Of a stretch of 64,000 nt of DNA, positions 1 to 64,000 are shown one piece after another. The notes below the pieces were generated by a model. That model saw only the letters and a list, made by a program, of their open reading frames with translations, searched no databases and was not told the origin of the DNA. Positions within the stretch are counted from its first letter, which is position 1, and the number at the start of each line of letters is the position of its first letter. This DNA is from Candidatus Methanoperedens sp. (GTDB lineage Archaea > Halobacteriota > Methanosarcinia > Methanosarcinales > Methanoperedenaceae): assembly GCA_012026835.1 (NCBI GenBank), contig VEPN01000012.1, forward strand, positions 1 to 64,000, given 5' to 3'. Made by a program: the position numbers and the translations under genes.

Positions 1-691
1 ATCTGTTTGAGGGGTTTTATGAAATTTTTGGGACAATGAGGTTTTAATGGGGTTTATTTTAGGATTTCAAGCTATAGTGTCAGGTTTGCCTGAGGCTCAT
101 CTACCCTGAAGAAGCTTTTGAATATTTGGGATTAGAAAAAACACCTGCTGAAAGGACTTTTTACAGGACTATCGAGCGACTTGGAGATAAATTTGAATTC
201 GTTTTGGAACGCCATCAGAAATTTTTAGTGAAAAACAACCTCGTATCAAAAGAACAATTCATAGATTTCTCATCGACATATTTTGAAGGAACAAAACCTG
301 AATTGGGTGCTTTAGGATATTCAAGAGATGGTGCACCTGGAAAGAAGCAAATCACTTTCGGGATAAGGCTGAAAAGTTCATTCGGGGTTTGAAAGATGGG
401 TTGGAATTGAGACCGATACGACATTGGAGTGATCTTGCAGTTAAAGGATATCTACTGCTTACGTTCCTCACGAATTTTCTTGTCAATTTGACACTTTATT
501 TAGCCAAGAAACCATTGGTTAGAGACATAAGGTTACTCAGAAAATTCCTTAACAATTTGACACTTACCGTCGCATATCCTCCAAATGCCTTCAAATTTAC
601 AATACTGTCAAATATTTCGAATGAAGTGATCAGCATTTTAGGCGATTTTATCAAAAAATATGATGACGATAGTCTGAAATTACGCTGGTAA
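1..691 (+). pseudogene. Decayed IS transposase (IS4/IS1634-like DDE)
   Basis: Two reading frames together carry the two ends of one transposase. Frame A (about 102-361) ends in a segment with IDFSSTYFEG and [10 protein letters not shown]...KKQITFGI, the region around the first catalytic Asp of IS4/IS1634-type transposases as I recall them from Methanosarcina. Frame B (from 362) picks up at [22 protein letters not shown], the conserved C-terminal part after the catalytic Glu. The roughly 200-250 residues between them, including the middle of the catalytic core, are missing, and the junction shifts frame. The 5' end is also degenerate, with a stop at 75-77. No terminal inverted repeats were recognised, and the left end may lie outside the window. 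It cannot be active. Family assignment is from memory of motifs and is moderately sure. Confidence 0.75.
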
Positions 692-843
692 ATAGCCATC
701 TGGCAAATTATATAAGGTAATAAAAATACGTTTTACTTAGCCGTAGGTGGCGAAGTCAAGTTATAACTCCTCGTATCAGACTTCCATAAAAGTTATAGAG
801 CTTCTCCGATAAAAATCTTGCTATGCACAATTAAAACCCGGTT

Positions 844-1452
844 TCATGCATATCTTCCCCTTGACTCAATTTCCTTTACTCTCTCCAGAATTTCACAGGC
901 ATTCCCAAACATCCTGGAATATCCATCCTTAAAAGCTTCTATTAGTTCGTCGTGGTTTTCATGAGTGCTCTCAAATGTCTGGAAAAGCACGTGTATATCC
1001 ACACCTCTTGCCTCTACGGTCTTATCAAGATACGCAAGGCCAAAGTCTATAAGATACAGTTTACCATCTTTAAATAAGATGTTCGAGGTCGTAAGGTCGC
1101 CGTGCACTATTCCACAGGTGTGCAGGCGCCCGATAAGTTCTCCTGTCTGCCCGGCAAGCGATGGGTTGATCACGTTTTTCAGGGATGTTCCGTTGATATA
1201 TTCCATCTTTATTTCAAATTCAGTGACATCCTTTATTATTGGGGTCGGGACACCACACCTTCTCGCCTCGGAAATCAGTCTGGCTTCTGCTTTGGTCCTT
1301 GAGATGCGCAAAGTTTCGTCTATTTCCTTTAACCTGTATCTTTTTTGTACTCTTGTCTTAATTATCGTATTTCCATCAAGCGTTATCATGGCTTCAGCGC
1401 CGCTTGCAAATATTGTTGGACTGCCGCCTATCGCCATGTTGACTATTGCCAT
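844..1452 (-). CDS. bud32: KEOPS kinase/ATPase Bud32
   Basis: A 202-residue small atypical protein kinase, the usual size of free-standing archaeal Bud32. Visible motifs are the glycine-poor nucleotide loop (SGAEAMI), the basic segment KTRVQKRYR followed by LRISRTKAEA, the catalytic loop HGDLTTSN and the metal-binding LIDFGLAY. In the KEOPS complex Bud32 acts with Kae1 in forming N6-threonylcarbamoyladenosine on tRNAs that read ANN codons. The gene starts inside the end of kae1 (about 10 bp overlap), so the two are co-transcribed and probably translationally coupled. Kae1 and Bud32 are separate genes here, unlike the fusion found in some archaea. An alternative ATG lies five codons downstream. 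Confidence 0.95.
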   Translation of the reverse strand: MAIVNMAIGGSPTIFASGAEAMITLDGNTIIKTRVQKRYRLKEIDETLRISRTKAEARLISEARRCGVPTPIIKDVTEFEIKMEYINGTSLKNVINPSLAGQTGELIGRLHTCGIVHGDLTTSNILFKDGKLYLIDFGLAYLDKTVEARGVDIHVLFQTFESTHENHDELIEAFKDGYSRMFGNACEILERVKEIESRGRYA

Positions 1453-2414
1453 GTTACCACCGCATCATCGGGCCTGAAGCCGGGATTGACCCTTGAATCC
1501 GGAACAGGGGTGCTGTATCCTGATTTATACATCAAAAGGCCAAGATATGCTATCATGGCCCCGTTATCTCCCATGAACCGCTTCTCAGGGACATAGAACT
1601 TAATCCCCCTGTCTTCACACATAATTGCAAGCATCTCGCGAAGCCGCAAGTTCGCCCCCACGCCTCCTGCAAGAAGAACTTCGTTCTTTCCCGTATGGGC
1701 AACTGCTCGCTCTGTTACTTCAGTCAGCATTGCGAATGCTGTTTCCTGGAACGAGTGGCAAACATCAGGCAGGGCGGCTCTTTTTAAAGCCTCCTGAGCG
1801 GCAGTGGTCAGTCCTGAAAAAGAGAAATCCATGCCTTTTACTGTGTAAGGCAAAGGTACATATTGTTTTGCCTGCCTGGCAAGTTCCTCGACTTTAGGCC
1901 CTCCGGGATGTGAGAGTCCCACCGACCTTGCAAACTTGTCAAGTGCGTTCCCTATCCCGATATCAAGCGTCTCGCCAAATACCCTGTAACGTCCTTTCCT
2001 GTAGGCAAGGACCTGGGAATTTGCACCGCTCACATACAGGGTGACAGGATCTTTTGCCGGCGTCTTCCACCGCCCTACTTCGATATGGGCTATACAGTGG
2101 TTGACCCCGATGAGCGGGACTTCAAGAGATAATGCAAGAGCCCTTGCAGCCGTTGCCACAGTGCGAAGACACGGCCCAAGCCCCGGGCCTATGGAAAAGG
2201 CCACTGCACTTATATTTCTGCCGCCCTTTTTCAGGGTTTGCCTGACGATGTCTGCGATATGGTTTGCATGATGCTGGGCAGCTTCGCGCGGATGGATGCC
2301 TCCTGATGCAGGTATGTATGTGGCTGTGGTTTCAGCTATTACGTCATTTTCATCGACAATGGCTGCGCTTAAATTCCATGCAGTTCCTTCAAGACCAAGA
2401 ATCGAGATTTTCAT
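1443..2414 (-). CDS. kae1: tRNA t6A threonylcarbamoyltransferase Kae1
   Basis: A 323-residue Kae1/TsaD/Qri7-family protein with the ASKH fold. It transfers the threonylcarbamoyl group to A37 of tRNA within KEOPS. The metal-binding HxxxH is seen in NHCIAHIEVG (His106 and His110). Other conserved stretches are SIGPGLGPCLR near residue 75, the SGANSQ loop near 130, DIGIGNALDKFAR near 151, the LAGGVGANLRLREML block and MGDNGAMIAYLG near the C-terminus. Length is normal for an archaeal Kae1 without a Bud32 fusion. It is the first gene of a kae1-bud32 pair and diverges from aIF1A, leaving about 100 bp for both promoters. Confidence 0.97.
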   Translation of the reverse strand: MKISILGLEGTAWNLSAAIVDENDVIAETTATYIPASGGIHPREAAQHHANHIADIVRQTLKKGGRNISAVAFSIGPGLGPCLRTVATAARALALSLEVPLIGVNHCIAHIEVGRWKTPAKDPVTLYVSGANSQVLAYRKGRYRVFGETLDIGIGNALDKFARSVGLSHPGGPKVEELARQAKQYVPLPYTVKGMDFSFSGLTTAAQEALKRAALPDVCHSFQETAFAMLTEVTERAVAHTGKNEVLLAGGVGANLRLREMLAIMCEDRGIKFYVPEKRFMGDNGAMIAYLGLLMYKSGYSTPVPDSRVNPGFRPDDAVVTWQ

Positions 2415-2514
2415 AAGTTGGAGTCTTCATGACAATTTACTCTAAAATAAGTATCGTATATATTTAGTGATTTTCTCCAAATTATCAGTAACCTTTACAT
2501 ACAGCAGGAACAAT

Positions 2515-2856
2515 ATGAATCATCAATCACGAGGTGTTATACTGAAACAGCGAGCAAATAAAAATCCCCAACCTGAAGAATTTACAAGGGTTCGCATTCC
2601 ACAGAAAAGTGCGAATGAAGTACTGGGGGTTGTAGAAAGCCTGTTAGGGGCTAATAAGATAAGGGTGAGGTGCATGGACGGCGTGGTGAGACTTGCTCGC
2701 ATTCCCGGTAAAATCAAGAAAAGGATATGGATCATGGAGGGCGATGTTATTATTGTGGTTCCCTGGTCATTTCAGAATGAAAAAGCTGATATAGTGTGGA
2801 AGTATAGCGGCCCCCAGGTCAACTGGCTTGAACGTAAAGGATTTTTGAAAAGTTAG
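2515..2856 (+). CDS. eif1A: Translation initiation factor aIF1A
   Basis: A 113-residue S1/OB-fold protein of the IF1/eIF1A family, which binds the A site of the small subunit during initiation. Conserved segments are LGANKIRVRCMDGVVRLARIPGKIKKRIWI and GDVIIVVPWSF, shown here only by their short cores (RVRCMDG, RIPGKIKKR, WI..GDV). The open frame extends 16 codons upstream, but the ATG at 2515 gives the family's usual N-terminus (a short basic tail before the OB fold) and has a weak purine-rich site (AGCAGGA) before it. It is followed nine bases later by rio1, so the three genes aIF1A-rio1-KH protein form one operon. This order is common in euryarchaea. Confidence 0.95.
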   Translation: MNHQSRGVILKQRANKNPQPEEFTRVRIPQKSANEVLGVVESLLGANKIRVRCMDGVVRLARIPGKIKKRIWIMEGDVIIVVPWSFQNEKADIVWKYSGPQVNWLERKGFLKS

Positions 2857-2865
2857 ATCAAGAGT

Positions 2866-3657
2866 ATGGTTAGTGACAAGAAACTTCACCGCATGGACGA
2901 GCGGGTCGATGAATTACGCATGCGGATTAAGGATTCAAGTCAGAGGGCGGTATTCGCTGATGTTTTTGATAACGCAACCTTAATGGCTCTTTATGAGCTC
3001 GCAAGAAAAGGTTACATCGATGCTTTAGGGGGCTCGGTCAACACAGGAAAAGAAGCGAACGTATTCCATGCAGTAACAAAAAAGGATGAAATATCGGAAA
3101 TCGCAGTGAAAATATATCTCATCTCCACTGCAAACTTCAATGCGATGAAGGAATATATTATTGGCGACCCCCGCTTTATAGGGATCAAGCAATCAAGGAA
3201 AGACCTGGTTATTGCATGGGCAAAAAAAGAATTCAAGAACCTGAAAAGAGCAGAAGAAGCCGGGGTCAGGGTTCCAAAGCCATATGTTGTTAGAAGAAAT
3301 ATCCTGTTGATGGAATTCATTGGAAAAGACGGTATTCCCATGCCTCAGCTAAAAGACGTAAAATTATCCGAAAAAGAGGCGGAACATATTTTTAATAAGA
3401 TCACTGAGTACATGAACCTGCTATATTCAAAGGCAAAATTAATCCATGCTGACCTGAGCGAATATAATATTCTGGTCAATATGAATGATATGGAGCCTGT
3501 GATAATCGATATGGGCCAATCCGTGACCATAGACCACTTCCATGCCGAGGAGTACCTGCGGCGGGACGTAACAAATATTGTCCAGTTCTTTAAGAGATAT
3601 AATATCCCGATAAATGAGGATGAATTGATTTCAATTGTAAAAGAGGGAAGAAAATGA
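2866..3657 (+). CDS. rio1: RIO-type serine kinase Rio1
   Basis: A 263-residue RIO1-family atypical kinase. Visible are the nucleotide-binding loop with STGKEANVF-like sequence (here VNTGKEANVF), the catalytic HADLSEYNIL loop and the metal-binding IIDMGQSV, which is the RIO1-specific form of the DFG motif. In eukaryotes and archaea Rio1 acts in late maturation of the small ribosomal subunit. The gene lies between aIF1A and a Dim2-like KH protein, another 40S-maturation factor, which fits this role. It overlaps the next gene by 4 bp (ATGA). Confidence 0.95.
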   Translation: MVSDKKLHRMDERVDELRMRIKDSSQRAVFADVFDNATLMALYELARKGYIDALGGSVNTGKEANVFHAVTKKDEISEIAVKIYLISTANFNAMKEYIIGDPRFIGIKQSRKDLVIAWAKKEFKNLKRAEEAGVRVPKPYVVRRNILLMEFIGKDGIPMPQLKDVKLSEKEAEHIFNKITEYMNLLYSKAKLIHADLSEYNILVNMNDMEPVIIDMGQSVTIDHFHAEEYLRRDVTNIVQFFKRYNIPINEDELISIVKEGRK

Positions 3658-4184
3658 CAGAACATATTAAAATTCCACTTGAGAGAATTGCAGTTTTAGT
3701 TGGGCCGAAAGGCAGTACCAAAGAGCTTATTGAAGAGAAATCAACAGCCATGCTTAATATCGACAGCCAGGATGGTGATGTTGAAATAATGGATCCGAAA
3801 GACCCGATCAAAGGCATGCGCGCAAAAGAGGTGATCCATGCTATCGCCAGGGGCTTCAGTCCTGAAAAAGCCCTTAAACTCTTTGATGATGATCTTCTCA
3901 TTTTTGAGACAATCGACCTGTCAAACATCGCACGTACTGAAAAGGATCTACAGAGAATAAAAGGAAGGGTGATCGGAAAGGCGGGCAAGACCCGTGAAAT
4001 TTTTGAGAACCTTACAAATTCGCGCATTTCAGTTTATGGAAAAACCATATGCCTTATCGGTTATCCAGAACAAAATGCTGTAGCAAGAGCCGGTATTGAT
4101 ATGCTCCTTGAGGGTTCGACCCACGGTCCGGTTTATAACTTCCTTGAGAAAAAGAAAAGCGAACTTCGCCTGAAAATGATTTGA
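3654..4184 (+). CDS. KH-domain ribosome assembly protein (Dim2/Pno1-like)
   Basis: A 176-residue protein with two KH modules. The first is an eroded KH at residues about 1-75 (RIAVLVGPKGSTKELIEE). The second, near 100-150, has the RNA-binding GxxG loop in RVIGKAGKTREIFE followed by ISVYGKTICLIG. This is the architecture of archaeal aDim2p/Pno1, which binds 16S rRNA near its 3' end, stimulates or assists Rio1-linked maturation, and contacts aIF2 alpha. The start overlaps the rio1 stop codon (ATGA), so expression is coupled. The protein ends shortly before a convergent gene at 4209. Confidence 0.93.
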   Translation: MTEHIKIPLERIAVLVGPKGSTKELIEEKSTAMLNIDSQDGDVEIMDPKDPIKGMRAKEVIHAIARGFSPEKALKLFDDDLLIFETIDLSNIARTEKDLQRIKGRVIGKAGKTREIFENLTNSRISVYGKTICLIGYPEQNAVARAGIDMLLEGSTHGPVYNFLEKKKSELRLKMI

Positions 4185-4208
4185 TTTTAAGTCAGGATTT
4201 TTCTCGGC

Positions 4209-5081
4209 TTAACCGGCTTTCTTTTTTCTCCTATAATCAAGTATAACAAACAGTATTATGATAAACAGGCATCCAAGCAGGAATACGATACCCGGGTGTA
4301 ATAAAATAAAGTCTGAAATCCTTGCGAGAATGTCAGGGATAGCGGTGCTCGAGCCGCCTTTCTCAAGCGCCTGTGGCTGCAATGGGGAGGAAGCGCCTCC
4401 TGTGATGTTAAGAGTATCATTAACTGTCGTTGCCACCGGGGTTACAGGTTCGGAAGTGGGCGTAACTGCGGCGGAAATATTTACAGAGTTCGAATCAATA
4501 GCTACTGGCACGGCAGTCGGGGATGGCACCAATCCCTTGTAGTGTTCACCGCTTCTTGCAGTTTCATTCAACACTGCTGAGGGCGCCTGTGTATACAATG
4601 GAGGCGGAATACCTGCACTTTGATCGGCCGCTTCACTTAAATCAGACTTAAACATAACTGTACTGGTTTTTCTTGTAAAGAATTCAATCATGCTTGACGC
4701 AAGCACTGCGGCCAGTATCACGCCCAGGTATTTTCTCAGGAGATCGGTAACGGATTTCCTGTCTGTTTTTTCAGGCACTACAACGATGAGCTTTTTTACA
4801 GGCGCATAAACCTTGACTTCCCTGCCCTTTTCGCTGTACTTAATCCTTTCAACTTTGATAAGCCCCACACTCTCAAGGTTCTCAAGGTTATAAGTAACTG
4901 TTGTGAGCGGGGCATGCAAACGCTCAGCGATATCAGATGCGGAAAGCGGTGCATCAGCGAGGAGTTCGATTATATGCCGTGCTGTATCGTTTGATATCAC
5001 CTGCGTTATTTTCCTGGATTCCTCGCCCAGCGGCAGGATAAGGAGTTTTTCATCGCCCGGGTCTTTCTTGTTCTCTTCCAT
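4209..5081 (-). CDS. Membrane-tethered winged-helix regulator
   Basis: A 290-residue protein of unusual build. Residues about 15-95 form an ArsR/HTH_20-like winged helix (SNDTARHIIELLADAPLSAS, LHAPLTTVTYNLENLESVGL). One membrane helix follows near 118-138, then a Ser/Thr/Pro-rich stretch of about 110 residues with N-glycosylation-type sites, a second membrane helix near 262-282 and a basic RRKKK tail. This predicts a cytoplasmic DNA-binding head and an extracytoplasmic loop, so it may sense an envelope signal. A perfect 9+9 bp inverted repeat lies 42-63 bp upstream of its start, a likely operator for itself and for the divergent gene at 5229. The domain assignment is clear; the signal is unknown. 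Confidence 0.8.
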   Translation of the reverse strand: MEENKKDPGDEKLLILPLGEESRKITQVISNDTARHIIELLADAPLSASDIAERLHAPLTTVTYNLENLESVGLIKVERIKYSEKGREVKVYAPVKKLIVVVPEKTDRKSVTDLLRKYLGVILAAVLASSMIEFFTRKTSTVMFKSDLSEAADQSAGIPPPLYTQAPSAVLNETARSGEHYKGLVPSPTAVPVAIDSNSVNISAAVTPTSEPVTPVATTVNDTLNITGGASSPLQPQALEKGGSSTAIPDILARISDFILLHPGIVFLLGCLFIIILFVILDYRRKKKAG

Positions 5082-5122
5082 TCATATTATTAATGGACAT
5101 AGATATTAAAAGAGATTTCTAT

Positions 5123-5144
5123 AACTACGAATCAGTTCGTAGTT
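5123..5144. promoter_or_regulatory. Perfect palindrome, candidate operator
   Basis: AACTACGAA-TCAG-TTCGTAGTT: two exact 9-bp arms around a 4-bp spacer. It sits in the divergent region between the membrane-tethered winged-helix regulator (start 5081) and the PepSY surface protein (start 5229). A dimeric winged-helix protein would bind such a site. An AT-rich TATA-like stretch on the minus strand abuts it. That it is bound by the adjacent regulator is inference. Confidence 0.6.
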
Positions 5145-5169
5145 TAAGAAAATATTTTATGAGTTAAAT

Positions 5170-5197
5170 GTGTAGATGATTGTCACATAAAATATTT
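5170..5197 (+). promoter_or_regulatory. Promoter element, copy 1 of a duplicated motif
   Basis: GTGTAGATGATTGTCACA followed by TAAAATATTT. It matches a second copy at 6571-6598 at 24 of 28 positions, and each copy begins exactly 59 bp before an ATG (5229 and 6630). The AT-rich right part suits a TATA box about 35-40 bp before the start codon; the left part (GTGTAGATGnnTGTCACA) could bind a regulator. Promoter role is inferred from position. Confidence 0.5.
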
Positions 5198-5228
5198 GTA
5201 GTGTTGAAATAAGAAATAAAGAGGAATT

Positions 5229-6548
5229 ATGAATAAATCAGCCGTATATGCCCTGTTTGGGATATTTGCTTTTGTATTGTTATCAAATGTGGCAGATTCC
5301 ACGACCTGGTCAATGGAAGCAGGAGAAATACCATATCAAGCGGGTCATTCAGACAGGATCATCATAGGCACTGTAAAGAGTATGAGTTCAAGCTTTGACT
5401 TCACCGATGTAATTATCAGCGTGGACGAATGGTTAAAGAATCCCCTTCCAGAGAGTGAAATAATTGTAAGGACCGAATGGGGTACAAATGCTTTTACCGC
5501 GGGCGCAGCAAAATTCAGCGTTGGCGAGAAAGCCATTTTGATGCTTAATGACGACGATACCGGAAAAGGCAGGTTCAGGATGGCATTTATGGAACTGGGA
5601 AAACATGATGTTTCAGAGAGGGACGAGGTTATAAAGGGGATTTTATTTGGAACCACAAAGTCCATGTTCCGGTCCGGGGGCGGCATACAGATACTCGACC
5701 CGGATGCGGCAAAGCCTGCCATTACAAAAGAAAATGCCAGCAGCATTGCTTCCGGGATAATCCGGATACCGGTAGATAGGGCAAGGATCACTTTAATTAA
5801 TGATACTCGATATATATCCCGAATATATTGGGAGTTCACTTATATGGAGGATGATAAAAAGCAGGCAATACTGGAAATCGGTGCTGCCACAGGCGAAGTG
5901 CTTGCATATTTCAGCTTCAACAAGATCAAAGATAAGGTATCTATTCCCGAAAACCAATCCCTTGAAAAGGCAAAAGAATCACTAAAGAACTTCAGTTTGA
6001 ATATAGACAACCTGGAACTATCTAAGCCGTCGGTTGAACTGAATAATGTGCTTGGAGGGAAGCTCTACCAGATCGAGTGGATTCAGCAAAGTAACGGGAT
6101 TCCCGTATTTGATGGTTTTATAAGGGTTGGAGTGGATGCCGACGGCGGGAGTCTTATTTCTTTTGTGAAGCATATTCACGATGTATCGGGGATAGAGATG
6201 ATTCCTGAAATAACCAAAAATGATGCCATCGCAACAGCAAAGGATTTTGCGGGAAAGACTTATGATAATCCTCCGCCTGATGTGCAAAATGCTGTTCTTG
6301 AGATCAGACCCCTCTTTCAGTATGAGACACCAAAAGGCGCCCTGACATGGAAAATAACAATGGGGGACAACCGGTCAGGATATAATGTTGTAGATGTATG
6401 GGTTGACGCAGTATCTGGAAATGCCGTAGCAGTCGAACGTATCAAAGGAGCCGAAATAGAAAGAAATATCTTTCCATTAATCGCAGGAGGCGCGTTGATA
6501 CCTGTGGTTTTGCTGGTTTTATATATGAAATACAGGAAACACCGGTAA
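5229..6548 (+). CDS. PepSY-domain membrane-anchored surface protein
   Basis: A 439-residue protein with an N-terminal signal peptide (AVYALFGIFAFVLLSNVADS), a long extracytoplasmic region and one C-terminal membrane helix (about 415-433) with a basic tail YRKHR. The N-terminal third has no family I recognise. The region near 160-230 and the one near 325-400 resemble PepSY modules (TKNDAIATAKDFAGKT, then LTWKITMG and VDVWVDAVSGNAVAVE), which often act as protease inhibitors or propeptides. The start has a good ribosome-binding site (AAAGAGGAATTATG). It is transcribed away from the membrane-tethered regulator, which probably controls it. Function is otherwise unknown. Confidence 0.75.
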   Translation: MNKSAVYALFGIFAFVLLSNVADSTTWSMEAGEIPYQAGHSDRIIIGTVKSMSSSFDFTDVIISVDEWLKNPLPESEIIVRTEWGTNAFTAGAAKFSVGEKAILMLNDDDTGKGRFRMAFMELGKHDVSERDEVIKGILFGTTKSMFRSGGGIQILDPDAAKPAITKENASSIASGIIRIPVDRARITLINDTRYISRIYWEFTYMEDDKKQAILEIGAATGEVLAYFSFNKIKDKVSIPENQSLEKAKESLKNFSLNIDNLELSKPSVELNNVLGGKLYQIEWIQQSNGIPVFDGFIRVGVDADGGSLISFVKHIHDVSGIEMIPEITKNDAIATAKDFAGKTYDNPPPDVQNAVLEIRPLFQYETPKGALTWKITMGDNRSGYNVVDVWVDAVSGNAVAVERIKGAEIERNIFPLIAGGALIPVVLLVLYMKYRKHR

Positions 6549-6570
6549 AATGAGGGCTTCCCGGGCTGAA

Positions 6571-6598
6571 GTGTAGATGGCTGTCACAGAAAATATAT
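6571..6598 (+). promoter_or_regulatory. Promoter element, copy 2 of the duplicated motif
   Basis: GTGTAGATGGCTGTCACA followed by GAAAATATATT, the partner of the element at 5170-5197. It lies downstream of the PepSY gene and 59 bp before the ATG of a 30-codon open frame at 6630. Conserved sequence and identical spacing argue for a duplicated promoter or a relic of a duplicated gene start. Confidence 0.45.
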
Positions 6599-6629
6599 TA
6601 CAGAATGGGTGTTCAAAGGAATGTAAAAT

Positions 6630-6722
6630 ATGCGTAAAAGCTATGAACCAATCCCGCTCCTGCTTGCCATTCTCTCCCAGTTCTTAAGGCAGATTTTTGG
6701 TAAAAGAAAGGGAATGAGATGA
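6630..6722 (+). CDS. Possible 30-residue small protein
   Basis: An open frame of 30 codons, too short for ordinary gene finders, coding for a peptide that begins MRKSYEPIPLLLAILSQ and ends KRKGMR: a short hydrophobic helix followed by a strongly basic end, as in small membrane-associated peptides. An AAAGGA ribosome-binding site lies about 9 bp before the ATG, and the start stands 59 bp after copy 2 of the promoter element, the same spacing as in the PepSY gene. No family recognised. It could also be a truncated relic of a duplicated gene start. Confidence 0.35.
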   Translation: MRKSYEPIPLLLAILSQFLRQIFGKRKGMR

Positions 6723-6846
6723 TACCATTATCTGAGTTACGACCAGAATTTATTTTTAGCGATTTTAGTAATATTTATATTAGTACAAGATAATTTTATG
6801 ATGGAAATCCCAACTAAAGCAGGGTTGAATTTTGGCAAATAAAGCG

Positions 6847-8340
6847 ATGAAGTATAAAAAAATAATTATAATTTTTAGTGTTATCTTTATTATAGTGATA
6901 GCTGGCGGATGCATAAAAGAAAGTGAAAATAAAATTCCTGAAAAAAATATTTATTATTACTCACTTCCAGGTTTTGAAACCGACCAGAATAAGTCTTCAA
7001 TTTTGTGGGAGAAGATCAACAGCTCGGAAGAGGCAAAGTATGTTACTTCAGAAAGATCTTATTCGGCGATAGTTTTTGTCCATCCCTATACCGTTGGAGC
7101 GTTCGATCCCTCTTCCGCAGAATGGGTTGTCATGTTATCTTCGATTCCGGAAAAGGGAACCGAAATAAAAATAGCAATTTTCAGGCTCGATTACCTGACG
7201 CTTGATAAGAAGATATCTTATGAATTCAGCCTCCCGGCAGGTGAAGAACTTTCTTTAGAACAAGGCATTGCAATAATGGAAGAAGAGATGAAAAAAGACA
7301 CATACGGAAGTAAATCTGTGGAGAGGGAAAAGGTAATACTTCAAGGGGGGAACTATATTTATTCCTATCCTGCGGGAGACTTCGGGGGAACCATAATAGT
7401 TAATAAATACGCCGGTAAAGCTGTATTTTATGCAACTACTGTCTGGAACGGGAAGGGCAAGCTTATCGTTCCTGATGAACCTGGCGGAACTTCCCGGCTT
7501 ACTTCTCCTCCGGGAAATACCTTAAGCCAGGCTTTTGATGAATCATCAGGAATTTTTACAAAATACTGGGATGCCGTGGATTTTCCGGGTTTCTGGCGCG
7601 ATGCTGAAACAAATGCTTCAACCGAGATTCTTGTTATTAATCAGAGTTTACTGAACAACAGTTACAGGGTGATTGAAAAACACAACCTGATATACACAAC
7701 GAAATCAGTTCCCCAGAAATATCTGGTCTATGCGCGCATTAATATAACGCCGGAGGGTACAGACGGCTCTTATCTGGCTGCCGGATGGCTGGGAGAAAAA
7801 TACGTAGTGCTTGGTGAAAACAAGTTTGCAAGGATAATCTTTGAGCAAAATGTTTCGGATACAAGAGTCATACGAATAGGAGAATCCTGGAATCTGGGGG
7901 AGGGATACAGGATTGTTGCCCAATCTTTAGATGCGCATTCTATAGACCAAGGATGGTTTATACTTTACAAAAATAATAGCATGCTTGATGATACAATCAT
8001 AGAGGTAAAACAGGACTGGAGTTATCGGTCAAATACAAATGACACCATTCCAACTTTTGTCTTTTATTATCAACGTGTTTATGTTTTGCCAGATACTAAC
8101 GGAGCAGATCTAAAATATACATGGCTCAGGTCACAGCAGATAACTGAACCAAAAGTAGGCGATATTTTCGGCATCATGGAAGTAACGTCCATCAACAACG
8201 GCAGCATCGAACTCAGGAATAAGGATGCAATCGACCTGGCTCCCGGAACTGTCGTTAGCCTGATGGGAAATATCAGTATCCAGGTGGACAGTTCCGATGC
8301 ATACCTGTCATTCCATCCGTTTAAAGCGAAGAAAACGTAA
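6847..8340 (+). CDS. Putative lipoprotein, unknown function
   Basis: A 497-residue extracytoplasmic protein with a lipoprotein-type signal: MKYKK, a long hydrophobic stretch and IAGGCIKES, where Cys would carry the lipid. The TTG at 6832 would add five residues; the ATG at 6847 gives the more typical basic N-terminus. The body is rich in beta-strand patterns and N-glycosylation-type sites. The C-terminal part (near 400-490) has short repeats of the kind KVGDIFGIMEVTSINNGSIELRN and DLAPGTVVSLMGNISIQV, here quoted only in part, which recall S-layer-type (DUF1608-like) segments of Methanosarcinales. The gene stands alone, with an AT-rich TATA-like sequence near 6770. Function not recognised. Confidence 0.7.
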   Translation: MKYKKIIIIFSVIFIIVIAGGCIKESENKIPEKNIYYYSLPGFETDQNKSSILWEKINSSEEAKYVTSERSYSAIVFVHPYTVGAFDPSSAEWVVMLSSIPEKGTEIKIAIFRLDYLTLDKKISYEFSLPAGEELSLEQGIAIMEEEMKKDTYGSKSVEREKVILQGGNYIYSYPAGDFGGTIIVNKYAGKAVFYATTVWNGKGKLIVPDEPGGTSRLTSPPGNTLSQAFDESSGIFTKYWDAVDFPGFWRDAETNASTEILVINQSLLNNSYRVIEKHNLIYTTKSVPQKYLVYARINITPEGTDGSYLAAGWLGEKYVVLGENKFARIIFEQNVSDTRVIRIGESWNLGEGYRIVAQSLDAHSIDQGWFILYKNNSMLDDTIIEVKQDWSYRSNTNDTIPTFVFYYQRVYVLPDTNGADLKYTWLRSQQITEPKVGDIFGIMEVTSINNGSIELRNKDAIDLAPGTVVSLMGNISIQVDSSDAYLSFHPFKAKKT

Positions 8341-8574
8341 ATTAATACTGGTCATATCAGCATTGAACATCCTGGCCATATCGGGAAGCAAGCAGTATGT
8401 AACACAAATCTTTAATACGAAGCGGTAATTCAGATTTGTAGTGGTATTAATGAGGCAATAAGTATTCGATAAGGTCGTGGACTGCAACAATTATGGAACA
8501 TTAAAAGCGGGATAAACATAGAATACGAGGGGTTAAACGAAAAATTCAGGTGCAAAGTTAAATTGTAACAAATT

Positions 8575-8811
8575 ATGGCAGAAATAACTGAAGGAGAAAT
8601 AAAAGAAACTTTTGGTGACAAAACCTTTTACAAAGGACTTGATTACTATGATGGCAGGCGTGTTCTTGACACTGTCAGGATAGGCAGTATCCTTTATGCC
8701 CGGGTGGTGGGAAGTTCTGCAAAACCTTACGAGGTCACAGCTTCTATCAGCGAGATGCATACAGAATGCACATGCCCTGTAGGATCGATGTGCAATCTGA
8801 GGGTACAGTGA
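8575..8811 (+). pseudogene. Truncated SWIM zinc-finger protein
   Basis: A 78-residue open frame whose start (EGEIKETFGDKTFYKGLDYYDGRR region) and VRIGSILYARVVGS segment match the N-terminus of SWIM zinc-finger proteins. The SWIM motif CxCx(n)CxH begins as CTCPVGSMC but the expected His and the hydrophobic helix after it are replaced by NLRVQ and a stop. The zinc site therefore lacks a ligand and everything downstream is missing. The stop codon directly abuts the ATG of the ERCC4 nuclease gene, so a deletion may have fused the two regions. It may still be translated and serve to couple translation into the nuclease gene. Confidence 0.6.
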
Positions 8812-9459
8812 ATGAGGATAGTCATTGACCACAGGGAGATGCGCTCCGGGGTAGCAGAGGCTCTTTGCAGGCTTGGTGCTGATATTGAAACCACCACTCT
8901 TGCGGTCGGCGATTATGTTGTGAGCGGGAGGGTGGCCTTCGAAAGAAAGACTGTGAATGATCTCTTCGCGACCCTGATAGAGCGCCGGGAACTGTTCTCG
9001 CAGCTTATGGACCTGGCGAGGTCGTACTCGCGGCCCATCCTGATAGTCGAGGGCGAAGACCCATTCTTTTTTTCAGGCCGCAGGGTGCATCCAATGGCTA
9101 TGCAGGGCTTCCTTAATACGATAGCCCTCATGCGAATCCCCACCCTTTACACGCTCAACGAGGCAGAGACGGCGCAGGTTATAGGCATGATAGCGGAAAA
9201 AGAGCAGGGCGGAAGGGATAAACCTTTTAACCCGCACGGGAAGCGGAGTCACTTATCAAAGTGCGGGGCGAAAGAATACCTTGTTTCATCTATCCCGGGC
9301 ATCGGGCCTGTGGCGGCAGGAAACCTGCTGCGGCATTTTGGCAGCGTGGAGAAAGTCGTGACTGCGCCGCGGGAGGAGCTTATGGAAGTGGAGCGCATCG
9401 GGGAAGGGATTGCGAAGAGGATAAGGGAGATTGCGGGAGGGAGGTATGATTCAAAATGA
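8812..9459 (+). CDS. ERCC4/XPF-family nuclease with helix-hairpin-helix
   Basis: A 215-residue structure-specific endonuclease of the XPF/Mus81/Hef family without a helicase domain. The nuclease part (1-140) has the catalytic GDYVVSGRVAFERKTVNDL region with the ERKxxxD motif, and the upstream acidic residue in VIDHREMR. Residues about 155-212 form a tandem helix-hairpin-helix DNA-binding module (SSIPGIGPVAAGNLLRHFGS, then VERIGEGIAKRI). Such short XPF proteins cut branched DNA at replication forks and act in repair. The ATG follows the stop of the truncated SWIM frame directly; a GAGGGT ribosome-binding site lies inside that frame's end. Confidence 0.9.
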   Translation: MRIVIDHREMRSGVAEALCRLGADIETTTLAVGDYVVSGRVAFERKTVNDLFATLIERRELFSQLMDLARSYSRPILIVEGEDPFFFSGRRVHPMAMQGFLNTIALMRIPTLYTLNEAETAQVIGMIAEKEQGGRDKPFNPHGKRSHLSKCGAKEYLVSSIPGIGPVAAGNLLRHFGSVEKVVTAPREELMEVERIGEGIAKRIREIAGGRYDSK

Positions 9460-9516
9460 ATGACATATTGATGATTTTGAAAGGGCAGACTTCATACTTG
9501 AGAAAAGTAATAGTTT

Positions 9517-9553
9517 CCCGTTACGCAATTATTCCCAGAATTTCCCGTTACGG
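9517..9553. repeat. CCGTTACGG words, left group
   Basis: CCCGTTACG at 9517-9525 and CCCGTTACGG at 9544-9553, 27 bp apart, both in the context TTTCCCGTTACG. They are the reverse complement of the CGTAACGG words on the other side of the recombinase gene, so the two groups face each other across it. Confidence 0.65.
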
Positions 9554-9695
9554 AAGTTGCTGTGTTATTTTTATTCAGACCTTTTATTTTAATTTATAGC
9601 GATACTTCTGTGCAATGCCTGATATTTTACCCGGGGAATGGACCAGCTGCATATCAGAATACTCATTCAGGCCATAATTCTAAAAAAACCATAAA

Positions 9696-9729
9696 AAAAT
9701 GTCGTATAATCCACATTATACGACATTTT
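9696..9729. repeat. Perfect 15-bp inverted repeat, possible Xer site or operator
   Basis: AAAATGTCGTATAAT-CCAC-ATTATACGACATTTT: exact 15-bp arms around 4 bp. It lies 51 bp upstream of the tyrosine recombinase start. Xer-type recombination sites consist of two about 11-bp inverted arms around a short core, so this could be a recombinase-binding site; it could equally be an operator or form a transcript hairpin. Known archaeal dif sites have 28 bp with a 6-bp core, which this does not match exactly. Confidence 0.6.
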
Positions 9730-9779
9730 AATATACTTCCACGTACAATTAGGTATAAAAGCATATTAATTGGTGATTC

Positions 9780-10616
9780 ATGGAAATATATACGGCACCA
9801 AATCTGAAAAAGCTGGAAACTGAACTGAAACTCAGGGGATTTTCTAAGCAGACCTCAAAAATGTACCTTTTCTATAATATCAAATTCCTTGAGTTCATAA
9901 AAAAATCTCCCCAAGATATCGATGACGATGATATAAGAGAGTTCCTTGCTCATAAAATGTCAGACCATTCTCTTTCTAATGCTTCAATCGCTCTCATAAA
10001 AGCTTCATTAAAATTCTTTTACACAGATATGATGGGAAAAAATCTGACACTGATAAAAACACCAAAAGCATCAAAGAAGCTTCCAGTCGTGTTGAGCCGC
10101 AGTGAAATAAAAGATCTTCTGGACAATACAAGGAACTTGAAGCATAGACTTTTGATAGAACTCCTGTACTCTACAGGGCTTCGGCTTTCAGAATGCATCA
10201 ACCTGAAATACTCTGACCTGGATTTGAACGATGGCATAGGTTGGGTACGCATGGGGAAAGGAGCAAAAGACAGGATATTTATTATTTCTGAAATGTTCAA
10301 GAACGACCTTCTGGCATACAAGGATGAAAATAGCTCGGATGGCAAAGGATATATTCTTTCTGTGAACGGCAGGAAAATGTCGCCTCGCAGTATCCAGCAC
10401 GCGGTAAAGGCCGCTGCAAAGCGCGCAGGCATCGAAAAAGATGTGCATGTTCACACGTTGCGGCATTCGTTCGCCACGCACCTGCTTGAGAACGGCGTGG
10501 ACATAAGGAAGATACAGAAGCTTCTGGGGCATTCGAATTTGCAGACCACGCAGATATACACGCAGGTCTCAAGCGAAGAGATCAAGAAGATTAAGAGCCC
10601 TCTGGATATGCTGTGA
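9780..10616 (+). CDS. XerA-like tyrosine recombinase
   Basis: A 278-residue XerC/D-type site-specific recombinase, the size of archaeal XerA. The N-terminal SAM-like core-binding domain spans about 8-85 (RGFSKQTSKMYLFYNIKFLEF). The catalytic domain has all expected residues: Arg in STGLRLSECINL, Lys in GKGAKDR, HxxR in HTLRHSFATHLLE, the second His in LLGHSNLQTT and the nucleophile Tyr in QIYTQVS. XerA resolves chromosome dimers at dif in archaea; related enzymes integrate mobile elements. No excisionase or phage gene lies nearby, but the gene is enclosed by dense short repeats. A GGTGATTC-ATG start supports 9780. Whether it is the chromosomal XerA or an element's integrase cannot be told from the sequence alone. 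Confidence 0.85.
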   Translation: MEIYTAPNLKKLETELKLRGFSKQTSKMYLFYNIKFLEFIKKSPQDIDDDDIREFLAHKMSDHSLSNASIALIKASLKFFYTDMMGKNLTLIKTPKASKKLPVVLSRSEIKDLLDNTRNLKHRLLIELLYSTGLRLSECINLKYSDLDLNDGIGWVRMGKGAKDRIFIISEMFKNDLLAYKDENSSDGKGYILSVNGRKMSPRSIQHAVKAAAKRAGIEKDVHVHTLRHSFATHLLENGVDIRKIQKLLGHSNLQTTQIYTQVSSEEIKKIKSPLDML

Positions 10617-10756
10617 AGGGATACTAATTCACTGGATTTTTAACAGCAAATTCCGTAACGTAATATTTCTCGATGTTTCCCGTAACGCCATTTTGCCAGA
10701 CAAATGCCGTAACGGTTTTGATGAATATATTTTCATTTCAGTAGTCCTGAATAAGA

Positions 10757-10866
10757 GTTAGTGGGCAGAAGAGTTTTTGGTGGTGGTATGAAAAAGAGTG
10801 GTTTCTTCTGCCCGCTATAATTCGTCTATATACGAACTTTAGTATTTATAGTTTACGTTTCTTGTA
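10757..10866. repeat. Hairpin-palindrome cassette, copy 1
   Basis: GTTAGTGGGCAGAAGA...TCTTCTGCCCGC (hairpin 10761-10815, about 12-bp stem with one G-T-type mismatch), then CTATAA, the palindrome TTCGTCTATATACGAA (10821-10836) and TATAGTTTACGTTTCTTGTAAA. The same order recurs at 10967-11073. No open frame in it is shared with copy 2. Confidence 0.6.
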
Positions 10867-10966
10867 AAACCGATTTGTTTAGATATACAAAATCTACATG
10901 GATACACTGGAATTGCGTCACGGTATTTTTTCAGAAATATTCCGTAACGGATATTTGTGTCAGGGG

Positions 10967-11073
10967 ATTAGTGGGCAGAGGGGATTATGGTGGATTAAAA
11001 AAGACGTTTTTTTCTGCCCACTATAAGTTCGTATATAGACGAACCAACATATATAGTTTACGTTTGATGTAAA
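10967..11073. repeat. Hairpin-palindrome cassette, copy 2
   Basis: ATTAGTGGGCAGA...TCTGCCCAC (hairpin 10971-11021), then CTATAA, TTCGTATATAGACGAA (11028-11043) and TATAGTTTACGTTTGATGTAAA. Its 16-bp palindrome is the exact reverse complement of the one in copy 1, while the flanks are in direct orientation. The hairpin loops differ between copies, so the stems, not the loops, are conserved. Confidence 0.6.
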
Positions 11074-11260
11074 GATGGTATAATTACGTAACGGATTTAT
11101 TAGCCATATCCCGTGACGGTAATTTAATATTTGACGTGACGGAATTATCTGGCTATGCCTGGATTACGTAGAGCTTTCCGGTAAATCTTAAATATAAAAA
11201 CGTAACTAATGAAAGGCCTTGTTGTTCCTTGAATGAAAAAATTAAAAGCTGGTGGTGAAT

Positions 11261-13288
11261 ATGACTTATGCATATTTATTTTTTGGACTGGTCATCATTT
11301 ATTTGGCAGGCGCGGTCGCCTCTATAATATTGAATAAAAAAGACCGTCTTTGTACCTATGTATCCTTCATAAGCTCGACCATCGCATCCGTCTCAGGGAT
11401 TATTTTTTCATTGTCCGTGATCCTTGGTGAAAATTTCGCATTCGCCCTTCCAGGCTCGTCGATCATGGTTTTTGATGTTTTTGTGGATAAATTATCGGCA
11501 TTCTTCGTTCTCGTGATATCCATAGCTGCTTTTGCGGTTTCGATCTATTCAATCGGGTACGTAAAAGAATACTTCGGGAAGAAGAACATCGGATATCTTG
11601 GTCTCCTGTACAACATTTTCATTCTTTCAATGGTACTTGTCGTCTCCTCAAATAACATTGTCATGTTCCTGATAGTATGGGAATTGATGTCAGTAGCGTC
11701 ATATTTCCTTGTGATATTCGAGCATGAAAAAGCAGAAATCAGGAAAGCAGGCTTCATTTATATTGTAATGACACACATAGGGACAGGCTTTATCATCCTG
11801 TCGCTGCTCATCCTTGCAAGTTCAAGCGGAAGTTTCAGTTTCGCATCCTTCCATGCTTCAGGTTCCACAATGCCTCCCCTCTTAAAAGACCTGGCATTCC
11901 TGTTCGCTCTTATCGGTTTCGGGGCAAAGGCAGGCATAGTGCCCCTTCACATCTGGCTTCCATACGCCCATCCCGCGGCACCAAGCAATGTATCGGCCCT
12001 GATGTCAGGTGTTATGATAAAAACAGCGATATATATGCTCATCCGCGTATCCTTTGATTTCCTGGGGGCCGATGTCCTGTGGTGGGGAATACTGCTGCTT
12101 GTAGTAGCATCAGCCTCCGCACTTCTTGGAGTAATGTATGCATTGATGGAGCATGATATGAAGCGGCTTCTGGCTTATCATAGCGTCGAGAACATAGGAA
12201 TCATCCTTATAGGTGTGGGTGTATCCATGATATTCGTGGCTTCCGGGCATCCGGAACTTGCAATATTCGGGTTGATAGCCGGGCTCTATCATACGATAAA
12301 CCACGCAGTTTTCAAATCTCTGCTATTCATGGGAGCAGGTTCGCTGATATATTCAGCGCATACAAGGAACATCGAAGAATTGGGAGGGCTTTTAAAAAAG
12401 ATGCCCTGGACAGGCCTTTTTTTCCTCATCGGTTCGATATCGATCTCCGCCCTTCCGCCGTTTAACGGTTTTGTAAGCGAATGGCTGACCTTCCAGGCCC
12501 AGCTCCTTGGCATCAACCTGGAAGACAATATTCTGAAAATCGCTGTACTTTCAAGCAGCGCTGCGCTTGCCCTGACAAGCGCCCTTGCAGCCGCGTGTTT
12601 TGTAAAGGCTTTCGGGATAAGCTTCCTTGCCATCCCGCGAAGCCCACATGCAGAACATGCCAGGGAAGTACCTGGAACTATGCTCTTCGGGATGGGTATT
12701 CTTTCGCTGCTGTGCATAATCCTCGGGATATTCGCGTTTTATTTCATACCTGTTCTTGACACGGTTGCAACCTCGGTTATCAGGACAGGAGCCGTCTCAC
12801 AGTCTATATATAATATATCATCAGTGATGACGCTCCCGCTGGCAGGAAGCATTTCAACAATGTGGCTGTTCCTGCTTTTATTCATCATTCTTCCCCTTCC
12901 ATTCCTTCTTGCGCTTGCTATCGGGGGAGGAACATCGGCACGAAAGTACGAGACATGGGGGTGCGGACAGCCCTCAGTGACAGGAAGAAATGAATATACT
13001 GCCACGGCATTCTCAAAACCGATACGTATGTGGTTTGGCAATATCTACAGGTCGCACAGGGAAATACAGACAACTTATGGAGGTTCTCCCTTTTTCAAAG
13101 ATAGATTTATCTTCGACACGCAGATAGAGCCTATATTCGAGAAATACCTCTACAGGCCAGTCACATGGCTTGCGCTTACTATCTCAAGATTAATGAGAAT
13201 CATACAGACAGGGAGCATACATTTATATCTGCTTTATATACTCATCACGCTGGTGATCGCATTGATATATGTGGGAAGCGGCGGCTAA
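11261..13288 (+). CDS. HyfB/NuoL-like proton-translocating membrane subunit, orphan
   Basis: A 675-residue protein with about 15-16 membrane helices of the complex I/Mrp antiporter family. The conserved core near 95-370 is seen in WELMSVASYFLV, GFGAKAGIVPLHIWLPYAHPAAPSNVSALMSG, MEHDMKRLLAYHSVEN and YHTINHAVFKSLLFMGAG (Lys and Glu residues of the proton path). The C-terminal block TWGCGQP...YTATAFSKPIRMWF is typical of hydrogenase-4 component B (HyfB/HycC). No partner subunits lie nearby, so it may serve a complex encoded elsewhere or act as a stand-alone ion transporter. The ATG at 11261 is preferred over GTG 11252 because GGTGGTGA then forms the ribosome-binding site. It lies just right of the repeat zone. 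Confidence 0.88.
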   Translation: MTYAYLFFGLVIIYLAGAVASIILNKKDRLCTYVSFISSTIASVSGIIFSLSVILGENFAFALPGSSIMVFDVFVDKLSAFFVLVISIAAFAVSIYSIGYVKEYFGKKNIGYLGLLYNIFILSMVLVVSSNNIVMFLIVWELMSVASYFLVIFEHEKAEIRKAGFIYIVMTHIGTGFIILSLLILASSSGSFSFASFHASGSTMPPLLKDLAFLFALIGFGAKAGIVPLHIWLPYAHPAAPSNVSALMSGVMIKTAIYMLIRVSFDFLGADVLWWGILLLVVASASALLGVMYALMEHDMKRLLAYHSVENIGIILIGVGVSMIFVASGHPELAIFGLIAGLYHTINHAVFKSLLFMGAGSLIYSAHTRNIEELGGLLKKMPWTGLFFLIGSISISALPPFNGFVSEWLTFQAQLLGINLEDNILKIAVLSSSAALALTSALAAACFVKAFGISFLAIPRSPHAEHAREVPGTMLFGMGILSLLCIILGIFAFYFIPVLDTVATSVIRTGAVSQSIYNISSVMTLPLAGSISTMWLFLLLFIILPLPFLLALAIGGGTSARKYETWGCGQPSVTGRNEYTATAFSKPIRMWFGNIYRSHREIQTTYGGSPFFKDRFIFDTQIEPIFEKYLYRPVTWLALTISRLMRIIQTGSIHLYLLYILITLVIALIYVGSGG

Positions 13289-13308
13289 AAAAATATATAA
13301 TATCTATG

Positions 13309-13803
13309 TTAAGATAATACCCTCTTAATATAAATTTCATACGCTACAGGTTCAACGGATTTCCCTGCCCAGAATTTTATTAATTCTCCCCTGTGTATAA
13401 TAGCAGTGAGAGGCAGTTTCTTTTCTTTTTCCTCTTCATGAAATATTATATTATAAAGCGCTCCGCCTTCATGCCTGTCTTCTGCTACTTCGATTACTTC
13501 GATCCTGTCCCAGTATTTTTTGGCAATCTCATCGACGTTGTCCTGGTTTCCTTCGCAGAGCTTGCATTTATCGTCCCGCGTCCTGTCGCGCCTGATATTA
13601 AGAAGCACAGGGCGCTGGGTGGCGTTTATCCTGTCGATAAGTTTCTCGACAGGTTCGTATTTATCAGCAATATATTGTTCAATGGAATCTTTGTATTCTA
13701 TTACGGCCTGCTCTGCGGTTATATTATTCGCTTTTGACAGCGCTGCTATGAACTTCTGCCTGAATTTCTCTTTATGGTTGGACTTGAGTTGGGTTAGTTT
13801 CAT
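13309..13803 (-). CDS. Thioredoxin-fold-like CxxC protein
   Basis: A 164-residue soluble protein. The pattern after residue 65 suits a thioredoxin-like fold: a strand RPVLLNIRRDR, then CKLC as a CxxC, a helix QDNVDEIAKKYW, a strand IEVIEVAE, and LPLTAIIHRGELIKFWAG with the Pro expected before the third strand. The first 65 residues are helical and charged with no recognised family. The CxxC suggests redox or metal binding; no partner gene is adjacent, and the gene converges on the HyfB-like gene with a 20-bp gap. Family assignment is by pattern only. Confidence 0.6.
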   Translation of the reverse strand: MKLTQLKSNHKEKFRQKFIAALSKANNITAEQAVIEYKDSIEQYIADKYEPVEKLIDRINATQRPVLLNIRRDRTRDDKCKLCEGNQDNVDEIAKKYWDRIEVIEVAEDRHEGGALYNIIFHEEEKEKKLPLTAIIHRGELIKFWAGKSVEPVAYEIYIKRVLS

Positions 13804-13876
13804 AAATCCTCCTCAATTGGAACTGTGATTAGGTTAAACTTCTCTCCCATGTTTATCTTTTTTACGCTGCATCAAA

Positions 13877-14452
13877 ATGGCTTTCAGGAAGCTGGGTTTC
13901 CCGCCGGAATATTCTTTACTCTTTCTTTTTTTATCCTTGCTTGGCAGTCATATAAACATCCCTGTCAGTGAGATCACATCGCGGGAACCCATAGTTTCAG
14001 GCCGTATTATTGAATTTTACAGGTTCAAGTACGTGGTCCCGCCTGTTGAGGTAAAGCGGCGAACTATCATAGCCGTCAATATTGGAGGTGCGGTGCTCCC
14101 GGTAATGATATCTATATTCCTGGCTACCCTTGTAAACATTGGAGATGTGCTTATCGGAGTTTTGATTATGACAATCCTTATTCATCTGATAGCCCGGCCT
14201 GTGAAAGGTCTTGGGATAGCAGTCCCAGCATTGATACCTCCTGTTGCTGCTGCTGCACTGGCGCTCCTCATATCTCCGGGCGAGGCACCAATTATCGCTT
14301 ATATTTCCGGAACCCTGGGTAGCCTCATCGGAGCGGACCTCCTTAACCTGAAAAAAATCCCTGAACTTGGTACTCCTGTAGCTTCAATCGGCGGGGCGGG
14401 TACATTTGACGGTATATTTCTCACAGGAATAATATCGGTGCTCCTGGCTTAG
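13877..14452 (+). CDS. DUF1614 membrane protein
   Basis: A 191-residue integral membrane protein with about five helices, matching the DUF1614 family as I know it: FPPEYSLLFLFLSLLGSHINIP at the start (quoted as FPPEYSLL and GSHINIPV), a VNIGGAVLPVMIS segment, and a conserved end GADLLNL...ASIGGAGTFDGIFLTG. Its function is unknown; the Asp/Gly-rich C-terminal loops suggest transport or a membrane enzyme. It stands between a convergent ilvD and a divergent thioredoxin-like gene. Confidence 0.8.
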   Translation: MAFRKLGFPPEYSLLFLFLSLLGSHINIPVSEITSREPIVSGRIIEFYRFKYVVPPVEVKRRTIIAVNIGGAVLPVMISIFLATLVNIGDVLIGVLIMTILIHLIARPVKGLGIAVPALIPPVAAAALALLISPGEAPIIAYISGTLGSLIGADLLNLKKIPELGTPVASIGGAGTFDGIFLTGIISVLLA

Positions 14453-14466
14453 CCGCCTTACCGATA

Positions 14467-16131
14467 TTACTGGAAGACCGCACCTTTATCAGATGAACTT
14501 ACCAGTTTCTCGTACCTTGCAAGATAGCCTTTTGTGACCTTTGGGGACGGCGCTTTCCACATTTTTTTCCTTTTTTCCATCTCTTCCTGTGAAACCCTGG
14601 TGTCCAAAATCCTGCCTGGTATGTCTATCTCAATAATATCGCCGTCCCGCACAAGAGCGATAGGTCCGCCGATTGCAGCTTCAGGTGAGACGTGCCCTAT
14701 GCATGGCCCCCTTGTCCCGCCTGAGAACCGCCCATCTGTGATAAGCGCAACCGAATCAATCAATCCCATCCCTGCTATTGCGGCGGTGGGAGAAAGCATC
14801 TCACGCATCCCCGGGCCGCCTTTTGGGCCCTCATAACGTATTACTATACAATCGCCCGGCTTGATCTTCGTTTCCATTATGGCTTTCATGGCAAGTTCTT
14901 CACTGTCAAAGATCCTCGCAGGCCCCGAATGCTTCAGCATTTTTTGGTTTACAGCGCTCTGTTTTACCACTGAGCCAAGGGGGGCAAGGCTTCCCATCAG
15001 TACTGCGATCCCGCCTTCTGGGTGTACGGGCGATTCCGGTGTCGCGATTATCTCTTTATTGGCGCGCGGATTTATTATTATGAAATCGTCGAGGTTCTCT
15101 TTTAGGGTTTTTCCTGAAACTGTATTTACATCAAGATGGAGCCTGTCATGGAGGCGCTGCATAATGGCAGGAACACCCCCCGCCCGTTCAAAATCGATAA
15201 GGTACCTGTTCCCGCCGGGCCTCAGATTGATAAGATGCGGTGTCTCCCTGCTTATTTCATCGAACCTGGAAAGTGGCAGGCCAAGCCCGAATTCCCGCGC
15301 TATCGCAGGCAGGTGCAACGCAGTATTTGTGCTGCCGCCGATGGCCATGTCAACACGTATTGCATTATCGAGGGATTCATCTGTTACTATCTGGCGTGCT
15401 GCCGTTCCTTTTTCCACAAGTTCAAGTATCTTCATACCCGACTGCTTTGCAAGCCGTATCTTTTTTGCATCTACCGCATGTGCAGTTGCGCATCCGGGGA
15501 GGCTTAAACCCAGCGCTTCTGTGACACAGGCCATGGTGTTTGCTGTGAAAAGACCTGCGCACGAACCAGCGCCGCAGCATGCGTAATCCTCAAGATTCTT
15601 TAAATCCATATCTGAAAGTTTACCGCCCTGGCGCTGTCCAACGGCTTCGAAAAGGGAGATAACATCCCTTGGCTCATCTCCCACTATACCTGGCATCATC
15701 GGCCCTCCCGTAACCACGATAGCAGGGATATCAAGCCTCCCCGCAGCCATCAGGTGGCCGGGCACTATCTTATCGCAGGTAGGTATCATAACCATGCCGT
15801 CGAACTGGTGCGCCCCGACCATGAGTTCGACGCTGTCGGCAATGATTTCCCTGCTCGGCAGCGAGTTTTTCATGCCGATATGACCCATTGCAATACCGTC
15901 GCATATTCCTATGGTGTTAAATTCAAACGGTACGCCTCCTGCCATCCTTATACCTGCTTTTACGGCTTCTGCAAGCTTATCAAGGTGAATATGGCCCGGG
16001 ATGACCTCGTTCCATGAATTAACCACTCCTATGAACGGCAGGGACATTTCTTCATCTGTCAGCCCGACTGATTTTAACAAAGACCTGTGAGGGGCGCGCT
16101 CAAGTCCTTTTTTGATGTTATCGCTTCTCAT
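14467..16131 (-). CDS. ilvD: Dihydroxy-acid dehydratase
   Basis: A 554-residue IlvD/Edd-family enzyme of full normal length. It dehydrates 2,3-dihydroxy-isovalerate and its homologue in valine, isoleucine and leucine synthesis and needs an Fe-S cluster and Mg. Conserved stretches: [25 protein letters not shown] (cluster Cys), [20 protein letters not shown] (second cluster Cys), [16 protein letters not shown], and near the C-terminus [11 protein letters not shown]. The related ilvE gene lies 2 kb away on the same strand, but they do not form an operon. The start shares a promoter region with the divergent rpl39e. Confidence 0.97.
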
Positions 16132-16180
16132 AGTATGTGGCTGTTAGATGATTCTTAATTATTTTAAACATTATGGTAGA

Positions 16181-16189
16181 TATTTAAAT
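16181..16189 (+). promoter_or_regulatory. TATA box of the rpl39e operon
   Basis: TATTTAAAT, about 75 bp before the rpl39e ATG, in an AT-rich divergent region between ilvD and rpl39e. Position and base composition suit an archaeal TATA box with a short leader. It was not tested otherwise. Confidence 0.4.
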
Positions 16190-16258
16190 CACCCAAAAGC
16201 TTTATCAATAAACCCATACCTAAAGGACATTCTCATTTAAGATTACTCGGTGACTTTT

Positions 16259-16411
16259 ATGACCCAGAAGACAAAAGGAAAGAAGAAGCGATTGGCAAAA
16301 GCGCAAAACCAGAACCAGCGTGTTCCGGCGTGGGTTATTGTCAAGACAAAGAGGAAAGTAATGACCCATCCGCAGAGAAGGCACTGGAGACGCAGCACCC
16401 TGGAAGTTTAA
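16259..16411 (+). CDS. rpl39e: Ribosomal protein L39e
   Basis: A 50-residue, strongly basic protein beginning [16 protein letters not shown] and ending [11 protein letters not shown], the signature of L39e (core NQRVPAWV and HPQRRHWRR). L39e lines the exit tunnel of archaeal and eukaryotic large subunits. The gene is too short for many gene finders but is certain: a GGTGA ribosome-binding site lies 5 bp before the ATG, and rpl31e and aif6 follow in the usual archaeal order, with an 11-bp gap to rpl31e. Confidence 0.97.
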
Positions 16412-16422
16412 GGTGAAATAAT

Positions 16423-16686
16423 ATGGCAGACATTGAAAGGATTTATACAATTCCGCTTTCAGATGCAAGGAAAGTCCCTCGCTGGAAGAGAGCAGAAAGC
16501 GCAGTGAGAAAGGTAAGAGCTTTTATTGCGAAACATCTGAAGACAGACCCTGAAGAAGTTAAGATCGATAAAACCATAAATGAGAAGATATGGGAAAGAG
16601 GTTCCATGAAACCGCCATTGAAAGTCCGGGTCAGGGCAGTCAAGTTTGAAGCTGGCGGTGTTCAGGCTGAACTTGCCCAGGAATAA
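16423..16686 (+). CDS. rpl31e: Ribosomal protein L31e
   Basis: An 87-residue L31e protein of the large subunit, near the tunnel exit. Conserved parts are [20 protein letters not shown] (core [14 protein letters not shown]), AFIAKHLK and [21 protein letters not shown] (core NEKIWERGS). The ribosome-binding site AGGTGA lies just before the ATG and directly follows the rpl39e stop. Part of the rpl39e-rpl31e-aif6 operon. Confidence 0.97.
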
Positions 16687-16701
16687 TTTTTTGAGTTTGA
16701 T

Positions 16702-16737
16702 TTGAGACATTTGAAACATTTGAAACATTTGAGACGC
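16702..16737 (+). repeat. Four tandem 9-bp units at the aif6 start
   Basis: TTGAGACAT, TTGAAACAT, TTGAAACAT, TTGAGACGC: four 9-bp units in register with the aif6 reading frame, each beginning with a TTG codon that could serve as a start. The encoded peptide is LRH-LKH-LKH-LRR. Only the last unit corresponds to the conserved N-terminus of aIF6, so the first three look like replication-slippage copies that moved the upstream sequence away. Confidence 0.8.
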
Positions 16738-17388
16738 AAGATAAACATATCAGGGAGCCCGGTACTGGGCGTTGTTGCGACCTGTACCGAGGAGCTTGCT
16801 TTTGTCCCTTACGATGTTTCGGACGAGACTATTCTGAATCTGGAAGAATCACTTGGTGTGAAGTCCATCCGTTCATCAGTGGGGGGAAGTTTTATTATCG
16901 GTTCGCTCCTCCGTGGAAATTCAAATGGGGCAGTAGTTGCAGGGTTCATACTTGATAAGGAGATGAGGGCTATCAGGAAACACGTGAAAACTGCGAGGCT
17001 GACAGGCGAATTGAATGCAGCAGGGAATTTGATACTTGCCAATGACAGCGCGGCACTGGTTCATCCAGACCTGTCTGACCGGTCTATCGGGGTTATCAGA
17101 AAAACCCTTGGTGTTGAAGTGAAGAAAGGGACTATTGCAGGTTTAAAAACCGTGGGAATGGCAGGAATCGCCACGAACAAAGGAATACTTGTTCATCCGA
17201 AGGCTACATCAAATGAGATCAGCATACTGGAAGAGGTGTTCAGTCTTCCTGTTGATATCGGGACTGTCAATTTCGGGTCCCCGCTTGTGGGTTCGGGTAT
17301 CCTTGCCAACAGTAAAGGCTATGTAACCGGAGAAGATACCACAGGCCCTGAAATCACAAGGATTGAAGATACTCTGGGTTATGAGTAA
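16729..17388 (+). CDS. eif6: Translation initiation/anti-association factor aIF6
   Basis: A 219-residue aIF6 protein with the fivefold pseudo-symmetric pentein fold, which binds the large subunit and blocks subunit joining. Repeating blocks are visible: GGSFIIGSLLRGN, NLILANDSAALVHPDL, GTIAGLKTVGMAGIATNKG and GYVTGEDTTGPEITRIEDTLG at the end. The frame is open to TTG 16702, but conserved sequence begins with RRKINISGSPVLG, so the TTG at 16729, in the last of four tandem 9-bp units, fits best. No strong ribosome-binding site is seen. In many euryarchaea ribosomal protein L18a/LX, prefoldin alpha and ftsY follow; here that order is broken. Confidence 0.93.
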   Translation: MRRKINISGSPVLGVVATCTEELAFVPYDVSDETILNLEESLGVKSIRSSVGGSFIIGSLLRGNSNGAVVAGFILDKEMRAIRKHVKTARLTGELNAAGNLILANDSAALVHPDLSDRSIGVIRKTLGVEVKKGTIAGLKTVGMAGIATNKGILVHPKATSNEISILEEVFSLPVDIGTVNFGSPLVGSGILANSKGYVTGEDTTGPEITRIEDTLGYE

Positions 17389-17437
17389 GTACCAATAAAA
17401 TTAAAATACCATTATCTACAAATCTACATGAGGAACT

Positions 17438-17644
17438 ATGACAGATAGAAAATATATAATCGAGTCCAGAAGATATAATGGTGAAGATGGAAAAACGACA
17501 TACGATACCTGGATCACAAACGCAAATGTAATTGAAGTAAAACACAATGAACAGTATTTAGTATTCTACCCGCTTGAAGGAGAACATGCAGGAAAAAAAC
17601 ACTATATACCGTTCTCGAATATTCATATAGTAAGGGAAATATAA
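17438..17644 (+). CDS. Small protein of unknown function, 68 residues
   Basis: An open frame of 68 codons with good coding character for this window, coding for a hydrophilic, beta-rich peptide (RKYIIESRRYNG, VIEVKHNEQYLVFYPLEG, KKHYIPFSNIHIV). A GAGGAAC ribosome-binding site lies about 5 bp before the ATG. It occupies the place where ribosomal L18a/LX would stand after aif6, but it does not resemble that protein. No family recognised. Confidence 0.6.
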   Translation: MTDRKYIIESRRYNGEDGKTTYDTWITNANVIEVKHNEQYLVFYPLEGEHAGKKHYIPFSNIHIVREI

Positions 17645-17666
17645 GTTTAAGTGAGGACTAACCGGT

Positions 17667-18056
17667 TCAAAACTCGGTTTCTTCCAGGAATTTCCTGAAT
17701 GTTTCGATTTCATTTTCATTTTTCATAATTTCATCCTTTATCTCAGTCCCGATCTGTGTAATTATCTGTTTGAGATTTTCCGTATTAAATCCTTTCGGGA
17801 TTTGGGCCTCAAACAGATAGTCTTTTGATCCTACTTTTATGGATCCGTACATGAAGTCCTTGTATTTTAATACCACATTTCGGATAATCTGCCTGACAGA
17901 ATCATTTTTAAATCTATGCTCATTGATTATATATTCCGGCTCTGCATATTTCCATTCAATATTCAAGGGATATACCTGGATAGTATAGTTCAGTTCATCC
18001 ACATTTGTCATTCTGGCTTTGAGTTTAAATTCTGTAGTCATGTTCGACTCATTCAT
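17667..18056 (-). CDS. Hypothetical protein, 129 residues
   Basis: A soluble, charged protein with alternating strands and helices (FKLKARMTNVDELNYTIQVYP, IRNVVLKYKDFMYGSIKVG, LKQIITQIGTEIKDEI; each a short excerpt) and an acidic C-terminus RKFLEETEF. The frame is open to 18089, but ATG 18056 has an AGAGGG ribosome-binding site 8 bp before it and is preferred. It converges on the 68-residue gene. No family recognised. Confidence 0.6.
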   Translation of the reverse strand: MNESNMTTEFKLKARMTNVDELNYTIQVYPLNIEWKYAEPEYIINEHRFKNDSVRQIIRNVVLKYKDFMYGSIKVGSKDYLFEAQIPKGFNTENLKQIITQIGTEIKDEIMKNENEIETFRKFLEETEF

Positions 18057-18147
18057 ATTCAATACCCTCTGAAATATAGGTAGAAACAATATATATTTCA
18101 GAAACTAAAAAGTTATCGGATTCAATAAATGTCCGCAGAACCCATGA

Positions 18148-19020
18148 TCAGGCTATAGGCGTCCCCTCTTTCTGTGTTAAATCCTTAAAAGCAGCCATCA
18201 ACTTTTTAGTCACCTTTCCGGGCTTTCCATCTGCTATTGACCGCCCGTCGATTTTCGTGATGGGAGCTATTTCGGCAGCCGTACCTGTAACAAAAACCTC
18301 ATCTGCCGTGTAAATGTCGAAAAAGCCCATATTTGTCTCTGTTACTGATATCCCTTCCTTTACAGCCAGTTCAATAGCAGCCGCCCTTGTTATCCCGCGA
18401 AGGTTATTAAGAGTAGGAGGCGTGATGATCCTGCCGTTTTTTACGACAAAAATATTATCGCCAGAACCTTCAGATATATTACCATGCACATCGAAAATTA
18501 TCGCTTCGTCTCCTCCTTTTACGTTTGCTTCGATTTTGGCCAGGATGTTATTAAGATAATTCAATGACTTAATATTCGGGGGAAGGGCTTCGGGAGCGTT
18601 TCTCCTGACACCTACCGTAACGGCAGTCAGACCTTTTTCATACAGGTCGCCATACATGGCACCCCATTCCTGTGTGATGATGAATACATTCGGTTTTGGA
18701 CATTTTCTTGGATCAAGCCCAAGGTCTCCATCCCCCCGTGTAACTATGGGGCGTATATAAGCATCGTTCAACTTGTTCTTCTTTAAGGTTTCCACAATTG
18801 CTTTTTTCATCTCTTCTTTTGAAAGGGGGATTTGCAGGTCAATCGCTTTTGCAGAATCGTACATCCTGTCCAGATGCTCATCAAGCCTGAATACACGCCC
18901 GTTATAAGCCCTGATTCCCTCAAAAACGCCATCGCCATATAAGAAGCCGTGATCGTATATTGAGGTTCTTGCCTCGTTTTTTGGCACAAATTTTCCGTTG
19001 AAATAAACTAATAAATCCAT
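18148..19020 (-). CDS. ilvE: Branched-chain amino acid aminotransferase
   Basis: A 290-residue fold-type IV PLP enzyme. It moves the amino group from glutamate to the 2-oxo acids of Val, Leu and Ile. Visible are [30 protein letters not shown] (core [17 protein letters not shown]), the [16 protein letters not shown] segment, the PLP lysine in [13 protein letters not shown] and the phosphate-binding [14 protein letters not shown]. Length is normal. The D-amino acid or aminodeoxychorismate lyase relatives differ in these segments, so the assignment is firm. Confidence 0.95.
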
Positions 19021-19229
19021 GAAGATCCCAGTCCCATAAGGAAAACATGGGATATATGCGTTTTGATTGCTAAAAAAATGGCAACTTAAGCTTTTTCAGG
19101 CAAGAATCATGCTCAAATTAAGAATCACTATAAGGGTCGGTTTTGATTATAAAACTTTTCTTTTTACTATTATATTAAAACGCAAGATTTATATTATATG
19201 AATACATTTTAGCCCAAGGGTGAAATATT

Positions 19230-19604
19230 ATGAAAAGTTTATCAGTTAACGTTCTCGACAAGGCAGACGAAGAATTCGCTGATACCCTTATTGAATTAGG
19301 ATTAAAGAGAAATGTTGCAAAAGTACTCACTTACCTGAAGAATGTTAAAGAAGTTACTTCAAGAGACCTTGAAATGGGATCGGATCTGAGACAGCCTGAA
19401 GTCAGTATCGCCATGCGTGAACTGGAAGAACTTGGCTGGATAGGGGAGAGGGAAGAGAAAAAACCCGGCAAAGGCCGTCCGTATAAGATATACCAGCTCC
19501 AGACAGGTATAGAATCTATCATAGAGTATCTTGAAAACCAGAAGAAAAAAGAATCCCAGGCTATGATGGCAAGCATCAAACGCCTTAAAGAATTAACTAA
19601 ATAA
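19230..19604 (+). CDS. Winged-helix transcriptional regulator
   Basis: A 124-residue protein. Residues about 20-85 form a winged helix of the TrmB/MarR-like type seen in many Methanosarcinales regulators: ELGLKRNVAKVLTYLKN, EVTSRDLEMGSDLRQPEVSIAMRELEELGW and the wing EKKPGKGRPYKIYQL. The C-terminal 30 residues are a likely coiled coil for dimer formation (YLENQKKKESQAMMASIKRLKEL). A GGTGA ribosome-binding site and a TATA-like TTTATATTA (about 19188-19196) precede it. Target unknown; no obvious partner gene. Confidence 0.8.
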   Translation: MKSLSVNVLDKADEEFADTLIELGLKRNVAKVLTYLKNVKEVTSRDLEMGSDLRQPEVSIAMRELEELGWIGEREEKKPGKGRPYKIYQLQTGIESIIEYLENQKKKESQAMMASIKRLKELTK

Positions 19605-19663
19605 AGTTGTTTGGTAAGAGGAGCGGGGAAGGAGTGTTAATAAATAATTATATTTTTTTAATT

Positions 19664-20101
19664 TTATTCAGGTATTCCACATACATCGCACGTATCTTTA
19701 TCTGAAGGCTTCTGCATTTCAGAATCTATAGCTCTTGTACCCTCTGCAAGGACAGCAGCATTGGACAGGGAACCCGCGATCAATATTGCATCGAATATCT
19801 CTTCCTTTGTTGCCCCCAGCCGCTGGGCGACCCGGATATGCAGCTTAAGGCAATGTTTACACCTGAGCGCCGCTGATACGCCTATTGAGATAAGCTCTAT
19901 TGTTTTCTGGTCAAGGCGCTTGAATTCCCTATTTATCTCGTTTTCATAAATTATCTTGGCCGCTAGCAACGAAGGGGAATCTTTCATAAAATTAAGAATA
20001 TACGGTATTTCACCGTATGCTTTTTCCACTTCCTTCAATAATTCTTCTGCTGCGTCATCAGGCTCTTTTTTCAATATTTTTTCGATTTTCTGTAAGTCCA
20101 T
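19664..20101 (-). CDS. Carboxymuconolactone decarboxylase/AhpD-like protein
   Basis: A 145-residue helical protein with the AhpD-like CMD domain: LISIGVSAALRCKHCLKLHIRVAQRLGATKEEIFDAI (core CKHCLKLH, the CxxCxxxH redox and proton-relay motif). Such proteins commonly act as disulfide reductases or peroxidases. The C-terminus adds a second Cys pair, DTCDVCGIPE, which may be redox active or bind metal. It lies downstream of porB on the same strand with a 57-bp gap and may share its transcript. Confidence 0.85.
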   Translation of the reverse strand: MDLQKIEKILKKEPDDAAEELLKEVEKAYGEIPYILNFMKDSPSLLAAKIIYENEINREFKRLDQKTIELISIGVSAALRCKHCLKLHIRVAQRLGATKEEIFDAILIAGSLSNAAVLAEGTRAIDSEMQKPSDKDTCDVCGIPE

Positions 20102-20158
20102 ATTTCCAACAAAACACCTGTATTCCGATACTAAATAAACATTTGTATTTAGGTTGAC

Positions 20159-21031
20159 TTACTCAAGTCCGAAATGTTTTACATTCCAATCAGCAATGGC
20201 CTGGATTTTCTTGATCTCCTCTGTTCCGCCTTCTGCTGTAAACAGATGCTTGTAGCGTCCCTGGACTTTAAGATACTCCTCAACAGGCTTCCTCTTCTTG
20301 AGTTTTCGCACGCCTGTGACCTCACCGTTTTCCATCTCATACAGCGGCCACATAGCAGTCTCCACTGCAAGCCTTCCGACTTCTATAGTCTTTGAACCCT
20401 CGAACTTCCAACCTGTGCAGCATGGAGCATGCACATGAACATATGTTGGTCCTTTCGTCTCTGTAGCTTTTTTAACCTTTTTAATAAGGTCCGGCGCGTA
20501 TGATATTGAAGCCGTGGCAACATAGGGTGAGCCATGGGCGGCTATTATTGCAGGCATGTTCTTCTTATGCTGGGGATTCCCGAAAGAGACTTTGCCCGCG
20601 GGGCTTGTGGTTGTGCTGGCAAACAGGGGTGTTGCGCCGCTTCGCTGCACACCTGTATTCATATAAGCCTCGTTATCCACACATATATAAGTTAAATCAT
20701 GCCCCCTTTCAAAAGCACCTGAAATAGCCTGAAGACCTATATCGAGGGTAGCGCCGTCACCCCCGATCACTATGATTTTGGTTTTGTTCTTTTTCCCGAG
20801 GGCCTTATAAGCGGCTTCAACGCCTGAGGCCACTGCCGCTGCATTCTCGAAAAGTGAGTGTATCCAGGGCACCCCCCAGGCAGATTCGGGATATGGGGTA
20901 GTAAAGACCTCAAGGCATCCTGTAGGGCTCACTACGATACAGTCCTTACCCACAGCATCAAGCACGAACTTCCCTGCAAGTGCATCACAGCATCCCGCGC
21001 ATCCCCTGTGACCCGGGGCCAGGAGGCTCAT
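20159..21031 (-). CDS. porB: Pyruvate:ferredoxin oxidoreductase beta subunit
   Basis: A 290-residue beta subunit that binds thiamine diphosphate and an Fe-S cluster. Cluster Cys candidates are in [12 protein letters not shown] and the later APCCTGWKF; the TPP-binding block is [20 protein letters not shown] with the Asn-containing [12 protein letters not shown]. With PorA, PorC and PorD it interconverts pyruvate and acetyl-CoA with ferredoxin; in methanogenic and methanotrophic archaea it supplies pyruvate for biosynthesis. The start overlaps the porA stop (ATGA). Last of the porCDAB operon. Confidence 0.96.
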
Positions 21032-22215
21032 ATCAGTTCCTCCCTTAAATCTGCAAATTCACTCTCTACAAATATTCCTTTTTCCACCAGTTTTGCTTTA
21101 TTGATAATCTTCACGATCGTACTTATCGGGATATCGCGTCCCCCGTGGCCAAGCATGAAACCAATGACCGGGACTCGCAGGTTGGTGTTATAAAGACAGG
21201 CTTTTACTTCTGTGCAAAGAGCCCCTTCGTTCTTGCCTATGGAAATGTTCTTATCAAGAGTTATAACGACCTTTGCGTTTTTCAATGCAGTTCTTATTGC
21301 TTCAACCGGGAAAGGCCTGAAAGACCTGATCTTAAGAAGGCCTATTGATTCTCCTTCTTTTCTAAGCATATCAATCGTATCCTTGATAGTGCCTATTACC
21401 GACCCCATTGCCATTATAACGATCTCGGCATCATCAAGCAGGTAGCTATCGATCAGTCCGCCGTAATATCTTCCATAGACCTCGTTGAACTCATTCGCCA
21501 CCTCTTCTATTTTTAAAAGTGCTGCTTCCATGGCCTTTTCCTGTTTATACCTAAACTCCGTGTACGTGCTCGGGTCTGCAAAAGCCCCGAATGACATCGG
21601 ATTTTCAGGGTCAAGCACAAATTCGGGGGAAAAGGGGGGCAGGAATTCATCAGTCAGGCTCTGTTCAAGTAAAATCACAGGTTCATAAACATGCGAAAGG
21701 ATGAAACCATCCATACATGACATGGCGGGCAGCAAAACCTCTTCATCCTCTGCTATCTTGTACAGTTGCGGTGTCATATCAGCCGATTCCTGGACATCTT
21801 CTGCATACAATTGTATCCAGCCCGTATCACGCTGGGAAATCGAATCCTGCTGGTCATTCCAGATGTTGATCGGGGCACTAAGCGCCCGGTTTACCACTGT
21901 CATGACTACAGGAAGTCTCATGCCTGAAGCGTTGAATAATGCCTCATGCATCAGAGCAAGCCCCTGTGAGGTCGTTGAGGAATATGTCCGTGCCCCTGCC
22001 GCGCTTGCCCCTATAAGTGCCGATATGGCAGAGAACTCGGATTCCACGTTCATATACTCGCAACTCATTTCGCCGTCAGCAACAAACTGGGACAGGTCTT
22101 CCACTATGTGCGTCTGCGGAGTTATCGGGTATGCCGATATAACATTTGGTTTGCACATCTTCACCGAATGCGCAACAGCGTATGAACCTTCTACTACAAC
22201 CATTCTTCGTCTCAT
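21028..22215 (-). CDS. porA: Pyruvate:ferredoxin oxidoreductase alpha subunit
   Basis: A 395-residue alpha subunit. Typical segments are [58 protein letters not shown] (core [14 protein letters not shown]) and [20 protein letters not shown]. The frame is open 13 codons further up, but the ATG at 22215 overlaps the porD stop in an ATGA and is the likely start, giving the usual [11 protein letters not shown]-terminus. Works with PorB in substrate binding and catalysis. Confidence 0.96.
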
Positions 22216-22472
22216 TTTCCTTCCAGCACCATCAGAATCGCTTTTTTCGGGCATTCATTGGCGCAAATCCCGCATCCTTTACAGTAATCATAATCAGGCT
22301 CAAAATAACCGTTCTCTAATTTAAAGATAATTCCTTCAGGGCAATACATAGCGCAAATGCCGCATTTACTGCAGAGCTTATGGTCGAATACAGGCATGAA
22401 TGAACGCCAGGTTCCTGTTTTATTTGCTCTTGTACCTTTAGGTTTTGCCGTTGTCTTGATTACTAACTTCAT
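22212..22472 (-). CDS. porD: Pyruvate:ferredoxin oxidoreductase delta (ferredoxin) subunit
   Basis: An 86-residue bacterial-type ferredoxin with two 4Fe-4S binding motifs, CSKCGICAMYCPEG and CKGCGICANECPKKA. It carries electrons from the PorAB site to external ferredoxin. Start and stop both overlap the neighbours by 4 bp (ATGA), so the four por genes are tightly coupled. Confidence 0.96.
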   Translation of the reverse strand: MKLVIKTTAKPKGTRANKTGTWRSFMPVFDHKLCSKCGICAMYCPEGIIFKLENGYFEPDYDYCKGCGICANECPKKAILMVLEGK

Positions 22473-23014
22473 CGCTCTGCCTCCATGAGGTCATAAGCAG
22501 CCTGGATAGCTTTTGCGTTATTTTCACCTACTTTCCCGGGAAAACGCTCCATTACTGCACTTTTTATTGATTCCGGATTTATCAGGCCTGAAACCCCTGC
22601 AAAGGCCCCTATAAGGGTAGTATTGACAATAGGTTTTCCAACAAAATCCATAGCTAATTTTGTAGCATCAAGGGTCTTTACTTTTGCTTTTGTTTCAAGT
22701 TTGAAATTGCCGGCATTTTTTTCAGTATTTATGAGAATGACTCCTTCCGGTTTGGCCCCGCGCGCCACATCCACTACATCAACGAGCGTAGCATCCTGGA
22801 CTATCACATAATCAGGCTCATATATCTGGCTCCGCAGGCGTATCGGTTTGTCGTCAAGGCGCACAAATGCTGTTACAGGAGCCCCTCTTCTTTCCACACC
22901 AAACGCGGGAAAAGCCTGGCTGTATTTTCCATCTTCAAAAGCAGCCACTGCCAGAAGCTCGGCAGCAGTTACAGAACCCTGTCCACCGCGACCATGTATC
23001 CGTATTTCTATCAT
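22469..23014 (-). CDS. porC: Pyruvate:ferredoxin oxidoreductase gamma subunit
   Basis: A 181-residue gamma subunit with the family start IHGRGGQGSVTAAELLA and FPAFGVERRGAPVTAFVR, and PDYVIVQDATLV in the middle. First gene of porCDAB, the order seen in Methanosarcinales. A GGTGAAAAT ribosome-binding site stands 7 bp before the ATG. The AT-rich AATATAATATTT just upstream is a likely TATA region, though it lies close to the start. Confidence 0.96.
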   Translation of the reverse strand: MIEIRIHGRGGQGSVTAAELLAVAAFEDGKYSQAFPAFGVERRGAPVTAFVRLDDKPIRLRSQIYEPDYVIVQDATLVDVVDVARGAKPEGVILINTEKNAGNFKLETKAKVKTLDATKLAMDFVGKPIVNTTLIGAFAGVSGLINPESIKSAVMERFPGKVGENNAKAIQAAYDLMEAER

Positions 23015-23138
23015 TTATTTTCACCGGGAATAACAAATATTATATTACTTTTTCATAATCAATAGTGACGAATGCCTTCCACAATTGCATTATGGTATTT
23101 ATTCTTTACGGCGATTCCAGTACTTCCCCACTGAAAAA

Positions 23139-23149
23139 AACTATATACC
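23139..23149 (+). promoter_or_regulatory. TATA box (box A) of the tRNA-Val gene
   Basis: AAACTATATAC, centred about 30 bp before the first base of the mature tRNA, the usual place for an archaeal box A of a tRNA gene. Confidence 0.65.
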
Positions 23150-23174
23150 CCGACTGACATTGTAGCCCCCCAGA

Positions 23175-23248
23175 GGGCCCGTGGTCTAGTCGGCTATGAC
23201 ATCGCCTTTACACGGCGGGGATCCTGAGTTCGAATCTCAGCGGGCCCA
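23175..23248 (+). tRNA. tRNA-Val (anticodon UAC)
   Basis: A 74-base cloverleaf. The acceptor stem GGGCCCG pairs with CGGGCCC, followed by discriminator A and no encoded CCA. The anticodon stem TCGCC/GGCGG frames the loop TTTACAC with anticodon TAC (Val). The T arm is CTGAG-TTCGAAT-CTCAG. The D arm starts TGGTCTAGTCGG, typical for archaeal tRNA-Val. No intron. Confidence 0.97.
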
Positions 23249-23262
23249 TAATGGGATTCTTC

Positions 23263-24024
23263 TTATGATGAGAACTTCTTTGCGTCCCTGTAGCTTTGCT
23301 CTGCTATTTTTTTACTGCCCTCAATTTCCACGATCTTCAAGTTAAAAGACCGCGCGAAATCCCTGACATTTTCGTCGAAGTCCGGCTCATACGAAAGCCC
23401 GGTATTTATTTTCGCAACTCTCCCGTATCGCTTCAGATACATTTTACCAAGCTCGGAAAGCTCTGAGATCATTTCCTTCGGAATCTCCATCCGTCCTGAA
23501 GCCCACATCGGGGTAAGGTAAAACGTACCTTCATCCTCACTACTAACCATTGCCCTGGCATATGCATCGTTCCCGCCAAGAGCAACGCTGATGCAATCTT
23601 CCACGATCTTCCCTGAATCATCTTTCAGGAAGAAAAGCTGGCACGCGAGATCCTCAAAATCCTTTTCAATGTTTACGAGCGAATGCCCGCATGTGCCGTA
23701 GAAAATAAGAATCCTGTCTGAAAAACAGGACATCTCCCTGATATTACTGTACACTTCTGATTTTAACATTTTAACATCCATATGCAATCCCATCTTAAGC
23801 ATGTTGGCAACTACAGTTACTTTTGTTTTATTTTTCAGGATTTCTTGGACTCTGTCAAGTGGAATCAATGCGGGAAGGCATCCCAGGGATTTTAGTTTTC
23901 TCTGTAGCCCAAAACATTCCATTTTATCTACAAGTATCAACTGCTCAAGCTCGCTGTCCTTTGAGAGTACATATGCGAGTTCGTCTTCAAGCATATCGCA
24001 TGCAATTATACTTAATACTGACAT
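23263..24024 (-). CDS. DUF1638 protein
   Basis: A 253-residue soluble protein of the DUF1638 family, which is common in methanogens and some anaerobic bacteria. It starts LSIIACDMLEDELAYVL and has a Cys-bearing FYGTCGHSLVNIEKDFEDL segment and a Met/Trp-rich YLTPMWASGRMEIP loop. Members often lie near methyltransferase and corrinoid genes; none is adjacent here. Function unknown; the conserved Cys and His residues could bind a metal or cofactor. Confidence 0.85.
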   Translation of the reverse strand: MSVLSIIACDMLEDELAYVLSKDSELEQLILVDKMECFGLQRKLKSLGCLPALIPLDRVQEILKNKTKVTVVANMLKMGLHMDVKMLKSEVYSNIREMSCFSDRILIFYGTCGHSLVNIEKDFEDLACQLFFLKDDSGKIVEDCISVALGGNDAYARAMVSSEDEGTFYLTPMWASGRMEIPKEMISELSELGKMYLKRYGRVAKINTGLSYEPDFDENVRDFARSFNLKIVEIEGSKKIAEQSYRDAKKFSS

Positions 24025-24168
24025 CTATTCTGAATATTCTCTCATGCTCCTAATATCATTTTTGTTGGCAGATTGCTGGCAAAAAGGGTGATTTATGGTA
24101 ATGATGATGAGATAAACTTAAATAGTGATTTTCATATATAATATATTGATAAAGGAGATTGATTAATT

Positions 24169-24918
24169 GTGGACTTGAACGACCCCCAGGTCAGGCTGGC
24201 TGTATATATTTTATACGGCACAAGCTTTATTATGATGTTCCTGGCCATACTGATGTGGAGGGAAAGGGTGAGCCATATAGAGTTTATGAAGGATTTTCTC
24301 TATCTGGGGATATTCGGTCTCCTTCATGGCCTGGCAGAATATTCGGATATCCCCAGGTTCCTTGAATGGCAGCCGGCCTGGGCGTTTGATTTTATCAAGC
24401 TCATCCTGGTCTCAAGCTCCTTTGCAGCCCTTCTTGCTTTCGGGTTGAGTATAGTCTCTGCGGGGATCGAAGAACGCAGGTGGCTTCATGGGATAGCATT
24501 AGGTGCCTTATTTATGTTTTTCTGGATGTTGATATTTTTGGGGTTCATAAACAGGGATATCCAGATTTATTATAAAGACGCCTATAATGCCATCGACCTT
24601 GCACAGCGCTACAGCCTGGGGTTTATCGGAGCTCTGATATCATCATATGCTTTTTTTGACCTCTCAAAAAAGATGGAATCGATTGTCGGGGGAAGGGCCG
24701 GGATAAGGTTCAGTGTTGCAGGGATTGGTTTTGCTTTATATGCGATACTCGGCGGCCTTATTGTGACATCTGTCTTTGGTATACCTGTTGTCGTCTTTCG
24801 TTCCATTACTGCATTATTAATTACCATCGCAGTAATCTGGATATTCCGGTTATTTGAATTAAAACCCGGGGATATCCGGCAGGAAGGGAAAATACCTAAG
24901 AATCAAGAATTTTCATAA
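24169..24918 (+). CDS. Seven-helix membrane protein, possible sensor module
   Basis: A 249-residue protein with seven likely membrane helices from about residue 8 to 228, then a charged tail. Conserved-looking parts are FGLLHGLAEYSD near residue 60 and ERRWLHGIALG. In my memory similar seven-helix modules form the N-terminal input part of histidine kinases and other signal proteins in Methanosarcinales; here it stands without a kinase domain and may be truncated or work alone. GTG start with AAAGGAG ribosome-binding site 11 bp upstream. Function is not established. Confidence 0.6.
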   Translation: MDLNDPQVRLAVYILYGTSFIMMFLAILMWRERVSHIEFMKDFLYLGIFGLLHGLAEYSDIPRFLEWQPAWAFDFIKLILVSSSFAALLAFGLSIVSAGIEERRWLHGIALGALFMFFWMLIFLGFINRDIQIYYKDAYNAIDLAQRYSLGFIGALISSYAFFDLSKKMESIVGGRAGIRFSVAGIGFALYAILGGLIVTSVFGIPVVVFRSITALLITIAVIWIFRLFELKPGDIRQEGKIPKNQEFS

Positions 24919-24982
24919 TATATAATTTTTTGCTGCGGATGTACTGATGATACCACAAGTTATAAGTACTAAAAAGGTTAAA

Positions 24983-25052
24983 AATTTAATTTGGATAGGA
25001 TAATAACAGCAAAAAAGCTGAGCACAGGAATTTAATTTAGGATAGGATAGGA
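24983..25052 (+). promoter_or_regulatory. Repeated AATTTAATTT-GGATAGGATA leader
   Basis: AATTTAATTTGGATAGGATA (24983-25002) is repeated as AATTTAATTTAGGATAGGATAGG (25029-25051, cited in part) right before the ATG at 25059. The second copy supplies AGGATAGGA as ribosome-binding site. A small hairpin CAGC-AAAAAA-GCTG lies between. A TATA-like GTTATAAGTAC is at 24958-24968. The same GGATAGGA word precedes three cytochrome or surface-protein genes of this window. Confidence 0.55.
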
Positions 25053-25058
25053 AAAACG

Positions 25059-25418
25059 ATGAACTTAAAAACAAATTTTGAAGACAACTTTATTCAAATG
25101 TTAGCAGATGAGTGCTCCAAAGCAATAATGTCTTTGACCACAAAAAAGGAATACTCAGCAATGCAGCTTAGCCGTGAACTCAATATACCTTCTACAACTG
25201 TTTACAGGAAACTGAAGTTCCTTGAAGAAGCCGATATGATACAGAACGTCAAGACGCTCATAGACCGCTCAGGTAATGAAGAGAGGTACTACCGGTGCAT
25301 AATCCAGGAGGCGGTAGTGAAGTTCAATGAAGGCAGGGTTTTAATAACGATAAAGAGGGTGGACTTAAAAGATAAATTCGTAAAGCTCTGGAAAAAGCTT
25401 TCAACGCCTGAACATTGA
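25059..25418 (+). CDS. Winged-helix regulator next to the giant cytochrome gene
   Basis: A 119-residue ArsR/HTH_20-type winged helix: LTTKKEYSAMQLSRELNIPSTTVYRKLKFLEEADMIQNVK (core SRELNIPSTTVYRKLKFLEE) followed by the wing DRSGNEERYYRCII. The C-terminal 40 residues are strand-rich with a basic end. It reads towards the 1094-residue multihaem cytochrome gene and is separated from it by an array of palindromes (25461-25495), so it is the best candidate for that gene's regulator. This link is inference from position. Confidence 0.8.
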   Translation: MNLKTNFEDNFIQMLADECSKAIMSLTTKKEYSAMQLSRELNIPSTTVYRKLKFLEEADMIQNVKTLIDRSGNEERYYRCIIQEAVVKFNEGRVLITIKRVDLKDKFVKLWKKLSTPEH

Positions 25419-25460
25419 AAATAATAGGCTTTTTAATAATCGGTTAAGCCCTGTACGGCC

Positions 25461-25495
25461 GGTTACCATATTATGGTAATCATATTATGGTAACC
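25461..25495. promoter_or_regulatory. Palindrome array, candidate operator of the cytochrome gene
   Basis: GGTTACCATATTATGGTAAT followed by CATATTATGGTAACC. Outer arms GGTTACCATA/TATGGTAACC are exact; inside, TTACCATA-T-TATGGTAA is a second, near-perfect palindrome, and ATATTATGGTAA occurs twice in direct order. It lies about 85 bp before a TATA box and suits two adjacent dimers of a winged-helix protein. Confidence 0.55.
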
Positions 25496-25578
25496 ATATT
25501 CTCTTTTTAAGTATGAAGCCCACATTCCATTAATCAGGATAGGATAACGGGACGTATGTCTCCTATCTTCACAAAAAA

Positions 25579-25589
25579 GGTATAAATAC
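25579..25589 (+). promoter_or_regulatory. TATA box of the giant cytochrome gene
   Basis: GGTATAAATAC, a good archaeal TATA box, about 75 bp before the ATG at 25659. It predicts a leader of about 45-50 bases that contains the TAGGATAGGAT ribosome-binding region. Confidence 0.5.
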
Positions 25590-25658
25590 GTAGTATTTAG
25601 CCTCAAATAATAACGTTAAAAAAATCTGAAGAATTAAAAAAATGAGGTAGGATAGGAT

Positions 25659-28600
25659 ATGAAACATAAAACGCTGGGTAGGATAAAACACCTGAACTGC
25701 ATACGAAAAATGTTATTGTTAATAATAATTTCACTTTTTTTCATACAAACGGCTGCTGCAGGTAATTATACAGGCAACTCTTCTAATTGCCAGACATGCC
25801 ATCCAGACCAGTATGCGTTGTGGGCGAACTCCACGCATACGAGTAAACTGATAACACGCGACGATGCTATAGTCCGGAGTTATCCCAACCCGCCCGGGGG
25901 CTATAGCTGGGAAAATGTGAGCTTCGTGATAGGCAGCAAGTGGAAGATTCGCTATGTGAACGATACGGGTTACATAATAACAAATGGCGGCAAGAACCAG
26001 TTCAATATAGACGATCAGGTATGGACAGACTACAATCCCAACACGTCCAAGCCATACATCTGCGGTAATTGCCACAATACAGGCTATCTCAGCAATGTTT
26101 CAGATACAGTAAAGGAGCCATTTAGAACCTTGAGGGAGCAGGGCAAAATTCCGGATGGTGTATATGATAATAGCCTGACTCCAGGCTTCACAGGCTACTG
26201 GGCAGAGAATAGCATTGGGTGCGAAGCCTGCCATGGCCCTGGGGAGGATCATATAAACAGCCCAAGCACTCTGAACATCAGAAATGCCGCCGATGTCAGG
26301 AATACTCCTGGTATATGCGGGAACTGCCACAGCAGACCCAACACCGGCGAATACGAAAACTTCAAACCATATCCTGATGGCGTTAATGATACGCTCCTTA
26401 ACGACACACTGTATGATTCAAGCCCGATGCCGACTGTCGATTACAGTAAAGTGGGCGGACATCATGAACAGTGGGAAGACTGGAAGGCAGGCGGTCATGC
26501 AGGCCAATCTGTGAACTGCGTTTCATGTCACGGCGGCCACGCAGTATCTGATTCTGCGTATGCAGGCGGGCCGACAGGCAAGACGACATTCACAAACGGC
26601 ACTGTATATCCGGCAGCAGTTAACAGGACATGCACGGACTGCCATTCTGTGACACCACCAAAACATGGTTATTACACCAATAATTCCGAGTGCATAAGCT
26701 GCCACATGACACTGAACCGAAAATCAGCGAACAAGATAGATCTCAGGTCGCATTGGTTCAATACCTCGGCAATGAAAAGAGATAAAAATGGCGAGATACA
26801 CGGATATAACTTCCCTGTATTAAAGAACGTTTCGAGCTCATGCACCATATGCCACGGTACTCAGTCAGGTGAAGTCTCAGGAACCAAGCATAACAAGACC
26901 TTGAACACAAGCGCGCCGTCATGCACCGACTGTCATACCAGCGGTTACTCTACATACATCGTCAATGAAACCAACACATGCAGGAGATGTCATATAGATG
27001 GAGTTAAGGGCTTCTATGAAAGACATACAGGCAGCTCAGATTGTACGACCTGCCACTTTGCAAATACCACCCAGCCTTTCAGTCTGAATACATCCCTCTT
27101 CAGGCATGACCATAATCTGAAAGTTGAACGTAACTTCTATGAATATAATATATCAGGGATGCCTCTCAGGATTAACGGTGGTGTGGGTGCAGGTATGTTC
27201 CCATACTACACGTGTACGCTGACGTGCCATCGATATAATGAAACTACAGGTGTGGAAGGCAAGATCGATGAGGCAGCCAATAGCTGGAACCAGAGCAACC
27301 ATGCAAGGTCATTGAGATATCCCCTGGCCAGCGACAACAAGAATAACTGCGCCAAATGCAAATCCCCCGCGAATTATAATGACAGCCTGACCTCACTGAA
27401 TCCGGTTATTGCAGCAGCGGATTGGCAGGGTATCCAGTGCAGGGTATGCCACAACCTTCACGACCGGAGATTCCCGAACAACACTGGTCCAAGGGGTATG
27501 CCAATTGCGTTCTATAACTCGACCCTGAGTTCCCGTGCGGGTTATGCGGTCTATGACCAGGTTTCCAGTCCTACTCAATTGTGCGAGAAATGCCATATAG
27601 GAGCTACACATGATAGTAAATTTGGAGGCACCCATAAGAATACGGTGGGATTCAACTGTACCAACTGCCATTTAAATACCTCATTTAATAACGAGGCACA
27701 TATGTTCGAGGTCAAGAATACTACTTCAGGTGTAACAGGTTGTGAAGTATGCCATAAAGCTGAGAATCATACATTTCCATACACTGTGAACCATACTGGA
27801 AAGGCGACATGTGAAGCCTGTCATGATAAGACGGTCAGCAGGAATGCTACAGGTTATGCAGTGAGTTCTGATGGCAAGACTTATGGTCTCTATAATGATA
27901 CATCTACAGGAGAAATATCAAGCTGGAAAGATTCACATGGGTCTCCTGCAACATGGCCATTGCATAATATAAGTAAAGAAGTGAATTGTGCTAAGTGCCA
28001 TATGACAAAATCGAAATCTACAGGAACAGTGCTGGCTGGCTCAATACTTGCCCATACAGGCAGTGGAACGTGCGATGAATGCCACGTCGTAACTCCAGGC
28101 TCTGATTTCACATTGCCGGTAACGAAATTATGCAAAGCCTGCCATACAACATATGCTGACCAGTATGGAGCGCCTAATCTGACTGGCACGGCAATGGCAG
28201 GATACACATCCTGTGGAGGGAACAGCTGTCATAAAGATGCTATTGGTACAACGACAATGGATACAGTCGCAGATCACAATATAGACCGCAACTATAATGG
28301 CGGTGGTGTCGTAACGTACACGGTTTTCCTGAATGGCCAGAACAGTCTCACCATTACACAGGGAACAACGCCGGTTACAATCAGGTCAAATATCAGTGAT
28401 GCAGGAACGGCAGGTAAAGTAGCGGCAGCACAGTTCCAGCTCAGGAACAGTACGAATCAAATATTGATCAACTGGACTGCCTTGAGCGCGTTAGATGGCA
28501 AGTTTAATGCGGTCAATGGAGTATGGGAGAGGATAACAGGCAGCATTGATACAGCCGGAATGCCAGCGGGCACATACACAATATCTGTCCGCGGCATGGA

Positions 28601-28943
28601 TATCGGGAAGCAATGGAGTGCTACACAGGCGGCAACACTCACCATTACAGAGCCAACAGGATTTGTCAACGGTACTGTTACGAATGTCACAGGTGGAGCA
28701 GTTGCCGGGGTGACTGTAAGAACCAACACGACTGTTTCTACTGTGACTGATGGGCAGGGAGGGTATTCCCTGAGTTTGCCAGCTGGAGCATACATACTGA
28801 CCGCAACAAAAGATCCGGAATACCAGGTTAATAACACGATCCCATTGGTAGTTGTGCCAGTTGATTATACACCGGTGATCCAGGATATTGTCATGACGAC
28901 GAAACCAACAGGAAATATAACAGGAAGTGTTACAAATGTTTAG
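25659..28943 (+). CDS. Giant multihaem c-type cytochrome with C-terminal surface domain
   Basis: A 1094-residue exported protein. A signal peptide (MLLLIIISLFFIQTAAAG) is followed by about 850 residues with 19 CxxCH haem sites, one CxxxCH (CTLTCH), one CxxxxCH (CGGNSCH) and one CxxCK (CAKCK, residues 564-568), so up to about 22 haems. The haem part is full of N-x-S/T sites. After residue 870 come an Ig-like beta domain and a carboxypeptidase-regulatory-like domain (FVNGTVTNVTGGAVAGVTV); a second copy begins as NITGSVTNV and is cut by the stop codon. Such proteins are thought to carry electrons across the S-layer in Methanoperedens-type archaea. Ribosome-binding site TAGGATAGGAT. The C-terminal end appears truncated. 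Confidence 0.93.
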   Translation: MKHKTLGRIKHLNCIRKMLLLIIISLFFIQTAAAGNYTGNSSNCQTCHPDQYALWANSTHTSKLITRDDAIVRSYPNPPGGYSWENVSFVIGSKWKIRYVNDTGYIITNGGKNQFNIDDQVWTDYNPNTSKPYICGNCHNTGYLSNVSDTVKEPFRTLREQGKIPDGVYDNSLTPGFTGYWAENSIGCEACHGPGEDHINSPSTLNIRNAADVRNTPGICGNCHSRPNTGEYENFKPYPDGVNDTLLNDTLYDSSPMPTVDYSKVGGHHEQWEDWKAGGHAGQSVNCVSCHGGHAVSDSAYAGGPTGKTTFTNGTVYPAAVNRTCTDCHSVTPPKHGYYTNNSECISCHMTLNRKSANKIDLRSHWFNTSAMKRDKNGEIHGYNFPVLKNVSSSCTICHGTQSGEVSGTKHNKTLNTSAPSCTDCHTSGYSTYIVNETNTCRRCHIDGVKGFYERHTGSSDCTTCHFANTTQPFSLNTSLFRHDHNLKVERNFYEYNISGMPLRINGGVGAGMFPYYTCTLTCHRYNETTGVEGKIDEAANSWNQSNHARSLRYPLASDNKNNCAKCKSPANYNDSLTSLNPVIAAADWQGIQCRVCHNLHDRRFPNNTGPRGMPIAFYNSTLSSRAGYAVYDQVSSPTQLCEKCHIGATHDSKFGGTHKNTVGFNCTNCHLNTSFNNEAHMFEVKNTTSGVTGCEVCHKAENHTFPYTVNHTGKATCEACHDKTVSRNATGYAVSSDGKTYGLYNDTSTGEISSWKDSHGSPATWPLHNISKEVNCAKCHMTKSKSTGTVLAGSILAHTGSGTCDECHVVTPGSDFTLPVTKLCKACHTTYADQYGAPNLTGTAMAGYTSCGGNSCHKDAIGTTTMDTVADHNIDRNYNGGGVVTYTVFLNGQNSLTITQGTTPVTIRSNISDAGTAGKVAAAQFQLRNSTNQILINWTALSALDGKFNAVNGVWERITGSIDTAGMPAGTYTISVRGMDIGKQWSATQAATLTITEPTGFVNGTVTNVTGGAVAGVTVRTNTTVSTVTDGQGGYSLSLPAGAYILTATKDPEYQVNNTIPLVVVPVDYTPVIQDIVMTTKPTGNITGSVTNV

Positions 28944-29091
28944 CAAGGGCGGGATTGATGGATCGATTATGTGCATGAACATGTGCATGGAAGGAACATC
29001 AGATAATGATGCCAGCATAGCGGAATGGTTAAACGTGATAGAAGAAAAAAGACGAAAGTTTTATAATATATCATCTCGTATGTCTGATTAG
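28936..29091 (+). CDS. 51-codon frame after the cytochrome stop, possible remnant
   Basis: An open frame of 51 codons that overlaps the last 8 bp of the cytochrome gene in another frame. The peptide has a Met/Cys-rich start (SIMCMNMCMEG) and a charged helix AEWLNVIEEKRRKFYN. It does not continue the carboxypeptidase-like repeat that the cytochrome frame had begun, so it is not a simple frameshift. It may be the residue of a sequence inserted at the 3' end of the cytochrome gene, or a small protein. No family recognised. Confidence 0.3.
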   Translation: MFSKGGIDGSIMCMNMCMEGTSDNDASIAEWLNVIEEKRRKFYNISSRMSD

Positions 29092-29113
29092 ATGTAAGGA
29101 TAGGAGAGTAACC

Positions 29114-30733
29114 ATGAATAATTCAAATGATTTTGTCAAAGGATATAAGCGAATAGCTAAGCCGATATGTGTGATTACGGTGCTGGGAATAGCGTTTTTA
29201 GCGATGATCCCGGGGGCGTCAGCCGGATGTGTTGTGGGACCGGGCCAAACACCAATAGCAGGTGCACTGGTCAAGCTGGTGCTGTATCCAACATATTCTA
29301 ACCTTACAGATGCTTCAGGATGTTATATTCTACAAAATGTTCCCAACGGGACATATGAGATAAGCGCAAGCAAGGCTGGATATTCAACAAACACCAGTAC
29401 TGTGTTTGTGCCGGCGACACAGGGGGTTGAAGTTACAAAGGATTTCATATTATCGCCAGGCGGCTTTGTGGGTGAATACAGGTACTACAGCCTTTCCGCG
29501 AATGGAGTATCAGCCAAAAAACTGGCTATTCAGAGTACATCAGGAACCAGCTTCATTGTTCCGCAATATGGGGATAATGGAGTATGGAAGACAACTGTCA
29601 GGATAACCGATATGTCTGGTCTTGGAACAACAGTTACTGTGAAATATTATGACACTAGCGGCAATAATCTAGTAACAGAGAATATTCCAATTCCCGCTAA
29701 TGGTACGATTTCTTTCATACCATCTGATGGAACCAACAACCGCCCAACGACCGGTAAGCTTTTGATAACTTCAACTCAGAACATAGCTGGCACATATACA
29801 ATATCCAAAACCGATCCTTCTGATAAAACTATGATGACCCAAAGCTTCTATTCACCAACAGAAGCAGCCAGCAATCTAATTATACCCCAGTATGGTGATA
29901 AAACAATGTGGGGCACAACGGTTGCGGTATCAGATGTCTTGGGTACTGGTGCGACATTGAATGTACAGTATTATGACACTTCTGGGACGCTTATTCACAC
30001 AGAGTCACAAACGGTTCCACCAAATGGAATGGTTCAATGGTTCCCGACAATGAATCCATCCACACCATCAATAGGTAAGATCGTGATAACAAGCACTGCT
30101 AATGTAATTGGAGAATACAGAATGTATAAACTCGCTGGAACAGGATTGAGTTCTAATAAATTATATAGTTCAGCAGATTACGGGACTCAATTTTCCATTC
30201 CCCAATATGGTGATAAAACAACATGGGGCACTTATGTCGCAGTATCTGATGTGACTGGATTAGGAGCTGCATTAACAGTTAAATATTATGATATGTCAGG
30301 AGCATTGGTATATACGGAATCAAGAACAGTTCCACCAAATGGCATGGTTGATTGGTTCCCAACATTGATTCCTTCTACACCAGCAACGGGAAAAATGGAG
30401 ATAACAAGTTCATCAAATGTGGTAGGAGAATACAGAATCTATTCATTAGATAACTATGATTTATTGCAGATGAGCCTGTATTCAAATGCAGATCAGGCAG
30501 CCACCTTTGTTGTACCATATTATGGAAATAACATAGATATGGGGTCATTTATTGCAATATCCGATGTCTCAGGAGTTGGCGCTACACTGACAGTGAGATA
30601 TTATACTCTTGGCGGTGTGAATACAGCAACAACCACTAAGACACTTCCACCCAATGGTATGGTTCAATGGTTCCCACATACAGGAGATGGTGTTGGAGCA
30701 CCGAGTGAAGGTAAAGTAGTGATAAGCAGTTAA
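29114..30733 (+). CDS. Repetitive surface protein
   Basis: A 539-residue exported protein. A signal peptide ending near GASAG is followed by a carboxypeptidase-regulatory-like domain (residues 38-115: PIAGALVKLVLYPTYSN, GCYILQNVPNGTYEIS) and then four to five repeats of about 100 residues. Each repeat has the marks GEYR-YSL, IPQYGDKTTWGT-VAVSDV, LTVKYYD-SG, and VPPNGMVQWFPT. The repeats are beta-rich and suit an S-layer-associated or adhesin-type stalk. There is no C-terminal membrane anchor; the frame stops at the end of a repeat. AAGGATAGGAGAG ribosome-binding site, the same word as in front of the cytochrome gene, so the two may be made together. Confidence 0.7.
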   Translation: MNNSNDFVKGYKRIAKPICVITVLGIAFLAMIPGASAGCVVGPGQTPIAGALVKLVLYPTYSNLTDASGCYILQNVPNGTYEISASKAGYSTNTSTVFVPATQGVEVTKDFILSPGGFVGEYRYYSLSANGVSAKKLAIQSTSGTSFIVPQYGDNGVWKTTVRITDMSGLGTTVTVKYYDTSGNNLVTENIPIPANGTISFIPSDGTNNRPTTGKLLITSTQNIAGTYTISKTDPSDKTMMTQSFYSPTEAASNLIIPQYGDKTMWGTTVAVSDVLGTGATLNVQYYDTSGTLIHTESQTVPPNGMVQWFPTMNPSTPSIGKIVITSTANVIGEYRMYKLAGTGLSSNKLYSSADYGTQFSIPQYGDKTTWGTYVAVSDVTGLGAALTVKYYDMSGALVYTESRTVPPNGMVDWFPTLIPSTPATGKMEITSSSNVVGEYRIYSLDNYDLLQMSLYSNADQAATFVVPYYGNNIDMGSFIAISDVSGVGATLTVRYYTLGGVNTATTTKTLPPNGMVQWFPHTGDGVGAPSEGKVVISS

Positions 30734-30752
30734 AGGCTGCTTATCATTTTTT
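30721..30752 (+). terminator. Intrinsic-type terminator overlapping a stop codon
   Basis: GATAAGCAG-TTAAAGG-CTGCTTATC followed by ATTTTTT. The 9-bp stem is perfect; the left arm is the last coding part of the repetitive surface protein and its TAA stop falls in the loop. U-rich ends stop transcription in archaea, and the stem may add to this. Confidence 0.7.
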
Positions 30753-30889
30753 CGTCATCTCATAATATTTTCAATCACCTTTTTTTTAAATTCACCCGTT
30801 AATTCATTATATGGACAAAGTCTGGAACTTCATTAATCTATTATCGTGCATGGATAATGCTAATATTAACTATGCTTTAATATAAGATA

Positions 30890-31900
30890 TTGATTCCAAA
30901 ACCTACTGTCTCAATAATTATTCTTAATTGGAATGGAAAGCGGTATCTGGAGACATGTCTTTCATCGCTTTTACAGCAAACATATAAAGATATTGAGATC
31001 ATTTTTGTAGATAATGGTTCCTTGGATGGTTCAGTGGAGTTCGTAAAAAGCAAATACCCGGAAATCATAATTTTAAAACATCAAAAGAATCTGGGTTTTG
31101 CCATGGGGATTAACAGTGGTATCATGGCATCCAGTGGAAAATATATTGCGACTATCAATAATGATACTGAAGCGGATAAGGAATGGATCAAGAGACTGGT
31201 GAGTGTTATGGAATCTAACGTACGGATAGGTAGCTGTGCATCAAAGATGCTGCGTTATTATGAAAGAGATATCATAGATTCGGTCGGCATAGTTGTTTAC
31301 CAGAACGGAAACGCGTATGACAGAGGTGCCCAGGATAAAGATGTTGGCCAGTATAGTTCACAGGAGGAGATTTTCGGAGCTTGTGCAGGCGCAGCTCTAT
31401 ATAGGAAAGAAATGCTTGATGAGATAGGTCTTTTTGATAAAACCTATTTTGCATATTTTGAAGATGTGGATTTATCTTTCAGGATGCATCTTTTTGGCTG
31501 GAAGTGTATCTATGTCCCGGAAGCTGTTGTATATCACATGCATTCGGCGACATCTAAACGACAATCGCCATTTAAGATATTCTATTGCGAACGAAATAAG
31601 TTATGGAATACATGGAAATATTTTCCTGAGAAATTACTGATCTCGCAACTTCCATATACAAATATTCATTATTTTAGATATTTATCAAGATTTATTACTA
31701 AAATTATCAAGAGAAAAGAAAGCATTAATAATGAGCCGATTCTTAAATATAGTTTCTTATCGATTGTCTTTGCTGTAATTCGCGCAAAATTTTCTGCTTA
31801 TGCAAAACTACCTCATATCATTATCTGGCGCAGAAAATTAAAACCAAGAGGTTTCGATCTATCGGTGCTTGATTGTTGGATAATAAAAGGATATAAATGA
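30890..31900 (+). CDS. Family 2 glycosyltransferase
   Basis: A 336-residue GT2 enzyme with a GT-A fold: VSIIILNWNGKRYLETCL at the start, IIFVDNGSLDGSVEFV with the sugar-nucleotide-binding Asp, NNDTEADKEW in the place of the DxD metal site and FEDVDLSFRMHLFGWK with the catalytic-base region (ExxxD). It resembles rhamnosyltransferase-type enzymes of cell-surface glycans and the paralogue at 54204. The start appears to be TTG with no clear ribosome-binding site. It is the only plus-strand gene of the AT-rich glycan island. Confidence 0.88.
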   Translation: MIPKPTVSIIILNWNGKRYLETCLSSLLQQTYKDIEIIFVDNGSLDGSVEFVKSKYPEIIILKHQKNLGFAMGINSGIMASSGKYIATINNDTEADKEWIKRLVSVMESNVRIGSCASKMLRYYERDIIDSVGIVVYQNGNAYDRGAQDKDVGQYSSQEEIFGACAGAALYRKEMLDEIGLFDKTYFAYFEDVDLSFRMHLFGWKCIYVPEAVVYHMHSATSKRQSPFKIFYCERNKLWNTWKYFPEKLLISQLPYTNIHYFRYLSRFITKIIKRKESINNEPILKYSFLSIVFAVIRAKFSAYAKLPHIIIWRRKLKPRGFDLSVLDCWIIKGYK

Positions 31901-31954
31901 TAACTTTTTTGTGAAATATATGGACGCTGTTGGGGTGCGGTTGACACTATTCTA

Positions 31955-32866
31955 TTATTCATGCCAATCTATAGTAAATAGCTCCATTATTCCTTTTTCA
32001 AGGCTTGTCTTTGGTCTCCAGCCAATAATCTTTTGAGCTTTATCGATATTTGCAACGTAACTTTCGACTTCTCCCATTCTTTTTTCTTTAATGATAATTT
32101 TAACTTTTTTTTCTGTAAATTTATTGAAAATCTTACTTAATTCAATTAAAGTACATCCTTTACCACTTCCTATGTTAACTACAAGATTATTTACTCTGTT
32201 CTCAAACATTCCCAAAAATGCCTCAACAACATCTTGGATATGTATAAAATCCAAGATTTGTTCTCCACCGTATACGATTAAATCTTTATTCTCTAAACTA
32301 TTTCTTAAAAAAATCGGGATTACTCTGTCGTAATCTCTTTTGCCATATACATTCGCGAGGCGTAGAATAACGTAATTTAAATCATAACATTTTGAATAAG
32401 CCTCTATTATTTTCTCTCCGGCAACTTTTGAAGATCCGTAAGGATTTTCTGGATACAATGGATGATTTTCATCAACTGGAATATATTTTGCACTACCATA
32501 AACTTCTCTTGACGAACTAAAAAAAAGTTTTTTGCAATATCTGGAGCACAGTCTGGCTATGATTTCGGTACCTGCAATATTTGATTTAAAACAGAGTTCT
32601 GGATTTTCTATTGCGGGAATGACCCTTGAAAGGGCAGCTAAATGAAATATTACATCGGATTTTTTAATTAAATCTTCCATTAATTCAAAATCAGTAATAT
32701 CGCCTTTAATAAATTCGGTCTCATCGATAATATTGTTAAGATTTTCATATTTTCCTCGGCTCAAGTCATCGATAACTATAACATTATAACCATTGCTGAC
32801 AAGAGCTTCAGCTAAATGACTTCCGATAAATCCTGCTCCACCTGTTATGAGGATTTTATTTGTCAT
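31955..32866 (-). CDS. NAD-dependent epimerase/dehydratase (extended SDR)
   Basis: A 303-residue extended short-chain dehydrogenase. The Rossmann motif TGGAGFIGSHLAEAL is at the N-terminus; the active Tyr and Lys are in NPYGSSKVAGE; the SSSREVYG segment provides the Ser. Members act on UDP- or GDP-sugars (UDP-glucose 4-epimerase-like or NDP-sugar dehydratase). Substrate cannot be read from the sequence. The neighbours are glycosyltransferases and methyltransferases, so it makes a sugar for surface glycan. Confidence 0.88.
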   Translation of the reverse strand: MTNKILITGGAGFIGSHLAEALVSNGYNVIVIDDLSRGKYENLNNIIDETEFIKGDITDFELMEDLIKKSDVIFHLAALSRVIPAIENPELCFKSNIAGTEIIARLCSRYCKKLFFSSSREVYGSAKYIPVDENHPLYPENPYGSSKVAGEKIIEAYSKCYDLNYVILRLANVYGKRDYDRVIPIFLRNSLENKDLIVYGGEQILDFIHIQDVVEAFLGMFENRVNNLVVNIGSGKGCTLIELSKIFNKFTEKKVKIIIKEKRMGEVESYVANIDKAQKIIGWRPKTSLEKGIMELFTIDWHE

Positions 32867-32929
32867 GAGAACCTGATCGGTTTGTTAATAAAGAAATTTG
32901 GCATTCTAAGATTGATCCGGTAAAAATTC

Positions 32930-33727
32930 TTAATTAACATAAGCTGTTAGAACTTTTAACTTTTTTTTATACTTTTCTAAGATATCAGGTTTAACATTTT
33001 CTATAGGTAAACAAAATTTATCAACCCAAATTACTGTTCCAGCCGGTATCTTAGGACTTTTAAGACCGTTCTCTATTTCATAAACAAATTTTCCATTTAT
33101 ATAATTATATGTATCATAGAAATACATAAGATTCATACTCTCTAACAACATCCCTTTTGCAGTCCTTTCATGATAACTAAATGAGCCTTTCCAAAAAACG
33201 CCTGTAAAATGAAACTGATATGCTTTGAGATAGTCCCGTCTACTATCACCTAAATAATCAATGAAATGAGCCCAATATAGTTTCGGCGTAAAAGACAATT
33301 CTCCGTCTATAACATCCATTATCCACCTGTGATGGTCATATCCAGTGTGAGGGTCTTTTTTATTTACTTTTGCACATTCACGAAACCTGCTGGGGCATTC
33401 AATATAACCAGCCTTTGCAACCCTATTTAATTGTGAACAAATAAATAATGGGTCTCTAACATCTTCAAGAATATGAGAACATATAGCAAAATCAAATTCT
33501 TTATCTTTAAATATTGACCATACTATGGTATCACAAACATCACCATAAATCCATGTATCCTTAGTAAAATTCTCAGGTTCATCACGATATTTAATCTTTC
33601 TTGTTTCGTAAGGATTCAAATCTATGATAACATTAGCTCTTGGGAAAACTTCTTCCCATGAACCAATATCGAGAACTTTATCATTCGGTTTTATCCGTTT
33701 TAAAACTTCATTCCGGTCTATTTGCAT
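32930..33727 (-). CDS. Class I SAM-dependent methyltransferase
   Basis: A 265-residue protein with a class I methyltransferase pattern: DKVLDIGSW as motif I (less glycine-rich than usual), DLNPYE as motif II, YGDVCDT and FDFAICSHILEDVRDPLFICSQLNRV, which resembles the post-motif II HVLEH region. The C-terminal 120 residues are specific and unassigned (YWAHFIDYLGDSRRDYLK). The setting suggests methylation of a glycan or lipid-linked sugar. Codon use is AT-rich like the rest of the island. Confidence 0.7.
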   Translation of the reverse strand: MQIDRNEVLKRIKPNDKVLDIGSWEEVFPRANVIIDLNPYETRKIKYRDEPENFTKDTWIYGDVCDTIVWSIFKDKEFDFAICSHILEDVRDPLFICSQLNRVAKAGYIECPSRFRECAKVNKKDPHTGYDHHRWIMDVIDGELSFTPKLYWAHFIDYLGDSRRDYLKAYQFHFTGVFWKGSFSYHERTAKGMLLESMNLMYFYDTYNYINGKFVYEIENGLKSPKIPAGTVIWVDKFCLPIENVKPDILEKYKKKLKVLTAYVN

Positions 33728-33813
33728 TTTAGCATTGTATATATCATTTTATAGATAAGAGTTATTGCCAAAACCATAAGGAATTTTTGTTACTTTTTTA
33801 ACACTAATTAAAC

Positions 33814-35013
33814 CTATTGCAATATCCTGATTCTCAGCTTTTCAATTATTTTAAATCCAAATATCAGAAATCGTTCGCGTAACTTCAGCGGTGTGATTTT
33901 TTTTAAGTTCTCCTTAAGAAAGTATTTTTCAGATAATTGCAGGCGGATTTGATCGATCGGGGCTGAAATAGTGAAGTTTAAAACTGCAGGAAACAAAGAA
34001 TATACAGCCAATGATTCGCAAAGACGATGAGCTTCCGCATGATCAAGTTGGCTTTCTATTTGTCCTTTACGAAAAAAATAGTTAAATAAAGCTATATATA
34101 GATCATCCAGAGTAGGAATATCACAGAATTCATAATGCGTAGCAAGATTTATAATAGCATCTTCGAATCTTTCAAGAGTTTGCTCTTTTGAGAAAAATAG
34201 AGCACAATTTTTTGAGATACTTGGCAATAATGATAATCTGGAAGTTAAGAAAAAATCTCCACTTATGAGATTTCTTAGTTCAGGGTGTTTCCTTATCAAT
34301 ACACTACTCATTAATCCTGCATTGTATTGTCGGGTGCAAAATGCCTGTACTGAATAAAAATGACTGTGCATTGCCACCGCGCTATCTGTATAATATATTT
34401 TCATACCCTTCTTTTTTAATCGATAACCCATTTCAACGTCCTCAAAACCATATTTCCGAAAATCTGGATCAAATAGAAGGTCCAAGCTGCACAGAAATTC
34501 TGAGTTAATCGAGATATTTGAAGTATAGAAATGGCGAAAATCCACAAAAGTATTTGGTGTTAAGTAATAATAACTGAACTGTTGGGCTCCTTTGCCTGTA
34601 ACATGCCTCATAGTTGACGAAATAGAAATATCTTCATCCCAGATTATTTTTCCCAAAATAGCTATCCTGGAGTTATCCATTTTCTTGTGAGCATTTATAT
34701 GTGCTGAAATAAAATTTGTGATTGGTATAATATCATCGCCGCTAAACAAAATATATTTCCCGCTCGCCAACGGAATTGCCTCATTCCTTGCCATTCCTTG
34801 TCCCTTATTTTCCATTCGGAGTATCTTTAGAGAATATCCTTTGGGACGCCACTCTTTCAGTGTTTCATAAGTATTGTCTGTGGAACCACCATCTATGGCA
34901 ATTATCTCAAACCCTCCATCAATCGGGATTTGCCTGTCGTAACCAGAAAGTGTCTTCTTCAGTATCTCGGCGCGGTTATAGCATGGGATAATAACGCTGA
35001 TTTCAGGATTCAT
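33814..35013 (-). CDS. Family 2 glycosyltransferase, 399 residues
   Basis: GT-A fold enzyme: ISVIIPCYNRAEILKKTLSGY, IIAIDGGSTDNTYETLKEW with the nucleotide-binding Asp, LFSGDDIIPITNF as the DxD-like metal site (GDD) and KYGFEDVEMGYRLKKKG with the EDxE catalytic region. The C-terminal 130 residues are helical and of unknown role. The start overlaps the stop of the upstream glycosyltransferase gene (ATGA), so both are translated together. Confidence 0.88.
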   Translation of the reverse strand: MNPEISVIIPCYNRAEILKKTLSGYDRQIPIDGGFEIIAIDGGSTDNTYETLKEWRPKGYSLKILRMENKGQGMARNEAIPLASGKYILFSGDDIIPITNFISAHINAHKKMDNSRIAILGKIIWDEDISISSTMRHVTGKGAQQFSYYYLTPNTFVDFRHFYTSNISINSEFLCSLDLLFDPDFRKYGFEDVEMGYRLKKKGMKIYYTDSAVAMHSHFYSVQAFCTRQYNAGLMSSVLIRKHPELRNLISGDFFLTSRLSLLPSISKNCALFFSKEQTLERFEDAIINLATHYEFCDIPTLDDLYIALFNYFFRKGQIESQLDHAEAHRLCESLAVYSLFPAVLNFTISAPIDQIRLQLSEKYFLKENLKKITPLKLRERFLIFGFKIIEKLRIRILQ

Positions 35014-36047
35014 AATAGCTTTTTTCGAATATACCCCAGCATATCTTCTGTTCCCTTTTTCTTTCTGTCAGAAATGTTTTTTCCCAGTTTTTCGCGAATT
35101 TGCCCGAGTAAATACTTCCTGACTGGATGATTTTCCTCAAGCAGACACTCGCTGAATTTTTCATAGCCAAGTTTTCGTGAAGCCAGTATCATCCACAATA
35201 TAGTAAATAGTTCTTTATCACAACCGTATACATAAAGGGAATTGTGGAATCGTTCTGTAAATATTTCAAGTTCTTCAGGTTTTTCAAAAGGAATAAAATC
35301 TTTCTGAACATATCTATGAAGGTTCTCAGCCAGTACCCAGGCAATTTCAAAAACCATGGCAACTTTATTTTCACGGATAGTATTGTTCTCATGAATACGA
35401 TAGCGTACTAGCGGTTCAGGGACCAGCATTATAGGCGAATGCTCTGCTGCCCGAAGTGCAAAATCCCAATCATGCGTGAAACGTAAATTCCGAAAAGGTC
35501 CGACTTCTTTCCAGAATGAACGGCTAAAGAACATGTTAGAGGTCGTTGAAATAAAGTTTGACATCAAAAGGTTTAAGGGCAGGCAATCAATTGCCTTAAA
35601 AGTAAGTTCTTCATTTTTAACTGGCCAAGGATCCAGATTACGTGCCCCCTCTTTTATACCTAAACTTTTGCCAAAAGAATTTATCACCTCAATATACGAA
35701 CATGCCAATCCAGAAGTCTTGTCTTCTGTGATCCTATCAAGTATTTTTTTTATGCGGTCAGGATGGAACTCATCGTCTGAGTTAAGTATGCATAAATAGT
35801 CACCCTTTGCCATTCTCAGGCCGCGATTGATTGTATTATGAGCACCCTGGTTTTCCTGTTCTATGAATCGAATCCTGACATCTTGATAACACCTGATAAT
35901 ATCCGGTGAATTGTCTTTGGAACCGTCATCTATAATGATGATCTCCAGTCTATCATATGTTTGCCTCAATACGCTCTCGATAGCCTTTCCGATAAATTTT
36001 TCATGGTTAAATGAAGGAATAACTACTGTTACGAGTGGCAGTTTCAT
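35010..36047 (-). CDS. Family 2 glycosyltransferase, 345 residues
   Basis: GT-A fold enzyme: VTVVIPSFNHEKFIGKAIESVL, IIIIDDGSKDNSPDII, LCILNSDDEFHPDRI (NSDDE as metal site) and WDFALRAAEHSP with the catalytic region. It follows the large fusion gene with no gap and overlaps the next glycosyltransferase by 4 bp. Substrate unknown; these enzymes probably add successive sugars of one glycan. Confidence 0.88.
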   Translation of the reverse strand: MKLPLVTVVIPSFNHEKFIGKAIESVLRQTYDRLEIIIIDDGSKDNSPDIIRCYQDVRIRFIEQENQGAHNTINRGLRMAKGDYLCILNSDDEFHPDRIKKILDRITEDKTSGLACSYIEVINSFGKSLGIKEGARNLDPWPVKNEELTFKAIDCLPLNLLMSNFISTTSNMFFSRSFWKEVGPFRNLRFTHDWDFALRAAEHSPIMLVPEPLVRYRIHENNTIRENKVAMVFEIAWVLAENLHRYVQKDFIPFEKPEELEIFTERFHNSLYVYGCDKELFTILWMILASRKLGYEKFSECLLEENHPVRKYLLGQIREKLGKNISDRKKKGTEDMLGYIRKKLL

Positions 36048-38900
36048 TTAGTTATCACCTAATACATCCCTATATTCCCTGGCAACTTTCTCGATATTAA
36101 AATCTGAAGTAACACGTTCACGGCCTTTTAAACCCCAGGTTCTTCGATCTTTAATATTGGCTAGCGTCAATACCCCTTGCTCAAAGGCTTTTATATCCCC
36201 GATTTTTCCGATTAGAATGCCATTTTCACCGGTTGTTATCACCTCATCAATACATCCGACATTTGTGGAGATAACTGGAACAGCCATTGCCTGCGCTTCC
36301 AGAAGGACGAGTGGAAGACCTTCATATTCAGAAGTAATCACCAAAATGTCTGTTAATGATAGGATGTCCGCTATAGGCTCATAAAAAGGTAAACGTTTCG
36401 TGTTCGATAATTTATGAATTTCTACGTATCGATTTACCTCACTACTTAGCGGGCCATCACCCACCATCAAAAAGAAAAATCGTTTATCGTGTTCCATGCG
36501 TTTTGCCAATATTAAGAAATCTATCGGACGCTTTTGGGGATGGAATCTTGCAATAAAAGATACTATCAAACGATCTTCTGGCAATGCAAATTTTTGTTTT
36601 GAAATATTAATTGAATCAGCATTGTATTTAGAAAAATCAAATTGTGATAAATCTATTCCATGATGTATAAGACAAATCTTCTTCGAAGGAATACCTTTTT
36701 CCTTGTAGGCATTTTCAATAGATTTATTTACCGCAATATGCATATCGATCGCCTCGAATATATTTGGAGTTATCCTATTAATCCAGCCATGCTTGTGGTC
36801 GTACACCTGATTGATAATTCTGAGATTTGGAAAAATAGCTTTTATGTTGTTCACTTTATCATAGAACCAATTTGCACCGTTAGCTACAAAAAGTGTCTTT
36901 ATGCTATATTTCCTGATCAAATAGCTCATATTTGATAGGAATAGGTCGGGTATGCTAAATTGTGCCAAATGATAAATTAGAGGAGTTACTTTTCTAAACA
37001 TATGGCTCTGTTCACCTAAACTTGGGTCTGGAGATTCTACAGTTACAATCACAATTTCAAATTGATCTTTTATCCGTAAAAGTATCTCCTTGGTAAGTTT
37101 TTCTGCTCCACCAATTGCCAGAAAAGGCATGAATACCATTATCGCAGACTTTTGAGTATTAATCGCTTTTTCTTGAAAGATTTGATCAAAATTCAGTATG
37201 AAATTGTGCTCTATAGAAGAAGGCACGACCTCCTCAGGCCTTTTAGGAATAATATGGCGATTGACAGAAATGAATTCAATATCATCTATGCCAAAGGCGT
37301 CTGGTAAATTGATATTATTGTTGAACATACTGGTTTCAATTTTTGGTTGTATAATCGAAAGCCCGACGACCTTATCAATAGTATTTTCCATCGAATTTTT
37401 AAATTTGAATGTAGATAATCTCATATCTTCAAAAGTCGCCAGATCTTTACAAACAAACAACACATCTTGCAGGTCATCTTTACTTGTCTGTAAAAATAAA
37501 ATTTCTCTGGGAATGCCAAAGAAATTAATTGTAAAGAGTAGATTCTCGGATACCAAAGCCAATACATTGCTCTCTAAAAAGGTTTCTGGGAATAATACGA
37601 AATGTTCTGTTGGGACATATACATATAATCCAGTAAGCATAGTAGTCATCATTTCCTTTGAGCCACATTCTCTGGAGACTCTGGAAGCAAATTCTCGTTG
37701 TTTCCAAATCGTAATTCGTTTTGCTTTTTCTGAATAACTAATTATTTCCAATGAATTAAGTGTCTGGTGATTTATGGATTTGTATAACAAATTTAAAATA
37801 TTTATATTAAAGGCGTCTTCCATTATAACTATAGATAGAAGCGTATCAGGTAGAGAACAGACATTGTCTTTGACCTTGAATACTATTTGTGGTTGGTTGA
37901 TCAGTGTGGAGCTCAGAAGTTTTTTTTTAAAAAAATTATTAAATAAAGCTCTGAATTTATTTAACATCAAATAATAATATTTATGACGTCTCGTCCCGTA
38001 TGGCAATAACATTTCTGTCATTCTGTGGTATTTCATCACCATCTGCCATGTTATGCTTTGATTTATTTCTTGAAGTGTATGTTTGAGTTCCTTGATTTGA
38101 GCATCGCTATTTTGTACCGTTTTATTAAGTTCGAAGATCTGTTCATCCCTAGATTGCAACGCTTTGGTGAGTTCGATTATACGTGTCTCCATAGCTTCTG
38201 GTGCATTTGAGAGTTTAATTTCACTTCCTAAATGATAAAAAAATTTAGATACTTCAATATCTTCTTCCGCCGTTTTCAAAAAAGTTGATAATTCCTCAGG
38301 AACTCCCGCTCCCACGGAAATTATTCCCAGACCATGCCCATAATTAAATTTAAAAATGGAGTATTTGTTTTTAAGCTCTTCACATAAGCGCCAGACCCCA
38401 AATTCTCTTTCTCGAACGTTTGTGTCATGAAGCAAAATAACACCATGCACACTCATCTTTGGCAGCCAATTATCAAAATCATGTTTAACTGCCTCGTAAG
38501 TATGCAATCCATCGATGTGGAGTAGATCAATGCTACCATCTGAAAAATAATCAAGGGCTTGATCAAACCGACTCTGGATCAATCGAGAAAATCTCCCGTA
38601 TAACGGATCATGATAAGCCCGCAATTCTTTCAATACCTCGTCTCCGTAAAATCCCGCTTGTCCATCACCTTTCCATGTGTCTATAGCATAGCATTCAGTA
38701 TCTAATCCAAGGACGTCAACAGCCTGGCAAAAAGCGCAATAGGAGTCTCCCTTATGAGTTCCAAGTTCAACGATAATCTTTGGTTTAAGCATTTGAACTA
38801 TAGCAAAGGCGAAAGGGATATGTTCATGCCATGAATCGATATCGGTAAGCCTGCGAGGTTTTTCGAAACAGACAGGGTAGTTTAAAGGATTAAATAACAT
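36048..38900 (-). CDS. Methyltransferase - coiled coil - glycosyltransferase fusion
   Basis: A 950-residue protein with several modules. Residues 1-205: a class I methyltransferase of the Methyltransf_24 type (IIVELGTHKGDSYCAFCQAV, CYAIDTWKGD, IDLLHIDGLHTYEAVKHDF, ILLHDTNV). About 225-275: a coiled coil with heptads (IIELTKALQSRDEQIFELNK), as in chain-length-controlling glycan proteins such as WbdD. About 330-400: what looks like a decayed GT2 start (LLSIVIMEDAFN, SINHQTLNSLEIIS). About 580-950: a GT4 enzyme (GGAEKLTKEILL, ARFHPQKRPIDFLILAK, VGDGPLSSEV, SEYEGLPLVLLEAQAMAVPVIS, where E-x7-E is the catalytic motif). It may cap or regulate the growing glycan. All parts appear in one frame. Confidence 0.85.
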   Translation of the reverse strand: MLFNPLNYPVCFEKPRRLTDIDSWHEHIPFAFAIVQMLKPKIIVELGTHKGDSYCAFCQAVDVLGLDTECYAIDTWKGDGQAGFYGDEVLKELRAYHDPLYGRFSRLIQSRFDQALDYFSDGSIDLLHIDGLHTYEAVKHDFDNWLPKMSVHGVILLHDTNVREREFGVWRLCEELKNKYSIFKFNYGHGLGIISVGAGVPEELSTFLKTAEEDIEVSKFFYHLGSEIKLSNAPEAMETRIIELTKALQSRDEQIFELNKTVQNSDAQIKELKHTLQEINQSITWQMVMKYHRMTEMLLPYGTRRHKYYYLMLNKFRALFNNFFKKKLLSSTLINQPQIVFKVKDNVCSLPDTLLSIVIMEDAFNINILNLLYKSINHQTLNSLEIISYSEKAKRITIWKQREFASRVSRECGSKEMMTTMLTGLYVYVPTEHFVLFPETFLESNVLALVSENLLFTINFFGIPREILFLQTSKDDLQDVLFVCKDLATFEDMRLSTFKFKNSMENTIDKVVGLSIIQPKIETSMFNNNINLPDAFGIDDIEFISVNRHIIPKRPEEVVPSSIEHNFILNFDQIFQEKAINTQKSAIMVFMPFLAIGGAEKLTKEILLRIKDQFEIVIVTVESPDPSLGEQSHMFRKVTPLIYHLAQFSIPDLFLSNMSYLIRKYSIKTLFVANGANWFYDKVNNIKAIFPNLRIINQVYDHKHGWINRITPNIFEAIDMHIAVNKSIENAYKEKGIPSKKICLIHHGIDLSQFDFSKYNADSINISKQKFALPEDRLIVSFIARFHPQKRPIDFLILAKRMEHDKRFFFLMVGDGPLSSEVNRYVEIHKLSNTKRLPFYEPIADILSLTDILVITSEYEGLPLVLLEAQAMAVPVISTNVGCIDEVITTGENGILIGKIGDIKAFEQGVLTLANIKDRRTWGLKGRERVTSDFNIEKVAREYRDVLGDN

Positions 38901-38984
38901 ATAGATTCCTTTTTAAGTCTTCTTTTGACTTTATGGATATATTATTTATTAACCAAATTAATAAATATAAACTTATTACATTTA

Positions 38985-39659
38985 TCATTTAATTTCATCT
39001 CTTCCATAGTATATTTTGAACTCTGGAATTTGTTTACTAAATAAGCATCGAAGAATAATTTTAGCTGCTGAATACTTATTTTTGATTTTATCTTTAATGG
39101 TTATTGGAGGATTTATTTTATAATTATTTTTTAAGTTATTAAAATTTGTCTCATATTTAATATAATTATTTGATTTGATTCCTATAGCTAAAATAGTGTG
39201 AGGATGATCTGAATTTCCCTGAATTCCAACAATCTTAATTGGAAATTTTTTCAATAAGAGCTTAAAAGCCTCAGGTGTAAATCTCCAGTAATCCGAAGGA
39301 TAATCATGTATAGGAAAATCCATAACAGAGCTCATAATTACAACCCCATCTTTTTTCAAGACCCTATAAATCTCATCCAATGCCTTGAAGCAGTTTTCCA
39401 CATGCTCTAGTGTATCCAAGATTAATACTGTACCTACACTTTCATCAGTTAAAGACAGAGATTCAACATTTTCAATTCTATCGACACCTTTTCCTGATCT
39501 CAAATCACAACCAATAAATTGTTTTCCAGAAAATATAAATCTTAAATTCGCCAGTTCTTCTTGTCCCGTTACCTGAAATGATCCTATTTCAATAATCGGT
39601 TCCATTAAATTGAATTCTCTTTCCACTTCTTCAACAAAGTTCCTAATTTCTTGACGCAT
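38985..39659 (-). CDS. Class I SAM-dependent methyltransferase, 224 residues
   Basis: Methyltransf_11-like protein: EPIIEIGSFQVTGQEELANLR around motif I, FIGCDLRSGKGVDRIENVE for motif II, VGTVLILDTLEHVENCFKALDEIYRVLKKDGVVIMSS (core LDTLEHVENCFKAL and VLKKDGVVIM) for motifs II-III. The C-terminal 50 residues are basic and may touch the membrane. In glycan clusters such enzymes methylate sugars. Lies upstream of the large fusion gene. Confidence 0.8.
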   Translation of the reverse strand: MRQEIRNFVEEVEREFNLMEPIIEIGSFQVTGQEELANLRFIFSGKQFIGCDLRSGKGVDRIENVESLSLTDESVGTVLILDTLEHVENCFKALDEIYRVLKKDGVVIMSSVMDFPIHDYPSDYWRFTPEAFKLLLKKFPIKIVGIQGNSDHPHTILAIGIKSNNYIKYETNFNNLKNNYKINPPITIKDKIKNKYSAAKIILRCLFSKQIPEFKIYYGRDEIK

Positions 39660-39739
39660 TGTTTACCTTCATGCTATAATTTCATCGGATTAGATATCAT
39701 TTTGGTTTTCGATCTGTAATTTTATTTAGTATTTCATAT

Positions 39740-40996
39740 TTAGTTCTTTCCAATCTTTATCTCCGACTGTAGATCAACAACACCAGCGAAATTTTTATTG
39801 GATACAACTTTAAACTTTATAACATCATCATGCCAATCATAAAATTGTATTTGATCTGAATATGCTAACGCTACAGTGATAGAATATGTTCCATTATTTA
39901 GAATAATTCTCTGTGAGAAAGCTATATGTAATATATCTTTTTTTTCAAATTTTCCAAGATGAATGCCTCTCCAAAGAGTATTTAAACCATAGATTTCTCG
40001 TCCATTTACATCTCTTATAATAAACCCTACTATCGGATCAACTACATCCTCTTGAAATCGAATTTTCAGATTAATAGAAGTGTCATCATCAATTGTAATA
40101 GATATGTTATTTTGATCTTTTTGATTATTTTTTCTAAATTCAATCTCAAATATTTCAGCTTTCCTGCTTCCGAATCTCTTATAATTTTGCTGATTAAATC
40201 TTACCAATTTTTTGTCTATGTTTTCCTGTCCTGATGACATTGCATGATATTTATTTATTACTGGATTAACATCATTATTTTCAATTTGTTCTCCGTTTTT
40301 TAACAAAATAGCTCTATTACATAAAATCTTTACAAAATTCACATCATGACTCACGAACAGAATAGTTTTTTTTGCGTTCTTAAAATCAATCATTTTTTTA
40401 AAACATTTTCTCTGAAATGCTTCATCCCCTACAGAAAGAACCTCGTCAATCAGCAAAACATCTGGTTCAGTCGCAGTAGCGGTTGCAAATGCCAGCCGTG
40501 CATACATCCCGCTAGAAAAATTCTTAAGCTTCATATTCCTGAACCTGCCAAGCTCCGCGAACTCGAATATCTCCTCGAACTTATCCTCCATCTCCTGTTT
40601 TGTCATCCCCATTATAGCCCCATAAAGTCGCACGTTATCCTCTGCTGTGAGCTCAGGATTAAAACCCACGCCTAACTCCAAAAATGGCGCTATTCTTCCG
40701 TTTACCTTCACGTTGCCTGAGTCGGGCGAAAGTACTCCTGCAATGATCTTCAGAAGTGTGCTCTTGCCACTTCCGTTCTCGCCGATGATGCCCAAGGTCT
40801 CGCCTTTTTTCACATTAAAACTCACATCCCTGAGCGCCCAGAATTCCTCATATGTTGAAGAGGTGCCTTTGAGGGCGCCGGCGATGTGTTCGAAGAGACG
40901 GGTTTTTTTCTCATGGGGGATACGAAAGTGCTTGGAGACGTTTTGGACTATGATCGCATTTTCTTCTGGTTGTTTGGGTTTTTGGAGTTGGAACAT
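39740..40996 (-). CDS. Polysaccharide ABC exporter ATPase (Wzt-like)
   Basis: A 418-residue ATPase. Residues 1-240: nucleotide-binding domain with Walker A GENGSGKSTLLK, signature FSSGMYARL, Walker B VLLIDEVLSVGD and the switch His in FVSHD. The distance between Walker A and the signature and the PHEKKTRLFEHI start are those of the TagH/Wzt family. Residues about 270-418: a beta-rich C-terminal domain (GREIYGLNTLWRGI, GTYSITVALAYSD) like Wzt-C, which in O9a-type systems binds the capped glycan end. With the permease at 41327 it exports a lipid-linked glycan. Base composition changes near 40470: the first 175 codons are clearly richer in G and C than the rest. Confidence 0.92.
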   Translation of the reverse strand: MFQLQKPKQPEENAIIVQNVSKHFRIPHEKKTRLFEHIAGALKGTSSTYEEFWALRDVSFNVKKGETLGIIGENGSGKSTLLKIIAGVLSPDSGNVKVNGRIAPFLELGVGFNPELTAEDNVRLYGAIMGMTKQEMEDKFEEIFEFAELGRFRNMKLKNFSSGMYARLAFATATATEPDVLLIDEVLSVGDEAFQRKCFKKMIDFKNAKKTILFVSHDVNFVKILCNRAILLKNGEQIENNDVNPVINKYHAMSSGQENIDKKLVRFNQQNYKRFGSRKAEIFEIEFRKNNQKDQNNISITIDDDTSINLKIRFQEDVVDPIVGFIIRDVNGREIYGLNTLWRGIHLGKFEKKDILHIAFSQRIILNNGTYSITVALAYSDQIQFYDWHDDVIKFKVVSNKNFAGVVDLQSEIKIGKN

Positions 40997-41326
40997 ATTT
41001 CCTTAAGAAAAACAACGAACAGATACGAACTTATATTATTAGAGTTCGTTGGTGTTCGTTTTAGTTCGGTGTTAATTTCGAGTTCATTTTGCTGCTATTC
41101 CTATCCATTATTATTTAGTTGTTAATTTTTTAAAATTAACATTACAATTTAATAAATTTCGAGACGATAAATCTGCATTTACTAGCGTTCATCTACGGTT
41201 TGGTTTTCTTATGAATGATTTACTATTATTTGATAACATAATTATAAAGCTTATCTTTGATATCCGATACTTTGAATCTTTTTTTAGCATTTTGTAGTTG
41301 ATCGGGATTTGATGGCTGGAACAAAA
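40997..41326. other. Intergenic region between exporter ATPase and permease genes
   Basis: About 330 bp without a gene, unusual for a pair that is normally adjacent and coupled. The first 75 bp hold repeated GAAC/GTTC words in both directions: AACGAAC (41014-41020), ACGAAC (41025-41030), then GTTCGTT (41044-41050), GTTCGTT (41054-41060) and AGTTCGG (41063-41069), so two inverted pairs about 13-35 bp apart just before the ATPase start. They could form a hairpin or bind a regulator. The rest is AT-rich with nothing recognised. Confidence 0.45.
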
Positions 41327-42088
41327 TCAAATCTCTTCAGCAAACCTCCGGGATAGTCGCTTGAATATCCATGATCCGAATATAAATAACACACCTCCAA
41401 ATATTATTACAAGGGTAATATCCATGAATCCAGGCAGAGAACCCTTTAACAGGATATCCCTGTATATCCCAATTAACCTCGTTACAGGATTCAACATATA
41501 ATAAGATAAAAATCTTTCCGGGATCACCTCTATTGGATAAACTATAGGAGTGACGAAAAAGCCAATCTGGATGACCACTTCCCATATCTGGGCAAGATCC
41601 CTGTAATATACGTAAAGCGCTGCCAGCGCCAGTGAAGCACCATATACGATGAAGAAATAGAGGATATGAAAAACCGGGAACAAGAGAAAGGTAATAGATA
41701 AAGAGGCGCCCATTAATACCAGGAGTGGTATCAACACAAGGAATTCAAGAAATGAGCTGACAAGGGCCGATATCACAGAACTTATTGTAAGTATCTCCCG
41801 CGGGATGAATATCTTTGTCACAAGCCCTGGTTTCCCGACAACAGAAGTCATGGCGGTCGATGTGCCTATAGCAAAGAAACGCCAGCCTGTAATGCCTATC
41901 AGGAGGTATGGCGCAAAATTTTCCTGGGTGGATTTGAAAACATTACTGAAAACAAAGAACAGGACAATCATCATAAGCAGGGGATTCAGCATCGACCATG
42001 CGAATCCAAGCACAGAACCAGAATATTTAGTCTTAAGATCGCTTACGACAAGGTTTTTTATCAATTCTTTATGTTCAAAAATATACAT
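41327..42088 (-). CDS. Polysaccharide ABC exporter permease (Wzm-like)
   Basis: A 253-residue ABC-2 family permease with six membrane helices. It starts KELIKNLVVSDLKTKYSGSVLGFAWSMLNPLLMMIVLFFVF (core DLKTKYSGSVLGFAWSMLNPL), the marked N-terminal amphipathic helix and first helix of TagG/Wzm proteins. The second half has YYRDLAQIWEVVIQIGFFVTPIVYP, the family's periplasmic-gate segment (core YRDLAQIWEV). Partner of the ATPase at 39740. Gene composition is not as AT-rich as the glycosyltransferase island. Confidence 0.92.
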   Translation of the reverse strand: MYIFEHKELIKNLVVSDLKTKYSGSVLGFAWSMLNPLLMMIVLFFVFSNVFKSTQENFAPYLLIGITGWRFFAIGTSTAMTSVVGKPGLVTKIFIPREILTISSVISALVSSFLEFLVLIPLLVLMGASLSITFLLFPVFHILYFFIVYGASLALAALYVYYRDLAQIWEVVIQIGFFVTPIVYPIEVIPERFLSYYMLNPVTRLIGIYRDILLKGSLPGFMDITLVIIFGGVLFIFGSWIFKRLSRRFAEEI

Positions 42089-42105
42089 AAATTAAACCCT
42101 GGATT

Positions 42106-42723
42106 TCATACCAATACTCCAAAATATATCACTAATATAATTAATATAATAATAGATACCAGCAGAGCCAAATCGATCATTTTTACCAGTTTTTCCTCTC
42201 TTTCCTTACTATTTTCAATAACAGATACAATAAAATCATTTATAGGTCTCCACACATCTTCTGGATTGTTCTTTTCAAAATCCTCGATCGCCTGACCGCC
42301 TTTGGAAGTGAGCACACAATACTGGAAATATTTTACATATCCTTCCTGGATGAGTTTATAGATATGCTTCTCTATAACGATTGTCCTTATCTGGAGTGTT
42401 TTTGAAATCTGCCTGTTGGTCTTAAAGCCATATGTTACGGATTTAAGGATTGCATAATCCACTTCACCGAACCCTTTTTCATCAGCTCTGGCTATGTCAC
42501 CCTTTTTATATTCGCTTTCTTTTGCCAGTTTATCCCTGAGATTATCAGATAAAGCTTTTCTTGTTTCCTCTGGAGGATAAGTAATCTCGATTTTTTGTTC
42601 AGTCTCTTCCTTTCCCCCTGATATCTTTTTTTCCACTGGCTTTTTCTTAAACCACAGACTATCATCCATGATAAAATCCAGTGCTTTCTTTTTTCTGATG
42701 TCTTCGGGACTTTCAGTACTCAT
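42106..42723 (-). CDS. Tail-anchored winged-helix-like protein
   Basis: A 205-residue protein. The first 85 residues are charged and probably disordered. Residues about 88-150 suit a winged helix (DYAILKSVTYGFKTNRQISKTL, IEKHIYKLIQEGYVKYF, LTSKGGQAIEDF). The C-terminus ends with one membrane helix (LALLVSIIILIILVIYFGVLV) and no tail, so the protein is tail-anchored with its DNA-binding-like domain in the cytoplasm. It overlaps the MinD-like gene by 4 bp (ATGA); the two proteins are likely partners. The wing domain may serve protein contacts instead of DNA binding. Confidence 0.7.
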   Translation of the reverse strand: MSTESPEDIRKKKALDFIMDDSLWFKKKPVEKKISGGKEETEQKIEITYPPEETRKALSDNLRDKLAKESEYKKGDIARADEKGFGEVDYAILKSVTYGFKTNRQISKTLQIRTIVIEKHIYKLIQEGYVKYFQYCVLTSKGGQAIEDFEKNNPEDVWRPINDFIVSVIENSKEREEKLVKMIDLALLVSIIILIILVIYFGVLV

Positions 42724-43457
42724 CGAATGAACCTCTGAAAGATGCTTTTTTTCTCAGGTATTCCGCATATTTTCTTTGAAATCTTCATTATTGCTTTTGC
42801 AGAGGATGAACCCGGTTTTAGTAAAATGAGCGGCTTCCTTGCATCTCTTGCCTTAATTATCGCTTCGTCCTGCGGGATAAGGCCAAGCACCGGCAGTCCC
42901 AGCTTTATGCCAATATCATTATAAACACTCTTTTTATATTTGTTCACAATAATACCTGTGACGCTAATACCTGCAAGAGCTGTTGCAGCTTTGACCTTTT
43001 GGGCATCTGATATAGAAGCCGGGTCGGGATTGACAATAAGTATAACCTCATCAGAGTATGTCATCGGAAGCATGCTCAGCTTGGATAAGCCTGCCGGGAT
43101 ATCCAGGATTATAAGCTCGTACTCGCTGTCTTTTAACTCTGAAATGACATTTCCCAGTTTATCAAGGTCCACGTTCTGCAGGGCCTGGAGTGAAGAACCG
43201 CACGGCAGTATATCCAATCCCATCTGGATTGTATAAATTGCACTCTGGACATCTGAGGTACCATTGAGTACTTCAAGGAGCGTAATTAGCGGCTTCTCAA
43301 GGCCAGTATATAAATCCAGGTTTGGCAGCGATATATCAGTATCCACGACAAGGACTTTCTTATTTAATGATGCAATCGCAAAACCTATATTCAATGCAAC
43401 GGTTGTTTTCCCAACTCCACCTTTTCCTGAACCCAGGGCAATTATCTTTGCAGCCAT
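42720..43457 (-). CDS. minD: MinD/ParA-like ATPase
   Basis: A 245-residue deviant Walker ATPase: GSGKGGVGKTTVALNIG at the N-terminus, VDTDISLPNLDLYTGLE (MinD-specific position) and ELIILDIPAGLSKLSML as Walker B, and NPDPASISDAQKVKAA. MinD proteins bind ATP, dimerise on the membrane and position cell-surface or division structures. Archaea carry several paralogues; the exact role here is unknown. A C-terminal amphipathic stretch FQRFIR could be the membrane-targeting tail. It lies between a CARDB-type surface protein and the tail-anchored winged-helix gene. Confidence 0.88.
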   Translation of the reverse strand: MAAKIIALGSGKGGVGKTTVALNIGFAIASLNKKVLVVDTDISLPNLDLYTGLEKPLITLLEVLNGTSDVQSAIYTIQMGLDILPCGSSLQALQNVDLDKLGNVISELKDSEYELIILDIPAGLSKLSMLPMTYSDEVILIVNPDPASISDAQKVKAATALAGISVTGIIVNKYKKSVYNDIGIKLGLPVLGLIPQDEAIIKARDARKPLILLKPGSSSAKAIMKISKKICGIPEKKSIFQRFIR

Positions 43458-43461
43458 AATA

Positions 43462-44787
43462 TCACTTCAATTTTCTTCTTAAATATAGTCTTATTATAAA
43501 TATAAAGATAACAACTATTGAAAGTCCGATTATTATTACAAGTTGTGGGGTTTTCTCTTTTTTTTGTACACCCGGTTCTTCAGGAGGAGAGATAACAGGG
43601 GTAACTGTAACCGATTCGACAAAAAAAATCTTGCTCAGATTTGATTTCCCGACTGTTACCCTGTATGCACCAAGGTCTCCTTTTGTAATATTGAATTTAA
43701 CGTCTCTTATTTCTGAGTAATTTAGCCAAACGTCTTTAGTTTCTTCCAGCATGTCATTGATGTATAACTCTACAGGTTGAGATCCATCCTGGCCAATATT
43801 TTCAACAGTAACTGAGATAACCACCGGCTTATTTGGTTCAACGCTTAAGTTATCTATCTGTAAATCTTTTATATCGAAAGTAGTCGGTAATTCAATCTTT
43901 TTTCCTGAGCTTACCTCAAATGTAGTAAAGAGATTCAATCCTATTGTATTACTTCCTGTTGGAACTATCTCAAGTGTATGATTTCCTAAAGTTTCCGAGG
44001 AAATCACAAATTCAATCGAGCGGGTGCTAAAACCTTCAATCTCAACCGTAACATTATCTATTTGTTTATTATCCAGTAACAGGGACAGGGATGTTGAACC
44101 TTTTTCATAAAAATTATTTACCACACTGGCGCTGACATGAATTGCCTCTCTCGGGGCTACGCTTGTTTTATCGAGTTTGATATTTTCTACCCTGAATCTG
44201 TCAAGCGGATATTTGCTTGCGTATTTATCAATATAAAAAGTTTTTGTAATGTTTATAATCTGTCTGGACTTTTCAGTTTGGGATAGATTAAGGACATCTC
44301 CCCTGCTCATGACAGGTACATCCGGTTTACTGCTTCCATTCAGATATGAGGTAGTAACATCAAGGTAATATCTGTCCATAATAGATGCATTCAGGAGATC
44401 AAATAAATGAATCTCTGCGTTATAAACCCCATCTTCCCAGTCTGCTGGCACTTCTCTTGAGTAGATAAGAAAGTCATTTTCCCGATAATCATGATATCTG
44501 TTGCTATATGCTGCTGTATCTACTATATTATCATTGGAATCCTTGATGATGAATACATAATCAACAGCCACCTCGCGCCTGTGATTTATACCATCAGTTT
44601 CCGCATATATTTGTATAACGCTACCCTGCGGAAATCTGTCGTTCCAGTGTAAATCATAATCTTGCAAACCCCTGACATTATAAACCAGCCTGGCATATCC
44701 ATTATCTATTGCCAGTGAAGGAACAGGCAATACATAAAACACCATTATTATGATGAAAATTATAATTATTGCCGGGTGGTACTTCAT
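43462..44787 (-). CDS. CARDB-type surface protein with C-terminal membrane anchor
   Basis: A 441-residue exported protein: signal peptide MKYHPAIIIIFIIIMVFYVLPVPSLA (quoted in short as MKYHPAIIII...PSLA), an N-terminal beta domain (HWNDRFPQGSVIQIYAETDG), then two CARDB-like adhesion domains near 230-310 and 320-400 (FRVENIKLDKTSVAPREAIHVSASVVNNF; LQIDNLSVEPNKPVVISVTVENIG, each in part), and a C-terminal helix with basic end RLYLRRKLK. The frame is open to 44907, but a TATA-like CATATAAAG box (44809-44817 on the plus strand) centred about 26 bp from ATG 44787 suggests a leaderless transcript from 44787 and gives a normal signal peptide. Confidence 0.75.
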   Translation of the reverse strand: MKYHPAIIIIFIIIMVFYVLPVPSLAIDNGYARLVYNVRGLQDYDLHWNDRFPQGSVIQIYAETDGINHRREVAVDYVFIIKDSNDNIVDTAAYSNRYHDYRENDFLIYSREVPADWEDGVYNAEIHLFDLLNASIMDRYYLDVTTSYLNGSSKPDVPVMSRGDVLNLSQTEKSRQIINITKTFYIDKYASKYPLDRFRVENIKLDKTSVAPREAIHVSASVVNNFYEKGSTSLSLLLDNKQIDNVTVEIEGFSTRSIEFVISSETLGNHTLEIVPTGSNTIGLNLFTTFEVSSGKKIELPTTFDIKDLQIDNLSVEPNKPVVISVTVENIGQDGSQPVELYINDMLEETKDVWLNYSEIRDVKFNITKGDLGAYRVTVGKSNLSKIFFVESVTVTPVISPPEEPGVQKKEKTPQLVIIIGLSIVVIFIFIIRLYLRRKLK

Positions 44788-44982
44788 ATAGTGGAATATC
44801 CGAATTTGCATATAAAGCTTTTGAAAAAAAACAATGAACCTCAATATGAATATGCTTATTAATATTTTAATTAACTTAATAATTCTAAAATCTGATCTTT
44901 CGGGCATTCTTTGTTATATGATGACTCCTGAAATCTTCTTGAAATCTACCTGGTAGCTTCTGTAAACTTTTTCTCTTTGAAG

Positions 44983-45972
44983 TTATTTTTTCCAAACATA
45001 CCCGGATTCCTGCTTTTTTTCATCATCCCGTAACTTTTGTTCGATTCGGGCGAATATTGCATCAAGCGATTCTCTTATCATTCCTCTTTGTTGTAGGGCG
45101 AAAAATTCGCTTCCTGTGGTTTCCTGTTTATTTGAAATAATAATGGGCAGGCTGCCTGTGGTTGCATATACTGCCCAGACATAATAAGCAAAAGTATACA
45201 ACCCCACTGCTACATACATGGCCGCCATCAGGACATTATTAGCATTTAAAAGAGTCCCTAAGAGCATAACAGTTATTGGTATCACAAGAATAAGGAAAAA
45301 AACTGCTGTCCATGCGGCAGTTTCTTTCCAGAGATTATATTCAGCGGTAATGAATCCCCACCACATTACAAATACTAGAAGAACACCATATGGAACTACT
45401 CCTCCAAGATTAAAATTCAACAGGAACATGAAAGCAGCCATGGTTATTGTAATCAGAAGTATAAACTTAATTGTGAATTTTATAGAGCTTCCGACTGCAA
45501 TGGATTTAGCCGTTATTTCTTCTTTGTACTGTTCTTTTAATAACGTTTGAACTTTTAGGTCCAGGTCATATATCTTATCAAGAATAATGTTCGCGCCGAC
45601 ATGTGCCTGTGCAATGTTTTCGATCAGCGGCTGCAATCTGGTATAAAGGCCATCCTGGAACGCCGTATCGATTAATAATTCGTTGACAATCCGTTTTTTA
45701 AAAGCATTAATAATATAATATATTGAAGTCAGAGAAACCATAATAATTAAAAGATCAATTAAACTATATATAATATCTAATTTGACAAATAAATCGATTA
45801 AAAGCGATAAACTTGAAAATATTAAAATGGCTGCTGAAATGATCAGGGCGCTGACCAGGCCGATCTTTTCAAAAAAAGGCAGATTTTGGCCGGGACGTGG
45901 GGATATATCCTCATTAATGTCAAGTAAAGGATTCTTCATTTTATTAGGGATATTGTTGTGTCCCATTAACAT
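44983..45972 (-). CDS. Six-helix membrane protein of unknown function
   Basis: A 329-residue protein with six membrane helices in two groups (about 34-60, 65-90 and 165-190, 195-215, 220-245, 250-275) divided by a cytoplasmic coiled stretch around 100-160 (NIAQAHVGANIILDKIYDLDLK). The cytoplasmic C-terminus is helical and charged. No family recognised. The start is uncertain: ATG 45972 overlaps the cytochrome gene's end by 29 bp, and ATG 45966 or 45939 (MKNPLLDI) are possible. The setting in the cytochrome operon suggests an envelope role. Confidence 0.6.
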   Translation of the reverse strand: MLMGHNNIPNKMKNPLLDINEDISPRPGQNLPFFEKIGLVSALIISAAILIFSSLSLLIDLFVKLDIIYSLIDLLIIMVSLTSIYYIINAFKKRIVNELLIDTAFQDGLYTRLQPLIENIAQAHVGANIILDKIYDLDLKVQTLLKEQYKEEITAKSIAVGSSIKFTIKFILLITITMAAFMFLLNFNLGGVVPYGVLLVFVMWWGFITAEYNLWKETAAWTAVFFLILVIPITVMLLGTLLNANNVLMAAMYVAVGLYTFAYYVWAVYATTGSLPIIISNKQETTGSEFFALQQRGMIRESLDAIFARIEQKLRDDEKKQESGYVWKK

Positions 45973-47521
45973 ATATAGTTATTTGAGGTTCTGTTAATAA
46001 CTTAAAGTGTATCAAATTATTCGGAACCGGATTTCCTGTGTTTTTACACGCAATACAGAGATATGATTGGACAAAAGAAGGCTGTTGCGCCATTGAAGTT
46101 TCAATACCGCCCATTTTAAGGCTGTTGTAGGCAGGCGTCTGTAATGTCCCATCTATTTCTGCAAGCAGACTTCCTGATTTTCCATGGCAATCCATACAGG
46201 TTATTTTAATAGAGCCGTGGTTTATCGAATTAAACGGGTATGCGGGATATGGAGAAGTACCGTTATTATTCTGGGTAGCTGGCTTATGGCAGGATTTGCA
46301 ATATGAATTCAGATCTGTATAATTTGCATAGTTATGTTTTAGTTTCCACTTTTCATTGGAGTGACCGCCTGATATGACTGCCTGCTTTATATCTTCATGG
46401 CAGGATATGCAATCAACATTAGAACTGGCAGTGAGGTTGTGAGCTTTGCCATCCTGATATTTTGTTACCCTTACTTCTTTTGTTATTCCTATTGCAAGAT
46501 TTTGTATATTCCATGCGCCCGATGAATTCACTACATCCCATTCAATAAAGCTGGGTCTGCTATAACTGATATTATTATTGAAACTTGAATGGCATGAAGA
46601 ACATGCAATATTATTTCCTGTGGATATATTGGTATTGTTTGCACTCTGGATAAAAGCTATATGTGCGTCTGCTCCTGTCGGGTTATTTGCGTAAACAGCT
46701 GCGACCGGGGCTATAAATGTGTTGCCTTTCTGGTCTGTTACCTGTGCTGGTGTGGTTCCATGGCAGGTCAGGCATGAAGGTATGCTTGATGCATGGTATG
46801 TAGAAGAAAGCTGATGGCATGAGGAACATGAAAAATAAGTATGATGGAAAGAATTGTTAAGCTCAGCCCTTGTATTTAAATGGCATTTTTCGCATTCCAG
46901 GGAAGATGTCAGTGGAAATGAATGCTGGCCTATGGACTCGCTGGATTGTGCAAGTACAGGACCGGACAATTCATTATTTTTCAGATAATTTGATAGCTGC
47001 CATGTATCATCGCTGACTCTATTAGCGTTGAATTTATAAGTATCTGCATAAAGAATTGAAATAGAGAGTGATTTCTTTGTATGGCAGGATATACATGCCT
47101 CGTTCTCCCCTTTTAAAAAATTTGATGCACTTGCGCTGGATATAAAAGGGTTGTGTGATTCCTTATTAGTAGTGATATTTTCACCAAATATTTCTGCAAT
47201 CGGGGAGACCAGTGTATTCCCATTTACATCTTTCACCACCCTGGGAGGAGAACCATGGCAATCCAGACACCGGGGGCTTACCATGTTTCCGTGTGTAAAG
47301 TTCGAGCCTGCATTCAGGATATGGCAGGTCTCGCATGTTAAAGACAGGTGATGCGTTGAAGAATCAAGCTCCTGTCGTATATCTGCATGACATTTTGAAC
47401 AGGTCGAGGTACCTGTATCATAGAATGAGTGCTGGCCTGCGAATAAAGAATAAATCGATGGGATGGCGGTTATCCCAATCATCATAATAACTACAATAAG
47501 AAGAACATGTCTTAATTCCAT
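45944..47521 (-). CDS. Multihaem c-type cytochrome, 525 residues
   Basis: An exported cytochrome with 11 CxxCH sites and a final CxxCK (CIACK), so up to 12 haems. An N-terminal signal anchor (LLIVVIMMIGITAIPSIYSLFAGQ) is followed by two clear copies of a module of about 170 residues: the first has GQHSFYDT-CSKCHADIRQEL-CETCH-CLDCHG and the second GQHSFPLT-CEKCHLNTRAEL-CSSCH-CLTCHG, each ending in a CxSCH site. A third part holds the remaining sites (CISCHEDIKQ, CKSCHKPAT, CMDCHGKSG, CIACKNTGN). It probably passes electrons on the outer face of the cell. It shares its N-terminal GQH-x-x-YDT motif with the smaller cytochrome at 48307. Confidence 0.92.
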   Translation of the reverse strand: MELRHVLLIVVIMMIGITAIPSIYSLFAGQHSFYDTGTSTCSKCHADIRQELDSSTHHLSLTCETCHILNAGSNFTHGNMVSPRCLDCHGSPPRVVKDVNGNTLVSPIAEIFGENITTNKESHNPFISSASASNFLKGENEACISCHTKKSLSISILYADTYKFNANRVSDDTWQLSNYLKNNELSGPVLAQSSESIGQHSFPLTSSLECEKCHLNTRAELNNSFHHTYFSCSSCHQLSSTYHASSIPSCLTCHGTTPAQVTDQKGNTFIAPVAAVYANNPTGADAHIAFIQSANNTNISTGNNIACSSCHSSFNNNISYSRPSFIEWDVVNSSGAWNIQNLAIGITKEVRVTKYQDGKAHNLTASSNVDCISCHEDIKQAVISGGHSNEKWKLKHNYANYTDLNSYCKSCHKPATQNNNGTSPYPAYPFNSINHGSIKITCMDCHGKSGSLLAEIDGTLQTPAYNSLKMGGIETSMAQQPSFVQSYLCIACKNTGNPVPNNLIHFKLLTEPQITIYVNGTQQYP

Positions 47522-47548
47522 ATTATAATATTATCAATGCAAACAATA

Positions 47549-48271
47549 TCAATTTTGTGATGGTTTTTTCCTTACTGTAAGAAGGATATACAGGAACAGG
47601 CAGAAAGCCGCGATAACATATCCATAGAGCTTTACGACCTGGAAAAATAACTGGTATTTCCTGTAATCATTCCCGAATGGCCCGAGATCCTGGTTCCTGT
47701 CGCTTACTATGAAATAGCTCCCGTATCCTTTAAGGACAATCGGTTTACCGCCTATCAGGATAGCCTTCCCGATTATATCCCTATTCTTGAGCCTCCACCA
47801 GTCTTTCTGATTTGAGGCATCACCTTTTGTCACTATCCCGTCTTTTGTAATATATAGTATCCTGTGGGCATATGGTAAATTAGTATCCGGCCGGTTGAAC
47901 ATTATAATATCGCCAACCCTGTAGGTATGGTCGATGTTCTGCATCAGTACAAGGTCGCCCCTGCTGAATGTCGGTACCATGCTCCCTGACACCACGGCTG
48001 TGAAAAAAATTACTTTTGAAGCAACAGCGAACATGATAAAAACCACGACAACCAGTATCAGGCTTTCTTTGAAAATCATTTTCTGGGTGTCCTCAGGCCG
48101 TTTTCCGACAAGGCTGATAAAACTTTTCTCCCTGTTCCTTTTATAGAACTCCCGATATTGAATTTTTACAGGTTCTGTTATGTCGATATGGTGTGATACT
48201 CTCAGATAAATTAATACCAAAAATATGGATATTGTTAAAAACAGCAATATTAGGTTTATTGGAATTAACAT
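47549..48271 (-). CDS. Type I signal peptidase (archaeal, SipW/Sec11-like)
   Basis: A 240-residue membrane protease. The catalytic Ser lies in VSGSMVPTFSRGDLVLMQ; the general base in archaeal enzymes is His, seen in LPYAHRILYI; GIVTKGDASNQKDWW is the third conserved box. It has two N-terminal helices (residues 4-24 and 67-95) and one C-terminal helix (about 208-230). It removes signal peptides of exported proteins. Here it lies between two cytochrome genes, all on one strand, so it may be dedicated to cytochromes and surface proteins of this block; a general role is equally possible. Confidence 0.92.
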   Translation of the reverse strand: MLIPINLILLFLTISIFLVLIYLRVSHHIDITEPVKIQYREFYKRNREKSFISLVGKRPEDTQKMIFKESLILVVVVFIMFAVASKVIFFTAVVSGSMVPTFSRGDLVLMQNIDHTYRVGDIIMFNRPDTNLPYAHRILYITKDGIVTKGDASNQKDWWRLKNRDIIGKAILIGGKPIVLKGYGSYFIVSDRNQDLGPFGNDYRKYQLFFQVVKLYGYVIAAFCLFLYILLTVRKKPSQN

Positions 48272-48306
48272 AAAAAAAATAAAAAGGGAAAATAATTTCC
48301 CTTCAT

Positions 48307-48999
48307 TTATGGAATTGTTACTGTAGCATTACCTGTACCATCCGCTTCGCCTTCTGTCAGCACTGTCGCAACACCGGTTGCTACATAGTTGCCGACATTC
48401 CAGCTGTGTGCACTTCCCGGCCCTCCGGGCTGTGTCTCTTCAGCAGTCAGGGACATGCCGGTTCTCTTTGTCCATGTAATGTCAACCGCAACGTGCGTGT
48501 GGCATGCGATGCATGCTTCATTTGCTCCCTTTAAGAAAGCTACATCAGTTGTGTTTGCCTGCTCGACAAAGGGTTTGTGCACTTCATCAGCACCAGTTAA
48601 GCCAATCAGTGCATTATTACCGCCGCCACCATTTCCATCATGACAGTCAATGCATGCAGGTGCTGCTGCGGCATGGAATGAATCAACGGTTCCAGCATCA
48701 TTGGCGTTGGCCTGGTCAATACCGCCTTCGTTTGGCCCAGTGGTCATGTGACATGCCTGACATCCTCCATCAGTGCTCTGAGCTCTGTGGAAGCCATTTG
48801 TTCCATCGCCGGCTAAGCCTTCAGTGGAATATATCTCCTGAACTACGTCAGCGTGGCATTTTGCACATGGTACGCCATTGTCAACAGTCGTTGTATCATA
48901 CCAGTTATGCTGTCCTACGAACAACGCAAGTGTCTGTGGCAAAGCAAGCAGACCAACGGCCAGTATTCCAATCCCTATTAATAAAGTCTTATTTTGCAT
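48307..48999 (-). CDS. Tetrahaem c-type cytochrome, 230 residues
   Basis: An exported cytochrome with four CxxCH sites (CAKCHADVVQE, CQACHMT, CIDCHDG, CIACHTHV). The signal anchor LLIGIGILAVGLLALPQTLALFVGQHNWYDT carries the GQH-x-x-YDT mark shared with the 525-residue cytochrome. Many additional His residues could serve as distal haem ligands. No C-terminal anchor. The frame is open to 49026, but ATG 48999 has a perfect AGGAGGTGA ribosome-binding site 8 bp before it, the best of this window, which suggests high expression. The GGATAGGA word precedes that site. Confidence 0.92.
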   Translation of the reverse strand: MQNKTLLIGIGILAVGLLALPQTLALFVGQHNWYDTTTVDNGVPCAKCHADVVQEIYSTEGLAGDGTNGFHRAQSTDGGCQACHMTTGPNEGGIDQANANDAGTVDSFHAAAAPACIDCHDGNGGGGNNALIGLTGADEVHKPFVEQANTTDVAFLKGANEACIACHTHVAVDITWTKRTGMSLTAEETQPGGPGSAHSWNVGNYVATGVATVLTEGEADGTGNATVTIP

Positions 49000-49095
49000 T
49001 TGTTTTTCACCTCCTTTCCTATCCATTTTAATTTACCCAAATTTGGGTATAATTTGGGATAATATTTAATTAGCCTTGATATGTTATATATCTTT

Positions 49096-49536
49096 CTATT
49101 TCCAGATAATATTTTTAGTGACAAAACCAACTGTTTCACCCCTTCTCGTAGTTTTATTAATGCTTGTCAGATATATGGAAACATGCACTGTATCATTGGC
49201 CTGCGGGTAGTGTTTTTCATCAAAACCTACATTGAACTTGTATGTGCCGCTGCCATTAAAAGGCATCATTTCCCATGGGCCTATGGTGCCGTTCTTGCCT
49301 TTCAATACAGTCGTTCTTGCTCCTATGGCAGGGAACTTTGCCTGGGTCATTCTCGGCCTCTGCAGATAGTTCACAGCGCCCTGCTCGACAGTGAAATTCG
49401 GGTCCGGCTGGATCTGGCCGTCTTTTTCTATAAATGTAATATTGACCTTAACGACAGGTACTTCACTCAACGGATTTCCTATACATCCTGATATTATTAT
49501 TCCGGCAAGGAATAGCAAAATTATGGCTGTTCTCAT
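49096..49536 (-). CDS. Small lipoprotein in the cytochrome block
   Basis: A 146-residue protein with a lipoprotein signal (LLFLAGIIISGCIGNP, Cys17). The mature part is beta-rich: VVKVNITFIEKDG, GPWEMMPFNGSGTYKFNVGF, DTVHVSIYLTS. It may be an Ig-like domain that docks on the membrane next to the cytochromes. It starts a few bases after the 228-residue cytochrome gene ends. No family recognised. Confidence 0.72.
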   Translation of the reverse strand: MRTAIILLFLAGIIISGCIGNPLSEVPVVKVNITFIEKDGQIQPDPNFTVEQGAVNYLQRPRMTQAKFPAIGARTTVLKGKNGTIGPWEMMPFNGSGTYKFNVGFDEKHYPQANDTVHVSIYLTSINKTTRRGETVGFVTKNIIWK

Positions 49537-49539
49537 AGC

Positions 49540-50226
49540 TCACCTTATTAATGCAAATATTCTCGATATTATCTGTCCTATAGTGGGATACTCCTTAATT
49601 GTTTCTGATTTACTCACGGCTGCTGATCTGGACATGTTCGAAAGATTGGATGGCAGCTCCAGTTTACTGATAAATTTCTCAGCGAATTCTCCGTGGCATG
49701 CTTCACACATCTTGTCAAGCCTTTTTCCATGCACAATATGGGGATTTTCCCCGTGGCAGTCAGAGCAGGCTGTTCTTTGCGGTTTTAGATAGGAGCCATT
49801 TACGTAAGTATGACAGTCTAAACATGCGGTTTTGCTCATCACCCTGTGGAAATCTACTGCCGTCACGTTCTTTTCAGATTTTGTTCCCACATGGCATTTG
49901 ATGCAGACAATATCTTTATGGATTTTGGAGATACTGGCTATCTCTATCTTGTAAGCGGTTTTTGTATCCTTTGGCCTGTTCCCGATGGCATGGCATGCTT
50001 TGGTACATCCTGAAGATATTTCTTTGGCCCGCTCATTGCCAAGGAGCGTATAGTGACATGGAATACAAAAACTTCCCGGATGCCAGTTCCCTGTCAACCC
50101 ATCCTTATAATCCGGCCTTTCATAAGCATCTGCCTGCCCGGCCATCAAGATAAAAGAAAACATCGCAAGGGAAATGATTAAAATAACAATAGTGGGCTTG
50201 TTCAGCAGGATCTTTATTCCGGGCAT
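49540..50226 (-). CDS. Multihaem c-type cytochrome, 228 residues
   Basis: An exported cytochrome with five CxxCH sites (CIPCH, CIKCH, CLDCH, CSDCH, CEACH) and one CxxxCH (CTKACH), so six likely haems. A signal peptide (IVILIISLAMFSFILMAGQADA) is cut probably at ADA-YE. The layout CLDCHTY...CSDCHGENPHIVHG-KRLDKMCEACHG resembles NapC/NrfH- and cytochrome c3-like modules, but a membrane anchor is lacking apart from a weakly hydrophobic end (IGQIISRIFALIR). First of the three cytochrome genes of this block. Confidence 0.92.
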   Translation of the reverse strand: MPGIKILLNKPTIVILIISLAMFSFILMAGQADAYERPDYKDGLTGNWHPGSFCIPCHYTLLGNERAKEISSGCTKACHAIGNRPKDTKTAYKIEIASISKIHKDIVCIKCHVGTKSEKNVTAVDFHRVMSKTACLDCHTYVNGSYLKPQRTACSDCHGENPHIVHGKRLDKMCEACHGEFAEKFISKLELPSNLSNMSRSAAVSKSETIKEYPTIGQIISRIFALIR

Positions 50227-50273
50227 ATGGTAATATTTCTCATTTAGTTCTTATCTCTTTAATCATTTATATT

Positions 50274-51914
50274 TTATCTTTTAAAATTTTTATTCCTTAT
50301 TATTATTGTCATCATAATTAATATTACAGAAACCACATATCCCTGGAATCCCGGCGATGATTTTGTTGCAGTCGGCTCCGGAGCTGTGGTCGATGTGGCT
50401 TCGGAAACCTCGGTACGTTTCGGGTTCGCTGAGACAGTGGCGACAGTGGATTGTGGCAGTTGCGATGTTGCCTTGCTCCTGACCTTTATAACAAGCTCAT
50501 TCGAACCTGTCCTTTGCGTGTATCGCTCGTCCTGATAAAGGAACTGATCAAGTACTGTTGCCTTTGCAGGAGGAACACTGAAATCACCCGGCTCGGTTGT
50601 ATTAACCGTATAAGAAAATACTGTCGAATTTCCCGGACGAATCACCAATGTATCCAGAACAGCTTTATATTTATCAGATGGCAATGAATATCTCACTGGT
50701 ACACTATCATTCAATTTGACTATCGCCGTGGAATCTCCGATATTCCTGGCATCTAATCTGATAGTTATATTATCACCTGTTATTGCAGTTTCGGGAATTG
50801 CAGATTTTGTCAGGATCACATAAGGCCCGTTCACTATCAGTTTTGCAGGCTTTGTATTATAGTACAGTTCATCCCTGTATCCAATAATTGAACTGCCGGG
50901 CTGCAAATAATATGTTCCGGGTTTTTGAGGTACTACTTTATAAGATACTGTTTTCAGTTCATTGGGTCCGAGGGCAAAATTCCATGAAAGGTTCATATCA
51001 AGTGGTTTAAGTCCTGCAGGAAGGCTGTCTATAAGGCTCACATTTTCAATTTTCTGGCTGAGGTTGTTCTTGATGCTGATCGAGACAACAGCAACGTCTC
51101 CAATATAGACTTTTTCAGAGACATATTTTCTAATATCTATTATATTCCCTATTTGGGGATTTACCTCAATATTGATGGAATCCCTGGTCTGGAAAGCTTT
51201 TCCAAAAGCATCATTACCCCGCACCTCTGCAGAAACCGGATATAATTTTCGCCCTCCTGTAAATGGTGCCTGGAAACGGACAGTAATGACATCGGATTCA
51301 TTCCCTGCTCCAATCTCATATATTTCGTGATTCAGCTTTTCTCCATACAGTAAGGGAAGGGATGAATTGATTTTTAAAGTGATATTCTTCAACTTTGCCT
51401 TGCCATCGTTCCTTATTGAAAAATTTATGGAAATCTCGGAACCCGGTATAAATGTTCGCCTGGTTATTGATTTATTATTGAGCACCATACTTTTGGGGAT
51501 GATCGAAATTTTTGGCAAAGGGCTGCCTGGCACTCTTGTCAGTATCCTTGCCCACTGGTCCACAACCACATTGAGCCCGTGCCCCGCGCTGATGTTACCC
51601 GTAACTTCCTTTAGGTTTATTACGGTAATATTGATCTTTTTATCAACATCAAAAGATTCGTTGATACGTGTAATATTTCTTGCTATGATATTGCGGTTCG
51701 CATCATAAACCGTTATCAGTGCAGAATTATCGTAAAAATCCGATGCTTCTATCAGAAAGCTTCCTCTTGCAAAAGATTCCTTCAGCCTGAGAGTTTTTTC
51801 CTGCGGATCGACCCATTCTGTCTCGTCTGCAAATGCCGGAACGACTCCGAAATATATTATAATAGATATCAACATTAAAATATATATAAATTTCATCAGA
51901 TATGTAAATTTCAT
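50274..51914 (-). CDS. Surface protein with repeated beta domains and PGF-like tail
   Basis: A 546-residue exported protein: signal peptide (FIYILMLISIIIYFGVVPAFA), an N-terminal domain of about 130 residues, then beta domains of the CARDB/DUF11 type (SEISINFSIRNDGKAKLKNITLKI; VAVVSISIKNNLSQKIENVSLIDSLPAG; ITIRLDARNIGDSTAIVKLNDSVP, each in part), a Thr/Ser/Pro-rich linker and a C-terminal helix that starts SSPGFQGYVV and ends in NKNFKR. The PGF before the helix and the basic end resemble the PGF-CTERM sorting signal. The ATG at 51914 overlaps the aglB stop by 1 bp (TGATG) with GGTGA before it. Confidence 0.78.
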   Translation of the reverse strand: MKFTYLMKFIYILMLISIIIYFGVVPAFADETEWVDPQEKTLRLKESFARGSFLIEASDFYDNSALITVYDANRNIIARNITRINESFDVDKKINITVINLKEVTGNISAGHGLNVVVDQWARILTRVPGSPLPKISIIPKSMVLNNKSITRRTFIPGSEISINFSIRNDGKAKLKNITLKINSSLPLLYGEKLNHEIYEIGAGNESDVITVRFQAPFTGGRKLYPVSAEVRGNDAFGKAFQTRDSINIEVNPQIGNIIDIRKYVSEKVYIGDVAVVSISIKNNLSQKIENVSLIDSLPAGLKPLDMNLSWNFALGPNELKTVSYKVVPQKPGTYYLQPGSSIIGYRDELYYNTKPAKLIVNGPYVILTKSAIPETAITGDNITIRLDARNIGDSTAIVKLNDSVPVRYSLPSDKYKAVLDTLVIRPGNSTVFSYTVNTTEPGDFSVPPAKATVLDQFLYQDERYTQRTGSNELVIKVRSKATSQLPQSTVATVSANPKRTEVSEATSTTAPEPTATKSSPGFQGYVVSVILIMMTIIIRNKNFKR

Positions 51915-54145
51915 CAATTCACCTTAATGATATTTCCACTAAGTACATCGTTTTCAGACACATTGACGGAGATATTCGAATTGCTAAATGTAAGCTCATA
52001 ATTTTTCAATAACCGGGTTTCATAATGGCTATCACTGGAATATGGTACCACAAGTTCAAAATATCCTTTCTCATTAGCTTTTATTTCCTGGATGTATTCG
52101 AATTGTCTGTTCTGGTTGGTAATTATCTTTCCTGAAATATAAGCTGTTTCATTAGATGATGCATTTCCTGTTATTCTTGCTCCTTTTACATATTCAAAAA
52201 TTTTAATATTCTGGGTTGGCTTATCAAACAGGTTATAATGCTTTTCTTTTGACTCGTATATCATCCTGTAACTCTTAAGCCCGTTACCGTCAAATACATG
52301 CAACCTTGAATACATTGTCTGGAAATAATTTTGATGTGGAAGATTATATTTATCTAAGTACATGCCGGGATTCTTATCTGCAAAATCTGCAACTGCAAAA
52401 AATGTCCCAGTTATTACAAGCTGGTTTCCCTGCATATACTTGTTCAATCCCATTCTCCTATCAACGATTACATACCTTGCCTTCCGCGCATCCATTATTG
52501 AACTCGCCAATGTCTCGTTATCCGCCAGATAAAACCTTGCTGCCTCGTCTCCTCCTATCTGGAAATTATTTGCAACTACCGGCCTTTTAGAGATATACAA
52601 TATCCAGTTCCCATAATCCCACCATGTCATTATCCCGTATTTCGGATTATTTCCTGTTTCAGGCGTATTTTGTTCCAGCCATACCAGGGAATCATACCAG
52701 TCATCCGAAGGTTTGGGCGGGTAACCGGACAATTGATACGATACTGCAATATTCGGGATAAAAAGAACGAATATTAAAACGATGCTGACAGCAAAAGTTA
52801 TCATTTTATTACGTGATTCTGAATGCCTGGTTCTCTCCAGGACTTCGTATATGGAAAATCCCGTCAGTATTGCAATATTTATCGCAAGCATATAAGTGAA
52901 CCGTCTCTGGGATAAGGCGAGGATGAAGTTAACCAGCGTCCATATGGCAAAGAATAATTTTCCACTATCAATCCCATTCCTGTTCGAATACAAAAACCAT
53001 ATTAATCCTATTATTGCCACATAGAAACTAAATGTAAAAGAGTACCAGACCGGGTTTTTATCCCACTGCCATCCAAGGAATATCCCGTCGTAGGTGTAAA
53101 AAAGAGGCTGGGCCTCGCTTATCTGTTTTAATACAGGTGCATCCCTCAACAGATATCCGATTCCCCCGGATATGCTTTGATAGAAGGATGGAATGGCCAG
53201 GATGAGAAATAAAAGGAAAAGAATTATTATTATACCTATTGAAACTGGATAAAAATACCATTTCTGTTTTTTCATAAAGCTGGATATCGCCCCGAAGAGA
53301 AGGATTACGGCTGCTGAGATAACCAGGTAGATTAGCTGAAAATACGAAAGTGTTGCCGTCGTGATGGTTTTCTGCCACGGGGTCCATAGATAAAAAACAA
53401 GCATAATTAAAAGCGCAGTCGAGAACGAAATTATCCCTGCTCTTACAATGTAATTTGATGGTGCACCGGATTTTTTATCAAGAATGAACTGGAGGGCAGA
53501 ATATGACAGGAGTATTCCGATAAATATCGGAGCCCCTATCCATGTGAGCAGGGAAATCCCAATGAAAATCCCGGATAAAATGGCATACCTGGATGATCCC
53601 TTTAATGATCTTATAAAAAATAGATATGCTAAAACCGACAGCAACACCTCGGCAATATGATGGTCTGTAAATCCAAGAAAAGATATCTGGGCGTGGGCAG
53701 GCATTACTGCAAGTAAAATCGAACTGTATATAGCGATTTTCTCATTAAAAATTTCTTTTGCTATATAATATACCGCAATTACGGAAAGAACACCCAGCAG
53801 GACGGGTATAAATGCGCCTGTTAATTCAACAAGATGCACGTCGGGTTTTCCAAGACCCACGATAATTGATAACAATGCAATCCCCTGGTCAAAGAGCGGC
53901 GGCCAGCCCACAGTGGCGCCGTAAGGATAATTGATATAAGGATCAAACAAAAATGTTTTCGGGAACATCCCAATATACGAGAAAACCCTCCACATATGAT
54001 AATAGGGGTCAGTTTCGAGAAACACTATCCTCCCCTGTTCGAAGACCTGGGAATATGTAAAAAGCCTGACAATCAGACTTATTAAAATAATTATTAACAA
54101 ATAAATTACAGCATTATCAATTTTAATCTGGTTTTTTTTTGTCAT
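51914..54145 (-). CDS. aglB: Oligosaccharyltransferase AglB (STT3 family)
   Basis: A 743-residue archaeal oligosaccharyltransferase. It moves the lipid-linked glycan to Asn of N-x-S/T sites on exported proteins. The first DxD-like metal site is seen in FLETDPYYH after helix one; the second in FTDHHIAE; the catalytic WWDYGNWI lies near residue 510; the C-terminal domain follows from about 530. Some 13 membrane helices span residues 10-450. It is the first gene of a long minus-strand block with surface proteins and cytochromes that are rich in N-x-S/T sites. Confidence 0.95.
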   Translation of the reverse strand: MTKKNQIKIDNAVIYLLIIILISLIVRLFTYSQVFEQGRIVFLETDPYYHMWRVFSYIGMFPKTFLFDPYINYPYGATVGWPPLFDQGIALLSIIVGLGKPDVHLVELTGAFIPVLLGVLSVIAVYYIAKEIFNEKIAIYSSILLAVMPAHAQISFLGFTDHHIAEVLLSVLAYLFFIRSLKGSSRYAILSGIFIGISLLTWIGAPIFIGILLSYSALQFILDKKSGAPSNYIVRAGIISFSTALLIMLVFYLWTPWQKTITTATLSYFQLIYLVISAAVILLFGAISSFMKKQKWYFYPVSIGIIIILFLLFLILAIPSFYQSISGGIGYLLRDAPVLKQISEAQPLFYTYDGIFLGWQWDKNPVWYSFTFSFYVAIIGLIWFLYSNRNGIDSGKLFFAIWTLVNFILALSQRRFTYMLAINIAILTGFSIYEVLERTRHSESRNKMITFAVSIVLIFVLFIPNIAVSYQLSGYPPKPSDDWYDSLVWLEQNTPETGNNPKYGIMTWWDYGNWILYISKRPVVANNFQIGGDEAARFYLADNETLASSIMDARKARYVIVDRRMGLNKYMQGNQLVITGTFFAVADFADKNPGMYLDKYNLPHQNYFQTMYSRLHVFDGNGLKSYRMIYESKEKHYNLFDKPTQNIKIFEYVKGARITGNASSNETAYISGKIITNQNRQFEYIQEIKANEKGYFELVVPYSSDSHYETRLLKNYELTFSNSNISVNVSENDVLSGNIIKVN

Positions 54146-54203
54146 CTTTATATAGCACTAAAACATACGTATACAAGTATTTAAGCATTACAAAAAACAA
54201 GGC

Positions 54204-55211
54204 ATGAACAGGAAAGAGCCGCTTGTATCAATAGTAATAGTTAATTTCAATGGCGCACATTATCTAAATGAGTGCCTTACATCTATCGGGAATATAGATT
54301 ATCCGAATTACGAGATAGTGGTGGTGGATAACGCATCATCCGATGGTTCTATCGATTTTTTGAAAAATAATTTTCCCAGGGTCAGGATTATGCAGCTTCA
54401 GGAAAATCACGGGTTTGCGGAAGGCTCAAATATCGGAGCAAACCATGCAGCAGGCGAGTATATAGTTTTCCTGAACAATGATACAAAAGTAGAAAAGAAA
54501 TGGCTTTCAGAGCTTGTAAACGAAATCATATCCGATAGTTCCATAGCAACGTGCGGCAGCAAAATGTTCTTCTATGGGGGAGATACCATAAACCATGCCG
54601 GAGCCACTGTAACGCTTCTTGGTAATGGATATGATATAGGGTTTGGCCAGGCCGATTCAAAGGTATTCAATAATAAAAGACCCGTGGGGAGTACATGCGG
54701 GGGTTCCATGATAATACGGAAGGATGTTTTCCAGAGACTTGGCGGTTTTGATTCTGACCATTTTGCATGCGCCGAAGACGTAGATCTCTGCCTGCGGGCA
54801 TGGATTTATGGTTTCAAGAACATTTATGTTCCCTCTTCAGTTGTATATCACAAATACGGCGGCACACTCGGCAAAAGACAATCTGCCGGGAGGGTTTTTG
54901 TATGCCAGAGAAACAGGCTGGTAAATATATTGAAAAACTTTGAACCTGCAAATATTTTATTGGGATTTTGCTTATCAATACCATACGATAGTGTCAGGAT
55001 TTTTATGTTTTTATATAAAAAAGAAGTGAGGATTGCATTTTCATTAATAAAAGCTTATTTTGATGTTTTTTCATCACTTGTCAGGATTTTAGAGAAAAGG
55101 AAGATAATCCAGGAAAACAGGATTGTTTCTGATAGCGTCCTTATAAGGACGGGGATAATAACCCCGCTGGCCGAAGGGATCAGGGAGTTTTACAGGTTGA
55201 ATAGATTATAA
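54204..55211 (+). CDS. Family 2 glycosyltransferase, 335 residues
   Basis: GT-A fold enzyme: VSIVIVNFNGAHYLNECL, IVVVDNASSDGSIDFL, FLNNDTKVEKKWLSEL with NNDT in the metal-site place, GGSMIIRKDVFQRLGGFD and CAEDVDLCLRAWIYGFK as catalytic region. It is a paralogue of the enzyme at 30890 (same order of motifs and similar end KRQS-x4-F-x-C-x-RN). Divergent from aglB; likely adds a sugar (rhamnosyltransferase-type) to the N-glycan or a surface glycan. Its end overlaps the convergent next gene by 6 bp. Confidence 0.88.
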   Translation: MNRKEPLVSIVIVNFNGAHYLNECLTSIGNIDYPNYEIVVVDNASSDGSIDFLKNNFPRVRIMQLQENHGFAEGSNIGANHAAGEYIVFLNNDTKVEKKWLSELVNEIISDSSIATCGSKMFFYGGDTINHAGATVTLLGNGYDIGFGQADSKVFNNKRPVGSTCGGSMIIRKDVFQRLGGFDSDHFACAEDVDLCLRAWIYGFKNIYVPSSVVYHKYGGTLGKRQSAGRVFVCQRNRLVNILKNFEPANILLGFCLSIPYDSVRIFMFLYKKEVRIAFSLIKAYFDVFSSLVRILEKRKIIQENRIVSDSVLIRTGIITPLAEGIREFYRLNRL

Positions 55212-56879
55212 AGACTTACTTATATCAGACTTAAGAATATATATTAACGCTAAAAGGGTCGCTAAAGACAGCAAATACCCTGCGATAGTGACATTCCAGT
55301 CTATCTTTTCGACATTATATTGGGGCTTGAGTTTTTCCCTGACTTTTATCAGGTAAGTAGCGCCGTCCGGGTCATTAAAAATTTTATTTATTTCGAAATA
55401 TGTAGAATTATTGAACGTTTCGACCCCTTTCCTGTCAAGATCCGGGTTCCATATCATATTGGCAGGCCTGTGCAATGGGACATAGATATAATTTACACCA
55501 TACTTCCTGATAACATTCATTTTCTGCTCAACATCAGGTGAATTGATTATGGTGTTGCTATCATTGTCCCCAAAATACCTGTGCCCGAGCATTTGTGAAG
55601 ATTCACCTCCCAGGACATTTACGCCTGATAAAGCCGGAACCCAGAAACTATGCAGGCTTGGCGGGGCGGCCACAAGACTTCCCGGTGGAAGATATGTCAT
55701 ATATTCAAGCATTGAAAAATCAGAAGGATATCCCCATTTCCCGAAAGCAAAATCCACGTTCAACGCCCCGTACAGGGGAAAAACCAGTAATAACAGCAGT
55801 AAATACCCTTTATATCTGGAACCTGTGCTGTTCAGTTTAGCTATAAGGAGGAACATGATACTTCCTGCTGCAAGCAAAAGGGCAATATCAAAAAACTGGA
55901 AAAACCTGTCAACCCATAAAACCGGCCTGAAATAATAAGATGCTGATAGTATGAATGTGATAACCAGCCATACCGCGATCAGCAGTTTTGAAAAGTCCCA
56001 TTTAAACCTTTTAATAAAAAAGATTGCCAGAATCCCAAGAACCAGTGACAGGACGGTCGCGCTTGAAAAAGTTATGAAGCTCATAAGTGTCCAGGGCTGG
56101 TTAGTGAACGGCGCAGGTGCATAAAGAATCCTGTCGATAAAAGTCCCTGAGAATTGCATAACTCCGTGCCGCCATATCATCGGCAGCCAGAAGAAACTGA
56201 GAAGTAATCCTGTCACAAGGGGAATTAATACGAGAATCCTGAGCGCTTTTCTACTTTTGATACTGTAAATACCCACGGATATAATCAGTATTATAAAATA
56301 CACCAGAGCTGCTATGTAACTTGCAAGTACCACTAACGAAGAAATCATTGCAGTAATGGCCAGGTGACCCGATTTCCCATATTTTACGTAACGTATCAGG
56401 AAAACAAAAGCAAGGGGCATAAGCGTCATCGCCATTATCTGGGGATAATAATTCATATATCCAATAAGCTGGATCTTACTTACGGAAACTAAAAAAGCAG
56501 ATATGAGCGCCGATGTCTTGCTGCCTGATAACTCAAGTGAAAGATAATAGACTGTCAGTGAAAGCGCGGCTCCGCTTATAACTGCGACCCAGTTAGTGAT
56601 CGTAATAAGAGAGATTCCCGATAATTTGTGTAAAAATGCCACTGTATATGGAAAAAGCACCTGGTACTCGTAATATTCTCCAAGATTAAAATACGGATTA
56701 TACTGCGGGACAAGTGGAAACCATTGAAGGGCAGCCCGTGCATAAACTATGTTCTTTCCTGGATCATAATGAAAAGGCATACCCGGATCCACATGCACTC
56801 TTAAAAAAACAGATAATAAAAAGATGACTGCAAGAACAAGATATTCTTTCCCGAATATACTTAATCGGGCTGTTCTCAA
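55206..56879 (-). CDS. GT-C-type membrane glycosyltransferase
   Basis: A 557-residue protein with about 11-12 membrane helices. The first external loop holds HYDPGKNIVYARAALQWFP, where the Asp after the first helix takes the place of the catalytic acidic residue of GT-C enzymes (GT39/ArnT-like). The large C-terminal part (from about 370) contains an external domain with YLPPGSLVAAPPSLHSFWVPALSG and ends with a last helix near 525-548. Such proteins use lipid-linked sugars at the outer face. Overlaps the PQQ-repeat gene by 4 bp (ATGA). Substrate unknown. Confidence 0.75.
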   Translation of the reverse strand: MRTARLSIFGKEYLVLAVIFLLSVFLRVHVDPGMPFHYDPGKNIVYARAALQWFPLVPQYNPYFNLGEYYEYQVLFPYTVAFLHKLSGISLITITNWVAVISGAALSLTVYYLSLELSGSKTSALISAFLVSVSKIQLIGYMNYYPQIMAMTLMPLAFVFLIRYVKYGKSGHLAITAMISSLVVLASYIAALVYFIILIISVGIYSIKSRKALRILVLIPLVTGLLLSFFWLPMIWRHGVMQFSGTFIDRILYAPAPFTNQPWTLMSFITFSSATVLSLVLGILAIFFIKRFKWDFSKLLIAVWLVITFILSASYYFRPVLWVDRFFQFFDIALLLAAGSIMFLLIAKLNSTGSRYKGYLLLLLLVFPLYGALNVDFAFGKWGYPSDFSMLEYMTYLPPGSLVAAPPSLHSFWVPALSGVNVLGGESSQMLGHRYFGDNDSNTIINSPDVEQKMNVIRKYGVNYIYVPLHRPANMIWNPDLDRKGVETFNNSTYFEINKIFNDPDGATYLIKVREKLKPQYNVEKIDWNVTIAGYLLSLATLLALIYILKSDISKSL

Positions 56880-58357
56880 AATCGTTTCCTCTTTGAAATC
56901 ACAATATAAAATGCTGTGAGAATCCCGGCAACGCCGTATAATAGGTTAAATCCAGGTATCCTTTCAGGCGGTGTCTGTCTTGAATTCTCTTCTGCCGTAT
57001 ATGTGACAGTCTTGCGTTCAGTTTTTACATTGCCTGCCCCATCCACTGCAACTATGGTTATGACATTCATACCTTCCGAAAGTGTAAGCGTCGCGTTCCA
57101 GTTTGTAGTTCCTGCAAATATCCCGTTGACCGTCACTGCAAGGATACCGCTTGGGTCCTGCGCCGAACCTGAAATGTATAGTTCCTCAGAAGTCACGCTT
57201 AATGGAACTGTGTTAATTCTTATTTCAGGGGGCGTTGTATCAGTTGGTACTACCGGAACTTCAGGTTGAGTTCCAGGCGCCGTTTTTCCAAAAGCATAAA
57301 CATAGCCGTCTCTTGAAGTGGCGAACAAAATGTTATCCGATAGCGCCAGTGCTATTACCCCCTGGCCAATCGTGTATTTATTTACCAATGACCCTTTTTC
57401 TTTATCCAGAGCGTACACGTTTCCGTCTTTTGACCCGACATAGACAATTTCTCTTGTAACTATAGCAGGCAAATCAACACGGCCATTAGTCTTGAATTGC
57501 CAGAGAATATCACCATTGTCAACTTTCATCGAATAAAAAGTATTGTCATTTGAACCTATATATACTGACGTTCCGGAAACAGCGGGTGAAGATTTGACCC
57601 AGTCATTTGTCTTTTTTTTCCATTTTAATGTCCCGTCAGATTCAATGGCATATATATTATTATCATTCGATCCTGCATACGTTACTCCGTTAATTACAGA
57701 TGGCGACGAAGAGACGCTCCCTTCTGTTTTATATTTCCATTTAAGAATTTTATTTTCAGCATTCAGTGCGTATATATAATCATCAGTTGAACCTGCATAA
57801 ATAATGCCCTGTGAAATTGCAGGTGTGGATTCAACCCAGCCACCAGTCGGATATTTCCATTTCAAACTTCCATTAATTATATATATTGCATAAATATTTT
57901 TATCAGATCCTCCATAGAGGATATTATTATATGAGATCGGAGGAGATGCAGCGCTGCTGCCTGCATTGTATTTCCATTTCAAATTACCATTATTATCTAA
58001 AGCGTAAATATTATTATCAAAGGATGCCGCAAAGACCATTCCATCCTTTGCCGTAGGTGTATAGACTTTTCCAAGAGTGGGATAACTCCATTTTAATTCT
58101 CCCGTGTTCTCATCTATTGCGTAGATGTTCTTGTCGTCAGAACCCACAAAAACTGCCCCATCATTAACGATGGGAGCTGAAATGTCTGTATTTCCGGCTT
58201 TGAATTTCCATAACAGCTCCAGTGGAACAGGCAGGCTTTCAGAATATCCGCTGTGCTGTAGGTCGCCGCCTGTATTCTGCCAGTTTGCCAGAGAGCCAGG
58301 AACAAATAAAAAAACAGCTATGGAAATGCAAACCAATGGTAATAGATGTTTTCGCAT
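56876..58357 (-). CDS. PQQ-like beta-propeller surface protein with PGF-type tail
   Basis: A 493-residue exported protein: signal peptide (MRKHLLPLVCISIAVFLFVPGSLA in part), then about eight beta-propeller blades from residue 30 to 345 with the recurring mark VYAGSNDNNIYA-x-LKWKYKT, an Ig-like domain near 360-450 (DTTPPEIRINTVPLSV, SGSAQDPSGILAVTVNG) and a C-terminal RIPGFNLLYGVAGILTAFYIV with basic KRKRF end. The PGF and helix resemble a PGF-CTERM sorting signal. ATG 58378 would add seven residues; 58357 gives the better signal peptide. Blades of this type bind proteins or, in enzymes, PQQ; no enzyme residues are evident. Confidence 0.82.
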   Translation of the reverse strand: MRKHLLPLVCISIAVFLFVPGSLANWQNTGGDLQHSGYSESLPVPLELLWKFKAGNTDISAPIVNDGAVFVGSDDKNIYAIDENTGELKWSYPTLGKVYTPTAKDGMVFAASFDNNIYALDNNGNLKWKYNAGSSAASPPISYNNILYGGSDKNIYAIYIINGSLKWKYPTGGWVESTPAISQGIIYAGSTDDYIYALNAENKILKWKYKTEGSVSSSPSVINGVTYAGSNDNNIYAIESDGTLKWKKKTNDWVKSSPAVSGTSVYIGSNDNTFYSMKVDNGDILWQFKTNGRVDLPAIVTREIVYVGSKDGNVYALDKEKGSLVNKYTIGQGVIALALSDNILFATSRDGYVYAFGKTAPGTQPEVPVVPTDTTPPEIRINTVPLSVTSEELYISGSAQDPSGILAVTVNGIFAGTTNWNATLTLSEGMNVITIVAVDGAGNVKTERKTVTYTAEENSRQTPPERIPGFNLLYGVAGILTAFYIVISKRKRF

Positions 58358-58380
58358 GATTTGATTACAGCATATCATAT

Positions 58381-59091
58381 CTAATAGTTTTTCATACTTC
58401 TGGCAAGTTCACTTGCCCTGAACAACGATTCAAATGTCCCTGCATCACTCCAGTATCCGTGGAGAAGAGAAAAACCCATCTCGCCCATGCGGATATACTC
58501 GTTATTCACATCTGTGATCTCAAGTTCTCCCCTGCCTGATGGTTTTAATGTATGGATTATATCAAATACCCCGAAATCATAAATATACAATCCTGTAACC
58601 GCCAGGTTCGATTTCGGATATTTGGGCTTCTCTTCAATTGAAATAATACTCTTTCCTTCGATCTCTGCGACCCCGAACCTGTTGGCATCTGTCACTTCTT
58701 TTAAGAATATCCTGGCTCCGGACTTAAACGACCCTACATCCGCACGTACATTATCCTGGAATATATTATCACCAAGGATTACGGTCACCGGCCCTTCATC
58801 CGCGAAATCCTCTGCAAGACTCAGCGCCTGGGCGATACCCCCTGCTTTTTCCTGTATCTCGTAAGTAAGATGCACGCCAAAATCGGCGCCCGATCCAAGA
58901 AGCTCAAGAAAATGTCCCGCATGGCCGCGCCCTGAGACAATCATAATATCCTCGATACCTGCATCGGTAAGCGTTTGCAGCGGGTAATATATCATGGGCT
59001 TATCATAAACCGGGAGCAGATGCTTGTTCGTGACCTTGGTTAAAGGGAACAGGCGCGAGCCTGTGCCGCCTGCAAGTATTACGCCTTTCAT
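58381..59091 (-). CDS. rmlA: Glucose-1-phosphate thymidylyltransferase
   Basis: A 236-residue nucleotidyltransferase: GVILAGGTGSRLFPLT at the start (the dTTP-binding G-x-G-x-R), NKHLLPVYDKPMIYYPL, VILGDNIFQD with the metal Asp, EEKPKYPKSNLAVTGLYIYD and the sugar-binding WSDAGTFESLF. It makes dTDP-glucose, the first step of dTDP-rhamnose formation. It is about 50 residues shorter than bacterial RmlA, lacking the C-terminal allosteric part, as is usual for short archaeal forms. It ends the rmlC-B-D-A run. Confidence 0.93.
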   Translation of the reverse strand: MKGVILAGGTGSRLFPLTKVTNKHLLPVYDKPMIYYPLQTLTDAGIEDIMIVSGRGHAGHFLELLGSGADFGVHLTYEIQEKAGGIAQALSLAEDFADEGPVTVILGDNIFQDNVRADVGSFKSGARIFLKEVTDANRFGVAEIEGKSIISIEEKPKYPKSNLAVTGLYIYDFGVFDIIHTLKPSGRGELEITDVNNEYIRMGEMGFSLLHGYWSDAGTFESLFRASELARSMKNY

Positions 59092-59095
59092 GTTA

Positions 59096-59887
59096 TCATA
59101 CCATTATTTTCCGTTTATTTAAATACTCGGCCAGCGCATCTTTCCAGTGGCGCATCGGAGTAGTTTTCGTGTTAACAAGGACTGAATATTTTGGGCGCTT
59201 TGCCTTCCTGATAAATTCCTCACTTGTACATGGGGCAGCATTGCCGATTATCGCTGATGCGAACTCGTACCATGAGCAAACGCCTTCGTTAGTTATGTGG
59301 TAGATTCCGGGGGCAAATCCTGCTATTTCAGCGGTTTTCCTTGCAAGGTCAGAAGCATAGGTGGGCTTGCCGAACTGGTCATTCACAACCTTTACAGTTT
59401 CCATTCTGGCAGACAGGCCAAGCATCGTATCAACAAAATTCTTGCCATGCACCCCGAATAGCCATGAAGTCCTTATTATCCTGTAGTCATCCATCTTCGC
59501 GACAATATTATTTTCACCCAGAAGCTTTGATCTTCCATATGCGTTGATCGGGTTTGGATGGTCTGTTTCCCTGTATTCTTTCATGGAACCGTCAAATACA
59601 TAATCCGTGCTGTAATGCACAAGTTTCGCACCTGCTAATTTACAACCTTCCGCAATGTGACCCGGCGCTATCCCATTTACATCGAAAGCCAGTTCCCGGT
59701 TATCTTCACAGTCATCCACAGCGGTATAGGCTGCGGCATTTATCACGACATCGGGTTTTGTCTTCACGATTGATTCTATGACCTTTTTTTTATCCGTGAT
59801 ATCAACATCGCTGCGTTTAAACTTTACAGCATCTTGGAACACGGCGCATAGTTCAGTTCCGAGCATGCCGCCTGCTCCGAATATCAT
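59096..59887 (-). CDS. rmlD: dTDP-4-dehydrorhamnose reductase
   Basis: A 263-residue SDR enzyme: MIFGAGGMLGTELC as NADPH site, VINAAAYTAVDDCEDN, HYSTDYVFDGSMKEYRETD and NAYGRSKLLGE with Tyr and Lys of the active site. It makes dTDP-L-rhamnose. The frame is open 14 codons further, but the ATG at 59887 overlaps the rmlB stop in ATGA and gives the normal start. Confidence 0.94.
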   Translation of the reverse strand: MIFGAGGMLGTELCAVFQDAVKFKRSDVDITDKKKVIESIVKTKPDVVINAAAYTAVDDCEDNRELAFDVNGIAPGHIAEGCKLAGAKLVHYSTDYVFDGSMKEYRETDHPNPINAYGRSKLLGENNIVAKMDDYRIIRTSWLFGVHGKNFVDTMLGLSARMETVKVVNDQFGKPTYASDLARKTAEIAGFAPGIYHITNEGVCSWYEFASAIIGNAAPCTSEEFIRKAKRPKYSVLVNTKTTPMRHWKDALAEYLNKRKIMV

Positions 59888-60840
59888 TGTCCTGATTTTT
59901 CCCACCACCAGCGGTTTTTGATATACCATTTAACAGTAGATGCGAGGGCATCATCAAAATCATTCTCCGGGGCCCATCCAAGGGCTTTTAATCTGGAGCA
60001 GTCAAGGGAATATCTCAAATCATGGCCCGGCCGGTCTTTCACGTACTCTATCATTGATTCGTCCTTACCGAGTATTTCCAGGATCTTTTTCGTTATCTGG
60101 ATGTTGGTTTTTTCAGCCCCCCCTCCAATATTGTATATCTCGCCTGTCTTTCCGTAGTTGAGAATAAAATCAATAGCTTTGCAGTGGTCAAGTACATATA
60201 TCCAGTCGCGCACGTTCTTACCTGTCCCGTAAAGAGGAACCTTTCGGTTCTTGAGGAGATTTGTAATAAACAATGGTATGAGTTTTTCAGGATACTGATA
60301 AGGCCCGAAGTTATTGGTGCACCTGGTTATAATCACAGGCAGTTTATGTGTTATATAATAAGACTGCACAAGTAAGTCAGAGCCAGCCTTGCTTGAAGAA
60401 TAGGGGCTTGATGGCGTGAGAATATCTGTCTCTTTGAACGAGCCTTCTATTCTGCTGCCATAAACCTCATCAGTGGATATATGGATAAATTTTTTTACAT
60501 TATTTTTCAATGCGCTGTCAAGAAGTGTGAATGTACCCAGGACATTGGTCTTAACAAAACTGGAGGCGTCTTCTATTGATCTATCCACATGGCTTTCGGC
60601 TGCGAAATGTACCACAGCGTCAGCATCATGCATGATCTTGTCAACTATGGTTTCATCACAGATATCGCCCCTGACAAAAGAATAATTCGGGTTGTTTTCA
60701 ATGCCCTTAAGATTATCCGGGTTTCCAGCATATGTCAGCTTATCAAGATTGATGATACTGCAATCATGATATTTTCCCAGCATATGCCTGATAAAATTAC
60801 TTCCGATAAAACCAAGTCCGCCTGTGACAAGCAGGTTCAA
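59884..60840 (-). CDS. rmlB: dTDP-glucose 4,6-dehydratase
   Basis: A 318-residue extended SDR enzyme: VTGGLGFIGSNFIRHML as NAD site, VVHFAAESHVDRSIED, ISTDEVYGS with the catalytic Asp-Glu pair, SPYSSSKAGSDLLV with Tyr and Lys and TRCTNNFGPYQYPEKLIPLF. Normal length for the family. Second step of dTDP-rhamnose formation. It lies 14 bp after rmlC and overlaps rmlD by 4 bp. Confidence 0.95.
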   Translation of the reverse strand: MNLLVTGGLGFIGSNFIRHMLGKYHDCSIINLDKLTYAGNPDNLKGIENNPNYSFVRGDICDETIVDKIMHDADAVVHFAAESHVDRSIEDASSFVKTNVLGTFTLLDSALKNNVKKFIHISTDEVYGSRIEGSFKETDILTPSSPYSSSKAGSDLLVQSYYITHKLPVIITRCTNNFGPYQYPEKLIPLFITNLLKNRKVPLYGTGKNVRDWIYVLDHCKAIDFILNYGKTGEIYNIGGGAEKTNIQITKKILEILGKDESMIEYVKDRPGHDLRYSLDCSRLKALGWAPENDFDDALASTVKWYIKNRWWWEKSGQ

Positions 60841-60854
60841 TGTTCTTACCTCTT

Positions 60855-61328
60855 TTACCCGTGCTTCAGGCCTGGCGTCAATCCCCAGTCATAAGGGATT
60901 TCCCTTGTATCCGGGGGAAGTCGGAATTCGTCAGGCTCTTCATAATTATACGGAAGCGTGGGGATGTTCAGGAAATATGCGGTTTCCATGCCGACAGCTT
61001 TAAAACCATGATATATGCCGGGAGGGACATGGATCAATACAGGATTTTTTTCACCCGAAAATAATTCCATTACAGTTCCATTTGTCGGGGAGTCTTCGCG
61101 CCCGTCATATAATGCAACTTTCATCATCCCGCGTATGCATGTAAAGTTATCATGCTGCTTTTTATGGTAATGCCAGCCTTTAACAACTCCGGGATATGCA
61201 GTGGTTATATATACCTGTCCGAAATTGGTGAAGATCTTATCATCACTTCGCAATATTTCCATGAGCCAGCCACGTTCATCCGGGATAACTTTCAGGTTCT
61301 TAATGACAACGCCTTCGATATTTTTCAT
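60855..61328 (-). CDS. rmlC: dTDP-4-dehydrorhamnose 3,5-epimerase
   Basis: A 157-residue cupin-fold epimerase: PDERGWLMEILRSDD, the catalytic His in GVVKGWHYHKKQHDNFTCIRG, and the sugar-contacting VPPGIYHGFKAVG. Shorter than bacterial RmlC (about 180) but of a size common in archaea; the end DWGLTPGLKHG is typical for the short form. Third step of dTDP-rhamnose formation. It lies between a glycosyltransferase and rmlB. Confidence 0.9.
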   Translation of the reverse strand: MKNIEGVVIKNLKVIPDERGWLMEILRSDDKIFTNFGQVYITTAYPGVVKGWHYHKKQHDNFTCIRGMMKVALYDGREDSPTNGTVMELFSGEKNPVLIHVPPGIYHGFKAVGMETAYFLNIPTLPYNYEEPDEFRLPPDTREIPYDWGLTPGLKHG

Positions 61329-61378
61329 ATGTCCTGCCTTTTTATTTACAAGTGCTTATTTTTTAAATATGCTCAGGA

Positions 61379-62512
61379 TTATTTAACTCTGTTCCTTTCT
61401 TCATATACTTTCGCCAATTGCATGGCAATTATATCCCATTCATACTTCTTTGCAGTATCTAAAGCAGATATGGACATCCTCTTTCGAAGTTCCGTATCCG
61501 TAATTAACTTCAGGATTGCATTGCTGATATCTTTTACATCAAGGTTCACCACAAAACCGGTATCTTCGCTGACGAGTGAAGATGCAGCATTTTGTTCGCA
61601 TTTAACAGTGATAACAGGCACTCCGCATGCGAAAGACTCTATCACCACCATCCCGAATCCTTCCCTGCCGGAAGGAAGTACAAACACTCTGGAAGATTTG
61701 ATATATGAAATTACTTCATCATATTCAAGAAAACCGGAAAATTTAATATTGTCCTGGACTTTTAACTCTGTTGCCAGCCTGATAAGCCGGTCTTTCTCTG
61801 GCCCGTCTCCTATTATCAGGCATTTTATATCCTGAAATGTGTCCTTGATTAAACCGACTGCCTCAAGTAATACATCCACGTTCTTTTCCTTAATAAGTCT
61901 CCCTGCAAATATAATGTCATGTGCCAGTGGAGAAGGCTCTGCCCTGGCAATTTTCTCCAGATCTATGCCATTTGGCAGGACCTGGATGTTTCTGCCTCCA
62001 AGTGATTCCAGGTTATTTTTGGTCATGGTCGATACCGCGATTGACCCGGATGCCAGTTTCGAAGTGAGATATTCCACAAGCTTGCCAAAAAAACCCGCCC
62101 TGCCCAGATATTCATACCAGTAGTCCTTCCATACTTCATGCCATGTAATTAACATACAATTTCCCTTGAGAACTGAAACGAGTTTCACTGTGAAACATGG
62201 GAGATATGGGAACGCACTTACATCGATTACATCAAATTTCTCTTTAACAAGGTGCGGGAATAGTTTTATTGAGAAAATGACCGCCTCGGTGATGGAGCGC
62301 CTGCCGTTTACGTATAATTCCATCGGTGAACAAACCCCGTGAAGCACCATACCTTCATATTTGATCGTATCGGCACCGTCCCACCATTTGATCCCGAAAA
62401 CATGCACCTCGTGCCCATGCTTTGCCAGCCTCCTGCCAAGTTCATAGTTCCGCTTCTGCGCACCTCCTTTGACCCACGGATAGACAGCATCATATACAAG
62501 AGCGATTTTCAT
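61379..62512 (-). CDS. Family 4 glycosyltransferase
   Basis: A 377-residue GT-B enzyme: MKIALVYDAVYPWVKGGAQ at the start, AVSTMTKNNLESLGG, VLPNGIDLEKI, FAGRLIKEKNVDVLLEA, IIGDGPEKDRLI and SGREGFGMVVIESFACGVPVIT with the E-x7-E catalytic motif. The frame is open 46 codons further up, into the gene before, but the ATG at 62512 gives the family start and overlaps the stop of the upstream gene by one base. It probably transfers a sugar (perhaps rhamnose, given the rml genes) to a lipid-linked glycan. Confidence 0.92.
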   Translation of the reverse strand: MKIALVYDAVYPWVKGGAQKRNYELGRRLAKHGHEVHVFGIKWWDGADTIKYEGMVLHGVCSPMELYVNGRRSITEAVIFSIKLFPHLVKEKFDVIDVSAFPYLPCFTVKLVSVLKGNCMLITWHEVWKDYWYEYLGRAGFFGKLVEYLTSKLASGSIAVSTMTKNNLESLGGRNIQVLPNGIDLEKIARAEPSPLAHDIIFAGRLIKEKNVDVLLEAVGLIKDTFQDIKCLIIGDGPEKDRLIRLATELKVQDNIKFSGFLEYDEVISYIKSSRVFVLPSGREGFGMVVIESFACGVPVITVKCEQNAASSLVSEDTGFVVNLDVKDISNAILKLITDTELRKRMSISALDTAKKYEWDIIAMQLAKVYEERNRVK

Positions 62513-63645
62513 TAGTTTTCCTTTTTTTCCAGCATAAAGATGCTGATAATAAGTGCTGAAAAGATCAACTGGATGCCAAGTGCGGCAAGAACCATGGAAA
62601 TAACGGCGCTGCCGACTTCCGAAAGTGAACCGTATCCTGAGGACATCCATATCAGGAGGATATGCGAACCAAGGACCATGCCTCCGAAAAATAACAATGC
62701 GCCTACTACCAAACCGAACTCAAGGGAATGGTAATCAAGGAGTTTGGCTGTCAAACCGATTCTGTCGATCCTGTTATGGATCATTCCGTAAACTTTCATA
62801 TAACTGCCAGCAGCTATCATCTGTGTTCCTATTATTGCAAGCATGCTGCCAAGGATAAATGAGTGCAGGCTTGTGGTTTCCACGTTCCCGCGTATTGCAA
62901 GGGTAATTGTCATGAAGATGCCAAGAGCCAATATTAGAAAACCGGGGATGGATAAAAAGGGAGTTGGGTTGTAGAGCATCATGAACCTGAGATGCCGCCA
63001 GCCATCTCCCCATGAATGGAGCTTTGAGGGTGTCTTCCTGGGGTAATAAGTGATGGGTATTTCTGTTATCCGCAGGTTCTTCCTTGCAGCTTCGATTATC
63101 ATTTCGCTTGCAAATTCCATTCCCTCGCTTTTTAAATTGAGCTTATCATATGATTCCCTTTTGATTGCCCTCATGCCACAGTGGGCATCGCTTAAATGTG
63201 TTTTAAAGAGCTCGTTCAGGGTGCCTGTCAATATGGGATTTCCTATATATCTGTGCAGCCAGGGCATTGAACCATTCTTGATTTCACCTTTTAATCTTGT
63301 GCCCATGACAAAGTCCGCATCATTTCTTAATAGCGGCTGTATGAACCTTGGCATCTCCCTCAGGTCATAAGTATCATCGGCATCAGCTAATAATACGTAT
63401 TTTCCTTTTGAGTGCCTGAATCCTTCCAAAAAGGCATTGCCATAACCTTTATTCATAGGGATCACTACTTTTGCCCCAAGCTGCATCGCGATATTCCTGG
63501 AATTATCTGTTGAATTATCAGATACTATTATCTCCCCTTCAAGTCCTTCCTCTTTCAAGATAGACAGGGCTTTCTGGATGCAGATTCCAATTGTCTTCTC
63601 CTCATTCATGCAGGGGATTATCACAGATATCAGCGGTTGGCTCAT
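62512..63645 (-). CDS. Dolichol-phosphate sugar synthase-like GT2 with membrane tail
   Basis: A 377-residue protein. Residues 1-230: GT-A fold enzyme (ISVIIPCMNEEKTIGICI, IIVSDNSTDNSRNIAMQLG, VLLADADDTYDLREMP with DAD metal site, DAHCGMRAIKRESYDKL). Residues about 232-375: four membrane helices. The layout is that of polyprenyl-phosphate glucose or mannose synthases (GtrB/DPM1 type), which make the lipid-linked sugar donor used at the outer face by GT-C enzymes such as the one at 55206. First gene seen of the minus-strand rml/GT operon. Confidence 0.9.
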   Translation of the reverse strand: MSQPLISVIIPCMNEEKTIGICIQKALSILKEEGLEGEIIVSDNSTDNSRNIAMQLGAKVVIPMNKGYGNAFLEGFRHSKGKYVLLADADDTYDLREMPRFIQPLLRNDADFVMGTRLKGEIKNGSMPWLHRYIGNPILTGTLNELFKTHLSDAHCGMRAIKRESYDKLNLKSEGMEFASEMIIEAARKNLRITEIPITYYPRKTPSKLHSWGDGWRHLRFMMLYNPTPFLSIPGFLILALGIFMTITLAIRGNVETTSLHSFILGSMLAIIGTQMIAAGSYMKVYGMIHNRIDRIGLTAKLLDYHSLEFGLVVGALLFFGGMVLGSHILLIWMSSGYGSLSEVGSAVISMVLAALGIQLIFSALIISIFMLEKKEN

Positions 63646-63694
63646 AATATCAAGAATATCTTAAGCATTAAAATATTTTTTCTTTGAAAGTTAA

Positions 63695-63964
63695 TCACAG
63701 AATGGCCTGGTACATAAACTTTATTAAATTTTCCAAAATCGGTACGATTGTATAGTTCTGGGATGGCGATATATACGTCATGTTAACGACCCAGTAATAA
63801 AAGAGCAGCAGGCTTGAGGCCTCTGCAAGAGACAAAGCAATGATAAGAACCATGAGTTTATCAGATAGGGTATTAGAACTTTTCTTATTTATGAAAATAC
63901 TGAATGCTACAGCGATAATTAACAGAATTGAAGTGGCCAGTGACACTTGATAATATAGATTCAT
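63695..63964 (-). CDS. Small membrane protein, 89 residues
   Basis: Three likely membrane segments (about 7-27, 36-56 and a weaker one near 70-88) in a short protein with a polar external loop NMTYISPSQNYTIVP. The start ATG at 63964 has only weak purine sequence (AAAGG) upstream. No family recognised. It stands 50 bp before the GT2 gene on the same strand and may be the first gene of that operon. Confidence 0.5.
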   Translation of the reverse strand: MNLYYQVSLATSILLIIAVAFSIFINKKSSNTLSDKLMVLIIALSLAEASSLLLFYYWVVNMTYISPSQNYTIVPILENLIKFMYQAIL

Positions 63965-64000
63965 GAAAGGTAAAGGGAATTTTACTATGAAATAGATTGC

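Follow-up and report, generated by a model that had tools for sequence, protein, structure and literature searches.

A 64,000-nucleotide stretch of contig VEPN01000012.1 from Candidatus Methanoperedens sp. (the window) carries a conserved core of ten genes. These probably form a biogenesis module for an extracellular cytochrome nanowire (ECN) of the AvECN type, with a mechanism that we infer from the genes. Three lines of evidence lead to this reading: the homology of one encoded cytochrome to AvECN, the shared presence and absence of ECN-type cytochromes, a six-helix membrane protein and a signal peptidase among genomes, and the same machinery genes in Archaeoglobus veneficus.

Layout and conservation of the gene cluster

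Eleven open reading frames run on the minus strand from 54145 down to 42106, at the positions given by an earlier sequence-only reading, with intergenic gaps of -29 to +75 bp; the six-helix gene begins 29 bp before the end of the gene ahead of it. From the upper edge downwards the genes are:

51914..54145, minus strand: AglB/STT3 oligosaccharyltransferase, 743 aa, the genome's second STT3; edge gene outside the conserved core
50274..51917, minus strand: DUF11/CARDB-type surface protein with signal peptide, C-terminal PGF-type tail and TM helix (Pfam DUF11/bMG10, TIGR01451)
49540..50226, minus strand: secreted multihaem cytochrome cyt6, 5 CxxCH and 1 CX3CH (motif count, cytochrome c3-type Pfam matches)
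49096..49536, minus strand: small lipoprotein, predicted beta-sandwich (lipobox SGC, AF2)
48307..49026, minus strand: cyt4, tetrahaem ECN homologue (phmmer to 8E5G, AvECN)
47549..48271, minus strand: archaeal signal peptidase I of a module-specific subfamily (TIGR02228)
45944..47521, minus strand: larger multihaem cytochrome cyt11, 11 CxxCH and 1 CxxCK (motif count; 8E5G match at N-terminus)
44983..45972, minus strand: six-TM membrane protein with invariant Trp residues ('8xTMH' family of Chadwick et al. 2022)
43462..44907, minus strand: CARDB surface protein with C-terminal TM anchor (Pfam CARDB)
42720..43457, minus strand: MinD-family ATPase with amphipathic C-terminal tail (TIGR01969)
42106..42723, minus strand: tail-anchored winged-helix protein (sub-cut-off wHTH matches, C-terminal TM)

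The block had been described as a one-strand unit. At the upper edge the genes truly diverge, with a GT2 gene on the plus strand at 54204, but strand does not mark the lower edge: a Wzm-type ABC gene begins 17 bp downstream, and the run of minus-strand genes extends to about 31955, into glycan genes. Because the run continues in this way, we did not use the same-strand arrangement as evidence, and the unit is defined by conservation.

The conserved core reaches from the DUF11/PGF gene (50274-51917) down to the winged-helix gene (42106). Its ten-gene order is kept in five loci from five other genomes, and a sixth further locus (L036) has nine of the ten genes, with MinD alone missing. The sequence-only reading had named unlinked parts in relatives as the outcome that would speak against it; within Methanoperedens the core genes stay together. 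Same-strand runs are common and this one runs on into glycan genes, so a chance juxtaposition of unrelated surface genes had to be considered. It is extremely improbable, and refuted for the ten-gene core, given that several genomes keep the order while their proteins share roughly 40-80% identity, and that controls were nearly empty: the models for signal peptidase, six-helix protein, MinD and winged-helix protein matched nothing in 20 random 20-kb windows.

AglB (TIGR04154, 601 bits against a cut-off of 450; motif WWDYG, in WWDYGNW) behaves differently from the core. It adjoins the DUF11 gene in the window and in L033, L034 and L037 but not in L035, L036 or L038, and outside the host's family it is found in 1 of 57 six-helix loci (L108). 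These linkage counts (3/6 other module loci, 1/57 outside the family) rule it out as a core member, although it had been read as part of the block. Within the family, AglB orthologues favour cytochrome neighbourhoods: among those with at least 60% identity in six other genomes, three lie in the module and two beside other cytochrome clusters.

The earlier interpretation saw the block as an assembly line dedicated to a glycosylated extracellular electron conduit. A conserved conduit-building gene set is what we find, without AglB as a constant member. In the form that makes AglB a core component, this interpretation is very unlikely. The orthologues beside cytochromes, the three further adjoining loci and L108 speak for it; the loci without AglB, including nearly all other six-helix loci, the glycan-synthesis island at whose border AglB lies, and the sequons, most of which are not preferentially conserved in the cytochromes, speak against it. 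Conservation of sequons compared with other Asn was 0.48 vs 0.60 in cyt11 and 0.27 vs 0.43 in cyt4; cyt6 gave 0.42 vs 0.03, with a comparison set of only five Asn. Sequon conservation thus gives no general support for glycosylation of the cytochromes.

Cytochromes and co-occurring machinery

AvECN is the extracellular cytochrome nanowire of A. veneficus, solved by cryo-EM (PDB 8E5G; Baquero et al. 2023, cited in PMC12954529 and PMC11176372). A phmmer search matched cyt4 to 8E5G with E=2.6e-27, covering residues 13-233 in two stretches. In alignments the four CxxCH, GQH, H118 and H150 are invariant from AvECN to the window's protein, while the position of the fourth distal His is variable. Sequence comparison therefore places the tetrahaem protein in the AvECN nanowire family. 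The sequence-only reading knew of no named system with this set; this overlooks the family of cyt4 as well as the peptidase and its multi-helix neighbour, a pair already published beside ANME multihaem cytochromes (PMC9012536).

The N-terminus of cyt11 is also ECN-like (8E5G match 4.7e-11), with an internal GQH repeat. Its twelve haem sites, as first counted, comprise 11 CxxCH and one CxxCK that is kept in 6 of 7 orthologues; three relatives have short forms with 7 to 8 CxxCH. Likewise, the six sites of the cytochrome first called hexahaem, cyt6, are five CxxCH and one CX3CH whose spacing varies among relatives. Orthologues of cyt6 are present in all module loci.

The signal peptidase scores 68.6 bits with TIGR02228 (cut-off 51.85). 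S97, H136, D151 and D157 are invariant in the alignment, and members of the module subfamily have additional N- and C-terminal TM helices. Four tryptophans of the six-helix protein (W204, W205, W215 and W221) are invariant. Its AF2 model is poor (pLDDT 57), and a structure-based reading was dropped for this reason. Outside the host's family a peptidase gene lies within 8 kb of the six-helix gene in 31 of 57 loci, and six-helix relatives occur in clusters of signal peptidase, TM-helix protein, S-layer multihaem cytochrome (MHC) and CcmF. Chadwick et al. 2022 (PMC9012536) described a cluster of signal peptidase and 8xTMH (with CcmF2 and MHC-B) in ANME archaea; the 8xTMH family is characterised by a place beside the signal peptidase in ANME and Ferroglobus/Geoglobus and by absence from most methanogens. 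The context of the six-helix protein is that of 8xTMH, as it lies beside the peptidase, is present in 59 of 394 genomes of the phylum and is found in the published CcmF/MHC-B setting. The number of helices differs, with six in the window protein and about 8 in L107. We treat the window protein as a shorter 8xTMH homologue and not as the identical type.

ECN-type cytochromes, the six-helix protein and the signal-peptidase subfamily share one distribution among the 34 family genomes: 29 have all three and the other five have none (Fisher 3.6e-6 per pair). Of these five, the four that have an RpoB gene occupy four separate places on the RpoB tree, one of them as sister to the window's genome. All five retain other c3-type cytochromes, with 3-19 matches each (PF14537), so the machinery genes track ECN and not multihaem cytochromes generally. 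For this control PF14522 at E<=1e-6 was too strict (16 genomes), and PF14537 was used instead, in chosen genomes. Among 394 Halobacteriota genomes ECN and the six-helix protein occur together in 54, one without the other in 5 and 6, and neither in 329 (p=1.7e-53, not corrected for phylogeny).

Following the proposal of Chadwick et al., the peptidase and six-helix protein could instead be a general maturation pair that processes all MHCs, with ECN as merely one client. The pair does adjoin an MHC with an S-layer domain and CcmF in L097 and L107, as well as the published ANME MHC-B. This explanation is nevertheless unlikely in view of the five Methanoperedens genomes that have several other cytochrome matches and lack both the pair and ECN-type cytochromes, four of them placed independently on the RpoB tree. 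The range of clients may be wider than ECN, since the pair also adjoins giant S-layer cytochromes and CcmF.

A. veneficus, whose genome was recognised by an AvECN sequence identical to 8E5G across the aligned parts, has genes for six-helix protein, peptidase, wHTH-TM, CARDB, MinD and a further wHTH-TM in a row. This locus lies at about 1645 kb and the ECN gene at about 76 kb of the 1902-kb genome. As the two are far apart, the link between ECN and machinery is one of co-occurrence only in this organism.

A proposed nanowire assembly pathway

In the nanowire-module reading, the ECN precursor and the 11-CxxCH cytochrome would be exported via an unusual signal with LPxTxSLFxGQH at its end. Cleavage by the dedicated peptidase would fall before LF, with Thr at -3 and Ser/Ala at -1; of 202 multihaem ORFs gathered from the loci studied, 92 have the junction signature. 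The cut would free an N-terminal tail whose His6 is predicted to be able to ligate haem, perhaps that of the next subunit. We therefore propose that cleavage licenses polymerisation. The Trp-rich six-helix protein may help in haem handling or export, while the 11-CxxCH and hexahaem cytochromes might act as base, adaptor or feeder subunits.

The wire could be anchored, or guided through the S-layer, by the lipoprotein and two Ig-like proteins with TM anchors. The first of these two, the DUF11 protein, carries a C-terminal PGF motif and TM helix without a match to the PGF-CTERM model, and the tail is kept in 7 of 7 close orthologues. The second has a CARDB domain (30.1 bits, cut-off 22.7) and a TM helix at 456-474, and its family adjoins the six-helix and signal-peptidase genes in Archaeoglobi and ANME-1-like genomes. 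The lipoprotein is modelled as all-beta (AF2 pLDDT 84). A Pfam search assigned it to no family, and a fold search against the PDB returned beta-sandwich matches that were all weak, with E of 0.001 or more. Outside the host's family, 16 of 57 six-helix loci carry a member of this lipoprotein family. AglB would glycosylate surface products in general.

MinD and its tail-anchored winged-helix partner may time or place assembly at the membrane. MinD (TIGR01969, 208.1 bits, cut-off 201.75) has the deviant Walker A motif GKGGVGKTT and an amphipathic C-terminal tail, KKSIFQRFIR. The clustered copy is the genome's best MinD match in all 14 tested genomes that have one. MinD and wHTH are missing from many module loci; of the 57 six-helix loci outside the family, 13 have MinD, with a weak match in three, and genomes G057, G067 and G165 have no MinD at the site. 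The winged-helix protein has a TM helix at 187-205 and a conserved N-terminal motif, KK-x-hDhhMDD, shared with Archaeoglobi. In L036, where MinD is missing, it lacks its N-terminal part. For this one step an alternative is conceivable though rather doubtful, in which the two proteins, tethered to the membrane, switch transcription of the cytochrome genes. DNA binding is the usual role of winged-helix domains, and the ATPase could gate it. On the other hand, Pfam matches to DNA-binding wHTH families are weak and all below their cut-offs, and the amphipathic MinD tail together with the conserved motif of the partner resembles MinD-type localisation pairs.

More broadly, we tentatively suggest that a dedicated system for secretion and assembly, found across the phylum, might build archaeal cytochrome nanowires. 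It would comprise a nanowire-specific signal peptidase acting on a signal class of its own (LPxTxSLFxGQH), a membrane protein rich in Trp, Ig-like proteins as anchored scaffolds, and MinD with a tail-anchored winged-helix adaptor that places or times growth. The presence of the peptidase and helix pair beside other ANME cytochromes is already published (PMC9012536). The literature searched, which did not extend to Baquero et al. 2023, contained neither the tie of this pair to nanowires nor the MinD/winged-helix pair, and described no archaeal machinery that exports, cuts and polymerises cytochrome nanowires; part of the module description may already be in Baquero et al. 2023. Structures of cytochrome nanowires from archaea are available, and Methanoperedens is known to have ECN homologues. 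The cluster adds a concrete candidate parts list for wire assembly, tightly linked to the wire subunit by presence and absence, in which a signal peptidase and a signal motif are proposed to be specific to the wire. The same parts in A. veneficus, a cultured nanowire maker, make assembly testable, with a bearing on how methane-oxidising archaea hand electrons to minerals and partners.

Comparison with known systems

MinD4 of Haloferax is a MinD-type ATPase that positions the archaellum. The window protein shares with such localisation ATPases the MinD family and a membrane-targeting tail, but it is linked to a tail-anchored winged-helix partner and cytochromes.

The OmcZ/OzpA nanowire cluster, found in Geobacter, Methanoperedens and Borgs (PMC10874420, PMC11208441), resembles the window in that the gene of a cytochrome, the wire-forming OmcZ there and a putative wire subunit here, adjoins a gene for a processing protease. 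OzpA is subtilisin-type, whereas the window peptidase is a signal peptidase I; neither an OmcZ-like 8-CxxCH protein nor a subtilase was present among the block's Pfam/NCBIfam matches and motif counts. The cluster of Chadwick et al. 2022 shares the peptidase and membrane-protein families with the window, and L097 and L107 reproduce it. Unlike that cluster, the window has no CcmF or S-layer cytochrome, has ECN, cyt6, lipoprotein, CARDB, MinD and wHTH genes, and encodes a membrane protein of 6 helices, not 8.

MmcX, the tetrahaem ECN-like cytochrome of Met12 (Methanocellales), belongs like cyt4 to the AvECN clade, according to PMC11176372. The Methanocellales contig L090 has cyt4, signal peptidase, a cytochrome and the six-helix protein in a row and, unlike the window, no MinD/wHTH within the stretch examined.

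AvECN is a filament subunit and the window's homologue a putative one. The ECN genes that lie away from the machinery in A. veneficus are part of a single cluster in the window. The two tetrahaem proteins are homologous over most of their length, with the same four CxxCH, GQH mature start and other invariant His, and both genomes have the peptidase, six-helix, CARDB, MinD and wHTH genes.

Gene content and edges of the block

All eleven ORFs that the sequence-only reading had described between 54145 and 42106 are present at these positions on the minus strand, with inter-gene gaps of -29 to +75 bp. In order of transcription they encode:

54145 downwards, minus strand: AglB (TIGR04154, 601 bits)
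51917 downwards, minus strand: DUF11-type protein with a PGF tail
minus strand: cytochrome cyt6, 5 CxxCH and one CX3CH
minus strand: lipoprotein without known family
48307-49026, minus strand: tetrahaem cytochrome, nanowire-subunit homolog
minus strand: archaeal signal peptidase I
45944-47521, minus strand: cytochrome cyt11, 11 CxxCH and one CxxCK
44983-45972, minus strand: six-TM (six-helix) protein without assigned family
minus strand: CARDB protein with a TM anchor
minus strand: archaeal MinD
down to 42106, minus strand: winged-helix protein with a C-terminal TM helix

The earlier labels "hexahaem" (cyt6) and "12-site" (cyt11) hold only if the single CX3CH and CxxCK are counted. The final haem-type site of cyt11 is CxxCK in six of seven orthologs; a CxxCK haem site is also present in NrfA, and no NrfE-like lyase is encoded within the block.

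A divergent gene marks the upper end. At the lower end the strand does not change, since genes of Wzm/Wzt type and for glycosyltransferases continue in the same orientation; RmlA-, RmlB- and RmlD-type sugar-nucleotide genes lie on the other side of the block. The module is thus embedded in a glycan island (31955-42088 and 54204-63645) including a Wzm/Wzt-type ABC exporter and several GT2/GT4 glycosyltransferases. Elsewhere in this genome, open frames of 5442 aa (C86, about 47300-49950) and 5615 aa (C49, about 12900) with cytochrome c-type matches are predicted to be very large multihaem cytochromes.

The tetrahaem protein matches 8E5G_A, the extracellular cytochrome nanowire (ECN) chain of Archaeoglobus veneficus (AvECN), with E=2.6e-27; cyt11 gives a weaker, chiefly N-terminal match. 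The AvECN gene recovered in genome G108 has the length of this chain and is identical wherever the alignment shows it, identifying G108 as A. veneficus. Invariant from AvECN to the window protein are four CxxCH, the GQH His, H118 and H150, and the Methanoperedens set has an additional His between haem sites one and two. We infer eight possible ligands for four haems.

Conservation and co-occurrence with ECN-type cytochromes

The ten genes from DUF11/PGF to winged-helix keep their order in five other genomes (L033, L034, L035, L037, L038), as the proposed linkage had predicted; named records include contigs of strains BLZ2 and LFW-24. L036 has the same order without MinD, and the tetrahaem gene is duplicated in tandem in L035 and L038. 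AglB, proposed as part of the set, drops out, being upstream of the ten genes only in the window, L033, L034 and L037. Three loci (L048-L050) carry a reduced module of peptidase, six-helix, DUF11, tetrahaem, a 144-aa small protein, mostly a 6-haem cytochrome, and a giant cytochrome.

Several side arrangements were seen. In L033 and L034 a lipoprotein gene on the opposite strand (508-509 aa; L033:14340-15869, L034:3825-5351) separates six-helix from CARDB and so interrupts the module. A candidate electron-input arm, with two further multihaem cytochromes, an F420-type FrhB/FdhB protein and a Fer4_5 membrane protein, is encoded at L036:13328-19531, upstream of the module that lacks MinD. Several Methanoperedens carry a second, paralogous module (L132, L127-L131) with a 430-aa 5-CxxCH ECN-like protein, cyt6, a 4-CxxCH protein, CARDB, peptidase and cyt11; in L132 an AglB ortholog lies a few genes away.

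Outside Methanoperedenaceae, 57 six-helix loci, which include related genomes and are hence non-independent, were scored for neighbors within 8 kb: 31 have the peptidase, 30 DUF11/CARDB, 23 a tetrahaem-type and 23 a cyt6-type cytochrome, 16 a member of the lipoprotein family, 13 MinD (three matches weak) and one AglB. These are lower bounds because many loci lie on short contigs. Among 20 random 20-kb control windows, DUF11/CARDB and tetrahaem-type each occurred once, and peptidase, cyt6-type, lipoprotein, MinD and AglB never.

Within the family, the ECN-type cytochrome, six-helix protein and peptidase subfamily each occur in the same 29 of 34 genomes; the other five (G008, G016, G020, G023, G028) lack all three. 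As these five retain 3 to 19 cytochrome c3-type matches each, the six-helix protein and peptidase track ECN-type cytochromes and not multihaem cytochromes generally. Four of the five occupy different positions in the RpoB tree, which leaves out G020 (no RpoB match). G028, sister to the window's genome (support 1.0) and its closest sampled relative, lacks the trio and linked AglB, so the region behaves as an island gained or lost whole. Across 394 Halobacteriota genomes, ECN-type cytochromes occur in 60, six-helix in 59 and both in 54; 4/5 six-helix-only and 5/6 ECN-only genomes are below 87% complete.

MinD, its partner and the split arrangement in A. veneficus

The module MinD is the best match among several MinD homologs in all 14 tested genomes with MinD at the module. 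Its partner has, besides the winged-helix domain and a TM helix at the C-terminus, an N-terminal motif that reads KKALDFIMDDSLWFKKK in the window and KKIIDVLMDDDTFIIKK in A. veneficus. L036 lacks MinD together with the N-terminal part of the partner, and a second A. veneficus winged-helix-TM protein is motif-less; on this basis the N-terminal segment probably contacts MinD. In certain other Methanoperedens modules the peptidase and six-helix genes flank an AAA_22 ATPase gene (L091:8927-9820, L087:1028-2077), a possible replacement for MinD.

In A. veneficus, six-helix, peptidase, short winged-helix-TM, CARDB, MinD and winged-helix-TM are consecutive genes at about 1.645 Mb with no adjoining ECN-type cytochrome; the AvECN gene lies at about 76 kb alongside a paralog and a cyt6-like gene. 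Both halves are joined in Methanoperedens and in genome G418 (L096), which suggests, from gene order, that the orphan machinery serves the A. veneficus nanowires.

Proposed mechanism and relation to known systems

The hydrophobic segment common to ECN-type precursors ends in LPxTx[SA]-[LM]FxGQHxWY. Signal peptidase I obeys the (-3,-1) rule, which a cut before LF would fit, leaving His at position 6 of the mature ECN. In OmcS and OmcE wires, a neighboring subunit's His ligates the interfacial haem (PMC12954529). By analogy, the GQH His may ligate the neighbor's haem in AvECN, and dedicated cleavage would then control polymerization. Family and gene order would make the six-helix protein a haem handler or export partner, with anchors, MinD placement and feeder cytochromes as further putative roles.

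The literature searched, with Baquero et al. 2023 outside it, describes neither the complete gene set nor the way its presence follows that of ECN, nor the pairing of MinD with the winged-helix protein. Parts of the set are known: ECN in Methanoperedens BLZ2 is already published, and a peptidase and 8xTMH pair has been described beside MHC-B and CcmF2 in ANME, with a proposed maturation role (Chadwick et al. 2022, PMC9012536). Loci L097 and L107 identify the six-helix family of the window with this published 8xTMH family.
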